Below, piece by piece: positions 1 to 45,166 of a stretch of 45,166 bases of DNA. The first letter of the stretch is position 1, and every line of letters begins with the position of its first letter. The translations under genes were made by a program, and so were the position numbers. The DNA is from a virus, in IMG/VR virus record IMGVR_UViG_3300050821_002199, positions 1 to 45,166 of that record; one strand, 5' to 3'. A model generated the notes under the pieces. The model was not told where the DNA came from and made no database searches. It saw nothing but the letters and a program-made list of their open reading frames with translations.

Positions 1-174
1 AACTCCTAATTGCTGATCTACCACGAAATTACCCGTAGTGTCGTACCGTGATGCTTGTGGTGAAAAATCAGTAGATGTTCCTGCCAATTTGGCATTATAC
101 GCTCCTCCAACCTTCTGTGAGGCGTATCTGTCTGCCAATGATATTGTAGTTGAGGGTCTTTTTGGGTCTGCCAT
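1..174 (-). CDS. Phage protein of unknown function, N-terminal part only
   Basis: The reading frame opens at an ATG at 174 and stays open for 58 codons to the left edge, so only the N-terminus is seen. It begins MADPKRPSTTISLADRYA and is polar, with no signal peptide or membrane segment. A possible ribosome-binding site (AAGGAT) lies about ten bases before the ATG. It follows the 1513-residue tail protein by 30 bases on the same strand, so it probably belongs to the same late structural operon. I do not recognise the family. It could be a further baseplate or tail protein, but nothing in the visible part shows this. Confidence 0.75.
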   Translation of the reverse strand, partial: MADPKRPSTTISLADRYASQKVGGAYNAKLAGTSTDFSPQASRYDTTGNFVVDQQLGV

Positions 175-204
175 AATATTAGTTATCCTTTATTATAAAT
201 ATGA

Positions 205-3200
205 TTAGAAATCCCATTTTACTAAAATATTTAAAGGAAACTCACCACCATTTTTAATTGGCTTGGCTAACTTAGCCACACCAACCATATCTGAACCGTT
301 ATATAGTCCAATAGCAGTTATGTATGGAGCCAAATAACTACCAGTCCTATCAATAGAACTGCTATAATCATATTGGAAGAATAATGGATTAATCTGACCG
401 TATTGTTGTACGATAACAACAGTTTCAATGTAATTCTGAATAGCAGTCAACGTTTTTCTCGTTGATTTTGGTTCGACACAGGCAAATACATCGTTTTGAG
501 TCAATGTATTGGTAAAATACTTCCAAATCAATGTCATGTCGTTTTTATTGATTTTACTATTACCATCAACATCCCAACTAGCATAAGAACTTGATAGAGA
601 AGTGATATAGGGATTAATGGTGTTATTGTATATGTTATAGTTCTCCGTGTACATATTAAACAACGATTGCTCTACTACATTAAAGTTGAGATAATTCCAC
701 CAATCGACATCACCGTTATTTACCTTTGAACTGATATATTTCAACATCAAATCAATGTTTTGAAAATTGAAATAACTATTATTCACCAATGAAGTTGGAT
801 TAGTACTGTAATTGAATTCTCCCGGATTGATTGTGCAAACTATTTGCTTTTCATGTAATGTCATTGCGCTGTTATATGATAAATCATAATATGAATATCT
901 ATTGTCATATTTGTTTTTCATAAGACTATCAAATATTGATCCACTATTTGATAGAATAATTACACCGTCTCTATAAAATACATTACCCACTGGGATATTT
1001 GACACCAGATTATTTAGGTTGTAAATATACGAGTAGCCTTGTATATTAGTATTGAAATTGACAGTCAATAATTGATAATCGGATATAAAGCACGGGGCAC
1101 CAACCACGAATATCTGATTGTAAATGGCAACACAATAACCATAATTTAGATAAGGATATCCATAGTCTTTGATCTTTTGTTGGGTATAATATACGTCCCA
1201 TAAACTGGATGAGGTGTCATATTCATATAATATAACTTGACCCAATGTGTTAAAATATGAATCATTAGGATTACAATCAAATTTCTTATACAGAGTATTG
1301 ACTATATAATTAGCCGTCAAATTAACATTATTTTTAGGTACAGCAACGATAGCCATATCATTATACATGTCAACTGAAAATCCAAAATTGTTGTTCACTA
1401 GAGTTTCATGATCACCCCAAGATTTTTGTACAAACTGCCAGTAATTGTTTGTGGGTGAACATCTATTGTAGAAATATACTGCACCGCGTGTTATTGAATT
1501 CCCCCCCAAGAACTCCAAATAAACGGTATCTGTTGGAGCACCAACCACAATATTGTTTCCATATATTGCCACAGAATTACCAAATCCATCACAGTTATTA
1601 GGTAATATTATTGGAACTGCATTATTTAAGTATGGCAATGTTTGTGGAATAGCATCATTTGGATATAACGTGGTACTTAATGTCCAAGTTCCATTGTAAT
1701 AATTATAAATATACACACCAGTCTGATTATTGACTTTATTCGAGTTCCCTACAACTAATGTATAATCCATACCACTTTGTTCAAACTTAACACTGCCACC
1801 AAAGAAACTTCCACTGGTAGGCCCATATATGGTTTGTTTCAAATCCCATGCAGTACTATCTCCACCGCTTCTCATATAAATATACACAGCACCATATCCA
1901 GCAAAAGCCGTACTCGATCCAACAGCCAAGAATAATGAACTTGTAACGGATGTTAATTGAGAAAACGAAACACTCTCTCCAAAATTAACATCATTATCTA
2001 TAGACAATGAAGCAGTGGAATAATAAGGTTGGCCAGCCACCCACATGGATAAATCAAAAATTTCCACACTTCCACCAACATATAGTTGTCCGTTTGTGAA
2101 AATAACTTCCGTTTCTGGACAACCAACAGCAAGTAAATTATTAAACAATGATAGCGATTTACCGAAATTATCGGAATAAAATGTTATCAAATTCAATACA
2201 GATTCTACTTCCAAATCAAGAGGATCATCCGATATTGGTAAAAATTGTGTATCAGCATATAAATCTATACCAGATTCGGTCTGCAATTCTTGGTGAGGTT
2301 CTGTTGACCCAGACTGTTCAGTACCCACAACTAATTGAGTGTACACACTATATGAAGATGAAGTTTCCGTTGTTATAAAAGACCCACTATCAGAACTGCC
2401 AGTTACATCTATGGTATTATCCTCAGCGGTTAATATCAATGAGTAATTAGATGGGTTAATTAGTTTTTTAATCAAGAAACTGTTTTCATATGTATTGGTT
2501 ACCGGATTATAAACTAATATATCAACTATACCAGACTCAAACCCGAATTTATTGTTTACACTACTGATTGCAACATATGTTCCGTTGGTTGCACAACTAT
2601 ATCCATACCAGAGTTTTGAAAATACTCCTGATTCAGAATTTAATGGCCCCAATGTTATTATTGAATTTAACTCCGGATAAGATTGTAATCCATTTATTAA
2701 CGTGGTCTGAAATGTAACCACCGCATTGGTTGTAGTAATATTGGGTGTCCACGTAAATGTGGAATCGCTTCCTTCATATATAGTTATGCCATTTATTGAT
2801 ATCTTAGTGCTTTGATATCCGGATTGAGCAAAATTTACCCATGAGAAAATAAAAATTCCTTCAGCATTTGACCCGGTAACATTTATATACAATGGAGTTC
2901 CCACTCCCAAATTAGTATAATTGAAACTGGATGTTAAATTTGGCATTATTTGTGAACTTCCCGCCAAATTCCTAATTTGAATCATTCCATATCCCTCTGT
3001 AGGAGTCCAGCTACTTGAATAAAATGACGATGCCTGTCTTAAATACTGTCTAATGTCAAAATTAAATTGTTTTCTTAATTGTGTATTATTAGTGATTAAA
3101 TAATTATTATAGTTTGTATATAGATTGTAGTTTTGTCCACCTACATTGGTAGAAAAACTAGAGCTTAACGCTTGAATTAAATTCAAATATTTTCCAGTAG

Positions 3201-4746
3201 TTGAGGCCACCGCATTAAGTTCATTCGTTCCTACATCATTATTGTCTAGATATATAAAATTTTCAGTTTCTAGTAACCCAGAAGAATCTCCATATAATAA
3301 GATAGATGCTGACAAATTTGATCCCTCGATAGCAGTGTCAAAAAATTCCAATTCAGGTCCATAAGACCCACTATTATTAGATGTAAATCCACCCCATCCA
3401 ATGTTCATGGATGGAGCAAATCCATAAAATTCACCAACTCGTACCGATTGTGATACATCATTATAATGTTGTGTAAATACTGGTATACCAACGTTACTGG
3501 CACTCAACACTCCATCAATATGATTATTCCAATCACCATTTAATGCATGTAATATAATACAGTCTATACTTGGAGCAGTTGAAATACTTGCGGTATATAA
3601 CAATGCACTATGATTACCACTCCATCCAAGAGATGTTATGTGCTGATTTAAACTAATATACCCCTCATTTAATAAATCTTGATATGCTAATGAGGATGTC
3701 GTTACCGAATATCCCTGACTTGGTGACAACAAATTGATTACCCCGTTTATTTCGTTTTGAATTCTAAATAAAGGTTTTCCCATTCCTCCTGTTCCATCAC
3801 CAACCCCAGACAAATACGTTATGTGACCCAAGGCAACTGAACCCGATTGAGTCTGTATAAATATTGGGTTACCTGCATCACCCGTAGTAACTCCCTGCCA
3901 TGTGGAATTCCTATTAACATTCGATGAATCATGGACAATATTTTGATACTCAAAATTGGTATTTAAATTTAATAAGTATGATACTCCAACCGACATTTGT
4001 CTTAAATCTTGATTTGATTTATATATAGGGATTGCGCCTGTTCCCAACGCCGTTATAATATTTGGGTCTACGTTTACTGGTAAAATTTTAACTGGAGAAA
4101 TGGAAGCTGTTACTGCTGAATCCAATAGATATACGGTATAATCAGTTGAGCCGGACACTCCATTATTCCCCAATCCACTGGCATTATCCCATGTTATAGG
4201 ATTATTTGTCCACACCGTAGATGCCGATACCACGGTTTTTGTATACACTACATTATCAGGCCCAACAAACGTAATTGTTCGTCGATCCGTTGGTTTAACA
4301 CTTCCTGATTGACCTATACCAGTAGCAAACTGAGTAGATGTTAATACGTGTCTAGGAGTTATTAAATATGTTGGAGATGTATATGACCATACACTTTGTG
4401 TCGGAATATTCGTCCAAGCACTAACATATGATATGTCCACCGAGGGGAATGTTGGATTGAATTGGTTAAAAGATTTTCCATAAAAACTAGGATTCCTATA
4501 TACTGTAGATCCCGATCCTGAATAAAACAATTGTGATCCCGATGATATACTACCACTGGCTGCAACAACACCAGATAAATGTATATCAACTGGAGTAGTG
4601 TATGAAGCAGAAGGACTGGTACTTCCAGTTCCAGTAAAGTACACATTGCATGTATATGGAGCAACCTCACTAAGTAAGTATAGTGCGCTATCTCCTCGTA
4701 TGTCGTTGTCGAAATTGCCAACTATTAAAACATTAAATGTGTTCAT
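205..4746 (-). CDS. Large tail/baseplate-region protein: trypsin-like module, FG-GAP propeller, dockerin-like motif
   Basis: 1513 residues, no signal peptide. Residues about 110-340 look like a chymotrypsin-fold protease of the kind with a TPRHVL histidine motif (His133), an aspartate at 202 (STDYTVYLLD) and a nucleophile motif that here reads GDAGNPIF. The expected Ser is Ala291, so the module is probably inactive. Residues about 710-1235 hold seven FG-GAP-like repeats (for example FGNSVAIYGNNIVVGAP), the number needed for one closed integrin-alpha-type beta-propeller. Residues 1392-1404 (DVDGNSKINKNDM) resemble the calcium loop of a type I dockerin. The last 45 residues (GLYNGSDMVGVAKLAKP, then a beta-rich tail) share a module with the 384-residue protein encoded at 7119-8273. 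The position after the baseplate genes suggests a virion surface or host-binding protein. That role is inference. The domain calls come from motifs read by eye. Confidence 0.8.
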   Translation of the reverse strand: MNTFNVLIVGNFDNDIRGDSALYLLSEVAPYTCNVYFTGTGSTSPSASYTTPVDIHLSGVVAASGSISSGSQLFYSGSGSTVYRNPSFYGKSFNQFNPTFPSVDISYVSAWTNIPTQSVWSYTSPTYLITPRHVLTSTQFATGIGQSGSVKPTDRRTITFVGPDNVVYTKTVVSASTVWTNNPITWDNASGLGNNGVSGSTDYTVYLLDSAVTASISPVKILPVNVDPNIITALGTGAIPIYKSNQDLRQMSVGVSYLLNLNTNFEYQNIVHDSSNVNRNSTWQGVTTGDAGNPIFIQTQSGSVALGHITYLSGVGDGTGGMGKPLFRIQNEINGVINLLSPSQGYSVTTSSLAYQDLLNEGYISLNQHITSLGWSGNHSALLYTASISTAPSIDCIILHALNGDWNNHIDGVLSASNVGIPVFTQHYNDVSQSVRVGEFYGFAPSMNIGWGGFTSNNSGSYGPELEFFDTAIEGSNLSASILLYGDSSGLLETENFIYLDNNDVGTNELNAVASTTGKYLNLIQALSSSFSTNVGGQNYNLYTNYNNYLITNNTQLRKQFNFDIRQYLRQASSFYSSSWTPTEGYGMIQIRNLAGSSQIMPNLTSSFNYTNLGVGTPLYINVTGSNAEGIFIFSWVNFAQSGYQSTKISINGITIYEGSDSTFTWTPNITTTNAVVTFQTTLINGLQSYPELNSIITLGPLNSESGVFSKLWYGYSCATNGTYVAISSVNNKFGFESGIVDILVYNPVTNTYENSFLIKKLINPSNYSLILTAEDNTIDVTGSSDSGSFITTETSSSYSVYTQLVVGTEQSGSTEPHQELQTESGIDLYADTQFLPISDDPLDLEVESVLNLITFYSDNFGKSLSLFNNLLAVGCPETEVIFTNGQLYVGGSVEIFDLSMWVAGQPYYSTASLSIDNDVNFGESVSFSQLTSVTSSLFLAVGSSTAFAGYGAVYIYMRSGGDSTAWDLKQTIYGPTSGSFFGGSVKFEQSGMDYTLVVGNSNKVNNQTGVYIYNYYNGTWTLSTTLYPNDAIPQTLPYLNNAVPIILPNNCDGFGNSVAIYGNNIVVGAPTDTVYLEFLGGNSITRGAVYFYNRCSPTNNYWQFVQKSWGDHETLVNNNFGFSVDMYNDMAIVAVPKNNVNLTANYIVNTLYKKFDCNPNDSYFNTLGQVILYEYDTSSSLWDVYYTQQKIKDYGYPYLNYGYCVAIYNQIFVVGAPCFISDYQLLTVNFNTNIQGYSYIYNLNNLVSNIPVGNVFYRDGVIILSNSGSIFDSLMKNKYDNRYSYYDLSYNSAMTLHEKQIVCTINPGEFNYSTNPTSLVNNSYFNFQNIDLMLKYISSKVNNGDVDWWNYLNFNVVEQSLFNMYTENYNIYNNTINPYITSLSSSYASWDVDGNSKINKNDMTLIWKYFTNTLTQNDVFACVEPKSTRKTLTAIQNYIETVVIVQQYGQINPLFFQYDYSSSIDRTGSYLAPYITAIGLYNGSDMVGVAKLAKPIKNGGEFPLNILVKWDF

Positions 4747-4757
4747 TTATTGTAATC

Positions 4758-7043
4758 TTATCCTAAAATATTTCCTCCGGGCCAATATCCAAAAACAGGC
4801 ACGCTATTGATATACCCATTATATGATGCGTATGCATTTGCTATCTGATATTGTGATACATTTACAGATGATATTCCACCAAAAGTAACTGCCCCAACTG
4901 AACCTGTAATTATATCTGAATTAAATACAAATCCATTTGAATAAAACACCGTATATGAATAATAAATAGTCACAAATGGATAACTTGGACAATTAATATA
5001 TACACTTGCTGTGTTAATAGTTGTTCCTGATGGTGGAGCAAACGTGACTTGTGGTAATTGTGGGTTTATAACAGATAGATTAATTGGAGCCGTTGATGCA
5101 TTTCCGAAAGCATTTGATGCACTCAAGGTATAACTCCCGACATCAGAAAATTGACTGAACGGTTTTGTATATGTAGATGAATTTGCATTAGCTATTATAT
5201 TGTCATCAAAATACCATTGATATGATATAGGTTGGCTACCAGCAAAATTTCCATACAAGCTAATTGGGCTACCGACTACCACAGTAGTATCACTACTCTG
5301 ATTTATTTCAGAAGGTGGTGTTCCTGTTAAAATCAAAGCATTTGTTGGATCAAATTCCACTAATAGACCGGTTGAATTTGCAAATGTGCCATATATAGTT
5401 GATCCAGATGGCCAGATATTCCATAAATTAAAATCGATATAATTTCTTCCAGAAACAAATCCGCCAGTTATACTAAATGAATACAAGGACTCGAAATCAG
5501 GAACACTTCCTGATGTCAATCTTATTCCTGTATCTGATCCATTTATCAATATTGAGCCGGTGTCGTCAACTGTCCAATTACCGTTTAATACAAATCCACT
5601 TGGATTTATCGCCACATTATTAGGAGTGACTAGATCAAAATAAATTCTATAAGTGAAATTTCCAGCATATTCGTTTCCATAAAAACCAGAAATCAATGGA
5701 CTAATAGGACTTATCCAATTGGCGATTGAGGTGTCTGGAGTATACCATAAACCGTTTCTTATTCCTGTATAACTGCTAGATGGGGTAAGATCAGTTAATT
5801 GTCCAGCAATACTTACCACAACATTTGGATCGGGCACATAATTATACAATAAATAACTCTCATCGTATTTATTTCCCGAGTTATCAGTTCCTGTATTTAT
5901 TCCAGTATTTACTATATGTAGAAATTCGTTTGTGGGTGGAGCAGGAGGAGGATTGAATGCACTACTAGTTGGGATTGGACTTCCTGTTATTGGAGTAGGC
6001 ACAAATGGAATACTTCCAGATGATAAATATATCAAATTTGAGAATATTTGGTTGTCTGCGGTATCAGTTACTAAACAAACAATATATGTATTTGTGTAGT
6101 ATACTGGACTTGTCGCCGATACTACGTTGTTATAAGTTACCCGAGTGTTGGGGCCAGTGGTAGAGGTTAAAGTCCATAATCCACTATAATCTCCCACAAC
6201 ATACCAGTTTATATCATACGGAGCTATTCCTCCTAAAATGGTTGAGGATATCACAGAGGAACTAACTCTGGATAATGCACCGAATGTATTGAAAACTAAA
6301 TTAGAAATTGTGTCACTTATACTTCCAGTCACATCGTATGAATATATAGAAGCATTCAAACTCTTTTGTATACTATTCAACAACGTATCTATCTCAATTG
6401 TTGAGAACACGCTTCCTGAAAAAATTAAATTGCAGTTTCCATCGTCTATTATAGTATATGGTTTATCCAGACTATCATCAACAATAAATACAGTTCGTGG
6501 CACAATCTTATTTCCAAATTTATTTTGAGGAACCGTAAAAACGTCCATAGTATTAGTCAACAATCTATTGGTAGTTGACAAATCCGCAGATTCCATACCA
6601 AAAGTTTGAGTGAAATTGTTATAATTATTGTAAAACAAATGCTGATTTTCAATATAAATCAAATTTGTATACGTCCTATCGATATTTTGCGGATTGGTTT
6701 TCGCATCATAATTAGGTAAATTAGAAGTATAAAAACTTGAGGTAGGATACAATACATTTGGATTTACTGTACCTTTTCGGTAAGTAACATATCCTTCAGT
6801 TTGTTGTTGTAATGCAATATTACAATTACTGTTTGTGATGGGATATCCCGGACTATTATCACCATAGTCAATGTAAGTCAATGATATATCCCCAGTTAAC
6901 GAAGAGGTTATACCAGAATTCAAATCTATGGACTGAGACATCCACAATATCAAATCAGAAGGATCAATATTATTAACCTCCCAGTTTTTTATTGCTTGAA
7001 ACGGTGTATTTAATACATCAGTTTTGTCTAAAGATTTAATCAT
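4758..7043 (-). CDS. Structural protein with Ig-like and chitobiase-C-terminal-like domains
   Basis: 761 residues from the ATG at 7043 (MIKSLDKTDVL). A longer frame exists only with a TTG at 7085, which I reject because its extra residues look like translated leader. The N-terminal half is tyrosine/asparagine-rich and unrecognised. Residues about 578-661 form a clear Ig-like domain, with the strand pattern SYQWYFDDN and VGSYTLSASNAFG. Residues about 664-705 (FAPPSGTTINTASVYINC) resemble the small domain found at the C-terminus of chitobiase-like enzymes (CHB_HEX_C). No catalytic domain is seen, so a binding or spacer role on the tail is more likely than an enzyme. It lies 11 bases before the 1513-residue gene in the same operon. 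A TATTTAT element sits 12 bases before the start. Confidence 0.8.
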   Translation of the reverse strand: MIKSLDKTDVLNTPFQAIKNWEVNNIDPSDLILWMSQSIDLNSGITSSLTGDISLTYIDYGDNSPGYPITNSNCNIALQQQTEGYVTYRKGTVNPNVLYPTSSFYTSNLPNYDAKTNPQNIDRTYTNLIYIENQHLFYNNYNNFTQTFGMESADLSTTNRLLTNTMDVFTVPQNKFGNKIVPRTVFIVDDSLDKPYTIIDDGNCNLIFSGSVFSTIEIDTLLNSIQKSLNASIYSYDVTGSISDTISNLVFNTFGALSRVSSSVISSTILGGIAPYDINWYVVGDYSGLWTLTSTTGPNTRVTYNNVVSATSPVYYTNTYIVCLVTDTADNQIFSNLIYLSSGSIPFVPTPITGSPIPTSSAFNPPPAPPTNEFLHIVNTGINTGTDNSGNKYDESYLLYNYVPDPNVVVSIAGQLTDLTPSSSYTGIRNGLWYTPDTSIANWISPISPLISGFYGNEYAGNFTYRIYFDLVTPNNVAINPSGFVLNGNWTVDDTGSILINGSDTGIRLTSGSVPDFESLYSFSITGGFVSGRNYIDFNLWNIWPSGSTIYGTFANSTGLLVEFDPTNALILTGTPPSEINQSSDTTVVVGSPISLYGNFAGSQPISYQWYFDDNIIANANSSTYTKPFSQFSDVGSYTLSASNAFGNASTAPINLSVINPQLPQVTFAPPSGTTINTASVYINCPSYPFVTIYYSYTVFYSNGFVFNSDIITGSVGAVTFGGISSVNVSQYQIANAYASYNGYINSVPVFGYWPGGNILG

Positions 7044-7118
7044 TGCTTTACTAAATAAATAGCAAATTTGTTGGAATATAATCAAACAAAGCGGTAATTA
7101 CTGAATTACGTACTTATT

Positions 7119-8273
7119 TTAATATCCCAGTGAAACTTTGATTAAATACTCATTATCAAAACTTTTGGCCGACGGTTGACTTAATTTAGCAACGGCAACC
7201 AACTCATTATTATTATCATATAATCCAACAGTTGTTATATATGTGGTAGGATTGTTTCTCAATGCTGGAATTTTTATAGTTCCTTTAGTCAATCCAGTGC
7301 CATCATTGCCAGTCGAAACAAATGTTGGATTGTTTGTGTAATTGAAGTTTGAATTTTGTACTCTTACGTAATATTGTGTTGTAGGAATTAATTCCGATTT
7401 TACAACATACATTGGTTGAGCCGAAGTAACAATTGCATTGTAAAGACAGCTTTGATATAACTGGAAATTATATTGTGGATTAGATATACTATTATATAAT
7501 GTGGACGAATATTGGATCGTATTTCCATTCGAATCAATACCAGTCATGCCACCCAATAGATTATTAATAGCATCGGCATTTAATATGATTATTCCGTCAT
7601 TTGGATAGAATAGTCCATACGAATTGTATGGGATAGTATTAGTTGAAGAATAATATGGGGTGATCAATCCAGTAGTTGGAGAGATAGCACCAGATATTAT
7701 GTTATATACGTTAGATGTTCCATTTATAATGGTAGAATCATCAATAAACGTAAATGTTCCATTGTTTCCCGTGAGGGAGAATGATACTTGGCCCGGATTA
7801 ACATCATTTTTATAAAGATTGTTCTCAAAATTTATAATAAAGATGGATGATCCAGTAGCAGCGGACGCATTTGATGTATTAGTGGATGTATTAAATGATC
7901 CAGTAAGAAATGAGAATGCGGTCTGTGATGGGTCTAATAGCAAATTGAGATAGGTTTGATAAGTTGCAATTGTTGGGAATATGTTTGTGGTCGAAAAATC
8001 GCTAACAGGACTTCCATTTCCATATAGATTTCCATAAGCCAATGAAAAATGTACTTGATTATTATAATATACATTCCAGTAATATAATCCATTTAATACA
8101 TTGGTGTTTATATTATTGGTGATCGGATTAGAAAAAGGGGTGGTTTGAGTAGAACTGGTGGTGAAAATTGGTTGGGAAACCGAATAATTACCATCATTAA
8201 AGAAACCGGATGTTACAGTTTGTATTCTTCCTGCTACTATATCTGTTGTTGGATTAAATTGCTGATATATCAT
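7119..8273 (-). CDS. Tail/baseplate structural protein with shared C-terminal module
   Basis: 384 residues, starting MIYQQFNPTTDIVAGRIQ. It is rich in Asn, Thr, Ser and Tyr, with no signal peptide or membrane segment, as is usual for beta-rich tail proteins. Residues about 338-384 (TVGLYDNNNELVAVAKLSQP followed by a beta-strand tail) match the C-terminus of the 1513-residue protein encoded downstream. A weaker version (DDNNDIILVAKLFSP) occurs inside the 1351-residue protein. This module is familiar to me from tail proteins of large myoviruses, but I cannot name its function. The gene follows the 213-residue structural gene by six bases. A neck or baseplate-periphery role is inferred from position only. 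Confidence 0.8.
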   Translation of the reverse strand: MIYQQFNPTTDIVAGRIQTVTSGFFNDGNYSVSQPIFTTSSTQTTPFSNPITNNINTNVLNGLYYWNVYYNNQVHFSLAYGNLYGNGSPVSDFSTTNIFPTIATYQTYLNLLLDPSQTAFSFLTGSFNTSTNTSNASAATGSSIFIINFENNLYKNDVNPGQVSFSLTGNNGTFTFIDDSTIINGTSNVYNIISGAISPTTGLITPYYSSTNTIPYNSYGLFYPNDGIIILNADAINNLLGGMTGIDSNGNTIQYSSTLYNSISNPQYNFQLYQSCLYNAIVTSAQPMYVVKSELIPTTQYYVRVQNSNFNYTNNPTFVSTGNDGTGLTKGTIKIPALRNNPTTYITTVGLYDNNNELVAVAKLSQPSAKSFDNEYLIKVSLGY

Positions 8274-8279
8274 AAAATA

Positions 8280-8921
8280 TTAAGAGTTCGTAGGCACCGT
8301 AACTGTAACAGGAATAGTCACACTTCCACCACTCTCGTTACCTATGATTATGATTTGTGTAGATGTAGTAGTAACCAATGTTGAATTAGGGATGAACTGG
8401 AATTGTACACCGACAACAACCTGAGATGATTCCGTGATAGCTGATCCAAAGAACGTGGGAACTGTGGCAGATGTACTATTTATACTATTTGTCTGAGTCA
8501 CAACAATACTTCCAACGTTTTTATTGACCAATACAGCAGTATACCCAAGGGTTGTATCATACGATGGATTGGTACTTGGTGCCAATATGATTTGTCCAGA
8601 ATATTTGCTATCCGTCACAATGCTGGTCTGAGCAACACTAACAACTGGAATACTTGTGACGCCAGCGGGCAAAGAAACCAATTTATGCTTCAAATTCTGA
8701 GTTTCATCACTAAATGGCTCTAAAATTGGTGTATTTCTTATACCTAAATCATAAAATGCGCTTCCGAGTGGGGTATTTGGTTGATATAAATTGTAATTTA
8801 TCTCATCATCAGCCAACGCAAATGATGTAATGTTCAATGTTCCATTTTGAGCCAATAATTGACGACCCTTATTTGTCAATATTGCTTGCACCGTTATTGT
8901 TGTGTTATCTAGATATGCCAT
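8280..8921 (-). CDS. Conserved phage virion structural protein
   Basis: 213 residues from the ATG at 8921 (MAYLDNTTITVQ). An upstream TTG extension would add an implausible Tyr/Ile-rich leader. The N-terminal pattern AILTNKGRQLLAQ, then ITSFALADDEINYNLY and LGSAFYDLGIRNTPILEP with DETQNLKHKLVSLP, matches a family I recall from tails of large myoviruses, where it is annotated only as a structural protein. The C-terminal part (from about residue 95) is Thr/Val-rich and beta-like. It sits between the 1351- and 384-residue structural genes. No Shine-Dalgarno sequence is seen. The leader is almost pure A/T and contains TATTTAT at 8934-8940. Confidence 0.85.
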   Translation of the reverse strand: MAYLDNTTITVQAILTNKGRQLLAQNGTLNITSFALADDEINYNLYQPNTPLGSAFYDLGIRNTPILEPFSDETQNLKHKLVSLPAGVTSIPVVSVAQTSIVTDSKYSGQIILAPSTNPSYDTTLGYTAVLVNKNVGSIVVTQTNSINSTSATVPTFFGSAITESSQVVVGVQFQFIPNSTLVTTTSTQIIIIGNESGGSVTIPVTVTVPTNS

Positions 8922-8962
8922 ATTAATATATATATAAATATAAGAAAAATAAATTATTTTAA

Positions 8963-11900
8963 TCAAACCGATACCAATTTTTGTATAGATGTGTTCTGAT
9001 TTACCGCAGTTACCTCTATTGGAGATGATCCATCTAAACTACCACTTGCATCCACAGTGTTCAAATTAGTGGTAGAAAATGATAATCCGTGTCTGTTTCT
9101 ATTTAAAGAATAATGACCTACGGGATATAACGCCTTATCCAACAATCCTGATAGGAAATTATTTCCAGAAGCGAAATTATAAAAATTAACGGATTGAGTG
9201 ACATATGTGTATTCACTCGGGGTAGGAACACCATTAGTTAAACCTAATGGGATATAATTCAAATGATGAACATTTTTGGAAAGTTTATAAACACTTTGTG
9301 TAATAAATCCATTATTGTATGGGTGAATCAAACAATTTCCATTTATAGACAACGATGAAAATCTTGCATCCACTTTATCATTACTAATATAACGTGTGGA
9401 AATCTTCTCATATCCATTTGTTATCTGAGTTGGTATACTCATCGTTATGGGAGCATTATTTACTATTATAGAATTAGCTGTAATATCATATAAACTCTGA
9501 CTTGGAGTAAATGGCAATACACCAATGTTATTTGATTGTATTGGTATATTTTGATACTTATTTCGCTCGATTAACGACTGCTCAATCAATGTTCCCGTTA
9601 TAAGTTTACTTCGTGCTGGAGTCAATCTCTTAATAGAATCAAAAAATGAACTGTCTATGAATAATTTGTATATCGTGAAAAATTCTTGATATAATATAGG
9701 TTCCGCTAAATTATAATTATTATAATCATCCCGTAATTTTTCCAAAGCGTCATAACTAGAACTGTATAAATACGATGGGTCACCAACTATATTCATTATA
9801 TCGTAATTACCAATAAAGTTTAGAATGTCACTATCCCTAGTTACGTATGGTGAAATGTAAGCAGCAACCAAATTGGAATCATTACTGACTAATACAGGCG
9901 TGGTGCTCAATTCGGTCGGCATTAATCTTGCCAGCGCGGTTTGAGCGACCTTGTTGATTCTATAATTCTTAAGCTTATTTGGTCCAAAGTTAGACAAATT
10001 TACATTTTGTGTTATGTCAAATTCATCAAACTGAAATGGATAAGATGATATGGGGACATATAAACAACTAGATGACACATATGCCAGTGTATTATATGGA
10101 AAATTATAAGCACTACCAGTCAATCCGTTATATCCTATAGCATTTGGAACACTAACCATACTTGCCGATGCTAAATTAATCGGATACTCAAAACTGTATC
10201 TGAAATATAAATGGGTGTAAGTATTGGTAGGATCATAATCATCATATGCATCGAAATTCTTGCAATGATCTATAAATGCACTTTGAGACAACTGGTAATT
10301 CCATATGTTTATTTTATCGAGATTACCAAAGAAATTGTTATTTCCATAGGGAGTATTTCCGAAACAAACTGAATTACTGGATGTAAAATATCCAATATAT
10401 TGGCTTCCTAATAACAATTCATTCGAACTTTGAAATATAACTCTATCATTCTCAACACTATTAACCTGTAAACTGTATATTGATGGAATGACATTAGTAT
10501 ATACCACATCAAATTCTGAAGTTACATCCCGTTGTTGAATGAGCACATTGAACACGTCCCCATTAAATAAAGGAAGAGGTTGTGTAGATATAGTCTGATC
10601 ATAGAAACTGAAAGACAATATACCCATGTAATCTTGATAAGCCTTCGTCACGAACACTTGAAAATTTTGATCTTTATACACTAATTGGATTACATCATTC
10701 CAGTTGTATTGGTGTGTGCTATCAAAGGAGAATTTAAACTCCATTGACTGAACTGACGGATTATATGGCAATTGAACATATTCACTGCTTCCTGAATAAC
10801 TGGTGAAATAATAACGACTTTGAAACAAATATGAGCTATTATCGTAATCAGACAAACTGTTTCCACCAAATTCTTTGATATTGAGAAAACTATAAGGAAT
10901 ACCATAAATATTGGCCAATATTCTGACACTTTCTTCGGTTCCTTTCGCCTTATATATCATTGGTAGATTGTTCAATATTCTATTCCATATGATATTCATC
11001 TTATTGACTCCACTAATTGCTTGGGAGCCACTATACTGCGCGTTGTTTAAATAGTAAGATTCTCTGGATACATTTTCCACCGAACTAATAGGATTCCAAC
11101 CAAATTGTTCTAATAAATTATTTGCTATAGTACTAACAAAGGAATTAGAGTTTGAGTTGCTCAAATACTGAGTTGTTGGGAAATTTTGAATGTATAAATA
11201 AATATTATCAAAGAAATGCCCCACCATCGACAAGAACACCAAATAATCTGAATTGTCATCATTGCTCTTTATGAATTCAGGAGTATTATTTACAAACGCG
11301 TCTCTGTTATTGAAATCGTAATCGATGGCACCTCTTATATAATTTTGATAATTTGATCCACTAATCAAGTATTGATTGGTGTATAAGTACGACTCAAATC
11401 CATCAAATGATTTGTATATGGCATCAATTTTCTCAGTCAATGACGTTGTATCGTATGAAAATGAGGAACTTACAGAATAATTTTCGGACGATGCACTTAT
11501 CTGTACATTATTAAGAGATGATGTTAGCGAATTTAATTGGTTAACTTTATTCACGAATAATTTGATTCGTAATTGAGCGGACGAAAATAATACAAAATTA
11601 CTGAAACTAGAATAATCCACACTCAGTGCTTGTAATTTCTTATTAAACTCTATTTGATTCTGTAAATTGGAACTATTTAATTGATTCTGGTTTGTGTAAT
11701 CTACCGTCTTCGTTATCGGTTTAGTTTTTATTTTTGGATTTGCGTTGAAATTTGGGCCAGCAATTTTATACTTGACTACATTTGATGGTTGGGTTAATAT
11801 TACTTTCTGAATAAGCGGAGCAATTGATATATTAGACACCCAACAAGTATTTCGTGGACTAATAGATTCACCCAATGGACTGAATAATTTAGCAACTAAT

Positions 11901-13018
11901 ATTATGTCATTGTTGTCATCCAATGTGTAAGTATGGTCAATTATAGGTAATACAACATTGTTACCAAAATTTAATGCATTTTTTAAATAGGAATAAAACT
12001 TATCGGTATATTGATTGAATATAACCTCAAGTTCAGGTGATAGGAAATTATTGAAGAATATATTATCTATAAAATTTGCAACCGATCCACTGGAATCTAA
12101 ATTTCCATAATTATAATTACGCGCAATTAGAGCCGTATTGACTGATGTATCCACAATGAATTGAAATTGTGCGTGAAGTTCTTCTTCTGACACAATATCA
12201 GCATAATACGTGTGCAACCAGTTAGTTATGTAGGACTTTATTCCCAAATAGGTTTTTGATACAATAATTCCCGATGAATTCTTGTATGAAATATTGTACC
12301 CATTGTATATACCATTTAAAAAATTGATAATATCCGAATTAGATGATAATCCAAATATAGTTTTAAACGAATTCAATACTTGTGGATTAGATTTAATTAA
12401 TGTGTTGTATCCGTCATTTATATTGAAATTATCTAGGGCTGAAATCAATAAATTGATGATATCGTTAACCATTGTTTTCTTTTGGCAAAAACCATCATAC
12501 CAGTTATTTATCAATATACTTTGAGGATTAGTTGCATCGAATACAAATGTTGGTATCAATTGTATTTCGGTTCTATCAGTAGATATGGATTTTATCACCA
12601 ATAAATTGTTACTATCACCGGCAACATTTCTTAGGAAATTATATGAAACAATTTGGTTACCGGTCTGTATCCCAACATTCGTTAAATCATTTACAGTATT
12701 TAACAATATTTCTCGATTGGATGCAATTGCATAACTAGAATTATATCGTGGATAGTTGTAGCTTAAATTACTACCAGTGACATCGATATAATTAGAGGAA
12801 ACTATGTTATAAGTATCAGTTTTCTTAAGTATGTTCCAATTTATTTGGTTTCCACTTATATCAAAAACTGAGAACTCTATAAAATCTTCATATGATGAGC
12901 CGAAGAAATTGTCAGTTGATTGGCTAACATAAAATGTTGAAAGATCGGTGGAATCAAAATATGATCCAGTGTTCAAATTATCCGTGTCAGATGATATTGT
13001 TAGAAATGGGAATGACAT
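8963..13018 (-). CDS. Large baseplate/tail structural protein with gpI-like motif and lectin-like domain
   Basis: 1351 residues, no signal peptide. Residues about 681-710 (NLPMIYKAKGTEESVRILA and then YGIP) resemble the conserved core of P2 gpI-type tail proteins, in which a GT motif follows a helix near a Tyr/Lys. Residues about 746-920 look like a concanavalin/LamG-type jelly roll (YVQLPYNPSVQSMEFKFSF at the start, DKINIWNYQLSQSAF near the end). Around residue 376 is a partial copy of the AKL-x-P module found at the C-termini of two neighbours. It starts one base after the stop of the 149-residue gene and ends with TGA. The likely role is a baseplate wedge/fibre-connector protein, inferred from position and the gpI-like motif. 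The lectin-like domain could bind host sugars. Confidence 0.8.
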   Translation of the reverse strand: MSFPFLTISSDTDNLNTGSYFDSTDLSTFYVSQSTDNFFGSSYEDFIEFSVFDISGNQINWNILKKTDTYNIVSSNYIDVTGSNLSYNYPRYNSSYAIASNREILLNTVNDLTNVGIQTGNQIVSYNFLRNVAGDSNNLLVIKSISTDRTEIQLIPTFVFDATNPQSILINNWYDGFCQKKTMVNDIINLLISALDNFNINDGYNTLIKSNPQVLNSFKTIFGLSSNSDIINFLNGIYNGYNISYKNSSGIIVSKTYLGIKSYITNWLHTYYADIVSEEELHAQFQFIVDTSVNTALIARNYNYGNLDSSGSVANFIDNIFFNNFLSPELEVIFNQYTDKFYSYLKNALNFGNNVVLPIIDHTYTLDDNNDIILVAKLFSPLGESISPRNTCWVSNISIAPLIQKVILTQPSNVVKYKIAGPNFNANPKIKTKPITKTVDYTNQNQLNSSNLQNQIEFNKKLQALSVDYSSFSNFVLFSSAQLRIKLFVNKVNQLNSLTSSLNNVQISASSENYSVSSSFSYDTTSLTEKIDAIYKSFDGFESYLYTNQYLISGSNYQNYIRGAIDYDFNNRDAFVNNTPEFIKSNDDNSDYLVFLSMVGHFFDNIYLYIQNFPTTQYLSNSNSNSFVSTIANNLLEQFGWNPISSVENVSRESYYLNNAQYSGSQAISGVNKMNIIWNRILNNLPMIYKAKGTEESVRILANIYGIPYSFLNIKEFGGNSLSDYDNSSYLFQSRYYFTSYSGSSEYVQLPYNPSVQSMEFKFSFDSTHQYNWNDVIQLVYKDQNFQVFVTKAYQDYMGILSFSFYDQTISTQPLPLFNGDVFNVLIQQRDVTSEFDVVYTNVIPSIYSLQVNSVENDRVIFQSSNELLLGSQYIGYFTSSNSVCFGNTPYGNNNFFGNLDKINIWNYQLSQSAFIDHCKNFDAYDDYDPTNTYTHLYFRYSFEYPINLASASMVSVPNAIGYNGLTGSAYNFPYNTLAYVSSSCLYVPISSYPFQFDEFDITQNVNLSNFGPNKLKNYRINKVAQTALARLMPTELSTTPVLVSNDSNLVAAYISPYVTRDSDILNFIGNYDIMNIVGDPSYLYSSSYDALEKLRDDYNNYNLAEPILYQEFFTIYKLFIDSSFFDSIKRLTPARSKLITGTLIEQSLIERNKYQNIPIQSNNIGVLPFTPSQSLYDITANSIIVNNAPITMSIPTQITNGYEKISTRYISNDKVDARFSSLSINGNCLIHPYNNGFITQSVYKLSKNVHHLNYIPLGLTNGVPTPSEYTYVTQSVNFYNFASGNNFLSGLLDKALYPVGHYSLNRNRHGLSFSTTNLNTVDASGSLDGSSPIEVTAVNQNTSIQKLVSV

Positions 13019-13019
13019 A

Positions 13020-13469
13020 TTATGCTGGTGTTACAGGAGTATATGGAAATATAGGATTGAAATCCGTAGTGCTGTTTCCCTGTCCCAACTGTATTCTTAA
13101 TTGAATTATTAAGTTCTTATCAGCAAGAACTTGTACGTTATTAGTATTTGAGTCCGCAACCTTTACCAAACTATTCAATTGTTGAGTCAATGATTGATTT
13201 TGTGCCACAACTTGATTATATGAACTCTGTAGTTGATTGGATGATGTCGTGGATTGTGATATACTTGATGTTGTAGTAGCTATGTTTACTGAATACAATT
13301 TTGATATGGATGTATCATTATATTCATTATTTGACAATCCGTACGCCATAAATGATTGTGATGCCACGCTTCCACTAATACTTAAAACGACATTTCCCAT
13401 GCCATCCAAGTTATTACTGAATATTCCAGTGGTAACAAAACTATTAATGTAATTGCTTAAATCACTCAT
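13020..13469 (-). CDS. Small coiled-coil structural protein, function unknown
   Basis: 149 residues, starting MSDLSNYINSFVTTGIF. The middle part (residues about 70-130) is rich in Gln, Ser, Asn and Leu with a heptad-like pattern (SYNQVVAQNQSLTQQLNSLV), so a coiled coil is likely. The tail ends in a Pro/Thr stretch. The start codon overlaps the stop of the upstream 477-residue gene in an ATGA arrangement, which points to coupled translation. I do not recognise a family. Its place between two baseplate-region genes suggests a small tail component or trimerising adaptor, which is inference. Confidence 0.75.
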   Translation of the reverse strand: MSDLSNYINSFVTTGIFSNNLDGMGNVVLSISGSVASQSFMAYGLSNNEYNDTSISKLYSVNIATTTSSISQSTTSSNQLQSSYNQVVAQNQSLTQQLNSLVKVADSNTNNVQVLADKNLIIQLRIQLGQGNSTTDFNPIFPYTPVTPA

Positions 13470-14899
13470 CTTACTACTTTAAATATATTATTATTATCAA
13501 ATATGTTCACTGCACCAGAAGAATCGGTAGTTTTAATTAGTATTTTATAATATCTCTCCTGTGGAAGACCTGATGTATCCATCATGAAATAGTTTATATT
13601 GCCATCACAACTAAGAATAGTTCCTTGATCGAAATTAATTAATACCTCTTCGCTCTCTTTATCTTTAACCATGTAATATGCTGGAGCTGGCAAGAAACTT
13701 GAGGTTATATAATAACTAGTCTGTGTAGCTTTATTGAAATTCTTCAATGGATTGACAGGGGAAGAATATACATCAATTCGAGGAACACTACCAAATTTAT
13801 ATTGAGCCTTAAGATTCTGTAAAACAACACTATACGGATACATTGCTGGCAACAAGCTACCAGTGTTATATATACTATCATTCCAACTAACATCTAAATA
13901 TGGAGAATATATTGTGTTTGTGTGTGTACCAAAAAATTTCAATTTGTTATTTGATACCATGCTAGAAGTCTCCAATGATGTAATCAATATCAAACCATAA
14001 TTTGGTAAACTGCCACTTATCCAAGCATTGGCAATCTTACCAATATTCATTTTAATATCGGAATTTGTATTATTGAACACTTGAAACGAGGAATATTGAC
14101 TAGATGTCACAAAATCTCCGCCGAGATTAGTCCATTGACTTCCACTATAATAATTGGTGAAATCCCAGCTAACGCCATTATTGGACCCACCCAATTGATA
14201 TCTACCGTCCCCTGAATACCATGGAGTAGTTAGTGGGTATGCAAATATTGTGTAGGATATCGGTACTTCATTTGCTTGAGCATTTTTCAGTGTTAAAAAA
14301 TACCCCAACGAACCAGTATTACTTATATTTCCATTTGATATTGATTGTGATATGATGGACACATCAAATTGCATTAGTGTTCTAGATATTACAGAATCTG
14401 TAACATATCCTATGTATGGGCTATATATCCCCCCAAACCCACTATAAATGCTTCCGGATGATATGTCTCCAGTAAAGTTGATTATGCTTCCGCTCATGTA
14501 AGAGGTTTTATTTGGAACGTATAAAACGGAACCACTGAATGATCCAGTAACTGTTCCTGAGAATGATCCGCTAACCGATCCACTATAATTAATAACAGAA
14601 CTGGATATAATCGTACCAGAGAAATTATTAGTTATGAAATTTCCGCTTCCTGTGACAAATACCTGTGAACTTGGCATATACCCATTCAAATTTCCATAAA
14701 AAGAACCAGAAAAACTGTATAAATTGATATCACATGCGGTTGATCCCGATACGCTCTGTGTAATATATAATATCTCGGTCTGGATGGATGTATTGACTGC
14801 CTTGATTTCTAATGTAGAATCTAAACTAAAATTGTTTCCATCATAACCACTTTCGTTAGTTATGTAGGTATCTTGACTTGGATAAATAAAAGTATGCAT
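13466..14899 (-). CDS. DNRLRE-type structural protein of the baseplate region
   Basis: 477 residues. The N-terminus MHTFIYPSQDTYITNESG, followed by a strand with LDSTLEIKA, and the block near residues 300-345 (NYGLILITSLETS and later SPYLDVSWND) match the opening and closing strands of DNRLRE-type beta-sandwich domains known from bacterial surface proteins. Between them residues about 60-150 are unusually Gly/Ser-rich (for example GSVSGSFSGTVTGSFSGS), a low-complexity insert in the sandwich. The C-terminal 120 residues are unrecognised. It follows the gp6-like gene after an 82-base gap, the longest within the baseplate genes, and overlaps the next gene by four bases. A virion role is inferred from its place. 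An active enzyme is unlikely. Confidence 0.8.
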   Translation of the reverse strand: MHTFIYPSQDTYITNESGYDGNNFSLDSTLEIKAVNTSIQTEILYITQSVSGSTACDINLYSFSGSFYGNLNGYMPSSQVFVTGSGNFITNNFSGTIISSSVINYSGSVSGSFSGTVTGSFSGSVLYVPNKTSYMSGSIINFTGDISSGSIYSGFGGIYSPYIGYVTDSVISRTLMQFDVSIISQSISNGNISNTGSLGYFLTLKNAQANEVPISYTIFAYPLTTPWYSGDGRYQLGGSNNGVSWDFTNYYSGSQWTNLGGDFVTSSQYSSFQVFNNTNSDIKMNIGKIANAWISGSLPNYGLILITSLETSSMVSNNKLKFFGTHTNTIYSPYLDVSWNDSIYNTGSLLPAMYPYSVVLQNLKAQYKFGSVPRIDVYSSPVNPLKNFNKATQTSYYITSSFLPAPAYYMVKDKESEEVLINFDQGTILSCDGNINYFMMDTSGLPQERYYKILIKTTDSSGAVNIFDNNNIFKVVR

Positions 14900-14932
14900 A
14901 TCGTTATGATATAAATATCTAAGAACGCGTAA

Positions 14933-14962
14933 TAAAAAGTGGTTTACTTCAAATTATCCACT
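14933..14962 (-). terminator. Weak candidate terminator after the gp6-like gene
   Basis: On the minus strand, 20 bases after the gp6-like stop, AGTGG (14962-14958) can pair with CCACT (14942-14938), followed by a short T-rich run. The stem is only five pairs with a long loop. It could slow polymerase at most. It lies in the longest gap of the baseplate gene run. Confidence 0.25.
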
Positions 14963-14981
14963 AAAATGTAAAACAACCATA

Positions 14982-16958
14982 TTATACACAACTGCATTTT
15001 ATATCTTCGTTAGGATATTTAACCTCAAAAACAGATGGATCGAGACTCGGATATATAATATTGTTAACTGTAGCTTGTTGGATATTATATTCGTATGGAG
15101 AATAATTTCCGTCATTTACAGTGAGATTATTTATACTTAATTGAGTTACGGCTTGAACACCATTAACTTGGGCAATAGATAGCTGAAGTTGACCTAAATT
15201 GATAGGCATATCAAAATACCACTTATCTATGTCAAAGAAGTCTTGAACAACCGCTAAACAGCTATTTAACACATCTTGTTTATTATAATTGGAATAGACC
15301 ATAATTTGGAAATTTACACCAATATTGATAATATAACCATCTATGATGTTGATGCCATCGTTTAACATCTTATATTTAGTTAGATATGTTCTTAAATTTT
15401 GAACGATTGCATCATTTATGGTGGTAAGGTTCTTATTCTGATCATAACCTAATATATATAAATTTATACCAAATGGGTCTGAATTATCATAATTTACCCT
15501 TCGGTAGTAATTACTTTGAGCATTTTGAGTCAGTGTAGCAACATCGTTATAATCAAGATATCCACTGGCGATATTATTGACCGTTAAGTTTTTATCAGAT
15601 TTTACCGTTACTTTTGATATTGATCCATAAATCGGAGACATACTATATACTCTGACGATATAATCATCCTCTGTCACCATTCTGTTCTGAGATGTGAAAT
15701 TCATTAACGCATTCTGTCTAATCTGTTCCACACTCTCTTGATCGGCTCCGCCTGTGGCCGGCGATGGATTTGATACTTTTAATGAGTTTTTAACTGTTTG
15801 TAATAGCGATAACTGCGAGGGATTTAATGTTGATAGATTGTTATTATATTGTACGGAGAAAATTGAGTTTATATCTCCTACTGGGCAATTTGATAATAAT
15901 CCACCCCCAACAATATATGTCACCGTTAATGTTGTATTAGCTGGTGCCTGTCCATAAGTGTTAGATTGAAGGAATGTGGATGAATCGAGTGACAATCCCA
16001 ATGTGGATATGTTGTTCAAACCAACCCCGATTAATTGAGCACTTGGAAATACGATCTCATCCGATATAGAATCAGCATTTGGTCCAAATTCCAAAAACGT
16101 GGAATTATCCGCAGTAACATTGACCGTAAATTTCCTATTTGTTCTTAGGCTCTTAATTAATTTAGGAACTTCTGATTGATATACATAATATTGTCCGTCA
16201 TTAGTCTGAGTATTATCTACGTTGGTAAATATCAAATCTTGACCCAAATAATCTACTTTATACCATTGATTATTATCAGAATCAGCAACGGATAGTATAT
16301 TTAATACATTGTTTTCGGGTAGAGTTAATTGATAAAATGGGACTGGACTTCCTATGGGGAAAGTTCTCGACACTATGGCTCCGGCCAATACGTTGACAGT
16401 TTTATGTAATAAGAAAAATTGAGGGATACCATAGTTATCTCTGGTGTATACCGCATCATCTCTTGGATCAAGTGCCGTATTTACGGAAAAATCTATTGGA
16501 TTTGTCGTAATATAGCTCACTCCAGATGAGTTCTTTACTTGCATATACTCACGAATACTTAAACAATAATTCGTGTCCGGAACATAATTACCAGAAGAAT
16601 CTTGTGCGGCAGGTGCTAATTGATAAATGTCCAATGTAGCCGTGGATGCTTTGGATACCGATGGTGTGTACCCCAAGAATTTAGCCAAAGCAATAACATT
16701 CTGACGTTCTTGGGCATATGGCATCAAACTCTCTTTGAATTGATAATCTGTATAATATGACAACACATCACCAACATATGCTGCCATTTCTATGTACATA
16801 GTGCCGGGCGAGGAAGTACTAAAATCTTGATAAGTTTTAGGAAAATAGGTCTGGGCGTAACTAATTAATTGATTCTTCAGAGAACCGAAATCTCTATTGA
16901 GATATTGGATGTCACGCTGTGTTACATTATTAAAATTTTTAGACGTTTTGTTTGCCAT
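14982..16958 (-). CDS. Baseplate wedge protein, T4 gp6 / baseplate J-like
   Basis: 658 residues. The N-terminus (QRDIQYLNRDFGSLKNQLI, then SPGTMYIEMAAYVGDVLSYY) and the central block from about residue 402 (GGADQESVEQIR, then SQNRMVTEDDYIVRVY) are the hallmark patterns of gp6/baseplate-J proteins. In T4 gp6 forms the continuous ring of the baseplate wedge and holds gp25 and gp53. Length is close to T4 gp6. It begins three bases after the gp25-like gene, the same order as in T4-like phages, which strengthens both calls. The leader reads TTTAATTT just before ATG with no Shine-Dalgarno. The ending carries two close cysteines (CSCV). Confidence 0.95.
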   Translation of the reverse strand: MANKTSKNFNNVTQRDIQYLNRDFGSLKNQLISYAQTYFPKTYQDFSTSSPGTMYIEMAAYVGDVLSYYTDYQFKESLMPYAQERQNVIALAKFLGYTPSVSKASTATLDIYQLAPAAQDSSGNYVPDTNYCLSIREYMQVKNSSGVSYITTNPIDFSVNTALDPRDDAVYTRDNYGIPQFFLLHKTVNVLAGAIVSRTFPIGSPVPFYQLTLPENNVLNILSVADSDNNQWYKVDYLGQDLIFTNVDNTQTNDGQYYVYQSEVPKLIKSLRTNRKFTVNVTADNSTFLEFGPNADSISDEIVFPSAQLIGVGLNNISTLGLSLDSSTFLQSNTYGQAPANTTLTVTYIVGGGLLSNCPVGDINSIFSVQYNNNLSTLNPSQLSLLQTVKNSLKVSNPSPATGGADQESVEQIRQNALMNFTSQNRMVTEDDYIVRVYSMSPIYGSISKVTVKSDKNLTVNNIASGYLDYNDVATLTQNAQSNYYRRVNYDNSDPFGINLYILGYDQNKNLTTINDAIVQNLRTYLTKYKMLNDGINIIDGYIINIGVNFQIMVYSNYNKQDVLNSCLAVVQDFFDIDKWYFDMPINLGQLQLSIAQVNGVQAVTQLSINNLTVNDGNYSPYEYNIQQATVNNIIYPSLDPSVFEVKYPNEDIKCSCV

Positions 16959-16961
16959 AAA

Positions 16962-17393
16962 TTAAATACCGTTTTGTTGCAATACTAAATTGATACTGTC
17001 TTTCACATTGTTCACGGTAAACAGTATCTTTATATATACTATGTAGTTATCTATTAATGTATTGCTGTCAGTTCCCTGTAAATTAAACTCAATATCAGTA
17101 ATAACCACATTAGGAATCCATGTGTTTATATCATCCGTTATTATTTGCTTTAGCACATCGGGAGAATTTGATAAATTCTGCTCAAATAACGCACTCTGTA
17201 AACCACTTCCAAAAAGTGGTTGAAATCGTCGTTCCCCTCTTACAGTATTCAATAAATTCATTATATTCATCTTTGTTTGTGATACTGTATCATATGTCTG
17301 ATCAAAATATCCAGCACTACCACGTTGAATTGGAATACTTAATCCAATTGGATAGGGTGTTGTATTGGATGATGGATTGATAAGAGGCAACAT
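16962..17393 (-). CDS. Baseplate wedge protein, GPW/gp25 family
   Basis: 143 residues. The pattern of a leading YPIGLSIPIQRG, a helix before NLLNTVRGERRFQPLFG and the conserved GSGLQSALFE segment is that of gp25/gpW-like sheath-initiator and wedge proteins. In contractile tails this protein links the baseplate to the first sheath ring and carries the EPR-type core motif, which here reads GERRFQP. It lies directly upstream of the gp6-like gene. A GGAG sequence is positioned about ten bases before the ATG, one of the few plausible Shine-Dalgarno sites in the window. Confidence 0.93.
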   Translation of the reverse strand: MLPLINPSSNTTPYPIGLSIPIQRGSAGYFDQTYDTVSQTKMNIMNLLNTVRGERRFQPLFGSGLQSALFEQNLSNSPDVLKQIITDDINTWIPNVVITDIEFNLQGTDSNTLIDNYIVYIKILFTVNNVKDSINLVLQQNGI

Positions 17394-17396
17394 AAA

Positions 17397-17927
17397 TTAT
17401 TGCTCCAATGATACGGCTCCACTGCTAAATCCCCCATTTTTCCTTTTTTCATCCACCGTCTTCATTATAGACCTAAAATCTCTATTTATCTTACTTAAAA
17501 CCTTTGCCTGTTCCTGTGTGGTAGGTGTAATGTTTGATACCACGGGAATCTGATTTACATGCGATTCATTTAATGAACCATAATCAATATTCTCTTCTTC
17601 TGATTGATTATTATCAATTATATTAATATCTTCTGAACTACCGGGTGCAAATGTCTCAGAATACCCGACAAACGGTGTATTTTCTTGTTTAATTTTCACC
17701 GTTGTATTATTCAAAATCTCATTTAAAAGAGGGTTTTTAACATACTGTTTTTGTTCTTTTGGTTTAGCCACAACAGGAGGAGTCGAAATAACTTGTCGTT
17801 TTACAACTGGTGATTTATTACCAGTTAATGCTTCTGAAAGTACTTGTGTTATCATAGAAGGAAGTTGTTTTTTCACTTCCTCTTGAACTATGGTCTTTAT
17901 TATATTCTTTAAATCTTGTGAGTTCAT
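17397..17927 (-). CDS. Phage protein of unknown function next to baseplate genes
   Basis: 176 residues. The N-terminal 36 residues form a likely amphipathic helix (LKNIIKTIVQEEVKKQLPSM), followed by a polar, proline- and lysine-containing middle that looks disordered. A second helix lies near the C-terminus (EQAKVLSKINRDFRSIMKTV). Similar short proteins with an N-terminal helix of this kind sit between hub and gp25 genes in other large phages as I recall, but no function is known to me. The gene ends three bases before gp25. It may be an assembly factor or hub-associated protein, which is inference from position. Confidence 0.75.
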   Translation of the reverse strand: MNSQDLKNIIKTIVQEEVKKQLPSMITQVLSEALTGNKSPVVKRQVISTPPVVAKPKEQKQYVKNPLLNEILNNTTVKIKQENTPFVGYSETFAPGSSEDINIIDNNQSEEENIDYGSLNESHVNQIPVVSNITPTTQEQAKVLSKINRDFRSIMKTVDEKRKNGGFSSGAVSLEQ

Positions 17928-17966
17928 ATATCTATAATTATTAAATAAATCGAGTATTATTTAGTT

Positions 17967-19553
17967 TTATTTGTAGTTAGTTCCTGAAAATCCTCCACTA
18001 ACCCCTTCTCCACTTACCACGTTTATAGTAGTTGCTTGTCCAGTTCCGTCATATCCACTCGGTGTCCCACCGTTAGCTCCGGGAGCGAAACCTCCACCTG
18101 TAACAAAAACTCGTCTACTTAATAGCTCATTTAATTGAGTTTGTAATGCTATTAACTGCTGTTGTTCAATACTCATTTGTGTTATATTTGCATTTGAATT
18201 ACCTGTGTCACCACCCTGAGCATCTGGATGGGTGTGATTATACAAATGAGTATGTGCAAGTAACCATCCACATAATTGAAACATCCAATTTACAGTGGTT
18301 TGTCCTAATAATACAGGTTCACTGGTCTGATCATATTGGCCAAGATATATTTCTGGACTGTTTATGACGGTCTTATTATTCGTGGTGATAACTATCTGAT
18401 CCTGTGCATCCATGGTAATTTCACTATCAGTAACAACTCCATATCTCTTCTTACTATAATGAAAAGTCTCACCGAATCTGGAACTCAATATCAATCTATC
18501 TGAGTTTATAATAATCTGATCACCATCTAAAATCGGGTATTGAAAGGTACTTGATCCATTAAATGCTGACTGTTCTTCGCTAACACCAAACATCGATTTA
18601 TACACAGTTGGTTGCCATTTTGACACCGTTAAACCCGAAGTCATATGTATAGAACTCCCGTCATTATTTATATCTTCATTTATCAATCCTCCTACATTTT
18701 TCTCGGAATTTGTTATTGGTGGAATTGGGGGCAATTTTGGATATTGCTGTTGGGCTGAATTGGATGCTATCAGACGCTGTCTGTTTCTGATAAGAATCAT
18801 GGGATTTCCACCACCCACACTGGGTGGATTTAATGTGGTATCTCCAATGTAATTTGCGTTATCACCCTTATCGTTTTGTCTGTTATCATCGTATGCACCA
18901 AATCGTATAGATTGCCCGAACCTACTCTCAATGGTGGTGTCTCCTTCATATTTCTTTAAACGACGTATAAAATTGTTACTTAGAAAGTATGAACCCAGAC
19001 TTCCAATGTAATCATTGTTAATATAGGTTTTATTTGTTAATAATGATTGAGGACCGAAGGTGCCTAAACCATTATTGATTCCATAAACTTTCTCAAATTT
19101 ATAATCTCCGCAATTATTTATAAAATTCCTAAGATTTAAGCGTTTTGTATAATATAGATTACCGAAATATTTAACAACCACAACAGGTTCGTTTATAAGA
19201 GGATATTCGATAATACCACTGACATCGAGCGGAAGTGCCCAATTCAATCTTTCTTTAGCAATAGCCTGTTGACTATTTACCATTCTAACCAATGCCCTAC
19301 CTATCCATGTATAATCTACATCGGTTGGACTAGGAGATGTATTATCGTAATTATCAGGAAATGAAGATACGTCTATTTTTTTATTCTTTAAAACTGGATG
19401 ATTTTCATCAAGAATAATATCCAATACAATGCCGGGTTCCATTTCATAAAATTCAACGGAATCTCCCATTGAATTACCCATGATTGAGCCGAGTCCTGTA
19501 TCATTCAATTTAGAATTGCCTCCAACTCCTGATTTTTTCTCAAAATATGCCAT
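17967..19553 (-). CDS. Baseplate hub / tail-spike protein (gp5/VgrG-like) with histidine-rich tip
   Basis: 528 residues. Residues about 40-110 (DIILDENHPVLKNK and WIGRALVRMV) and 105-135 (LPLDVSGIIEYPLINEPVVV) fit the OB-fold of T4 gp5-type hub proteins. Residues about 350-425 contain repeats such as ITMDAQDQIVITTNNKTVIN, typical of the intertwined beta-helix of cell-puncturing spikes. Near residues 430-445 the motif LLAHTHLYNHTHPD carries paired HxH sequences like those that bind an iron ion in spike tips of P2 gpV-type proteins. A Gly-rich tail follows. No lysozyme domain is seen, unlike T4 gp5. Position just upstream of gp25 and gp6 supports a hub role. Confidence 0.85.
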   Translation of the reverse strand: MAYFEKKSGVGGNSKLNDTGLGSIMGNSMGDSVEFYEMEPGIVLDIILDENHPVLKNKKIDVSSFPDNYDNTSPSPTDVDYTWIGRALVRMVNSQQAIAKERLNWALPLDVSGIIEYPLINEPVVVVKYFGNLYYTKRLNLRNFINNCGDYKFEKVYGINNGLGTFGPQSLLTNKTYINNDYIGSLGSYFLSNNFIRRLKKYEGDTTIESRFGQSIRFGAYDDNRQNDKGDNANYIGDTTLNPPSVGGGNPMILIRNRQRLIASNSAQQQYPKLPPIPPITNSEKNVGGLINEDINNDGSSIHMTSGLTVSKWQPTVYKSMFGVSEEQSAFNGSSTFQYPILDGDQIIINSDRLILSSRFGETFHYSKKRYGVVTDSEITMDAQDQIVITTNNKTVINSPEIYLGQYDQTSEPVLLGQTTVNWMFQLCGWLLAHTHLYNHTHPDAQGGDTGNSNANITQMSIEQQQLIALQTQLNELLSRRVFVTGGGFAPGANGGTPSGYDGTGQATTINVVSGEGVSGGFSGTNYK

Positions 19554-19555
19554 AT

Positions 19556-19927
19556 TTACGCATTTAGATTAACAAGTGGAGTGTTCATTTCCTTTGTTAT
19601 TTTCTCCGCTTCGGCCATTAGAGATTTTCTTTCTTCATCAGTTATACCACCAAATCCAGTAGTTGCTTCGGCACTATTAGTAGCAGCAATTAAACGTTGG
19701 ACAATTGCGGCCAATTTTACTAATTGTTCGTCGTTTTTAACCCCAACATCAAGATATTCACGTATTAAGGGAACTATTGTTATAGCATCTTGAGGAGTTT
19801 TTATCATCTGTCTCAAGTCACTAACAAAGATGTCTATTTGTGCTCTTTTTTGTTCACTATTAACAACAACATCTTTTAAAAGACTTGAAAATTTCTTGTT
19901 TTTATATAACTCAAATTCTGTATCCAT
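19556..19927 (-). CDS. Small helical phage protein of unknown function
   Basis: 123 residues, mostly helical by composition, starting MDTEFELYKNKKFSSLL. The central part (DIFVSDLRQMIKTPQDAITI, then EYLDVGVKNDEQLVKLAAIV) is a charged helical repeat with no membrane segment. It ends two bases before the hub gene and follows the sigma-like gene by 21 bases, so it is expressed with the baseplate genes. The size and place fit a small hub chaperone or a baseplate assembly factor, but this is inference and I do not recognise the family. Confidence 0.75.
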   Translation of the reverse strand: MDTEFELYKNKKFSSLLKDVVVNSEQKRAQIDIFVSDLRQMIKTPQDAITIVPLIREYLDVGVKNDEQLVKLAAIVQRLIAATNSAEATTGFGGITDEERKSLMAEAEKITKEMNTPLVNLNA

Positions 19928-19948
19928 ATATAATATATATGAAATTTA

Positions 19949-20773
19949 TCAGATTTTTGATGAAAATGTACCATGTTCTTGATATAGGCGAGTGATATTA
20001 TCTTGATGATATTTGAATTTATTTATGACTTTTGTTATCTGTTGGGTACGACAATCACTCATTTCCCTAATATAAAAATACAATGCCTTTTTATTGAAGC
20101 AGTCTATTCTCTTATAGTTCCTAAACAGTTCTATGACGGCATTAGCTATATTCAAGTCTCTTTCTTTAGTGAATACTTTCCCGACATTCTTTTCCCAATA
20201 TTGGATCATCATTTCCATAAATTCATCCAATTCCACGTCTTTATGATATGAATCTAGACTTTGTAAGCACACGGATGATTCCGATGGAGTATCTGATATA
20301 TTCACATGCTGATTCCTACGTTTATATATGTTATTATTATGGAAGATTAAATAGTTTTTTGCGACTATACTGAAATAGCTAAAAGCTTTACCTTTTCCTG
20401 CCTCAAATTTATGAATATTTGATACTAAATGTGACACGGTTTCTTTTTGCATATCCAGAGGACTAACATCAAAATATGAAAATTTAAACGTGTTAAATAC
20501 ATTTTCCACCAATTTCTCAAACGCGTATTTTATTTTATTGTTGTAAATATCATTACGGATAGAATCATCTATCTCTTTATTATAGGTAATAATAGAGTCT
20601 TCTGTATCTTTAGTGAAATACATTTTTGGTGTAGATTTTTCAACCTTAGCCTCAATTGGGAGCACTGGAGAAGAAGAAACCTTTTTAGGTTCCAAAACGA
20701 GTACCGTTTTCTCTTTTTTTGTATTTTTTGGTTTGGAAGATTGTTTTCGTGTCTTAATTTTCAATTTTCTCAT
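19949..20773 (-). CDS. Sigma-like factor for late transcription (gp55-like)
   Basis: 274 residues. After a basic, disordered N-terminus (about 55 residues of Lys/Pro/Ser), residues about 75-165 resemble sigma-70 region 2: a helix with KLVENVFNTFKF, then KFEAGKGKAFSYFSIVAKNY, where the aromatic-rich run and following RRNQH fit the core-binding and promoter-melting segment of phage late sigma factors. In T4, gp55 directs RNA polymerase to late promoters with the sliding clamp. The C-terminal part (about 190-274) has a helix-rich segment that could be a region-4-like or clamp-contact part. The start overlaps the preceding gene by ATGA and has AAGGAT about nine bases upstream. The family call rests on pattern memory. 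Confidence 0.75.
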   Translation of the reverse strand: MRKLKIKTRKQSSKPKNTKKEKTVLVLEPKKVSSSPVLPIEAKVEKSTPKMYFTKDTEDSIITYNKEIDDSIRNDIYNNKIKYAFEKLVENVFNTFKFSYFDVSPLDMQKETVSHLVSNIHKFEAGKGKAFSYFSIVAKNYLIFHNNNIYKRRNQHVNISDTPSESSVCLQSLDSYHKDVELDEFMEMMIQYWEKNVGKVFTKERDLNIANAVIELFRNYKRIDCFNKKALYFYIREMSDCRTQQITKVINKFKYHQDNITRLYQEHGTFSSKI

Positions 20774-21036
20774 TTAATTTTATCCTTAAGTTTCTCCATT
20801 ATGGAAACCATTTGAGAAAAAGCAAAACCTACCTCATCGTCTCTTGAAAAAATATTTCGTTCATCTAGCTGTTTTAACTTGGTGTATGTATTGTTGACAT
20901 CCTTATGAAACTCAATAACCCAGTTTTCATAAGTGGTTATTTTATCGGTTTGTATTCCAATAACAATTATCCCGGCCCCAATAACACATATCGCTATGGT
21001 TAGCAGTATCGATACTATAATAAATGCAGTCAACAT
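20770..21036 (-). CDS. Small membrane-anchored protein, function unknown
   Basis: 88 residues. Residues about 3-30 (TAFIIVSILLTIAICVIGAG and on) form one strong membrane helix. The rest is a charged, helical domain (VIEFHKDVNNTYTKLKQLDE) that should lie on one side of the membrane, probably the cytoplasm. It starts two bases after the 49-residue gene and overlaps the sigma-like gene by four bases. I do not recognise a family. A holin- or spanin-like role cannot be excluded, but there is one membrane segment only and no lysis gene next to it, so I make no such call. Confidence 0.75.
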   Translation of the reverse strand: MLTAFIIVSILLTIAICVIGAGIIVIGIQTDKITTYENWVIEFHKDVNNTYTKLKQLDERNIFSRDDEVGFAFSQMVSIMEKLKDKIK

Positions 21037-21038
21037 AT

Positions 21039-21188
21039 TTAAAAATTTCCATCTTCCTCGTTATCTTCTAAGAGTTCTTCCAAATATTCTTCTAAATATA
21101 TAATGGCATCAGATACTTCATCCCAATCGCCATGCTTATTAGCACTTCTTAAAAGTTTTATTACCTCTATAATATCAGATTGTTTCAT
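21039..21188 (-). CDS. Very small acidic protein, function unknown
   Basis: 49 residues, starting MKQSDIIEVIKLLRSANKHG and ending in a run of Glu/Asp (LEEYLEELLEDNEEDGNF). Support is from its fit to the gene string: it ends two bases before the ATG of the next gene, is fully open and lies in the operon direction. It is helical and strongly acidic, which could suit a nucleic-acid mimic or a small regulator, but that is speculation. There is no recognised family. The start ATG at 21188 is the only good candidate. Confidence 0.65.
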   Translation of the reverse strand: MKQSDIIEVIKLLRSANKHGDWDEVSDAIIYLEEYLEELLEDNEEDGNF

Positions 21189-21247
21189 GTTAGTCAATGT
21201 AATATATAGTAATATATCTAATTAAAGCTTTAAAAATTAATTATATT

Positions 21248-22213
21248 TCAAAAAGAGAACATTCCGCGCAATTTTGCTGGTAATTGTCGTGTCTTTGGTG
21301 GTGGAGTAACCGATGGTTGCACTGAACCAGTTATAGATTCCTCTATCTTACTAACTACTGGTTCCGCTATCGTATTAACAATAGATTGTCCCAATGGTGG
21401 TTCTATAATATCATTAAGTGGTATGATTTTTTCTTTGGTTATTGAGGTGTTATATGCTAATAATAGACATAACGCCAAAGGATCAAATACACTTATCAAT
21501 AGGAGTATAAACCATTTTACAGCACTATTCATACTCATATGAACTGCATCGGCCACAAATTTAAAGATTATCATATCTTTTTTGCCGCCTATTTTGGATT
21601 GAATATCCGATATTTGTGAATCTAAATTTTCTAAATCCTTGGTGCTATTCTGAATGATTTGATTCTGTGCCTCAATATCCGTATGATTTTGGTCTATCAT
21701 TTCTTTGGTCTGTTCTTGTAATTGTTCCATCTCTATTGGATTTCTAGCAATCAATAAATTCGTCACGGACTGATCCATTCTATTTTCCTGTTGTGACCTT
21801 AATTTAGTGTATTGTTCTATTTGTTTTCTTGCGTCCACAATCTTACTTTGTGAATATTCTCTCTGACTTTCTATAGTAGATATCTTCTCTTCCGATAATT
21901 GGTTTTCCATTGCAGAAGACTGATATGCTCCACTCAAATATCCAAATATACCAAGAGAAGTGATTAAACTAAGTATCAATACCGCCATTATAAGATACAC
22001 TCGAAGATATAATTGAGTTTTTTGCCAAAATCTAAATAGATAACTGGTGGCTGTGAGTTTGCCCAATTCCAGAGAAAAACTCATTATCATTGCTGCCACA
22101 AACGATCCACTAAATAATGTAGATATTCCAATTATACTATAATATGCCGCACAACCAGCAACAAATAATGCAGAGATGCCTACTAGATTCTCAAATTTGA
22201 AAATTTTATTCAT
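21248..22213 (-). CDS. Phage inner-membrane protein with long coiled coil
   Basis: 321 residues from the ATG at 22213 (MNKIFKFENLVGISALFVAG). A longer frame would run back into the upstream gene. Membrane segments are visible near residues 8-33, 37-55 and 72-98. Then a Gln/Glu/Lys-rich coiled coil covers about 105-215 (KISTIESQREYSQSKIVDAR), and another membrane segment lies near 228-255 (WFILLLISVFDPLALCLLLA). The C-terminus is Pro/Ser-rich and ends with RQLPAKLRGMFSF. I recall the SLELGKL membrane pattern from other large phages without a known role. Located between the secreted-protein genes and the sigma-like gene, it may organise the infected cell's inner membrane or serve export. That is inference. 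Confidence 0.8.
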   Translation of the reverse strand: MNKIFKFENLVGISALFVAGCAAYYSIIGISTLFSGSFVAAMIMSFSLELGKLTATSYLFRFWQKTQLYLRVYLIMAVLILSLITSLGIFGYLSGAYQSSAMENQLSEEKISTIESQREYSQSKIVDARKQIEQYTKLRSQQENRMDQSVTNLLIARNPIEMEQLQEQTKEMIDQNHTDIEAQNQIIQNSTKDLENLDSQISDIQSKIGGKKDMIIFKFVADAVHMSMNSAVKWFILLLISVFDPLALCLLLAYNTSITKEKIIPLNDIIEPPLGQSIVNTIAEPVVSKIEESITGSVQPSVTPPPKTRQLPAKLRGMFSF

Positions 22214-22215
22214 TA

Positions 22216-25200
22216 TTAAAATTGAAATGGTAGGAAATATATCACGGTTGTCGGAGCCACCACCCATACATTATTGGTGGACCAATTCAATGTAACTGCG
22301 GTTTGATTAGTAACCGTAACTTTTGTTCCATTAGCATTGTTTAAATATAATGGAAAATTTACCAAATTATCATTGAACATCGTGATTTGTGCACCCGATG
22401 GTATACAATTAGAATCACTATTTATCAATATTGTTGATTGTGTGCCAATCTGATAAAATTTCGAACCAAATCCATAACTTATATAATTAACTGCATTTCC
22501 AGTATTGAGTTCTGTCCAATAGGTATTGTTGGTTGATACCAAAGGATACGTTGTGTATACATTATTAGTTGTTATAACCAAACCATTAGTAGTATATACT
22601 TGATCATATTGTACTAAATTTGTTGGTAAAGATGAATCAAATGTTAATCCAAAATTGTATAATGTTGGAAATACATAAACACTGTTTCCACCAATACTAT
22701 TGAATTGACTGCAATCGTTATTATTAAATGAACAATTGGTAGTCCATCCATAATTAAGAGATAAGTGCCCAATAACAGTTCCGGATGTATTAGTGTTTAT
22801 CATTTTATTTCCACCAGCAATGATTGTATCCGAATGATATATGTCGTTCGCAGGGAAAGTTGTTAATCCATTCCATGAACCTATCATAAATGGCGTATCA
22901 ACAAATGTGTTATTTAAAACCAAAATATTGGATTGACATGTAAATGCTATTTCTCCGCTAGTAGACCCTGTTACTATAGAAAATTCACCATTCCCTCCAT
23001 TTGGATCAGTGTCGCAAAAATAATTATTAGATACAACACAATTAACCAAATGATTTAAATTTAAAAACATGTTACCTTGTGATGGGTTAAAATAGTAACA
23101 AGTATTATTTATAAAATAAACAAAAGGAATATTATTATAACCACGTGAAAATCCTATAGCACATTCACCGAAACAATTAGTCACAAGATTGTCCTCAAAA
23201 TACGTAGGAGAGGTCATTGATGCTGTATACATCTCAATTGGTTGTCCAACTGTGTCAAATACATTGTTTGATACTACCATAACTTGTCCGATATTAACTC
23301 CATCAAACCTATCATCGTAAAATACATTGTTGTAATATGTGCAAACATTTGCATTGGTATTGTGATTTGGATTCTTAAGCACTTCTCCTGCCCAATTATC
23401 AAATATCGTATTAGTACAATATATACTAAAATCGCAACTATAGTATGTACTTCCAGCAGACGGTACACCATTGGAATTGTATAGATATGATGCTTCTATA
23501 GCTGAATGAGTTTCATCTAAACCCATACCATCTATAGGATTCATAAAAAATCCATCATTGCGATTATAATTATCCCTAGTTGCTACATTTGGTATCCCCC
23601 CATCTATGTTTATCGATTGAATAGTTAATGGTGTATTTGTTCCACTGAAAACACCGATATTTATCTCATCAAACATGATTCCTCTTGTGGAAGCAAACTG
23701 GCCAGATGGTGGAAAGAATCCATTTCCTTCTGATCCAGAACCTATTGGTTTCACTACTCTTGCCCCCTGACCAATTAAACGAGTGTTATTAGTTCCCGCA
23801 CCAATAATATTAATCCAACCTTGTCGCAAAAATACACCACAATAAGCATATACCAAATCTGTATTGGTTGATAAAATTAAATAATTTCCAGCGGGAAACA
23901 AAAGATTAACATTTGGACTACCTGATGCATAAATATAAGACAATGCGGAATTTATTGCAGTCTCATTATCATATCCATAAGTTGTGAACGCATTATTTAT
24001 TGTATTAGAACACACCTGCGAAATATAAACATTGGTTCCATGTACTATGTTAGTTATTGTTGCAATTAAATCATAATACCCATTTGTATATACACCAAAA
24101 CTATTAATACCTAATGGAGTAATAGGTCCTGCATTATATATTTCTATGTTATCACCAATTGCAGTATTGGGAACAGAACTTGTAGTAACAATTAATGATG
24201 AATTTGATACACAGCTTGCTGAAAATTGAATAGCATCTCCTATTGCACCAAAATCTGTGACAGTTACACTGGTGATATTTGTACCCAAATTCAATATTTG
24301 TAATCCGTTCGTTAACCCACTGTGTTGAAGAATTGAGAAATTAGTGTAGCCACTATAAAAAACACCAAGACCAACTGTGGTTAGTCCTCCACCCAACGAT
24401 CCTCCTGTACCAGACATTGCACCCAACAAAACCAAATTGGTATCATACATTGTAAATATTGGGCTGGATGAATCTCCGCTGACGGCATATGACGCTGCCC
24501 ACTGTCCTTGAGTAACATTGGCATAAGGAGATATCCAAGACCCATATTCAACTCCACTACCAGTATTTACGCCCGGACCATCATATGCCGCATCTATGTA
24601 CATGTACTCAATTTGAGCGGTAGAATTGTGTGCCCAAAATGCTGGATAATTCACTATTGTTTTACCTTGTAATTTATTGATTGAGTTAGTTGAGAATAAA
24701 TATGGTAATGGAATACTTGCAGGAGCCGATCTATCCAATTGACCTATACCGAAATCGTCCCCCAATAATACTTGGTTTGTCACTACCGGAAACCATCCCG
24801 TTCCGTTAGTGTCATGAAAAGTAAGGGTTTTTCCACTGAAATTAACATGCGATGAGATGAAAACCAAATTGGATGCAACTAAACAACATTGCGATGATAT
24901 AGCCGAAGCATATCCAACGCAAGCTAAACTAGTTGGTGCAGTCCATAATGTTGAGTTTGTCCCTAACCACAAAGTAGTTGATGATGCATTTCCAGATGCA
25001 GGAGCGTAAGCCGACGTACCATTGGTTCCAAGAGATAATTGATATAGATAGTTTGTAGGATTAAATGTACCATTTGTGGTAACAACCAATCCTGCTTCCG
25101 AATTTGTTATCATTCCGTTAACCACCAAAGTTACAGTATTTGTTGCTGCTAAATCATATGTATGGGATACATTCTCACTGGTGCTAGTATAACCATCACC

Positions 25201-28116
25201 AAAATTCCATAGAAAACTAGTTCCATTTGTTCCTGTGTAATTAAAATTGACTGTTAATGGGTACGCTCCACTGGTTGGTGTGGATGCCGCAAATGTTGCA
25301 GTCGGTGCAGTGTTCAACAAATATTGGATTGATGCTGTGTAAATGACACCGGGCGACGCTGCATTGTTTGTTTCATTAAACGAATCAATTTGCATGACAT
25401 TCGCACCAGCTTTGACTGATAAAAAATTAGTATATCCATGAATATATCCCGCTGGACTACCATCATTAGTAAATATAATCGGAGCCGAACTATTTCCTAT
25501 TGTCACTCTACATAATCCGGGATTACCCAAATATCCGTAACCACCATTTACTATAACCCTATAATATCCAGAATTTGTAAAATTAAAAGTTTTTTGTATA
25601 CTACTTTCTTGATATTGTAAAGTCCACGGATTTGTGGCACCTATACCAGCGTTACTAGTGGTAGCATAATTGTTCCCAGAAGAAGCATCAAGATATGGGT
25701 TACCAGCCCTTGTCTGTAGTTTCGTAAAATCATTTTCAAATAATGTAAATATTGAATTAGTAGGGACTGGCGTATATATCGTAGGGTCATTTAAATTCAC
25801 TCCCGTCAAGTTCATTTGACCAATCACCCATGCAAACTGATTGGAAATAACATTCAATCTCTGTAATGTAATCCATGTGGTACAATCAGAAAAAGCCAAA
25901 TTAAGATTTGTTTGCATCGCATAAAGCACTGGAAAAGTAAACGTTCCGGGCAATATGGATTCAGCATAACCACTAGACTGTCCATGCATTCCAATATTAT
26001 TCGTTGTGACATTTTGCTCAAAAATATTATAAAAATTAAGCATCGGCGACGCCGATTCATTATAGAATCCAGTAAAGAATTCGCTTAATAAATTAGATGC
26101 GGTTTGAGTTTTATCCCACCATACTCGTGGATACGCGTAATAATCCCAAGGATTATCAATAATTTGATTTGGGGTAGCCTGACAACCCGCCTCAAACACT
26201 CCCTCGTTTTGTAGGAATTTAGCCCTATCAACCATACCACTTACTTCTGGAACTGGTAACAACGGATTTTGTTGTGAAAAATCCGTTAATAATAATTGAT
26301 AATCATATACACCTAAATTGGTTGTCAAATTGTTCCAAGCCACCCAATTGTTAGATATAGATATATTCTGCGGAGAAGCAGTCGATAAAACGGGTTGACC
26401 ATAAACACATACTTGCATATGGATATTTGATGGAAATTTATTGAAATTAGGAGGCGCAGCGTTAACGTTAGCATATGCCAGTCCCATTACAGTTTGATTT
26501 CCACCTAACTGAGTGACTTGATATGCAACGTTAGTAATTAAATAATAATATTGTGGTGAATATGAATAGGCTCCACCTGCATTTACCCATCCGTCTCCCG
26601 CAGGTTGTAAAGGAGAGTCCAAAGAAACTTCGGTTTGATTAGTTGACCACAGTGTGGCATCAATAGGAAGTATACCATAGTATCTGCTCCATTGTTTATA
26701 TGTTAAAGGTGATATTGAATCTAATGGATTTGAGGTGTCTACCGCAATCATTTTTTGAGCCACCCATTTTATTAAGTTCGAACTAGTTTGTGACCAAGTC
26801 AATTGATATGGACTTCCATCGTAAACTCCAGTAGTAGGATTTACATATTGACCTCCTCTATATCCCCACCAATTAGTATCCACAAGAACACCATTAATCA
26901 CTTGGTTAGTTAATTCTAGTATTGAGCTAGGAACAACATTATTATAATTATGTGGATATCCTGAAAATTCACTATTATTTGTTGAGTAATAAATACTCAA
27001 TCCACCGGGTGCCGATGCCTTTTGTATTTCGTTCCCAGAAAAAATAAATCCATTTTCGCTACTCGTCCAATGGTTTCTCCACCAATATAAATAACCCTGT
27101 CTAGTTGGGCCAACAATTCCAAAACTCCAAGGATAATATTGTTGCACACTAAAATTAGCATATATACTTCTAACGCTTGGAGAAAAGTTATATGGCAGAG
27201 ATGACAATGATACTCCATTACCATAAGGTATATAATCACCATCTTCATCAGCATAAACCCATCGTACTCCTTGTTTTTCCAAAAACGTGATTACTCCAAA
27301 CCACACATCCATATATGGCCATCCAGTAAAATCAACCTCACGAGTGCCCTGAACATTCACCGTGATGTTTGTTGGTAATGTTCCATTTAATATATTTGCC
27401 TGTTGTGCGGCATAGTTTGGGGCAAGATTTTGTAAATCGATCACTCTATAAATTACACCGGGATATGAATTGGTTTGTGATGATAGAATAATTGGCACCG
27501 GCTTACCTTCCAATTCACTCAAATAATAACTCAAATCAGAAGAATCTTGCAACAATCCACCGTTTACAGATGTGGTTGCTGCAACCACAGCATCTAAATT
27601 TGGATAATTTGTTCCAACGCAACCATGAATCTGGTTAGTATAGCAATCCCACTTTAATGTTGCTGGAGGAGAAACCAATACCCAATTATTATTTGTGGAA
27701 AACCAATTTTGATTTGTTTGCAACAATAATGTTACATATCTACCAATTAATGGGCTGAAATGTATAGAGGCTTGAGTTTCTAAGTTGTCGCCCACATTAA
27801 ATACTCCATTAGAAAAACATGCGTCATATGGAACCCATTGTAATCCCGCAAATGTTGTGGCCGGGCTTGTATTCCCAATATACACTGAAATTGTTCCAAT
27901 AGGATTAGTACCAAAACCAGTAGTATTTGGCCAACTTGGAGTCACAATGTAATTTGTTCCTGTTGTAAAAATACCATCAATTGTATTAGTAGTACCCATA
28001 TCCAATGTAAATTCATTGACCGCATTAGTGATTACTGCACTATATGGGATTATTGATGCATTTATATCACAGAATATAAATACACTTAATAGAAATAATA
28101 GAACTTTTTTAAACAT
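22216..28116 (-). CDS. Secreted giant multidomain protein: DUF4838-like glycosidase, PKD, trypsin-like and beta-helix domains
   Basis: 1966 residues with a Sec signal peptide (MFKKVLLFLLSVFIFCDINA, likely cut after DINA). Visible parts in order: a beta-sandwich like an F5/8-type domain (about 21-155). Next is a DUF4838-type region, the family related to alpha-glucuronidase (about 185-700, with WPYMDVWFGVITFLEKQGVRW and WWDKTQTASNLLSEFFTGFY). A CBM-like sandwich follows (about 805-935), then a PKD domain (about 937-1003, FLWNFGDGYTS). A trypsin-like domain has His1090, Asp1121 and Ser1216 in GDSSSP. A pectate-lyase-3-like right-handed beta-helix covers about 1284-1800, with a beta-rich C-terminus. 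It may act on polysaccharide and protein outside the cytoplasm. Between fibre and baseplate genes such a secreted protein is unexpected. Domain calls are by eye. Enzyme activity and substrate are unknown. Confidence 0.8.
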   Translation of the reverse strand: MFKKVLLFLLSVFIFCDINASIIPYSAVITNAVNEFTLDMGTTNTIDGIFTTGTNYIVTPSWPNTTGFGTNPIGTISVYIGNTSPATTFAGLQWVPYDACFSNGVFNVGDNLETQASIHFSPLIGRYVTLLLQTNQNWFSTNNNWVLVSPPATLKWDCYTNQIHGCVGTNYPNLDAVVAATTSVNGGLLQDSSDLSYYLSELEGKPVPIILSSQTNSYPGVIYRVIDLQNLAPNYAAQQANILNGTLPTNITVNVQGTREVDFTGWPYMDVWFGVITFLEKQGVRWVYADEDGDYIPYGNGVSLSSLPYNFSPSVRSIYANFSVQQYYPWSFGIVGPTRQGYLYWWRNHWTSSENGFIFSGNEIQKASAPGGLSIYYSTNNSEFSGYPHNYNNVVPSSILELTNQVINGVLVDTNWWGYRGGQYVNPTTGVYDGSPYQLTWSQTSSNLIKWVAQKMIAVDTSNPLDSISPLTYKQWSRYYGILPIDATLWSTNQTEVSLDSPLQPAGDGWVNAGGAYSYSPQYYYLITNVAYQVTQLGGNQTVMGLAYANVNAAPPNFNKFPSNIHMQVCVYGQPVLSTASPQNISISNNWVAWNNLTTNLGVYDYQLLLTDFSQQNPLLPVPEVSGMVDRAKFLQNEGVFEAGCQATPNQIIDNPWDYYAYPRVWWDKTQTASNLLSEFFTGFYNESASPMLNFYNIFEQNVTTNNIGMHGQSSGYAESILPGTFTFPVLYAMQTNLNLAFSDCTTWITLQRLNVISNQFAWVIGQMNLTGVNLNDPTIYTPVPTNSIFTLFENDFTKLQTRAGNPYLDASSGNNYATTSNAGIGATNPWTLQYQESSIQKTFNFTNSGYYRVIVNGGYGYLGNPGLCRVTIGNSSAPIIFTNDGSPAGYIHGYTNFLSVKAGANVMQIDSFNETNNAASPGVIYTASIQYLLNTAPTATFAASTPTSGAYPLTVNFNYTGTNGTSFLWNFGDGYTSTSENVSHTYDLAATNTVTLVVNGMITNSEAGLVVTTNGTFNPTNYLYQLSLGTNGTSAYAPASGNASSTTLWLGTNSTLWTAPTSLACVGYASAISSQCCLVASNLVFISSHVNFSGKTLTFHDTNGTGWFPVVTNQVLLGDDFGIGQLDRSAPASIPLPYLFSTNSINKLQGKTIVNYPAFWAHNSTAQIEYMYIDAAYDGPGVNTGSGVEYGSWISPYANVTQGQWAASYAVSGDSSSPIFTMYDTNLVLLGAMSGTGGSLGGGLTTVGLGVFYSGYTNFSILQHSGLTNGLQILNLGTNITSVTVTDFGAIGDAIQFSASCVSNSSLIVTTSSVPNTAIGDNIEIYNAGPITPLGINSFGVYTNGYYDLIATITNIVHGTNVYISQVCSNTINNAFTTYGYDNETAINSALSYIYASGSPNVNLLFPAGNYLILSTNTDLVYAYCGVFLRQGWINIIGAGTNNTRLIGQGARVVKPIGSGSEGNGFFPPSGQFASTRGIMFDEINIGVFSGTNTPLTIQSINIDGGIPNVATRDNYNRNDGFFMNPIDGMGLDETHSAIEASYLYNSNGVPSAGSTYYSCDFSIYCTNTIFDNWAGEVLKNPNHNTNANVCTYYNNVFYDDRFDGVNIGQVMVVSNNVFDTVGQPIEMYTASMTSPTYFEDNLVTNCFGECAIGFSRGYNNIPFVYFINNTCYYFNPSQGNMFLNLNHLVNCVVSNNYFCDTDPNGGNGEFSIVTGSTSGEIAFTCQSNILVLNNTFVDTPFMIGSWNGLTTFPANDIYHSDTIIAGGNKMINTNTSGTVIGHLSLNYGWTTNCSFNNNDCSQFNSIGGNSVYVFPTLYNFGLTFDSSLPTNLVQYDQVYTTNGLVITTNNVYTTYPLVSTNNTYWTELNTGNAVNYISYGFGSKFYQIGTQSTILINSDSNCIPSGAQITMFNDNLVNFPLYLNNANGTKVTVTNQTAVTLNWSTNNVWVVAPTTVIYFLPFQF

Positions 28117-28122
28117 ATACTA

Positions 28123-30534
28123 TTAATGCTGAACTATATAACTACCAATTAATGAACAATTAGCAACGTTGGTGACACATATAACTTCATTTGGAAATAC
28201 AGTTAACGTATTTAACGTTACAGGATTTGTCGCTGCAAACGCCTCATTTGGATTATCCAAACTATAAAGACCTGATGTAAAATTGGTTATATAAATATCA
28301 GAATTAATCAAACTGGCACTATTGATGGTTTGGACAGTTGCCGTAACATCCAATCTAAATGGATATATATTTGTCCATGGCACATTAATAGTTAATGGAT
28401 TAATTAATTTAACATAAGGATATTGATTTGGTGGGAACTGTATAGGAATAGGATTCGTTGACACAATTAAATTATCAACAAAGAAATTTGCTTGATATGG
28501 TGATGTTAAATTAATTCCTGATATTCCCAAACTATGGTTGGCTGCTTCACTAACATAATTGTTGCCGGATGTTGGGATTGTTCCATTTGTGGAAAATGCG
28601 GCCCAACAAGTAGCCGATGTAGAATAAAACATCCATATATCGTATGCCACATTTGGCACCATAGCCCCAACCGATGACGCCGTGGTTGATCCGTTATATA
28701 ATTGTATATTACCACCAGTAGTAATGTTAACATTGGCAGCTTGTCCAGAATTACCTAAAATGAATGGTTGTGCACATAATTGAAATGCGCTATCCGTGGA
28801 TCCGGGAAGAGCACTCATCACCAAGTTCATATGAACATATACATTGGTCACGTTGATACTTGTAAACTCAAATCCAGCATATACTGTTCCAGCAGTTCCA
28901 AAAAATTCCGCCGATGAATTCCCAACTATAGCGTTAGTTCCAGTTTGATGCCAGTCTACTTCTCCCAGCATACTATTGAAATTCAATGGATACCCGCCAA
29001 AGTTATTTGTCCAAATACCATAAATATTTGGCCAAGGAGTACAACCAGTCTCAAATTGCTCATGAATAAGGTTGGTCATCCATGTTCCTGAAGCAGCATT
29101 AAATTCAGGATACATTGTATAGGTTTTAGGCCATTCATTTTGGTTAGTAATACCACTTGAAAACATCACATGATCTGATGATGCTGAATCAGGAGACACC
29201 AAACACATAAGATTAAGGATGCTGGTTAATGCTGGGAAATTAGTGAATGAAATATGATTCTGGAATGTACAAGTAGCACTTGGTAACCACCAATTAGTTC
29301 CTGTTGATAAACTAATATTATTAGTAAGACCAGTATCAATGTGTCCAATTTGTATACCAAAAAAGTTTGTCATGAACTGTGGATAAGTTGCCAAAAATGC
29401 CATAGAATCCCAACTCCATCTTCCGTTTTGTACATAGTTTCCAGACTGTGTCACATATGTAACCAAAGGACTCTGTGCCTCAAGATATTGAGAGAAATTT
29501 GTTGTCAATAAGTATATATTTGTACCAGCTTGATAATCAACCCAATACTGTGGTATGTTCGTTGGCCATAACGGAGCACCATATGAATTATCTGTGGATG
29601 GTGAGGTAGTTAAGTTAAACTCAAATAGATTACTTGGATATCCGCCACCCATAATAACTGCATATGAACAAAAATTACTGATTAATTGGGTTCCGGTTCC
29701 TCCGTATTGGTCTGCTGGACTATTTAGAAAATCACTTAATGCTACTGAAGGTCCAGCTATATATAAAACAACACTATTAGTCTGTTGTCGTGACAATAAC
29801 TTTCTCATGGAAAGTGTCATGTTGGGATATGATGCATTATTCTGATAACGAGAAATATATTGATTGTTATTAGTATATGAAACCGAATATGTGACTGACT
29901 GATTTGTGGATGACCCAATCTCCGAACTCACTCCCATATAATTCAATATCGAATCTAATGCTGGAGTACTATATGGAGCATTAGGTCCCTCAATATTTTC
30001 ATAGCCAATTATTCTAATATAACCTTTTCTTTGCATACCAGCGGCGAATTGGGCATTCATTGCCTGACCAATATCACCACCCTGCGATTCTAATACAAGA
30101 ACCGGTTGAGCAGCGGAAATTCCCGATGCAGGAATATTTGCCATTAATTGACTAGCAATGATATAAGCCTGTGCCGCCGAAACCAAAGAATTTGTATTAG
30201 GTGGCACAGTTTGTGAAGTGTTCGTTGCGTTATCTCCAGCCATATATGGAGCAGGAACTAGAGAAATTCCATAGTTAGTGGAACCATCTGAATTAGTCCA
30301 TATAGTAAGTGTTATTGAACTTCCGTTTGTCAGCATTCTAGCAGCTACGGAAGCAGGTAATAAATTGTTAAAACTAGCGGTTCCACCAAAAATTCCAGAA
30401 ATCTTACCACCGGGATGCACTATGTTTCCACTATTATCGACTGAAACGGTTGATGTTCCAGCCAATGCAGTTGTTGTGAACAATAATATCGTGACAAACA
30501 CGCTTAATATTATGTTAATTATATTTTTCTTCAT
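28123..30534 (-). CDS. Secreted nucleoside-hydrolase-like protein with lectin-like domain, probably inactive
   Basis: 803 residues from the ATG at 30534 (MKKNIINIILSVFVTILLFT). The signal peptide should be cut after ALA at about residue 25. A longer frame without a signal peptide start is rejected. Residues about 145-440 follow the inosine/uridine nucleoside hydrolase pattern: GGDIGQAMNAQFAAGMQRKG, then YIAGPSVALSDFLNSPAD, AVIMGGGYPS, FEFNL and WPTNIPQYWVDYQAG. The pair of aspartates that normally follows the first GD (GDxDD) is replaced by Gly-Gln, so calcium binding and catalysis are likely lost. Residues about 495-695 look like a LamG/concanavalin jelly roll. The last 100 residues are beta-like. 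The gene ends six bases before the giant secreted gene, so the two are probably expressed together. Confidence 0.8.
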   Translation of the reverse strand: MKKNIINIILSVFVTILLFTTTALAGTSTVSVDNSGNIVHPGGKISGIFGGTASFNNLLPASVAARMLTNGSSITLTIWTNSDGSTNYGISLVPAPYMAGDNATNTSQTVPPNTNSLVSAAQAYIIASQLMANIPASGISAAQPVLVLESQGGDIGQAMNAQFAAGMQRKGYIRIIGYENIEGPNAPYSTPALDSILNYMGVSSEIGSSTNQSVTYSVSYTNNNQYISRYQNNASYPNMTLSMRKLLSRQQTNSVVLYIAGPSVALSDFLNSPADQYGGTGTQLISNFCSYAVIMGGGYPSNLFEFNLTTSPSTDNSYGAPLWPTNIPQYWVDYQAGTNIYLLTTNFSQYLEAQSPLVTYVTQSGNYVQNGRWSWDSMAFLATYPQFMTNFFGIQIGHIDTGLTNNISLSTGTNWWLPSATCTFQNHISFTNFPALTSILNLMCLVSPDSASSDHVMFSSGITNQNEWPKTYTMYPEFNAASGTWMTNLIHEQFETGCTPWPNIYGIWTNNFGGYPLNFNSMLGEVDWHQTGTNAIVGNSSAEFFGTAGTVYAGFEFTSINVTNVYVHMNLVMSALPGSTDSAFQLCAQPFILGNSGQAANVNITTGGNIQLYNGSTTASSVGAMVPNVAYDIWMFYSTSATCWAAFSTNGTIPTSGNNYVSEAANHSLGISGINLTSPYQANFFVDNLIVSTNPIPIQFPPNQYPYVKLINPLTINVPWTNIYPFRLDVTATVQTINSASLINSDIYITNFTSGLYSLDNPNEAFAATNPVTLNTLTVFPNEVICVTNVANCSLIGSYIVQH

Positions 30535-30539
30535 AAAGT

Positions 30540-33500
30540 TTAGGTAGTTGGTGTGAATAATAAAGTTTCTTGACCAACTGATCCGGATATCTGTATTGCA
30601 TACCAAGAATTGGTTGTGGGATTAAACAATCTCATAAATGATGATGTTTGTGCTGTATTTGCATAAGAACTTGTTCCTGTAAATAACGATGCGGTAATTG
30701 CGGAACATGATATGTTTCCATACACGTCTAATGAATTTATTGCTGATGCTGTTATTGCTTTACCAATCACAACTCCACCGTTTGTTGTGTCTATCGAAAA
30801 TCCACCGACTTCATTTGATATTTTTCCAGACCAGATATTTATCTGATTTGTACTAAATATACCAGTAGTTAAATCTTCTCCAGTATAAAATGATATTCCA
30901 AATATAGACTCAAAATTAGCAGCATAGTCTAATTGTGTCATGTAAATCGGAGATTCAGGTACATAACGGGTAACTTGCCAAGGATTTGATAACCACGAAG
31001 TGAGCATGAGTCGTTTACCATCCCCCACAATTTCATTAGGTAAATTAACCCCACAATTAAATGTAGCCATCAGCATTGTGGTCGGGTCTAGTCTATATAA
31101 ACTTGAAGTTATTGATGAACCCATCCACACATATTCATTATCATACCACATTGCATACATATTGTCTACAAAGAAACTAGTATAACTTAAATTGGTTTTA
31201 TTAATAACATATACTTGATTAGTTACAGACCCCTCGCATCCCAAATATACATGCGATGGAGTGATTGCCATATCATCAGTTATAAAATCAGCACCCACCA
31301 CTGATGCTGAAATATATGACAATGTTGTTGGATTCATTCTTGCTATAGCACCATTAATGTCTTGTGAAGGAATCCATAAATATTGACCATCGTATTTTAT
31401 GTTAGCTATTCTTCCAAATCCAGCAATCGATGCCGATGCAACCAATGCATAATTTGACATCTGATACTTAAACACATTGTTATCAGCATTATTTATTACA
31501 TATAGATATGTCCCATCATTAGTAAGTGATGACGCTCTGCCAAAACTACCACTTTGTCCATTATATATCACCAATGAAGATGACAGTGTGGTTGGGTTTA
31601 TTAAAAATACATTACCACCAACAGTTGAGGCAAATAATTGATTCGAGCTTGAATTGTATGTAAATTCCCCAATTGTATAACCTACTGATCCAGTCAAACT
31701 TGCCGTTTGATATGTCATACTGTCCATATTTACTCTGGCTATAACAGAATTACTACTACTAGGCTCAAATGTAGTTCCCCCATACCAAAAGTTTCCAATC
31801 ACTATTGTTGCTTGGAATCCGGGCGCTCCATTTGTATTTGCTATGAATACAGATTGAGTATTGGATGGCTTGAATGGAACATTATACCAACTTGCCAAAT
31901 CAAAATTAGACACGTTATTTGTAAGAATTCCAGTAAACGTTGAGGCATTATATCCATTCGGTAAGAAACTGGATGACAACGAGAAGTTTGCATAGGAACT
32001 ACTATTACTATTATTGCTTCCACTAACGTATGATGCTGTTAATGCATACGATGCTGTTAATGAAGATGTTGCGTATGATGATGATACTACATATAAATTC
32101 GATGAACTCAACGAATATGAAGCGGTTAACGAATTCAATGCAAATAATGCATAGGAACTACTATTGCTATTATTGCTTCCACTAACGTATGATGCTGTTA
32201 ATGCGTTTACTGCGTTACTTGCCGTTCCATAAAAGTTGGACGCCGAAACATACCCAGTTGTTGTATAATTACCTGATCTATCAATAATGGCAATTGGTTG
32301 ATTACTAGGATTGTTTAAAGTAAAAGGGACTGTTGTGGAACCAGAACCTTCGATAATATCAATACCACCACCAATTAATCCCATGGATGAACCGATAGTA
32401 TCATTTAACATTAATCCATTTCCACTAGTAGCAACGGTGGAACCAAGATTGTTATATCTTAAATTGGTTGCGGTATTTGCATATGAACTAGATACCACAA
32501 CACCACTGATATAACTAGCTGTTAATGCATTCAATGAATATGAACTGGTTGGTGGAACATACGCGACACCATTCTTATTTAAATTAGTAGTAAAATTGAT
32601 ACTTCCTACTACATCCAATGATGCGCTAGGACTATTGGTGTTTATTCCCACTGATCCTACCGAAAAATCAGAACGTTGACCAGTCTTTAGTATGATATTT
32701 GCTCCACTTCCACTGGAAAGTCCATTTCCACCTTGTACAGCAATACTAGACCCATTATAGAATGAGCCATTATATCCAAATCCAGTACTGAGTGTTATAC
32801 TTGACCCTGAATTGCTACCACTTAATGCCCCATTAGCAGATATTATATTTACATTACCGACACTATTACCAATAAATCCGTTAACATCTAATACCTGTTG
32901 TGGATTAGTATTATTTATACCAACCATACCAGTTCGTGTTATCTTTATCGTGGCACCATTGGTATTCAATATCATATTACCAGTACCATCATCTACAGCT
33001 ATAGCATTAGTGTGTGCAAACCTATTATTTACAATGTTTCCATCCAAATAACTTGAAGAAATAGCAGATGATGCTGTAAATGGATTGCCTGACTTTGATA
33101 AATTTCCAGAAAAATTAATATCCCCATTAACGTCCAATGTATGTTGTGGTAATTCAGTATTTACCCCAAAGAAATCACCGTTTCCACTTCCGCCGACATA
33201 AGAATTATTACCAAGTCCACCAAATCTATATTGAACTATCCCACTTCCTGATGATATAAAATAAAATATACCAGTACCATCAAAATGCCAACTACCTTGG
33301 GCAGCATTAGATTGTAAAATTGTATTACTGCCATTATCCAAAGTAAGGTTTATACCATTACCCGTAGAACTATTACCAATACTTCCACTAATATCCAATG
33401 CATATTTTGGATTATTTTGTAATATTCCAGTATAACTTCCGGAATTGGTTATGTTAGGTAATTGAATTGGTGACCAACTTGCACTGTTTGCAAATCCACT

Positions 33501-34019
33501 GCTTGATGCGAAAATGTTTGCTCCGTTAACGTAACTGGATGTCACACTGTTTTGGCTTAATATAGAATAACTTGCCGTTCCGTTATTTGGATTTGCTGGA
33601 TTATACTGCAAAAATAAAGTTGCGGATGACGATGGAACCAATGTAGCAGTAAATGGATTTAATACCACATTTGCCACACTTGCATATCCCGCAGATATAG
33701 CGTTTGTACTGAAACTACTTGAATTTGCGTAACTAGAACTTATAGCCTTTACCGCATAACTGGCTGAAGAAACATTCGGAAATTTCAAAAAGCTTGCTGT
33801 AGCACTGGATGTAGCATAGGATGCAGTTATTGCATATTTTGAAGTTCCACCAAAATTCTGAACACTGCCAGTTGACGTTTTAAAATAAGCGTCCAAATCA
33901 CCAACAAGTACTTTGAACGTGGTGTTATCAGATATATTTGAAATAGGAAATATTGCACTAGCTGTTATTTGACTAACAGTTAGCTGTGCTAATTGACTAA
34001 TTGGTATAGTATCTGCCAT
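30540..34019 (-). CDS. Tail fibre protein with ASYA repeats and a YncE-like propeller
   Basis: 1159 residues. The N-terminus (ISQLAQLTVSQI, then FPISNISDNTTFKVLVGDLD) is a variant of the attachment module seen in neighbouring fibres. The shaft is built from repeats of the type TASYALTASYV and of VGINNTNPQQVLDVNG, both familiar from trimeric phage fibres. Residues about 725-1010 differ: strands such as TNDGTYLYVINNADNNVFKY and KYDGQYLWIPS repeat in the way of a YVTN/YncE beta-propeller, which would sit as a globular domain near the tip. The C-terminus has no S74 intramolecular chaperone motif that I can see. Within the gene a 55-base direct repeat encodes a duplicated SGSNNSNSSSYA stretch. Confidence 0.85.
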   Translation of the reverse strand: MADTIPISQLAQLTVSQITASAIFPISNISDNTTFKVLVGDLDAYFKTSTGSVQNFGGTSKYAITASYATSSATASFLKFPNVSSASYAVKAISSSYANSSSFSTNAISAGYASVANVVLNPFTATLVPSSSATLFLQYNPANPNNGTASYSILSQNSVTSSYVNGANIFASSSGFANSASWSPIQLPNITNSGSYTGILQNNPKYALDISGSIGNSSTGNGINLTLDNGSNTILQSNAAQGSWHFDGTGIFYFISSGSGIVQYRFGGLGNNSYVGGSGNGDFFGVNTELPQHTLDVNGDINFSGNLSKSGNPFTASSAISSSYLDGNIVNNRFAHTNAIAVDDGTGNMILNTNGATIKITRTGMVGINNTNPQQVLDVNGFIGNSVGNVNIISANGALSGSNSGSSITLSTGFGYNGSFYNGSSIAVQGGNGLSSGSGANIILKTGQRSDFSVGSVGINTNSPSASLDVVGSINFTTNLNKNGVAYVPPTSSYSLNALTASYISGVVVSSSYANTATNLRYNNLGSTVATSGNGLMLNDTIGSSMGLIGGGIDIIEGSGSTTVPFTLNNPSNQPIAIIDRSGNYTTTGYVSASNFYGTASNAVNALTASYVSGSNNSNSSSYALFALNSLTASYSLSSSNLYVVSSSYATSSLTASYALTASYVSGSNNSNSSSYANFSLSSSFLPNGYNASTFTGILTNNVSNFDLASWYNVPFKPSNTQSVFIANTNGAPGFQATIVIGNFWYGGTTFEPSSSNSVIARVNMDSMTYQTASLTGSVGYTIGEFTYNSSSNQLFASTVGGNVFLINPTTLSSSLVIYNGQSGSFGRASSLTNDGTYLYVINNADNNVFKYQMSNYALVASASIAGFGRIANIKYDGQYLWIPSQDINGAIARMNPTTLSYISASVVGADFITDDMAITPSHVYLGCEGSVTNQVYVINKTNLSYTSFFVDNMYAMWYDNEYVWMGSSITSSLYRLDPTTMLMATFNCGVNLPNEIVGDGKRLMLTSWLSNPWQVTRYVPESPIYMTQLDYAANFESIFGISFYTGEDLTTGIFSTNQINIWSGKISNEVGGFSIDTTNGGVVIGKAITASAINSLDVYGNISCSAITASLFTGTSSYANTAQTSSFMRLFNPTTNSWYAIQISGSVGQETLLFTPTT
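31991..32204. repeat. 55-bp direct repeat inside the tail fibre gene
   Basis: Copies at 31991-32045 and 32150-32204 differ at one base by eye. Their offset is 159 bases, exactly 53 codons, so the reading frame is kept. Each copy encodes a segment ending in YVSGSNNSNSSSYA. It looks like a recent in-frame duplication of a fibre shaft unit. Confidence 0.85.
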
Positions 34020-34022
34020 AAA

Positions 34023-35363
34023 TTAATGTCCTATTACTTGAAAATTCATTCCCCATAAATCATTAGGAGTTCCTGCCCATCCTCCCTGTGCTGACATAGT
34101 AAACGCCGTAGTTGTTCTGTTGTTGAGTATTGATGCGGTTTGTGGCAAAAATACAGATGCATGTCCTGAACCAGTAGTAATAGTCATTTCCCAACCATTA
34201 CCTATCACTATATAATTAGATGAACTGACCGCATTAACAAATGTAACTCCCCAACAATACTGTGAAAACGATGATCCTGAATATACATTCAATAATCCAA
34301 GAGGAGAAACGGATGCTATATTATATCCTGTAACTACTGTTAATGGATCGGTGGTTTTAGACCCAGCATTACTACCCGTTACCATTGCAAATCCCTTAAT
34401 TGTTGTTCCAGACGGTGTAACATAACTAGCGGACTGGGCAAAACTACTTGTTATAGCATAACTACTTGTTCCTGTGTTCTGACCAATATAATTTATATAA
34501 CTACTGGTCTGTGAAATGGTTGAATTCAATGAATTAACGGAATTGGAAGACCAACTACTTGTTCCCGCCAAACTTGAGGTAATTCCCGTGGCATTTATTA
34601 TACCTATGACTTGCAAATTACTAGAAGGATTCATGGTTCCAACACCGACAAATCCATTTGGTAGAACGGTCAAGGTGGCACTTGGTGGGTTGGATGATGG
34701 ATTTCCTCCTAAATATACAGGTATTGGATTGGTAGTACCATTATAAATACCATTCATCCATAAACCAACATTATTAATGGAATCATTTAAACTTGATGTT
34801 ATACTTCCAGATGGTGCCAAATAAATTTCAGCATGAGCAGAAGAAGTTGGGGTTTGTGATGAAAAATATAATCCAGAATCCGTATTTGTGTAAGTTGGAT
34901 AAAATGTTGATATCTTTTGCCCATTAACATTAAAATATAAATTACCCAAAACACCATTGCTACCAGAAACATAACTTGCACTAGTTGCAACCGTTAAAAA
35001 TCCCGAAGCAACATAACTTGCGCTTGTGGCGAAACTCGATGTGGCAGCATAACTTGCGCTCCCAGCCAAACTCGCCGTTATACTAGGAGTTTGAATTGAA
35101 TTAGAAACAAATAATATACTTGAACTATAGTTATAATTTAGATTGTTTGATGCTGTTAATGCACTTCCAGTCTGGAATATTATATTTTTATCAGAACCAA
35201 TACTTGATGTATTAAAAAATGCATTCTGAACACTACTTAGGCTTATTCTGTACGTGGTTAAGCTACCGCTATTAACAATGGGAAGAAAATCCGCCATTGA
35301 TATAAGGCTTCCAGTTTCTGGGTTTAACTGGCTAATTTTAATTGACGCAGAATAATTTATCAT
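34023..35363 (-). CDS. Tail fibre protein
   Basis: 446 residues, starting MINYSASIKISQLNPETGS. The first 45 residues (ISQL, then DFLPIVNSGSLTTYRISL) are nearly the same as in the 498-residue neighbour and resemble the fibre-attachment module common in myovirus fibres. The shaft holds SASYAATSSFATSASYV-type repeats and a VGTMNPSSNLQVIG repeat. The C-terminal 110 residues (from about GFAMVTGSN) are non-repetitive and beta-like, probably the receptor-binding head. No collar or S74 domain is seen. A TATTTAT element lies eight bases before the start. Confidence 0.85.
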   Translation of the reverse strand: MINYSASIKISQLNPETGSLISMADFLPIVNSGSLTTYRISLSSVQNAFFNTSSIGSDKNIIFQTGSALTASNNLNYNYSSSILFVSNSIQTPSITASLAGSASYAATSSFATSASYVASGFLTVATSASYVSGSNGVLGNLYFNVNGQKISTFYPTYTNTDSGLYFSSQTPTSSAHAEIYLAPSGSITSSLNDSINNVGLWMNGIYNGTTNPIPVYLGGNPSSNPPSATLTVLPNGFVGVGTMNPSSNLQVIGIINATGITSSLAGTSSWSSNSVNSLNSTISQTSSYINYIGQNTGTSSYAITSSFAQSASYVTPSGTTIKGFAMVTGSNAGSKTTDPLTVVTGYNIASVSPLGLLNVYSGSSFSQYCWGVTFVNAVSSSNYIVIGNGWEMTITTGSGHASVFLPQTASILNNRTTTAFTMSAQGGWAGTPNDLWGMNFQVIGH

Positions 35364-35382
35364 ACTTTATAATAAATAGTGA

Positions 35383-36879
35383 TTACCCACCCAAAGATGC
35401 TGTTTGCCATCCAGATAATCCAGATGCTGTACCAATTCCTGTATAAATGTATAATTTGCTTCCACTATAGAACATACTACCAGTATTTTGTGAAATTACA
35501 GATGAACTTAATGGGCTAATAAAGATTCCAACATTTATATAATCTAACGAACCGCTCATGTAACTTGAGGTTGTTGCGGACGTGGCATTACCATTCAAAC
35601 TTGCAGTAATTACTGAACAAGAAATGTTACCGATTACATCCAACATATTTTTAGGAGTCGTTGTATTAATACCCACCATACCATTCATTTGACTACCTAA
35701 TGTTCCACTTGTTTCTTTACCAGTAGTTAAAATAATGTTACCACCCAAACTATTAGTTACGGCACTCCCACCTTGGACTTGAATTTGTGCACCAGCATAA
35801 AAAGTAAATGATCCAGACGTTGTGCCGTTATAGCCTAATCCAGCTTCTAGATTTATATTATTAGCTTTGTAAGAACTTGTGCCAGACATACTAGAGTTTG
35901 CCGATACTAAATTCATATCACCTATACTATTACCAACAATACCGCCACCAACGTCCAAACCATGAATATATTGTGGGTTTGTTTGACCAATACCCACTTT
36001 ATGACCTGTTACATCGGAAATATCAGTTAATTGATTTGGTGCAAAACTTGCGCTAATCGCATTAAAAGGAATATATGTAGTACTTCCACTTAATAAATTT
36101 CCAGTAAAATTAATACTCCCGCTAACATCGATTGAATATGCTGGACTAGGATTGTTGATCCCAACAAATCCCAGAGAATAATATATGTTTGATCCAGCAT
36201 TAATCCATTGACTTGAAGTGAACTGTGAACCACCATTTTGTGCATAACTTGCTGATAACGCGTAACTTGCACTAGGTGGAACATATAGAGAATTATTGTT
36301 ATTCAAACTGCCACTAAAATTGATATTTCCATTAACTGTCAACCCAGTTCGGTCAACCAATAAAAGATCGGCTCTAGCACCATCACTTATGCCGCCGCCA
36401 ACGATGAACAAACTTGAGGTATTTTGTGGGTTTTTTACATTAAATTGTCCAACAACAGTTTGATAGTTTCCATATGCATAAGTCTGATATCCACCAGCAT
36501 GGCTAGCTAATCCATATGCGTAAGTTTGATATCCTTCGGAGTGAGCATATACTCCTGATGTAAAAGTTTGGCATCCTTCAGCATGACTATATAACCCAAA
36601 TGTTTGTGAACCTGAACCATTCTGTAAGGATTTACTAACATAATTAAATTCTAAACTATTATCACCATAAACGATTCCGCCTTGATTATAAAGAATTTGT
36701 TCATTGGAACCACCCAATAAAGAAGCCAATCCACCTTGAGCCAAGGCCACTATATCACCTAACGCAATTCTATAGGTTTTAAGACTTCCGCTATCAACGA
36801 TAGGTAAAAAATCATCATTCGTTATACCACTACCAGTTAACGGTTGTAATTGACTAATTTTAATTGCAACATTTGCCAT
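35383..36879 (-). CDS. Tail fibre protein with YadA-head-like repeats
   Basis: 498 residues from the ATG at 36879 (MANVAIKISQLQPLTGSG). The longer frame overlaps the upstream gene and is rejected. The N-terminal module KISQLQPLTGS then DFLPIVDSGSLKTYRIAL matches the 446-residue fibre. Residues about 93-146 repeat the pattern HSEGYQTYAYGLASHAGGYQ, that of left-handed beta-roll repeats in YadA-type adhesin heads, which also occur in phage fibres. Further on come PAYSIDVSGSINFTG and PKNMLDVIGNISC repeats. The C-terminus ends in a short domain (KLYIYTGIGTASGLSGWQTA). It is likely a trimer. Host binding is inferred from the fold type. Confidence 0.85.
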   Translation of the reverse strand: MANVAIKISQLQPLTGSGITNDDFLPIVDSGSLKTYRIALGDIVALAQGGLASLLGGSNEQILYNQGGIVYGDNSLEFNYVSKSLQNGSGSQTFGLYSHAEGCQTFTSGVYAHSEGYQTYAYGLASHAGGYQTYAYGNYQTVVGQFNVKNPQNTSSLFIVGGGISDGARADLLLVDRTGLTVNGNINFSGSLNNNNSLYVPPSASYALSASYAQNGGSQFTSSQWINAGSNIYYSLGFVGINNPSPAYSIDVSGSINFTGNLLSGSTTYIPFNAISASFAPNQLTDISDVTGHKVGIGQTNPQYIHGLDVGGGIVGNSIGDMNLVSANSSMSGTSSYKANNINLEAGLGYNGTTSGSFTFYAGAQIQVQGGSAVTNSLGGNIILTTGKETSGTLGSQMNGMVGINTTTPKNMLDVIGNISCSVITASLNGNATSATTSSYMSGSLDYINVGIFISPLSSSVISQNTGSMFYSGSKLYIYTGIGTASGLSGWQTASLGG

Positions 36880-36884
36880 AAATT

Positions 36885-37667
36885 TTATATAAAGTACCCA
36901 ACTAATCCAACTACCCAACCCCCATTAAAGTTGGAGTTTATTCTACTCCAATAAATAGTTCCATCACCATTAATAGGAAATATTCCTTCGGCATTACTTA
37001 TTCCAGCGCCTGAACCACCACCCTGTCCTCCAGTAATCAAAAGTCTCTGTGTGGATATCGATGTGTTACTTATGTATATCACACCAAATGTTCCACCATT
37101 CTGTGCATCACTATGTGCACCTTGTATAATTAATCCAGTAACATTACTTGGTACTCCTGCATTAGCTGTAGCATTCCAAGTGCCGTTCGCAGCAGAAGAA
37201 GGACTCCCAACCACTGTTGCTCCAGCGAAATTTCCAGATGGAAAACATTCAGAAATGAAAGCACTTGATCCAGTTGTTCCACTATAAGCTATTATAACTG
37301 GTACTGGTAAGAACACCAATCCGGTTTTCACTACGGCTGCGTTCACAGCATAACTTGCCGTTCCATTATTTTGACCCGGAGAGTAATTCAAAAAATTGGT
37401 AGAATTACTAACAATGGCTGTTTGAGAATTGATTGCATTACTTGCTGTGATGAAATATGTCAGAGGAAGTAATCCACTTGCTAAACTTGCTGTACCATAT
37501 ACATTTGGAACACTAATACTGTTATTGAATTGTATTATTCCTCCATATGGATTATTTGGGGTAATAGATATATTATCTGTTGCCGCATTGCCAAGTAAAT
37601 ATGATGCCGTGACCGCATTTTGTAATTGGCCTACCTGTGGTGCTACTATTTTATATGTACTACTCAT
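36885..37667 (-). CDS. Short tail fibre-like protein
   Basis: 260 residues, starting MSSTYKIVAPQVGQLQNAVT. It lacks the ISQL-type N-terminal module of its neighbours but has the NAVTASYLLGNA and NGTASYAVNAA type repeats of phage fibres in its first half. Residues about 130-260 form a Gly/Ser/Asn-rich beta domain (TGLIIQGAHSDAQNGGTFGV) with a stretch GGQGGGSGAGISNAEG, probably a small globular tip. It starts three bases after the collar-protein gene. It could be a fibre tip or a fibre-assembly partner for a neighbour; the sequence alone does not decide. Confidence 0.8.
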   Translation of the reverse strand: MSSTYKIVAPQVGQLQNAVTASYLLGNAATDNISITPNNPYGGIIQFNNSISVPNVYGTASLASGLLPLTYFITASNAINSQTAIVSNSTNFLNYSPGQNNGTASYAVNAAVVKTGLVFLPVPVIIAYSGTTGSSAFISECFPSGNFAGATVVGSPSSAANGTWNATANAGVPSNVTGLIIQGAHSDAQNGGTFGVIYISNTSISTQRLLITGGQGGGSGAGISNAEGIFPINGDGTIYWSRINSNFNGGWVVGLVGYFI

Positions 37668-37670
37668 AAA

Positions 37671-39626
37671 TTATATATGCTGCATTGCCATCCATGCCGT
37701 ATAAACATTGGAAGGATATCCTCCATTAAATGCCAAAACATTGGAAAACGAAAATCCATTTATTGTCTTATTATACGCATAATATGTACTTCCTGCTCTA
37801 CTTGGGAGGCCCGATCCATTACTTGCACATCCCTCATTAAAAAATACTTCATAATTAACTGATGACATTGGTGCACTAAATGTCACTGTCCCAGTTACTC
37901 CTGCTGCTGATCCACATCTAATAGCGGATAAATTACTGGACGGTTGAGCGGACACCCATTGATTTCCATTATATTGTAACACTGCTCCTGATTGGGGAGT
38001 CTGAACAGTAGTTGAGATTGGGACTCCTTGAATTCCCGTAACTATTGTTCCAGCCAATGTACCACCAACATCACCAGCTAATGGATAGTTGCCGTTAGCA
38101 ATCGATTGAGCCGTAGCACTGGAAATTGAATATTGTGTGTACTTTATATAATAATAAAGTGCAATGTTTACAGGTCTTGTTTCCGAATCTCCTTTATATG
38201 CAAATCTAATATCCAATTCTGTATTTGGATATGGTGGAACAGTATTATCTGTTACATCAGTAGTTGATGTTGGTGGATTATCAGTAGCCGTTGCTATTCT
38301 CGCGAATCCGAGTTGACTACTTGGTTCGACTGGAGTGAATCCCGAAACATTACTGTTGACTCCAGATAATGATTGTGGTGCTGCGGTTGCGTATTTTTGT
38401 AAACTACCAAATTGTCTACCACTTCCGCTATCATACGGAGAAGCCAAATTACCATCGTTTTGTAAACTATTATTAAATCCTCTGATAAAAATACCTCTTA
38501 AATCAGGAACATTAAAATACCCACCATTGGAATTTAAGGTGTAAAATCCAGCTTGGCCACCAATTGGAGGATTGTAGGTGTATCGTTGTCCAAAAGAAGT
38601 TATAGCACTGTTATTCTGAGAAATAACATTATATAATGCTGTATATGCACCATTTGCTCCAGTAATAGGATAGAAAGCACCATCACAAGGCAACCATCCA
38701 GATGGAGCACTTCCGCTTGTGTATGCTATTACAGTACCGATTGGGGTACTATCAAAATAATAAGATGATGTTGGATTAACAATTGTTGTGCCACTGCCGC
38801 TGCCAGCATTACCACCATTTAAAGCATAACTTGCTGTAATAGCATTGAAAACTGTTCCGTTTGGAGTAATTCCATCAAAATAAACGTAACTTGCTGTAAT
38901 AGCAGGTCCCAAATTTTCATATAATCCACGTTGATTTATAACAAGTCCCGAAGAAGAATTTACTTGTAACAACACGGGTTTTGATATTTGAGTTGAATCG
39001 GCTTGGGATGGATCGACTGAACTCAATGACCCCAATCCATTTAAGAAATATGCCACACCGTTATAATATGGATTGAAATATGCTGGAGGAGAGATAAAAC
39101 TAACAATGCCACTATACACCACGACGAATGAAGTAGGTGTTGCCGATTGAATGATACCGACTACTTCATTATAATTAGTGTTAGGTATGAAACTGGATGT
39201 TGCCTGTGCGAAATATCTAGTATTTCCTTGAATTGCGGTAACATATACAGCATCCCCTATATTGAAAGAATTGTTCTGAACAATAGTCTCAGAGAATGTT
39301 GCGTTTCCGTTACTATTTAAAGCATAACTTGCTGTTTTGGCATAGCTACTACTTAATCCACTTACGGAATAACTGGCTGATATAGCCAAACTGGCCGTTG
39401 ATGTATTTGGATATACAAGATTGTTAGCGTAGCTTGCTGTGCCAGTAAATGTACCTAGGTAACTTCCAGTATATGGATCAAAATTTTGCTCAACATAATC
39501 TAAAATATCCTCTGATGTGGTATTCTTAGTTTCTTGATGCGCAATATCAGTTATAAACCACAAATCATTTGGTTGAAATTGACTGGCTGAATAATAATTT
39601 AAATCTGTTATTTTTTTATTGGACAT
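37671..39626 (-). CDS. Tail fibre with tail-collar domain
   Basis: 651 residues, starting MSNKKITDLNYYSASQFQPN. The N-terminus (KITDLN then DLWFITDIAHQETKNTTSED) is another version of the fibre-attachment module. ASYA-type repeats follow. Residues about 295-490 are a phage tail-collar domain: PIGTVIAYTSGSAPSGWLPC, then FNVPDLRGIFIRGF and ETRPVNIALYYYIKY, the usual start, middle and end of this family. The C-terminal 110 residues after the collar (SNLSAIRCGSAAGVTGTVTF) form an extra beta domain. A TATTTAT element lies 20 bases before the start. The collar domain suggests binding of a host receptor, as in short and long fibres of myoviruses. Confidence 0.92.
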   Translation of the reverse strand: MSNKKITDLNYYSASQFQPNDLWFITDIAHQETKNTTSEDILDYVEQNFDPYTGSYLGTFTGTASYANNLVYPNTSTASLAISASYSVSGLSSSYAKTASYALNSNGNATFSETIVQNNSFNIGDAVYVTAIQGNTRYFAQATSSFIPNTNYNEVVGIIQSATPTSFVVVYSGIVSFISPPAYFNPYYNGVAYFLNGLGSLSSVDPSQADSTQISKPVLLQVNSSSGLVINQRGLYENLGPAITASYVYFDGITPNGTVFNAITASYALNGGNAGSGSGTTIVNPTSSYYFDSTPIGTVIAYTSGSAPSGWLPCDGAFYPITGANGAYTALYNVISQNNSAITSFGQRYTYNPPIGGQAGFYTLNSNGGYFNVPDLRGIFIRGFNNSLQNDGNLASPYDSGSGRQFGSLQKYATAAPQSLSGVNSNVSGFTPVEPSSQLGFARIATATDNPPTSTTDVTDNTVPPYPNTELDIRFAYKGDSETRPVNIALYYYIKYTQYSISSATAQSIANGNYPLAGDVGGTLAGTIVTGIQGVPISTTVQTPQSGAVLQYNGNQWVSAQPSSNLSAIRCGSAAGVTGTVTFSAPMSSVNYEVFFNEGCASNGSGLPSRAGSTYYAYNKTINGFSFSNVLAFNGGYPSNVYTAWMAMQHI

Positions 39627-39657
39627 ACTTATTCTCTATATATAGAATAAATATACG

Positions 39658-40395
39658 TCAATATAGCTTTTTGATTTTTTTAATGATGAATTTGACCAAT
39701 CCACTACGCACAACATCGTCTTCATTGAATTTAAACGCATGAATTCCATTGTCATTACTTTCCTTGTCATCAAATACGTCTAAAATCTTCACAAATCCGC
39801 TTTTTTTACCAATATCGCACTGATCTGGGTCACCTAATATAAAAACCTTACTAAATTCACCTACTCTAGTAATGATCGTGATCAGTTCTTTTTCTGTTAT
39901 ATTTTGAGCCTCGTCGACAATAATACATTTAGCATTCCAGTTTAAACCACGAAGGAATCCAATAGGGATACTGTCAAGTCTACCCTCTTTTTGCAAATAA
40001 TCAATATTGTCTTTAGGTAACAATTCCATTAATTTATCTATCAATGGTTGAATATATGGAGACATTTTTTCATGACCATCACCGGGAAGGAAACCTATTT
40101 TACTATCGGAACTCTCAACGGCACTTCTAATATAAAGAATGTCACTCATTCTTTTGGTATTCAACAATCTTAAAGATGCTAATACAGCTAAGAAAGTCTT
40201 ACTTGTTCCAGCAGGTCCACTGACAAACACAACTTTGGTTTCTTTGTTTAATGCTATTTCTAAAAATTCTTTCTGTTTGTCTGTTAATTCCCGTTCGTGT
40301 ATTGTTAATTCACCTTTGATTTTAGAGTTTTGTGGTATTACAGGACTCTTGTCCTTCTTTTCCTGTTGATTTCGTTTTTTGTTTCTTTTGCTCAT
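39658..40395 (-). CDS. phoH: PhoH-family ATPase
   Basis: 245 residues. The Walker A motif (SGPAGTSKTFLAV, near residue 57), Walker B (CIIVDEAQN, near 158) and the following FILGDPDQCDIG are the signature of PhoH proteins. These are ATPases related to the helicase fold, common in phages and thought to act on RNA. The first 30 residues are Lys/Asn-rich and disordered, and are encoded in a 74-base overlap with the upstream gene in another frame. The conserved core starts after it (LTDKQKEFLEIALN). No RNase domain is fused. The gene lies between the fibre genes and the terminator-bounded small gene cluster. Confidence 0.95.
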   Translation of the reverse strand: MSKRNKKRNQQEKKDKSPVIPQNSKIKGELTIHERELTDKQKEFLEIALNKETKVVFVSGPAGTSKTFLAVLASLRLLNTKRMSDILYIRSAVESSDSKIGFLPGDGHEKMSPYIQPLIDKLMELLPKDNIDYLQKEGRLDSIPIGFLRGLNWNAKCIIVDEAQNITEKELITIITRVGEFSKVFILGDPDQCDIGKKSGFVKILDVFDDKESNDNGIHAFKFNEDDVVRSGLVKFIIKKIKKLY

Positions 40396-40693
40396 AGGTG
40401 ATTAATTTTTTTTCTATTTTTTTAACTCTATTACACAACTCATATTGCTCGGTACTTATATAGTACTCATATATATTAGCAATATTTTCTTTGAAACCAT
40501 TGAAGCCTAACGTGACTATAAACTCCGAATCTTTGAATTTGAAAACTTCCACGAACTGAAGTTTTTTTGTTAACGCATAATTAATACTTGATAGTACTTG
40601 TTCCATCATTGGAGTTTTATTCTTAATGATATGTGTCTCCATTTCATTAAAATTTGACGGTAATACGTATGTTTCGTATGTTTTCTTTGGCAT
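40322..40693 (-). CDS. Phage protein of unknown function overlapping phoH
   Basis: 123 residues, starting MPKKTYETYVLPSNFNEMET. It is mixed alpha/beta, with a compact part (KKLQFVEVFKFKDSEFIVTL) and a helical C-terminus that becomes Lys/Gln-rich where it overlaps the phoH start by 74 bases. Both reading frames look used, since each protein keeps a plausible composition outside the overlap. The tail in the overlap is disordered in both. It is the first gene after the strong terminator, so a promoter must lie between 40694 and 40721 or within the terminator spacer. A TATTTAT element at 40700-40706 is a candidate. Confidence 0.75.
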   Translation of the reverse strand: MPKKTYETYVLPSNFNEMETHIIKNKTPMMEQVLSSINYALTKKLQFVEVFKFKDSEFIVTLGFNGFKENIANIYEYYISTEQYELCNRVKKIEKKLITYEQKKQKTKSTGKEGQESCNTTKL

Positions 40694-40720
40694 ACGTCAA
40701 TAAATATGTTTCGGATTATT

Positions 40721-40763
40721 GAAAAAACAAAAAACGTCATTATATGTTGATATAATGACGTTT
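40721..40763 (-). terminator. Strong intrinsic terminator
   Basis: On the minus strand a perfect 14-pair stem (40763-40750 with 40745-40732) encloses a four-base loop and is followed by a T-rich run interrupted by one G (40731-40722). It lies about 20 bases after the stop of the 63-residue gene, so it ends the transcript of the small gene cluster before phoH. Confidence 0.9.
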
Positions 40764-40785
40764 ATTTAGTTTATTGATTAATATA

Positions 40786-40977
40786 TTATTTTTCAGTTAT
40801 GACAAGTTCTGAACTAGGGTCTTTACCATTCTTAATAACTCTTTTCCAAAAGTTGTATTCATGTGATGCTTGCTCAGTAGTATCATATTCAGCATCGGAA
40901 ACTCGATATCCATCCCTCCGAACAACGAATTTCTTAATAGAGTTTGTGTATTTTTTATTATTTTTATCCGTAGTCAT
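40786..40977 (-). CDS. Small basic protein of unknown function
   Basis: 63 residues, starting MTTDKNNKKYTNSIKKFVVR. It is basic at the N-terminus and then holds a short compact segment (DGYRVSDAEYDTTEQASHEY, then FWKRVIKNGKDP). The spacing of Tyr, Glu and Trp there suggests a small folded domain rather than noise. It is the last gene before the strong terminator and starts 12 bases after the stop of the 205-residue gene. I do not recognise a family. Confidence 0.7.
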   Translation of the reverse strand: MTTDKNNKKYTNSIKKFVVRRDGYRVSDAEYDTTEQASHEYNFWKRVIKNGKDPSSELVITEK

Positions 40978-40989
40978 ATTTATAATAAT

Positions 40990-41607
40990 TTAATTATCGA
41001 ACCAATATACCAACCTAGTTTCATACCCCAATTCTTCAAATTTTAACATTGCCGCCAACAATGCTTTATATTCCGCAAAATCATTGTGAGGATATGGTTT
41101 ATCAACCAATGATCCAACCGCAGGTTTTTCACCCGTGCTAATAAAATAGTTATTTACTATCTCAAGTCTTCCCTTTTCACTTTCATCCCATTGTTTCTGT
41201 TCTTCAATTTTATATTTATCGAATACTTCTGTTAATTCTTTGGTAGTCATCCAAGAATGACTATGCCAATCAGGCTGTGAAACCCATGTTGGAGTTCCCT
41301 CCGCACCCATTCTATATTTACAACCACATTTTTCAACATAATATTTAGCTCGTTCGGCTGTAGCATAGTTCTCTCCTACACTCTCAGTGATATATAAATA
41401 ATTATCATTATTTACACTATATCCACAATTTTCTGGCAATCCTTTAGGCTTAACTTCTATATTATCATATGATCTGACACCAGCAAGTAACCTAAACATA
41501 GTATAGTCTCTTCCCGGATTAATTCGCCCACCAAATGATGACCAGTTATTCCATCCCTCATGATTAGCTCTTTTATATTCAATGTAACAATGTATATCGC
41601 AACCCAT
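40990..41607 (-). CDS. Conserved MGCDIH-type protein of unknown function
   Basis: 205 residues from the ATG at 41607 (MGCDIHCYIEYKR). A longer frame adds 23 implausible residues that overlap another gene. The opening MGCDIH then YIE, the YTMFRLLAGVRSY block and the HSHSWMTTKEL motif are typical of a widespread phage and bacterial family I recall with no assigned function. Conserved Cys3, Asp4 and His6 together with the later His pair could bind a metal, which is inference. A possible AAAGGA site lies upstream of the start. The gene is within the small gene cluster bounded by the terminator. Confidence 0.85.
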   Translation of the reverse strand: MGCDIHCYIEYKRANHEGWNNWSSFGGRINPGRDYTMFRLLAGVRSYDNIEVKPKGLPENCGYSVNNDNYLYITESVGENYATAERAKYYVEKCGCKYRMGAEGTPTWVSQPDWHSHSWMTTKELTEVFDKYKIEEQKQWDESEKGRLEIVNNYFISTGEKPAVGSLVDKPYPHNDFAEYKALLAAMLKFEELGYETRLVYWFDN

Positions 41608-41623
41608 AATATTTATATTCCTT

Positions 41624-41779
41624 TTATTTAAACCACAAAAAACACGGACTAATTGTTCTACGATTACCTCTACCATCTACGATAGCGGTTCTCCATCCCT
41701 TGACTTTAACTACTTTATCTCCATCTAACCATTTACTCCATAGAGTCGCCCATAAAAATCTGGTAAATTTATTGTTCAT
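41624..41779 (-). CDS. Very small Trp-rich basic protein, function unknown
   Basis: 51 residues, starting MNNKFTRFLWATLWSKWLDG and ending TISPCFLWFK. Its start overlaps the stop of the preceding small gene in an ATGA arrangement, and it ends 16 bases before the next start, so it fits the operon. Five Trp and many Arg/Lys in 51 residues are notable. I do not know a family. Support is context and the overlap rather than homology. Confidence 0.6.
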   Translation of the reverse strand: MNNKFTRFLWATLWSKWLDGDKVVKVKGWRTAIVDGRGNRRTISPCFLWFK

Positions 41780-41934
41780 AACCCAGTTATTTTAGTATTT
41801 CTGGTTTCCCACTCAAGAGTAAAACCATTCCAAGTATAAAATGTGGCACCCCTTTTTATCTGTAATTCCGTAAGTTCTGGACATGGATAAGTAGGAACAA
41901 AAAAATGGTAAATTCTCTTAATTATATTATACAT
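41776..41934 (-). CDS. Very small protein of unknown function
   Basis: 52 residues, starting MYNIIKRIYHFFVPTYPCPE and ending EWETRNTKITGL. The stop TGA overlaps the next ATG by the classic four bases. The segment ELQIKRGATFYTWNGFTLEW has a beta-hairpin look with aromatic residues. There is no recognised family. It is separated from the upstream 95-residue gene by 25 bases. Confidence 0.6.
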   Translation of the reverse strand: MYNIIKRIYHFFVPTYPCPELTELQIKRGATFYTWNGFTLEWETRNTKITGL

Positions 41935-41959
41935 ATCAATACCTAATTTTCATTTGTAC

Positions 41960-42247
41960 TCATTCGGGGAATCCATTATATTCATTTTCATCATTTGTTA
42001 TAATGGCCCATTCTTGATCATTCCCCCAATCAATACGTTTGTCTTTAATATGTATTTCCCATGGAAATTTTAATTTATCATTATATTCTTTAATCAATGG
42101 TAATATATCATTAATATCATAGAATCTTGAATACCAGACAGCATCACCGTCTCCACCAGCGTCAATGACTTCATTATAAATTAAGTCAATTAACTTCATT
42201 AAATGTTCCTTAGTATGAACCTCTCCTATTTTACAATAATTACTCAT
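41960..42247 (-). CDS. Small acidic phage protein of unknown function
   Basis: 95 residues, starting MSNYCKIGEVHTKEHLMKLI. It is acidic and soluble, with a helical first third and a second part containing VWYSRFYDINDILPLIKEYN and WEIHIKDKRIDWGNDQEWAI. The start overlaps the stop of the upstream gene by four bases. It resembles small early or host-interaction proteins of large phages in style only, and I assign no function. Confidence 0.7.
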   Translation of the reverse strand: MSNYCKIGEVHTKEHLMKLIDLIYNEVIDAGGDGDAVWYSRFYDINDILPLIKEYNDKLKFPWEIHIKDKRIDWGNDQEWAIITNDENEYNGFPE

Positions 42248-42492
42248 GATTGTTTAATCTTTCCAAACCCCTTCTCATCAATAGCAACAAATTCCTTAAT
42301 TGCTCTTTTCTTGGTTTTCCATCCACGACTATCACTGTATACCATCATCCATCTATCACAACCAGATGGTGTTGGATGATTTAGCATAAATATACCATGC
42401 CATTCTTTTGTGTCTTTATGTTTAGCAGCAGTGATATATTGATCGTCGCCAGCTATCTCTCTCATTGCTTCACTTTGAATACTCTTACTCAT
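42244..42492 (-). CDS. Small phage protein of unknown function
   Basis: 82 residues when started at the ATG at 42492 (MSKSIQSEAMREIAGDDQYI). This start overlaps the upstream stop as ATGA, matching its neighbours. An alternative ATG at 42510 would add six residues and a 22-base overlap. The middle part (KEWHGIFMLNHPTPSGCDRW, then YSDSRGWKTKKRAIKEF) is mixed alpha/beta and basic. No family is recognised. It ends overlapping the 95-residue gene by four bases, so the cluster is translationally coupled. Confidence 0.7.
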   Translation of the reverse strand: MSKSIQSEAMREIAGDDQYITAAKHKDTKEWHGIFMLNHPTPSGCDRWMMVYSDSRGWKTKKRAIKEFVAIDEKGFGKIKQS

Positions 42493-43121
42493 AGATTTAT
42501 TTTTGACCATTTAATTAAACATTTTCCAAGTTTATTTATTTGCAAACGAATTTTAAATTGTAATATATTATGAAATTTTGGAATCCATGATAAATGAAAT
42601 GCAAACAAATACTTAGACCACTGATAATCTTTGTTAAATTTTTTCCATGCCCATTTTAGGTCAGGAATGGAAACATTTTTGTTCTTTTCCAAAACATCTT
42701 TCAGTGCTTCATTTGGCGACATTTTATTTTTTATATTTTCACCGTATAAACGGATAGCATTTAGTTTACTGACTGCAATTTCACTTAAATGAAAGCCCAT
42801 AGATTGGTAGTCACATATATTACATTTAGGATGTTCAGGAATAAATACCGCACATAATTCTTCTTCTGCTCTACGCAATCCATTAAATATTTTTTCTTCC
42901 TCCGGCAAATTCATGTCTTCAACTCGCAAAGAAATTATGCTAAATCCTATATAATTCCAAAGTAAATTAGTATATAATTTAGTCATTCCCCATGAAAAAT
43001 TGGACGTAACTTCAGTGAAATATCTACAACGTTCATTAAAATAAATACCAACTACAGCAACTAAAGTTAACTGCTCTGGATGGTTCCATAGAAACTCCAC
43101 AATTTTAATAAAATTAGACAT
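42489..43121 (-). CDS. Phage protein of unknown function
   Basis: 210 residues, starting MSNFIKIVEFLWNHPEQLTL. One hydrophobic stretch near residues 15-27 is too short and polar for a confident membrane helix. A CxxC pair (KCNICDYQSMGFH, near residue 100) could bind zinc. The C-terminal half is basic, with Trp/Lys/Phe-rich helices (WAWKKFNKDYQWSKYLFAFH). No family is recognised. It is the first gene of the leftward small-gene cluster and is divergent from the GIY-YIG gene, so its promoter should lie in the 32-base spacer or inside that gene. Confidence 0.75.
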   Translation of the reverse strand: MSNFIKIVEFLWNHPEQLTLVAVVGIYFNERCRYFTEVTSNFSWGMTKLYTNLLWNYIGFSIISLRVEDMNLPEEEKIFNGLRRAEEELCAVFIPEHPKCNICDYQSMGFHLSEIAVSKLNAIRLYGENIKNKMSPNEALKDVLEKNKNVSIPDLKWAWKKFNKDYQWSKYLFAFHLSWIPKFHNILQFKIRLQINKLGKCLIKWSKINL

Positions 43122-43153
43122 GTTTTTGGGATTTCCCTTTAATATATATTAAC
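43122..43153. promoter_or_regulatory. Short divergent spacer with GC-rich palindrome
   Basis: Only 32 bases separate the divergent starts at 43121 and 43154. They hold GGGATTTCCC (43128-43137), an interrupted palindrome that stands out in AT-rich surroundings, then TTTAATATATATTAA. It could be an operator or a promoter part, and on the minus strand GGGA may serve as a ribosome-binding site. Confidence 0.3.
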
Positions 43154-43909
43154 ATGAACATTATAGCAGGTATTTATCAAATAGTCAATACTAAAAATGG
43201 CAAGTCTTATATAGGAAGCAGTAAAAATATAAAACTCCGTTTTGGTATCCATAAGTCTGCACTTAAAAACAATAGACATCATTGTGTCCACTTACAACGC
43301 TCTTATAATAAGCATGGAATAGATACATTTAAATTTGATATATTGAAGGAATTGATTGGCCCCACGGAACAACAATTATTTGATGAGGAAACAAAGTATA
43401 TACAGGAATTATTACCAGAATATAATATAGGAAGCGTTGGTGGTGGAGACAATCTCACTAAACATCCAAATAGGGAAGATATTGTTAAACGAATTGCCGA
43501 TGGTGTTAGGGAAAGAGTAGCTAAAATGACCAACGAAGAAAAGAAAAAAATATGGGGAAGACCTAAAGAGAAAAATTTCAATTGGCGCGGAGGTATATCT
43601 ACACCTAAATGTGATACTTGTGGGAAACCATTATTATATGGTCACAAAAAATGTTCGTTGTGTTCCAAGTTAGGCAAAAACAATCCATTTTATGGAAAAA
43701 AACACACCGATGAATATAAAAAGAAAGCGTCATTGCGAATGAAAGGAAAAATACCAACAAATTCAAGACCTGTCATTATAGAAGGAGTAGTATTCCAATC
43801 TGTGGCTGACGCAGCTAGGCACATGAACGTATGTAACGCCACTATTTTATTTCGTATAAAATCAAAATATTGGAATTATGAGTACGTTAAACCGCAATGT
43901 CAAACTTAA
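43154..43909 (+). CDS. Free-standing GIY-YIG homing endonuclease with NUMOD-type domains
   Basis: 251 residues, the only plus-strand gene. The GIY (residues 6-8) and YIG (19-21) motifs, Arg29 and the ELLPEYNIG segment fit a GIY-YIG nuclease domain. A zinc-finger-like CDTCGKPLLYGHKKCSLC follows near 155-172. Then a NUMOD3-type motif (NPFYGKKHTDEYKKK) and a C-terminal NUMOD1/IENR-type helix-turn-helix (VFQSVADAARHMNVCNATIL) should bind DNA. Such nucleases cut a target in a phage genome lacking them and spread by repair. The 3' end overlaps the end of the convergent thymidylate synthase gene by 23 bases, which points to thyA or its flank as the target region, as for I-TevI and the T4 td gene. 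The target is inference. Confidence 0.92.
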   Translation: MNIIAGIYQIVNTKNGKSYIGSSKNIKLRFGIHKSALKNNRHHCVHLQRSYNKHGIDTFKFDILKELIGPTEQQLFDEETKYIQELLPEYNIGSVGGGDNLTKHPNREDIVKRIADGVRERVAKMTNEEKKKIWGRPKEKNFNWRGGISTPKCDTCGKPLLYGHKKCSLCSKLGKNNPFYGKKHTDEYKKKASLRMKGKIPTNSRPVIIEGVVFQSVADAARHMNVCNATILFRIKSKYWNYEYVKPQCQT

Positions 43910-45017
43910 TTGTTGGGTGGGGATCATAACCTATTAATTTAATATCATCATATTTAAAATCAAATAGTGATTTAACTTTGGGATTTAACCACAATTTTGG
44001 TAATTGACGAGGTTCTCGCGTTAACTGTTCTTTAATTCCATCCAATTGATTCACATAAATATGTGTATCACCGTATGTATGAATAAATGTTCCAGAATCC
44101 ATATTAACACAATGGGCAATCATAGCCGTCAATAATGCATAACTTGTTATATTAAAAGGCACACCAACCGGGAAATCACACGATCTTTGAAATAACAAAC
44201 AGTTTAATCTTCTACGTGGAATACAGTGAGCATCCAAAGCATTATGTTCTTCAAATCCCTGAGCATTCCATTCTGCTTTGGCCTTTTTAGCATCCCACCC
44301 TTTTTCGAAAATCTCATATCTTTCTTCTAGTGTTAATTCCTCCGTATGAAATTGCATAAAACAGTGACATGGTGGGAGGGCGCAATGATCAACCCAATAT
44401 GGATGCCACGCTGAAATAATGATTCTTCTATCGTCTGGATTATTTTTCAGTTGGTTCATAACTTTTTGGAGTTGGTCAACTTTAAATTTATAATCAAAAC
44501 CAGTCCAATTAGGATTTTCTCCACCAAATTCAATTAAATGATATGGAAATGCTCTCCACATACCACCATAAGTTCCTTCACCAAGTTCTCCCCATTTCTT
44601 TGCAAACTCATTGTCGGTTTTGATTTTTCTGATGAATTCCTGTTGATTATACAAAATCCAACTATGTGTTTCAGCACAATATCCTTTTGTATAAGTGTTA
44701 TGTTCTTTTGAATCAATTAACAGTTGGTACTCTTTTTTATATCGCAAAAAGGCCCAATCATCCCAAATATGTACATCATTATCTACCAAATATTTAATAT
44801 TGGTATCGCCGCTAATGAACCATAATAATTCATGCACTATACCTTTAAACCATACTTTTTTCGTAGTCAATATAGGAAAAGCATCTAAATCAACTTTATA
44901 TTTAGCTTGTTCTCCGAATACCCCAATTGTATTTATCCCCGTTCTATTCTTTTTTACTCTACCATTTTCAAGGATAGTATTGATTATTCTAAAATATTCT
45001 TTATCTACATTATTCAT
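43887..45017 (-). CDS. thyA: Thymidylate synthase
   Basis: 376 residues. This enzyme methylates dUMP to dTMP with methylene-tetrahydrofolate, supplying thymidine for phage DNA. The catalytic Cys217 is in ALPPCHCFMQF. RRIIISAW, RSCDFPVGVPFNITSYALL and the GDTHIYVNQ and GYDPHP motifs are intact, so it should be active. It is longer than the E. coli enzyme (264 residues). One insert is in the small domain before GEGTYGGMWR, as in some bacterial enzymes. A second, of about 40 residues (LTLEERYEIFEKGWDAKKAK and on), sits between the strand QFH and LNCLLFQRSCD. Intact ends show the neighbouring endonuclease has not broken it. Confidence 0.96.
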   Translation of the reverse strand: MNNVDKEYFRIINTILENGRVKKNRTGINTIGVFGEQAKYKVDLDAFPILTTKKVWFKGIVHELLWFISGDTNIKYLVDNDVHIWDDWAFLRYKKEYQLLIDSKEHNTYTKGYCAETHSWILYNQQEFIRKIKTDNEFAKKWGELGEGTYGGMWRAFPYHLIEFGGENPNWTGFDYKFKVDQLQKVMNQLKNNPDDRRIIISAWHPYWVDHCALPPCHCFMQFHTEELTLEERYEIFEKGWDAKKAKAEWNAQGFEEHNALDAHCIPRRRLNCLLFQRSCDFPVGVPFNITSYALLTAMIAHCVNMDSGTFIHTYGDTHIYVNQLDGIKEQLTREPRQLPKLWLNPKVKSLFDFKYDDIKLIGYDPHPTIKFDIAV

Positions 45018-45022
45018 AATTT

Positions 45023-45166
45023 TTATTTCATACTAATAAAATATACACTTAACATTGCCAAGAAAATCCCAACAACTGTGTTCCATGTTAACGGATTAAA
45101 CCCAAAAAAATAATAAATAATTGCCATCATCACAATATATTTTACTTCATATACGGCTCCCACAGC
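45023..45166 (-). CDS. C-terminal end of a membrane protein
   Basis: 47 residues are visible before the TAA at 45023-45025. The frame is open to the right edge. Residues include a hydrophobic run (YIVMMAIIYYFFGFNPLTWN) and another (VVGIFLAMLSVYFISMK), so at least two membrane helices lie at the end of this protein. The stop lies five bases before the thyA start, so the two genes belong to one transcript. The family cannot be told from the part seen. Confidence 0.7.
   Translation of the reverse strand, partial: AVGAVYEVKYIVMMAIIYYFFGFNPLTWNTVVGIFLAMLSVYFISMK

Follow-up and report, generated by a model that had tools for sequence, protein, structure and literature searches.

The gene located at 22216..28116 on the minus strand of the window (the whole analysed stretch of 45,166 nucleotides, a 45-kb record of an uncultured virus) has about an even chance, judged from sequence comparisons, of belonging to an exchangeable cassette of large, late, Sec-exported and modular proteins whose targets would be envelope glycans or those of the surrounding matrix. 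It is a single open frame over 1966 codons encoding the giant protein P0001, which is predicted to be exported, is under purifying selection and has a relative on the contigs L002-L005. The initial annotation had called a protein of 1966 residues at this position without giving a strand, and this call was confirmed, the strand being the minus one. Its title implied a lone oddity; this view was abandoned, since P0001 appears to be one member of a modular cassette of proteins with predicted export.

The surroundings of the gene are those of a large myovirus-type late region that includes long tail proteins, with a baseplate wedge gp6-like gene at 14982-16958 and a tail-collar fibre gene at 37671-39626. 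Relatives of the window gp6 were found in a 484-kb uncultured phage, in Microcystis phage Mel-JY01 and in the Flavobacterium phages immuto. The operon around P0001 is tight, with intergenic gaps of 2-6 nt, and no promoter excess was seen in the tail-gene operon that holds the cassette. Placement in a phage late operon, as described initially, was retained, and the direct neighbours were found to be a second signal-peptide gene of the cassette upstream (28123..30534, minus strand, 803 aa from ATG) and, downstream, the gene of a phage membrane protein adjoining the cassette (21248..22213, minus strand), the latter being kept in phages that do not carry the cassette (L030, L059, G005 and G015). 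From start-codon reading, the upstream gene is best taken to begin at 30534 and the membrane protein gene at 22213. No relatives of the 803-aa protein were found in viral contigs. Its middle part looked by eye like a nucleoside hydrolase; this candidate was rejected, with no Pfam or PDB sequence match.

Signal peptides were called with our own rule-based script, which looks for a positive n-region, a hydrophobic core and small residues at positions -3 and -1. A Sec-type signal peptide is predicted for residues 1-20 of P0001 (28057..28116, minus strand; MFKKVLLFLLSVFIFCDINA followed by S), comprising the n-region MFKK, a 12-residue hydrophobic core and a cleavage site between DINA and S. The relative of P0001 has MVIMTKLLAIFLSLLFFCISVES in the same place, which shows 30% identity to the signal peptide of P0001 and keeps the N-h-c form. 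Both the prediction and the form kept in the relative bear out the Sec signal peptide named in the initial annotation. A strong predicted signal peptide (MKKNIINIILSVFVTILLFTTTALA followed by G) is also present on the 803-aa protein, and these two adjacent cassette genes are, besides the conserved membrane protein, the positives in the window; the ordinary fibre genes at 30540-39626 were negative with the same predictor. In the related phage, a signal peptide was predicted in exactly 4 of the 78 ORFs of its 100-kb contig, and all four are consecutive. Pfam searches matched neither a T9SS C-terminal nor a PEP-CTERM sorting domain in P0001 or its relatives and, since no outer-membrane targeting signal was recognised, P0001 could remain periplasmic until lysis. 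As a separate observation, a freshwater relative of 185 kb (L065) contains at 2535-2885 a gene for a signal-peptide protein of 116 aa, the Ig-like region of which resembles window ORF 4758-7085 (E 9e-7).

Related genes and exchange between phages

A scan of IMG/VR returned a sole relative of P0001, a protein of 1676 aa encoded on four near-identical contigs (L002-L005) of one other phage, from peat. The two proteins share 61% identity, namely 66% over the first 935 residues and 51% over the C-terminal half, and the 1676-aa relative lacks the PKD and trypsin-like parts of P0001 (alignment gap), which suggests that these parts are an optional insert. The relative is encoded by the third gene of the signal-peptide run in the related phage (86808-98013 of contig G002, 2188-13393 of L003), whose products comprise 926, 466, 1676 and 622 aa. 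Two GDSL hydrolase regions are present in the 926-aa protein, and three of the four proteins begin with a common header of about 65 residues, signal peptide included, followed by bodies that differ. Moreover, the C-terminal 90 aa of the 803-aa protein of the window resemble the C-terminus of the 622-aa protein (30% identity, E 1.5e-5).

Otherwise, BLAST found only PhoH and a GIY-YIG gene in common between both phages and no tail genes; a further match of 27 residues is probably due to chance, and gp6 is absent from the contig of the related phage. Closer kin of the window phage, with gp6 identities of 67-76%, do not have the cassette: in L031 the fibre gene is followed directly by a sigma-factor-like gene and the cassette is missing at the site, in L030 a small gene that is Hsp20-like by eye occupies the site, and in G005 no cassette was found in the 49-kb late region, the exact site falling at the contig end. 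Concerning the sharing of the gene with related phages, a point raised in the initial annotation, close kin proved to lack it and an otherwise unrelated phage to possess it, which taken together argues for an exchangeable module. The cassette carriers found belong to two phage lineages. No relatives of P0001 were found in cultured phages and plasmids, nor by pattern scans of GTDB genomes, which can miss distant relatives and hence do not imply absence from bacteria. It is unlikely that an assembly chimera lies behind the relative because it has genes of a phage as neighbours in each of four separate assemblies of metagenomes, albeit as near-identical copies from one phage. Elsewhere in the related phage (L013, 3146-10295), a run of genes was seen that resemble, by eye only, nucleotide-sugar and glycosyltransferase genes, namely GDP-mannose dehydratase-like and NAD-epimerase-like genes and transketolase-like halves.

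Domains and selection

The best supported enzyme-like part of P0001 is the DUF4838 region (PF16126) at residues 519-696 (26029..26562, minus strand; E 1.6e-12; 47.6 bits against a cut-off of 26.6). The match is partial, covering profile positions 149-323 of 325, which is about half, and it recurs in the relative (E 1.3e-9, 38.1 bits). The DUF4838-type region proposed from the sequence was thereby verified, its Pfam match lying above the curated cut-off. In the literature searched, no enzymatic activity was established for DUF4838, and we know of none. The most conserved segment, residues 151-330 (27127..27666, minus strand), with 77% identity and a pN of 0.167, has no Pfam match of its own; by eye it resembles the alpha-glucuronidase N-terminal-like region located in front of DUF4838, a resemblance offered as a lead only. 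The label of glycosidase given initially is plausible via DUF4838, whereas the evidence for a protease consists of a motif.

Comparison of P0001 with the 1676-aa protein gave a pS of 0.76, which is saturated, and a pN of 0.26, indicating strong purifying selection on the frame. By segment, pN was lowest at residues 151-330 (0.17), followed by DUF4838 (0.20 for residues 519-700), which suggests that the enzyme-like part is the constrained part, and it was highest (0.42) in the C-terminal domain (residues 1861-1966; 22219..22536, minus strand), the fastest evolving part with 38% identity.

The PKD domain named in the initial annotation was likewise recovered above the Pfam cut-offs, at residues 935-1013 (25078..25314, minus strand), with 39.4 bits against 27 for PKD_4 (E 6.5e-10) and 27.6 against 23.5 for PKD; it also matched PDB 2kzw (E 5.7e-7). 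The adjacent trypsin-like candidate at residues 1011-1275 (24292..25086, minus strand) carries the motif SGDSSSPIF. It has no Pfam match, and no relatives of it were found among viral contigs. Similarity was detected to residues 91-380 of ORF 205-4746 (BLAST E 0.010, Smith-Waterman z 6.3), and the GDSSSP and LD motifs of P0001 align with this sister domain, the placement of the His being uncertain. The proposed trypsin-like domain is thus weakly indicated, by its GDSSSP motif and the sister-domain similarity. ORF 205-4746 itself encodes an FG-GAP repeat protein that has no signal peptide, and its trypsin-like candidate (window 3607-4476) reads TGDAGNPIF; with GDAGNP in place of GDSGxP, it may be related to the P0001 domain and inactive.

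Residues 1276-1860 (22537..24291, minus strand) form a candidate right-handed parallel beta-helix. A PbH1-like motif was counted 14 times in P0001 as compared to 4.2 in shuffled sequences (p < 1/2000) and 10 times as compared to 3.8 in the relative (p 0.0035), which is consistent with the pectate-lyase-like beta-helix suggested initially, while no Pfam, PHROG or PDB profile matched the region and the PL6 match in PDB was not significant (E 0.37). For the CBM-like domain that had been suggested as well (residues 800-935), no Pfam family was found, and this assignment was not upheld. P0001 matched no family in PHROG and NCBIfam, and AlphaFold models of both of its halves, built on two-sequence alignments only, reached mean pLDDT values of 25.7 and 28.7, too low to support any fold.

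Thr-Asn pairs, host traits and the question of virion assembly

A further trait of the predicted exported proteins is an excess of the ordered pair Thr-Asn, which was counted in 87 ORFs of at least 150 aa from both phages. The six signal-peptide proteins contain 197 pairs where 77 are expected (2.56-fold) and the other 81 ORFs 192 where 214 are expected (o/e 0.90), and by z-score the six occupy ranks 1-6 of the 87. In the predicted exported proteins the density is about one pair per 35 residues, and the 803-aa protein (28123-30534) has 27 pairs as compared to 9.0 expected. P0001 and the 1676-aa protein are homologous and not independent, and the other four proteins each show the excess. The reverse order, Asn-Thr, is not enriched in the signal-peptide proteins (0.82), and virion-type proteins rich in Thr and Asn have a Thr-Asn o/e of 0.91. 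The same difference is seen between homologous domains: the trypsin-like domain of P0001 contains 3.8 pairs per 100 residues (o/e 4.8), its counterpart in the virion-type ORF 205-4746 1.0 (o/e 1.05). A DNA repeat as the source of the excess was rejected, as all eight codon pairs are used as in the background; this use of synonymous codons indicates that selection acts on the protein. The idea that signal-peptide proteins of phages have the excess in general was rejected as well, the small signal-peptide ORFs of G010 having none overall. As to the host, the one Verrucomicrobiota plasmid compared (Termitidicoccus) showed no Thr-Asn excess, a result based on just 3 signal-peptide ORFs.

Independently of the signal peptide, the Thr-Asn signature supports export and indicates that the six proteins belong to a single class and share their fate, and our leading guess is that Thr-Asn marks a secretory modification site in the host. 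Shine-Dalgarno sites are few in both phages, and position -1 of ATG is T in 70-74% of cases, which sets the two apart from the Flavobacterium and Microcystis phages compared. Bacteria in which Shine-Dalgarno sites are scarce include Bacteroidota and some Verrucomicrobiota (PMC10783764). We consider, tentatively and with more doubt than confidence, that phages of such a host (with Verrucomicrobiota or Bacteroidota as candidates) place a Thr-Asn export code specific to the host in the proteins that they export. It would consist of modification sites, for example for glycosylation, or of a sorting signal, would be missing from the virion proteins of these phages and would mark a class acting outside the cytoplasm.

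These data bear on the first of three less probable alternatives, which are, in falling order of probability, a tail spike of the virion, an auxiliary metabolic role and exclusion of superinfection. P0001 might be a tail spike or fibre of the virion, assembled into the tail with a hydrophobic N-terminus that is cleavable or stays uncleaved. Its gene lies among fibre genes, a beta-helix is typical of tail spikes, and a post-signal motif in three related proteins resembles the ordinary fibre N-terminal motif; this fibre-like header was convincing by eye and was rejected as a candidate, the profile giving only E 3.2. The explanation is nevertheless unlikely: the fibre genes of the window have no signal peptides, no virion-type protein shows the Thr-Asn excess, and the full-length gene, N-terminus included, is common to phages with dissimilar tail genes, which is hard to fit with an N-terminal virion anchor. 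PHROG profiles recognised no virion anchor or tail family in P0001. Export rather than incorporation into the virion, as argued in the initial annotation, is accordingly favoured as a prediction by the conserved signal peptide, the adjacent signal-peptide gene, the four-gene run and the Thr-Asn signature.

Proposed function and known systems

Following the reading of an exported cassette, we propose that its proteins would be made late, together with the tail proteins, and exported by the Sec machinery of the host before lysis. They would fold, and probably be modified, in the periplasm and might then work on envelope glycans or on those of the surrounding matrix, with the DUF4838 and beta-helix parts as putative carbohydrate-active or carbohydrate-binding parts. 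The likeliest benefit would be a loosened capsule, exopolysaccharide or surrounding matrix, allowing the progeny to leave and to avoid sticking to debris; receptor stripping against re-infection would be a less favoured variant.

An auxiliary metabolic role, in which the enzymes digest environmental polysaccharides of peat or plants and thereby feed the infected host, appears somewhat less probable than a tail spike. DUF4838, GDSL and the beta-helix candidate would fit such a role, and soil and peat phages with glycoside hydrolase genes are reported in two studies (PMC6172770, PMC9485262). Yet a tail-gene operon that shows no promoter excess is probably expressed too late to aid metabolism much, and no transport or catabolic genes were recognised near P0001. 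Removal or masking of the phage receptor on infected or neighbouring cells is the least probable alternative: it would agree with predicted export, with the carbohydrate-active candidates and with exchange between phages that maybe share a host type, as their translation start traits suggest, but superinfection exclusion proteins are usually small and early, and P0001 is giant and encoded in a late operon.

For the favoured exported cassette, several known systems offer partial parallels. P0001 resembles bacterial DUF4838 proteins in its profile match above the cut-off and in the alpha-glucuronidase-N-terminal-like region (by eye) in front of it, and differs from them in being phage-encoded, in covering only profile positions 149-323 and in joining this part to PKD, trypsin-like and beta-helix candidates. 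With the beta-helix tail spikes and depolymerases of phages it shares the location near fibre genes and the beta-helix candidate; in contrast to these, it has a signal peptide and the Thr-Asn signature, no recognised virion anchor and no PHROG match. WceF of Pantoea stewartii, a bacterial enzyme of tailspike fold that has a Tat signal peptide and trims exopolysaccharide (PMC7949094), might serve as a working model by analogy, since it is a beta-helix glycan enzyme made for export; it differs in being a bacterial gene product, a single beta-helix trimer that depends on Tat instead of Sec and has no DUF4838 or PKD. The Bacillus phages SP10, phiNIT1 and SPG24 carry genes for GH32 levan enzymes proposed to be secreted although they have no signal peptide (PMC4595243). 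Like P0001 these are phage-encoded, and as members of a glycosidase family they are directed at an extracellular matrix, as P0001 might be; unlike P0001 they have no signal peptide and are not multidomain giants. In soil, an active viral chitosanase (PMC9485262) and phage glycoside hydrolase genes in peat viromes (PMC6172770) would be similar as carbohydrate enzymes of soil phages; as described in the available text of these studies, they do not form a multi-gene signal-peptide cassette in a tail operon. By profile, P0001 is a DUF4838 and PKD protein and not a member of a recognised tail-spike family; it would work most like WceF and the levan enzymes while belonging to neither.

Phage-encoded carbohydrate-active proteins are already known as a kind, and the most novel element is the Thr-Asn signature. 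Tailed phages are thought to act on surface glycans mainly via virion-bound tail spikes. If unrelated phages exchange a tail-operon cassette of giant Sec-exported, enzyme-like proteins, this would give them a second way of changing the host surface or matrix, by free enzymes, which bears on soil polysaccharide turnover and on biofilm control. If Thr-Asn reflects a secretory modification by the host, it would reveal an undescribed system of protein modification or sorting and, if true, would give a sequence-only test for export-destined phage proteins and for host assignment.
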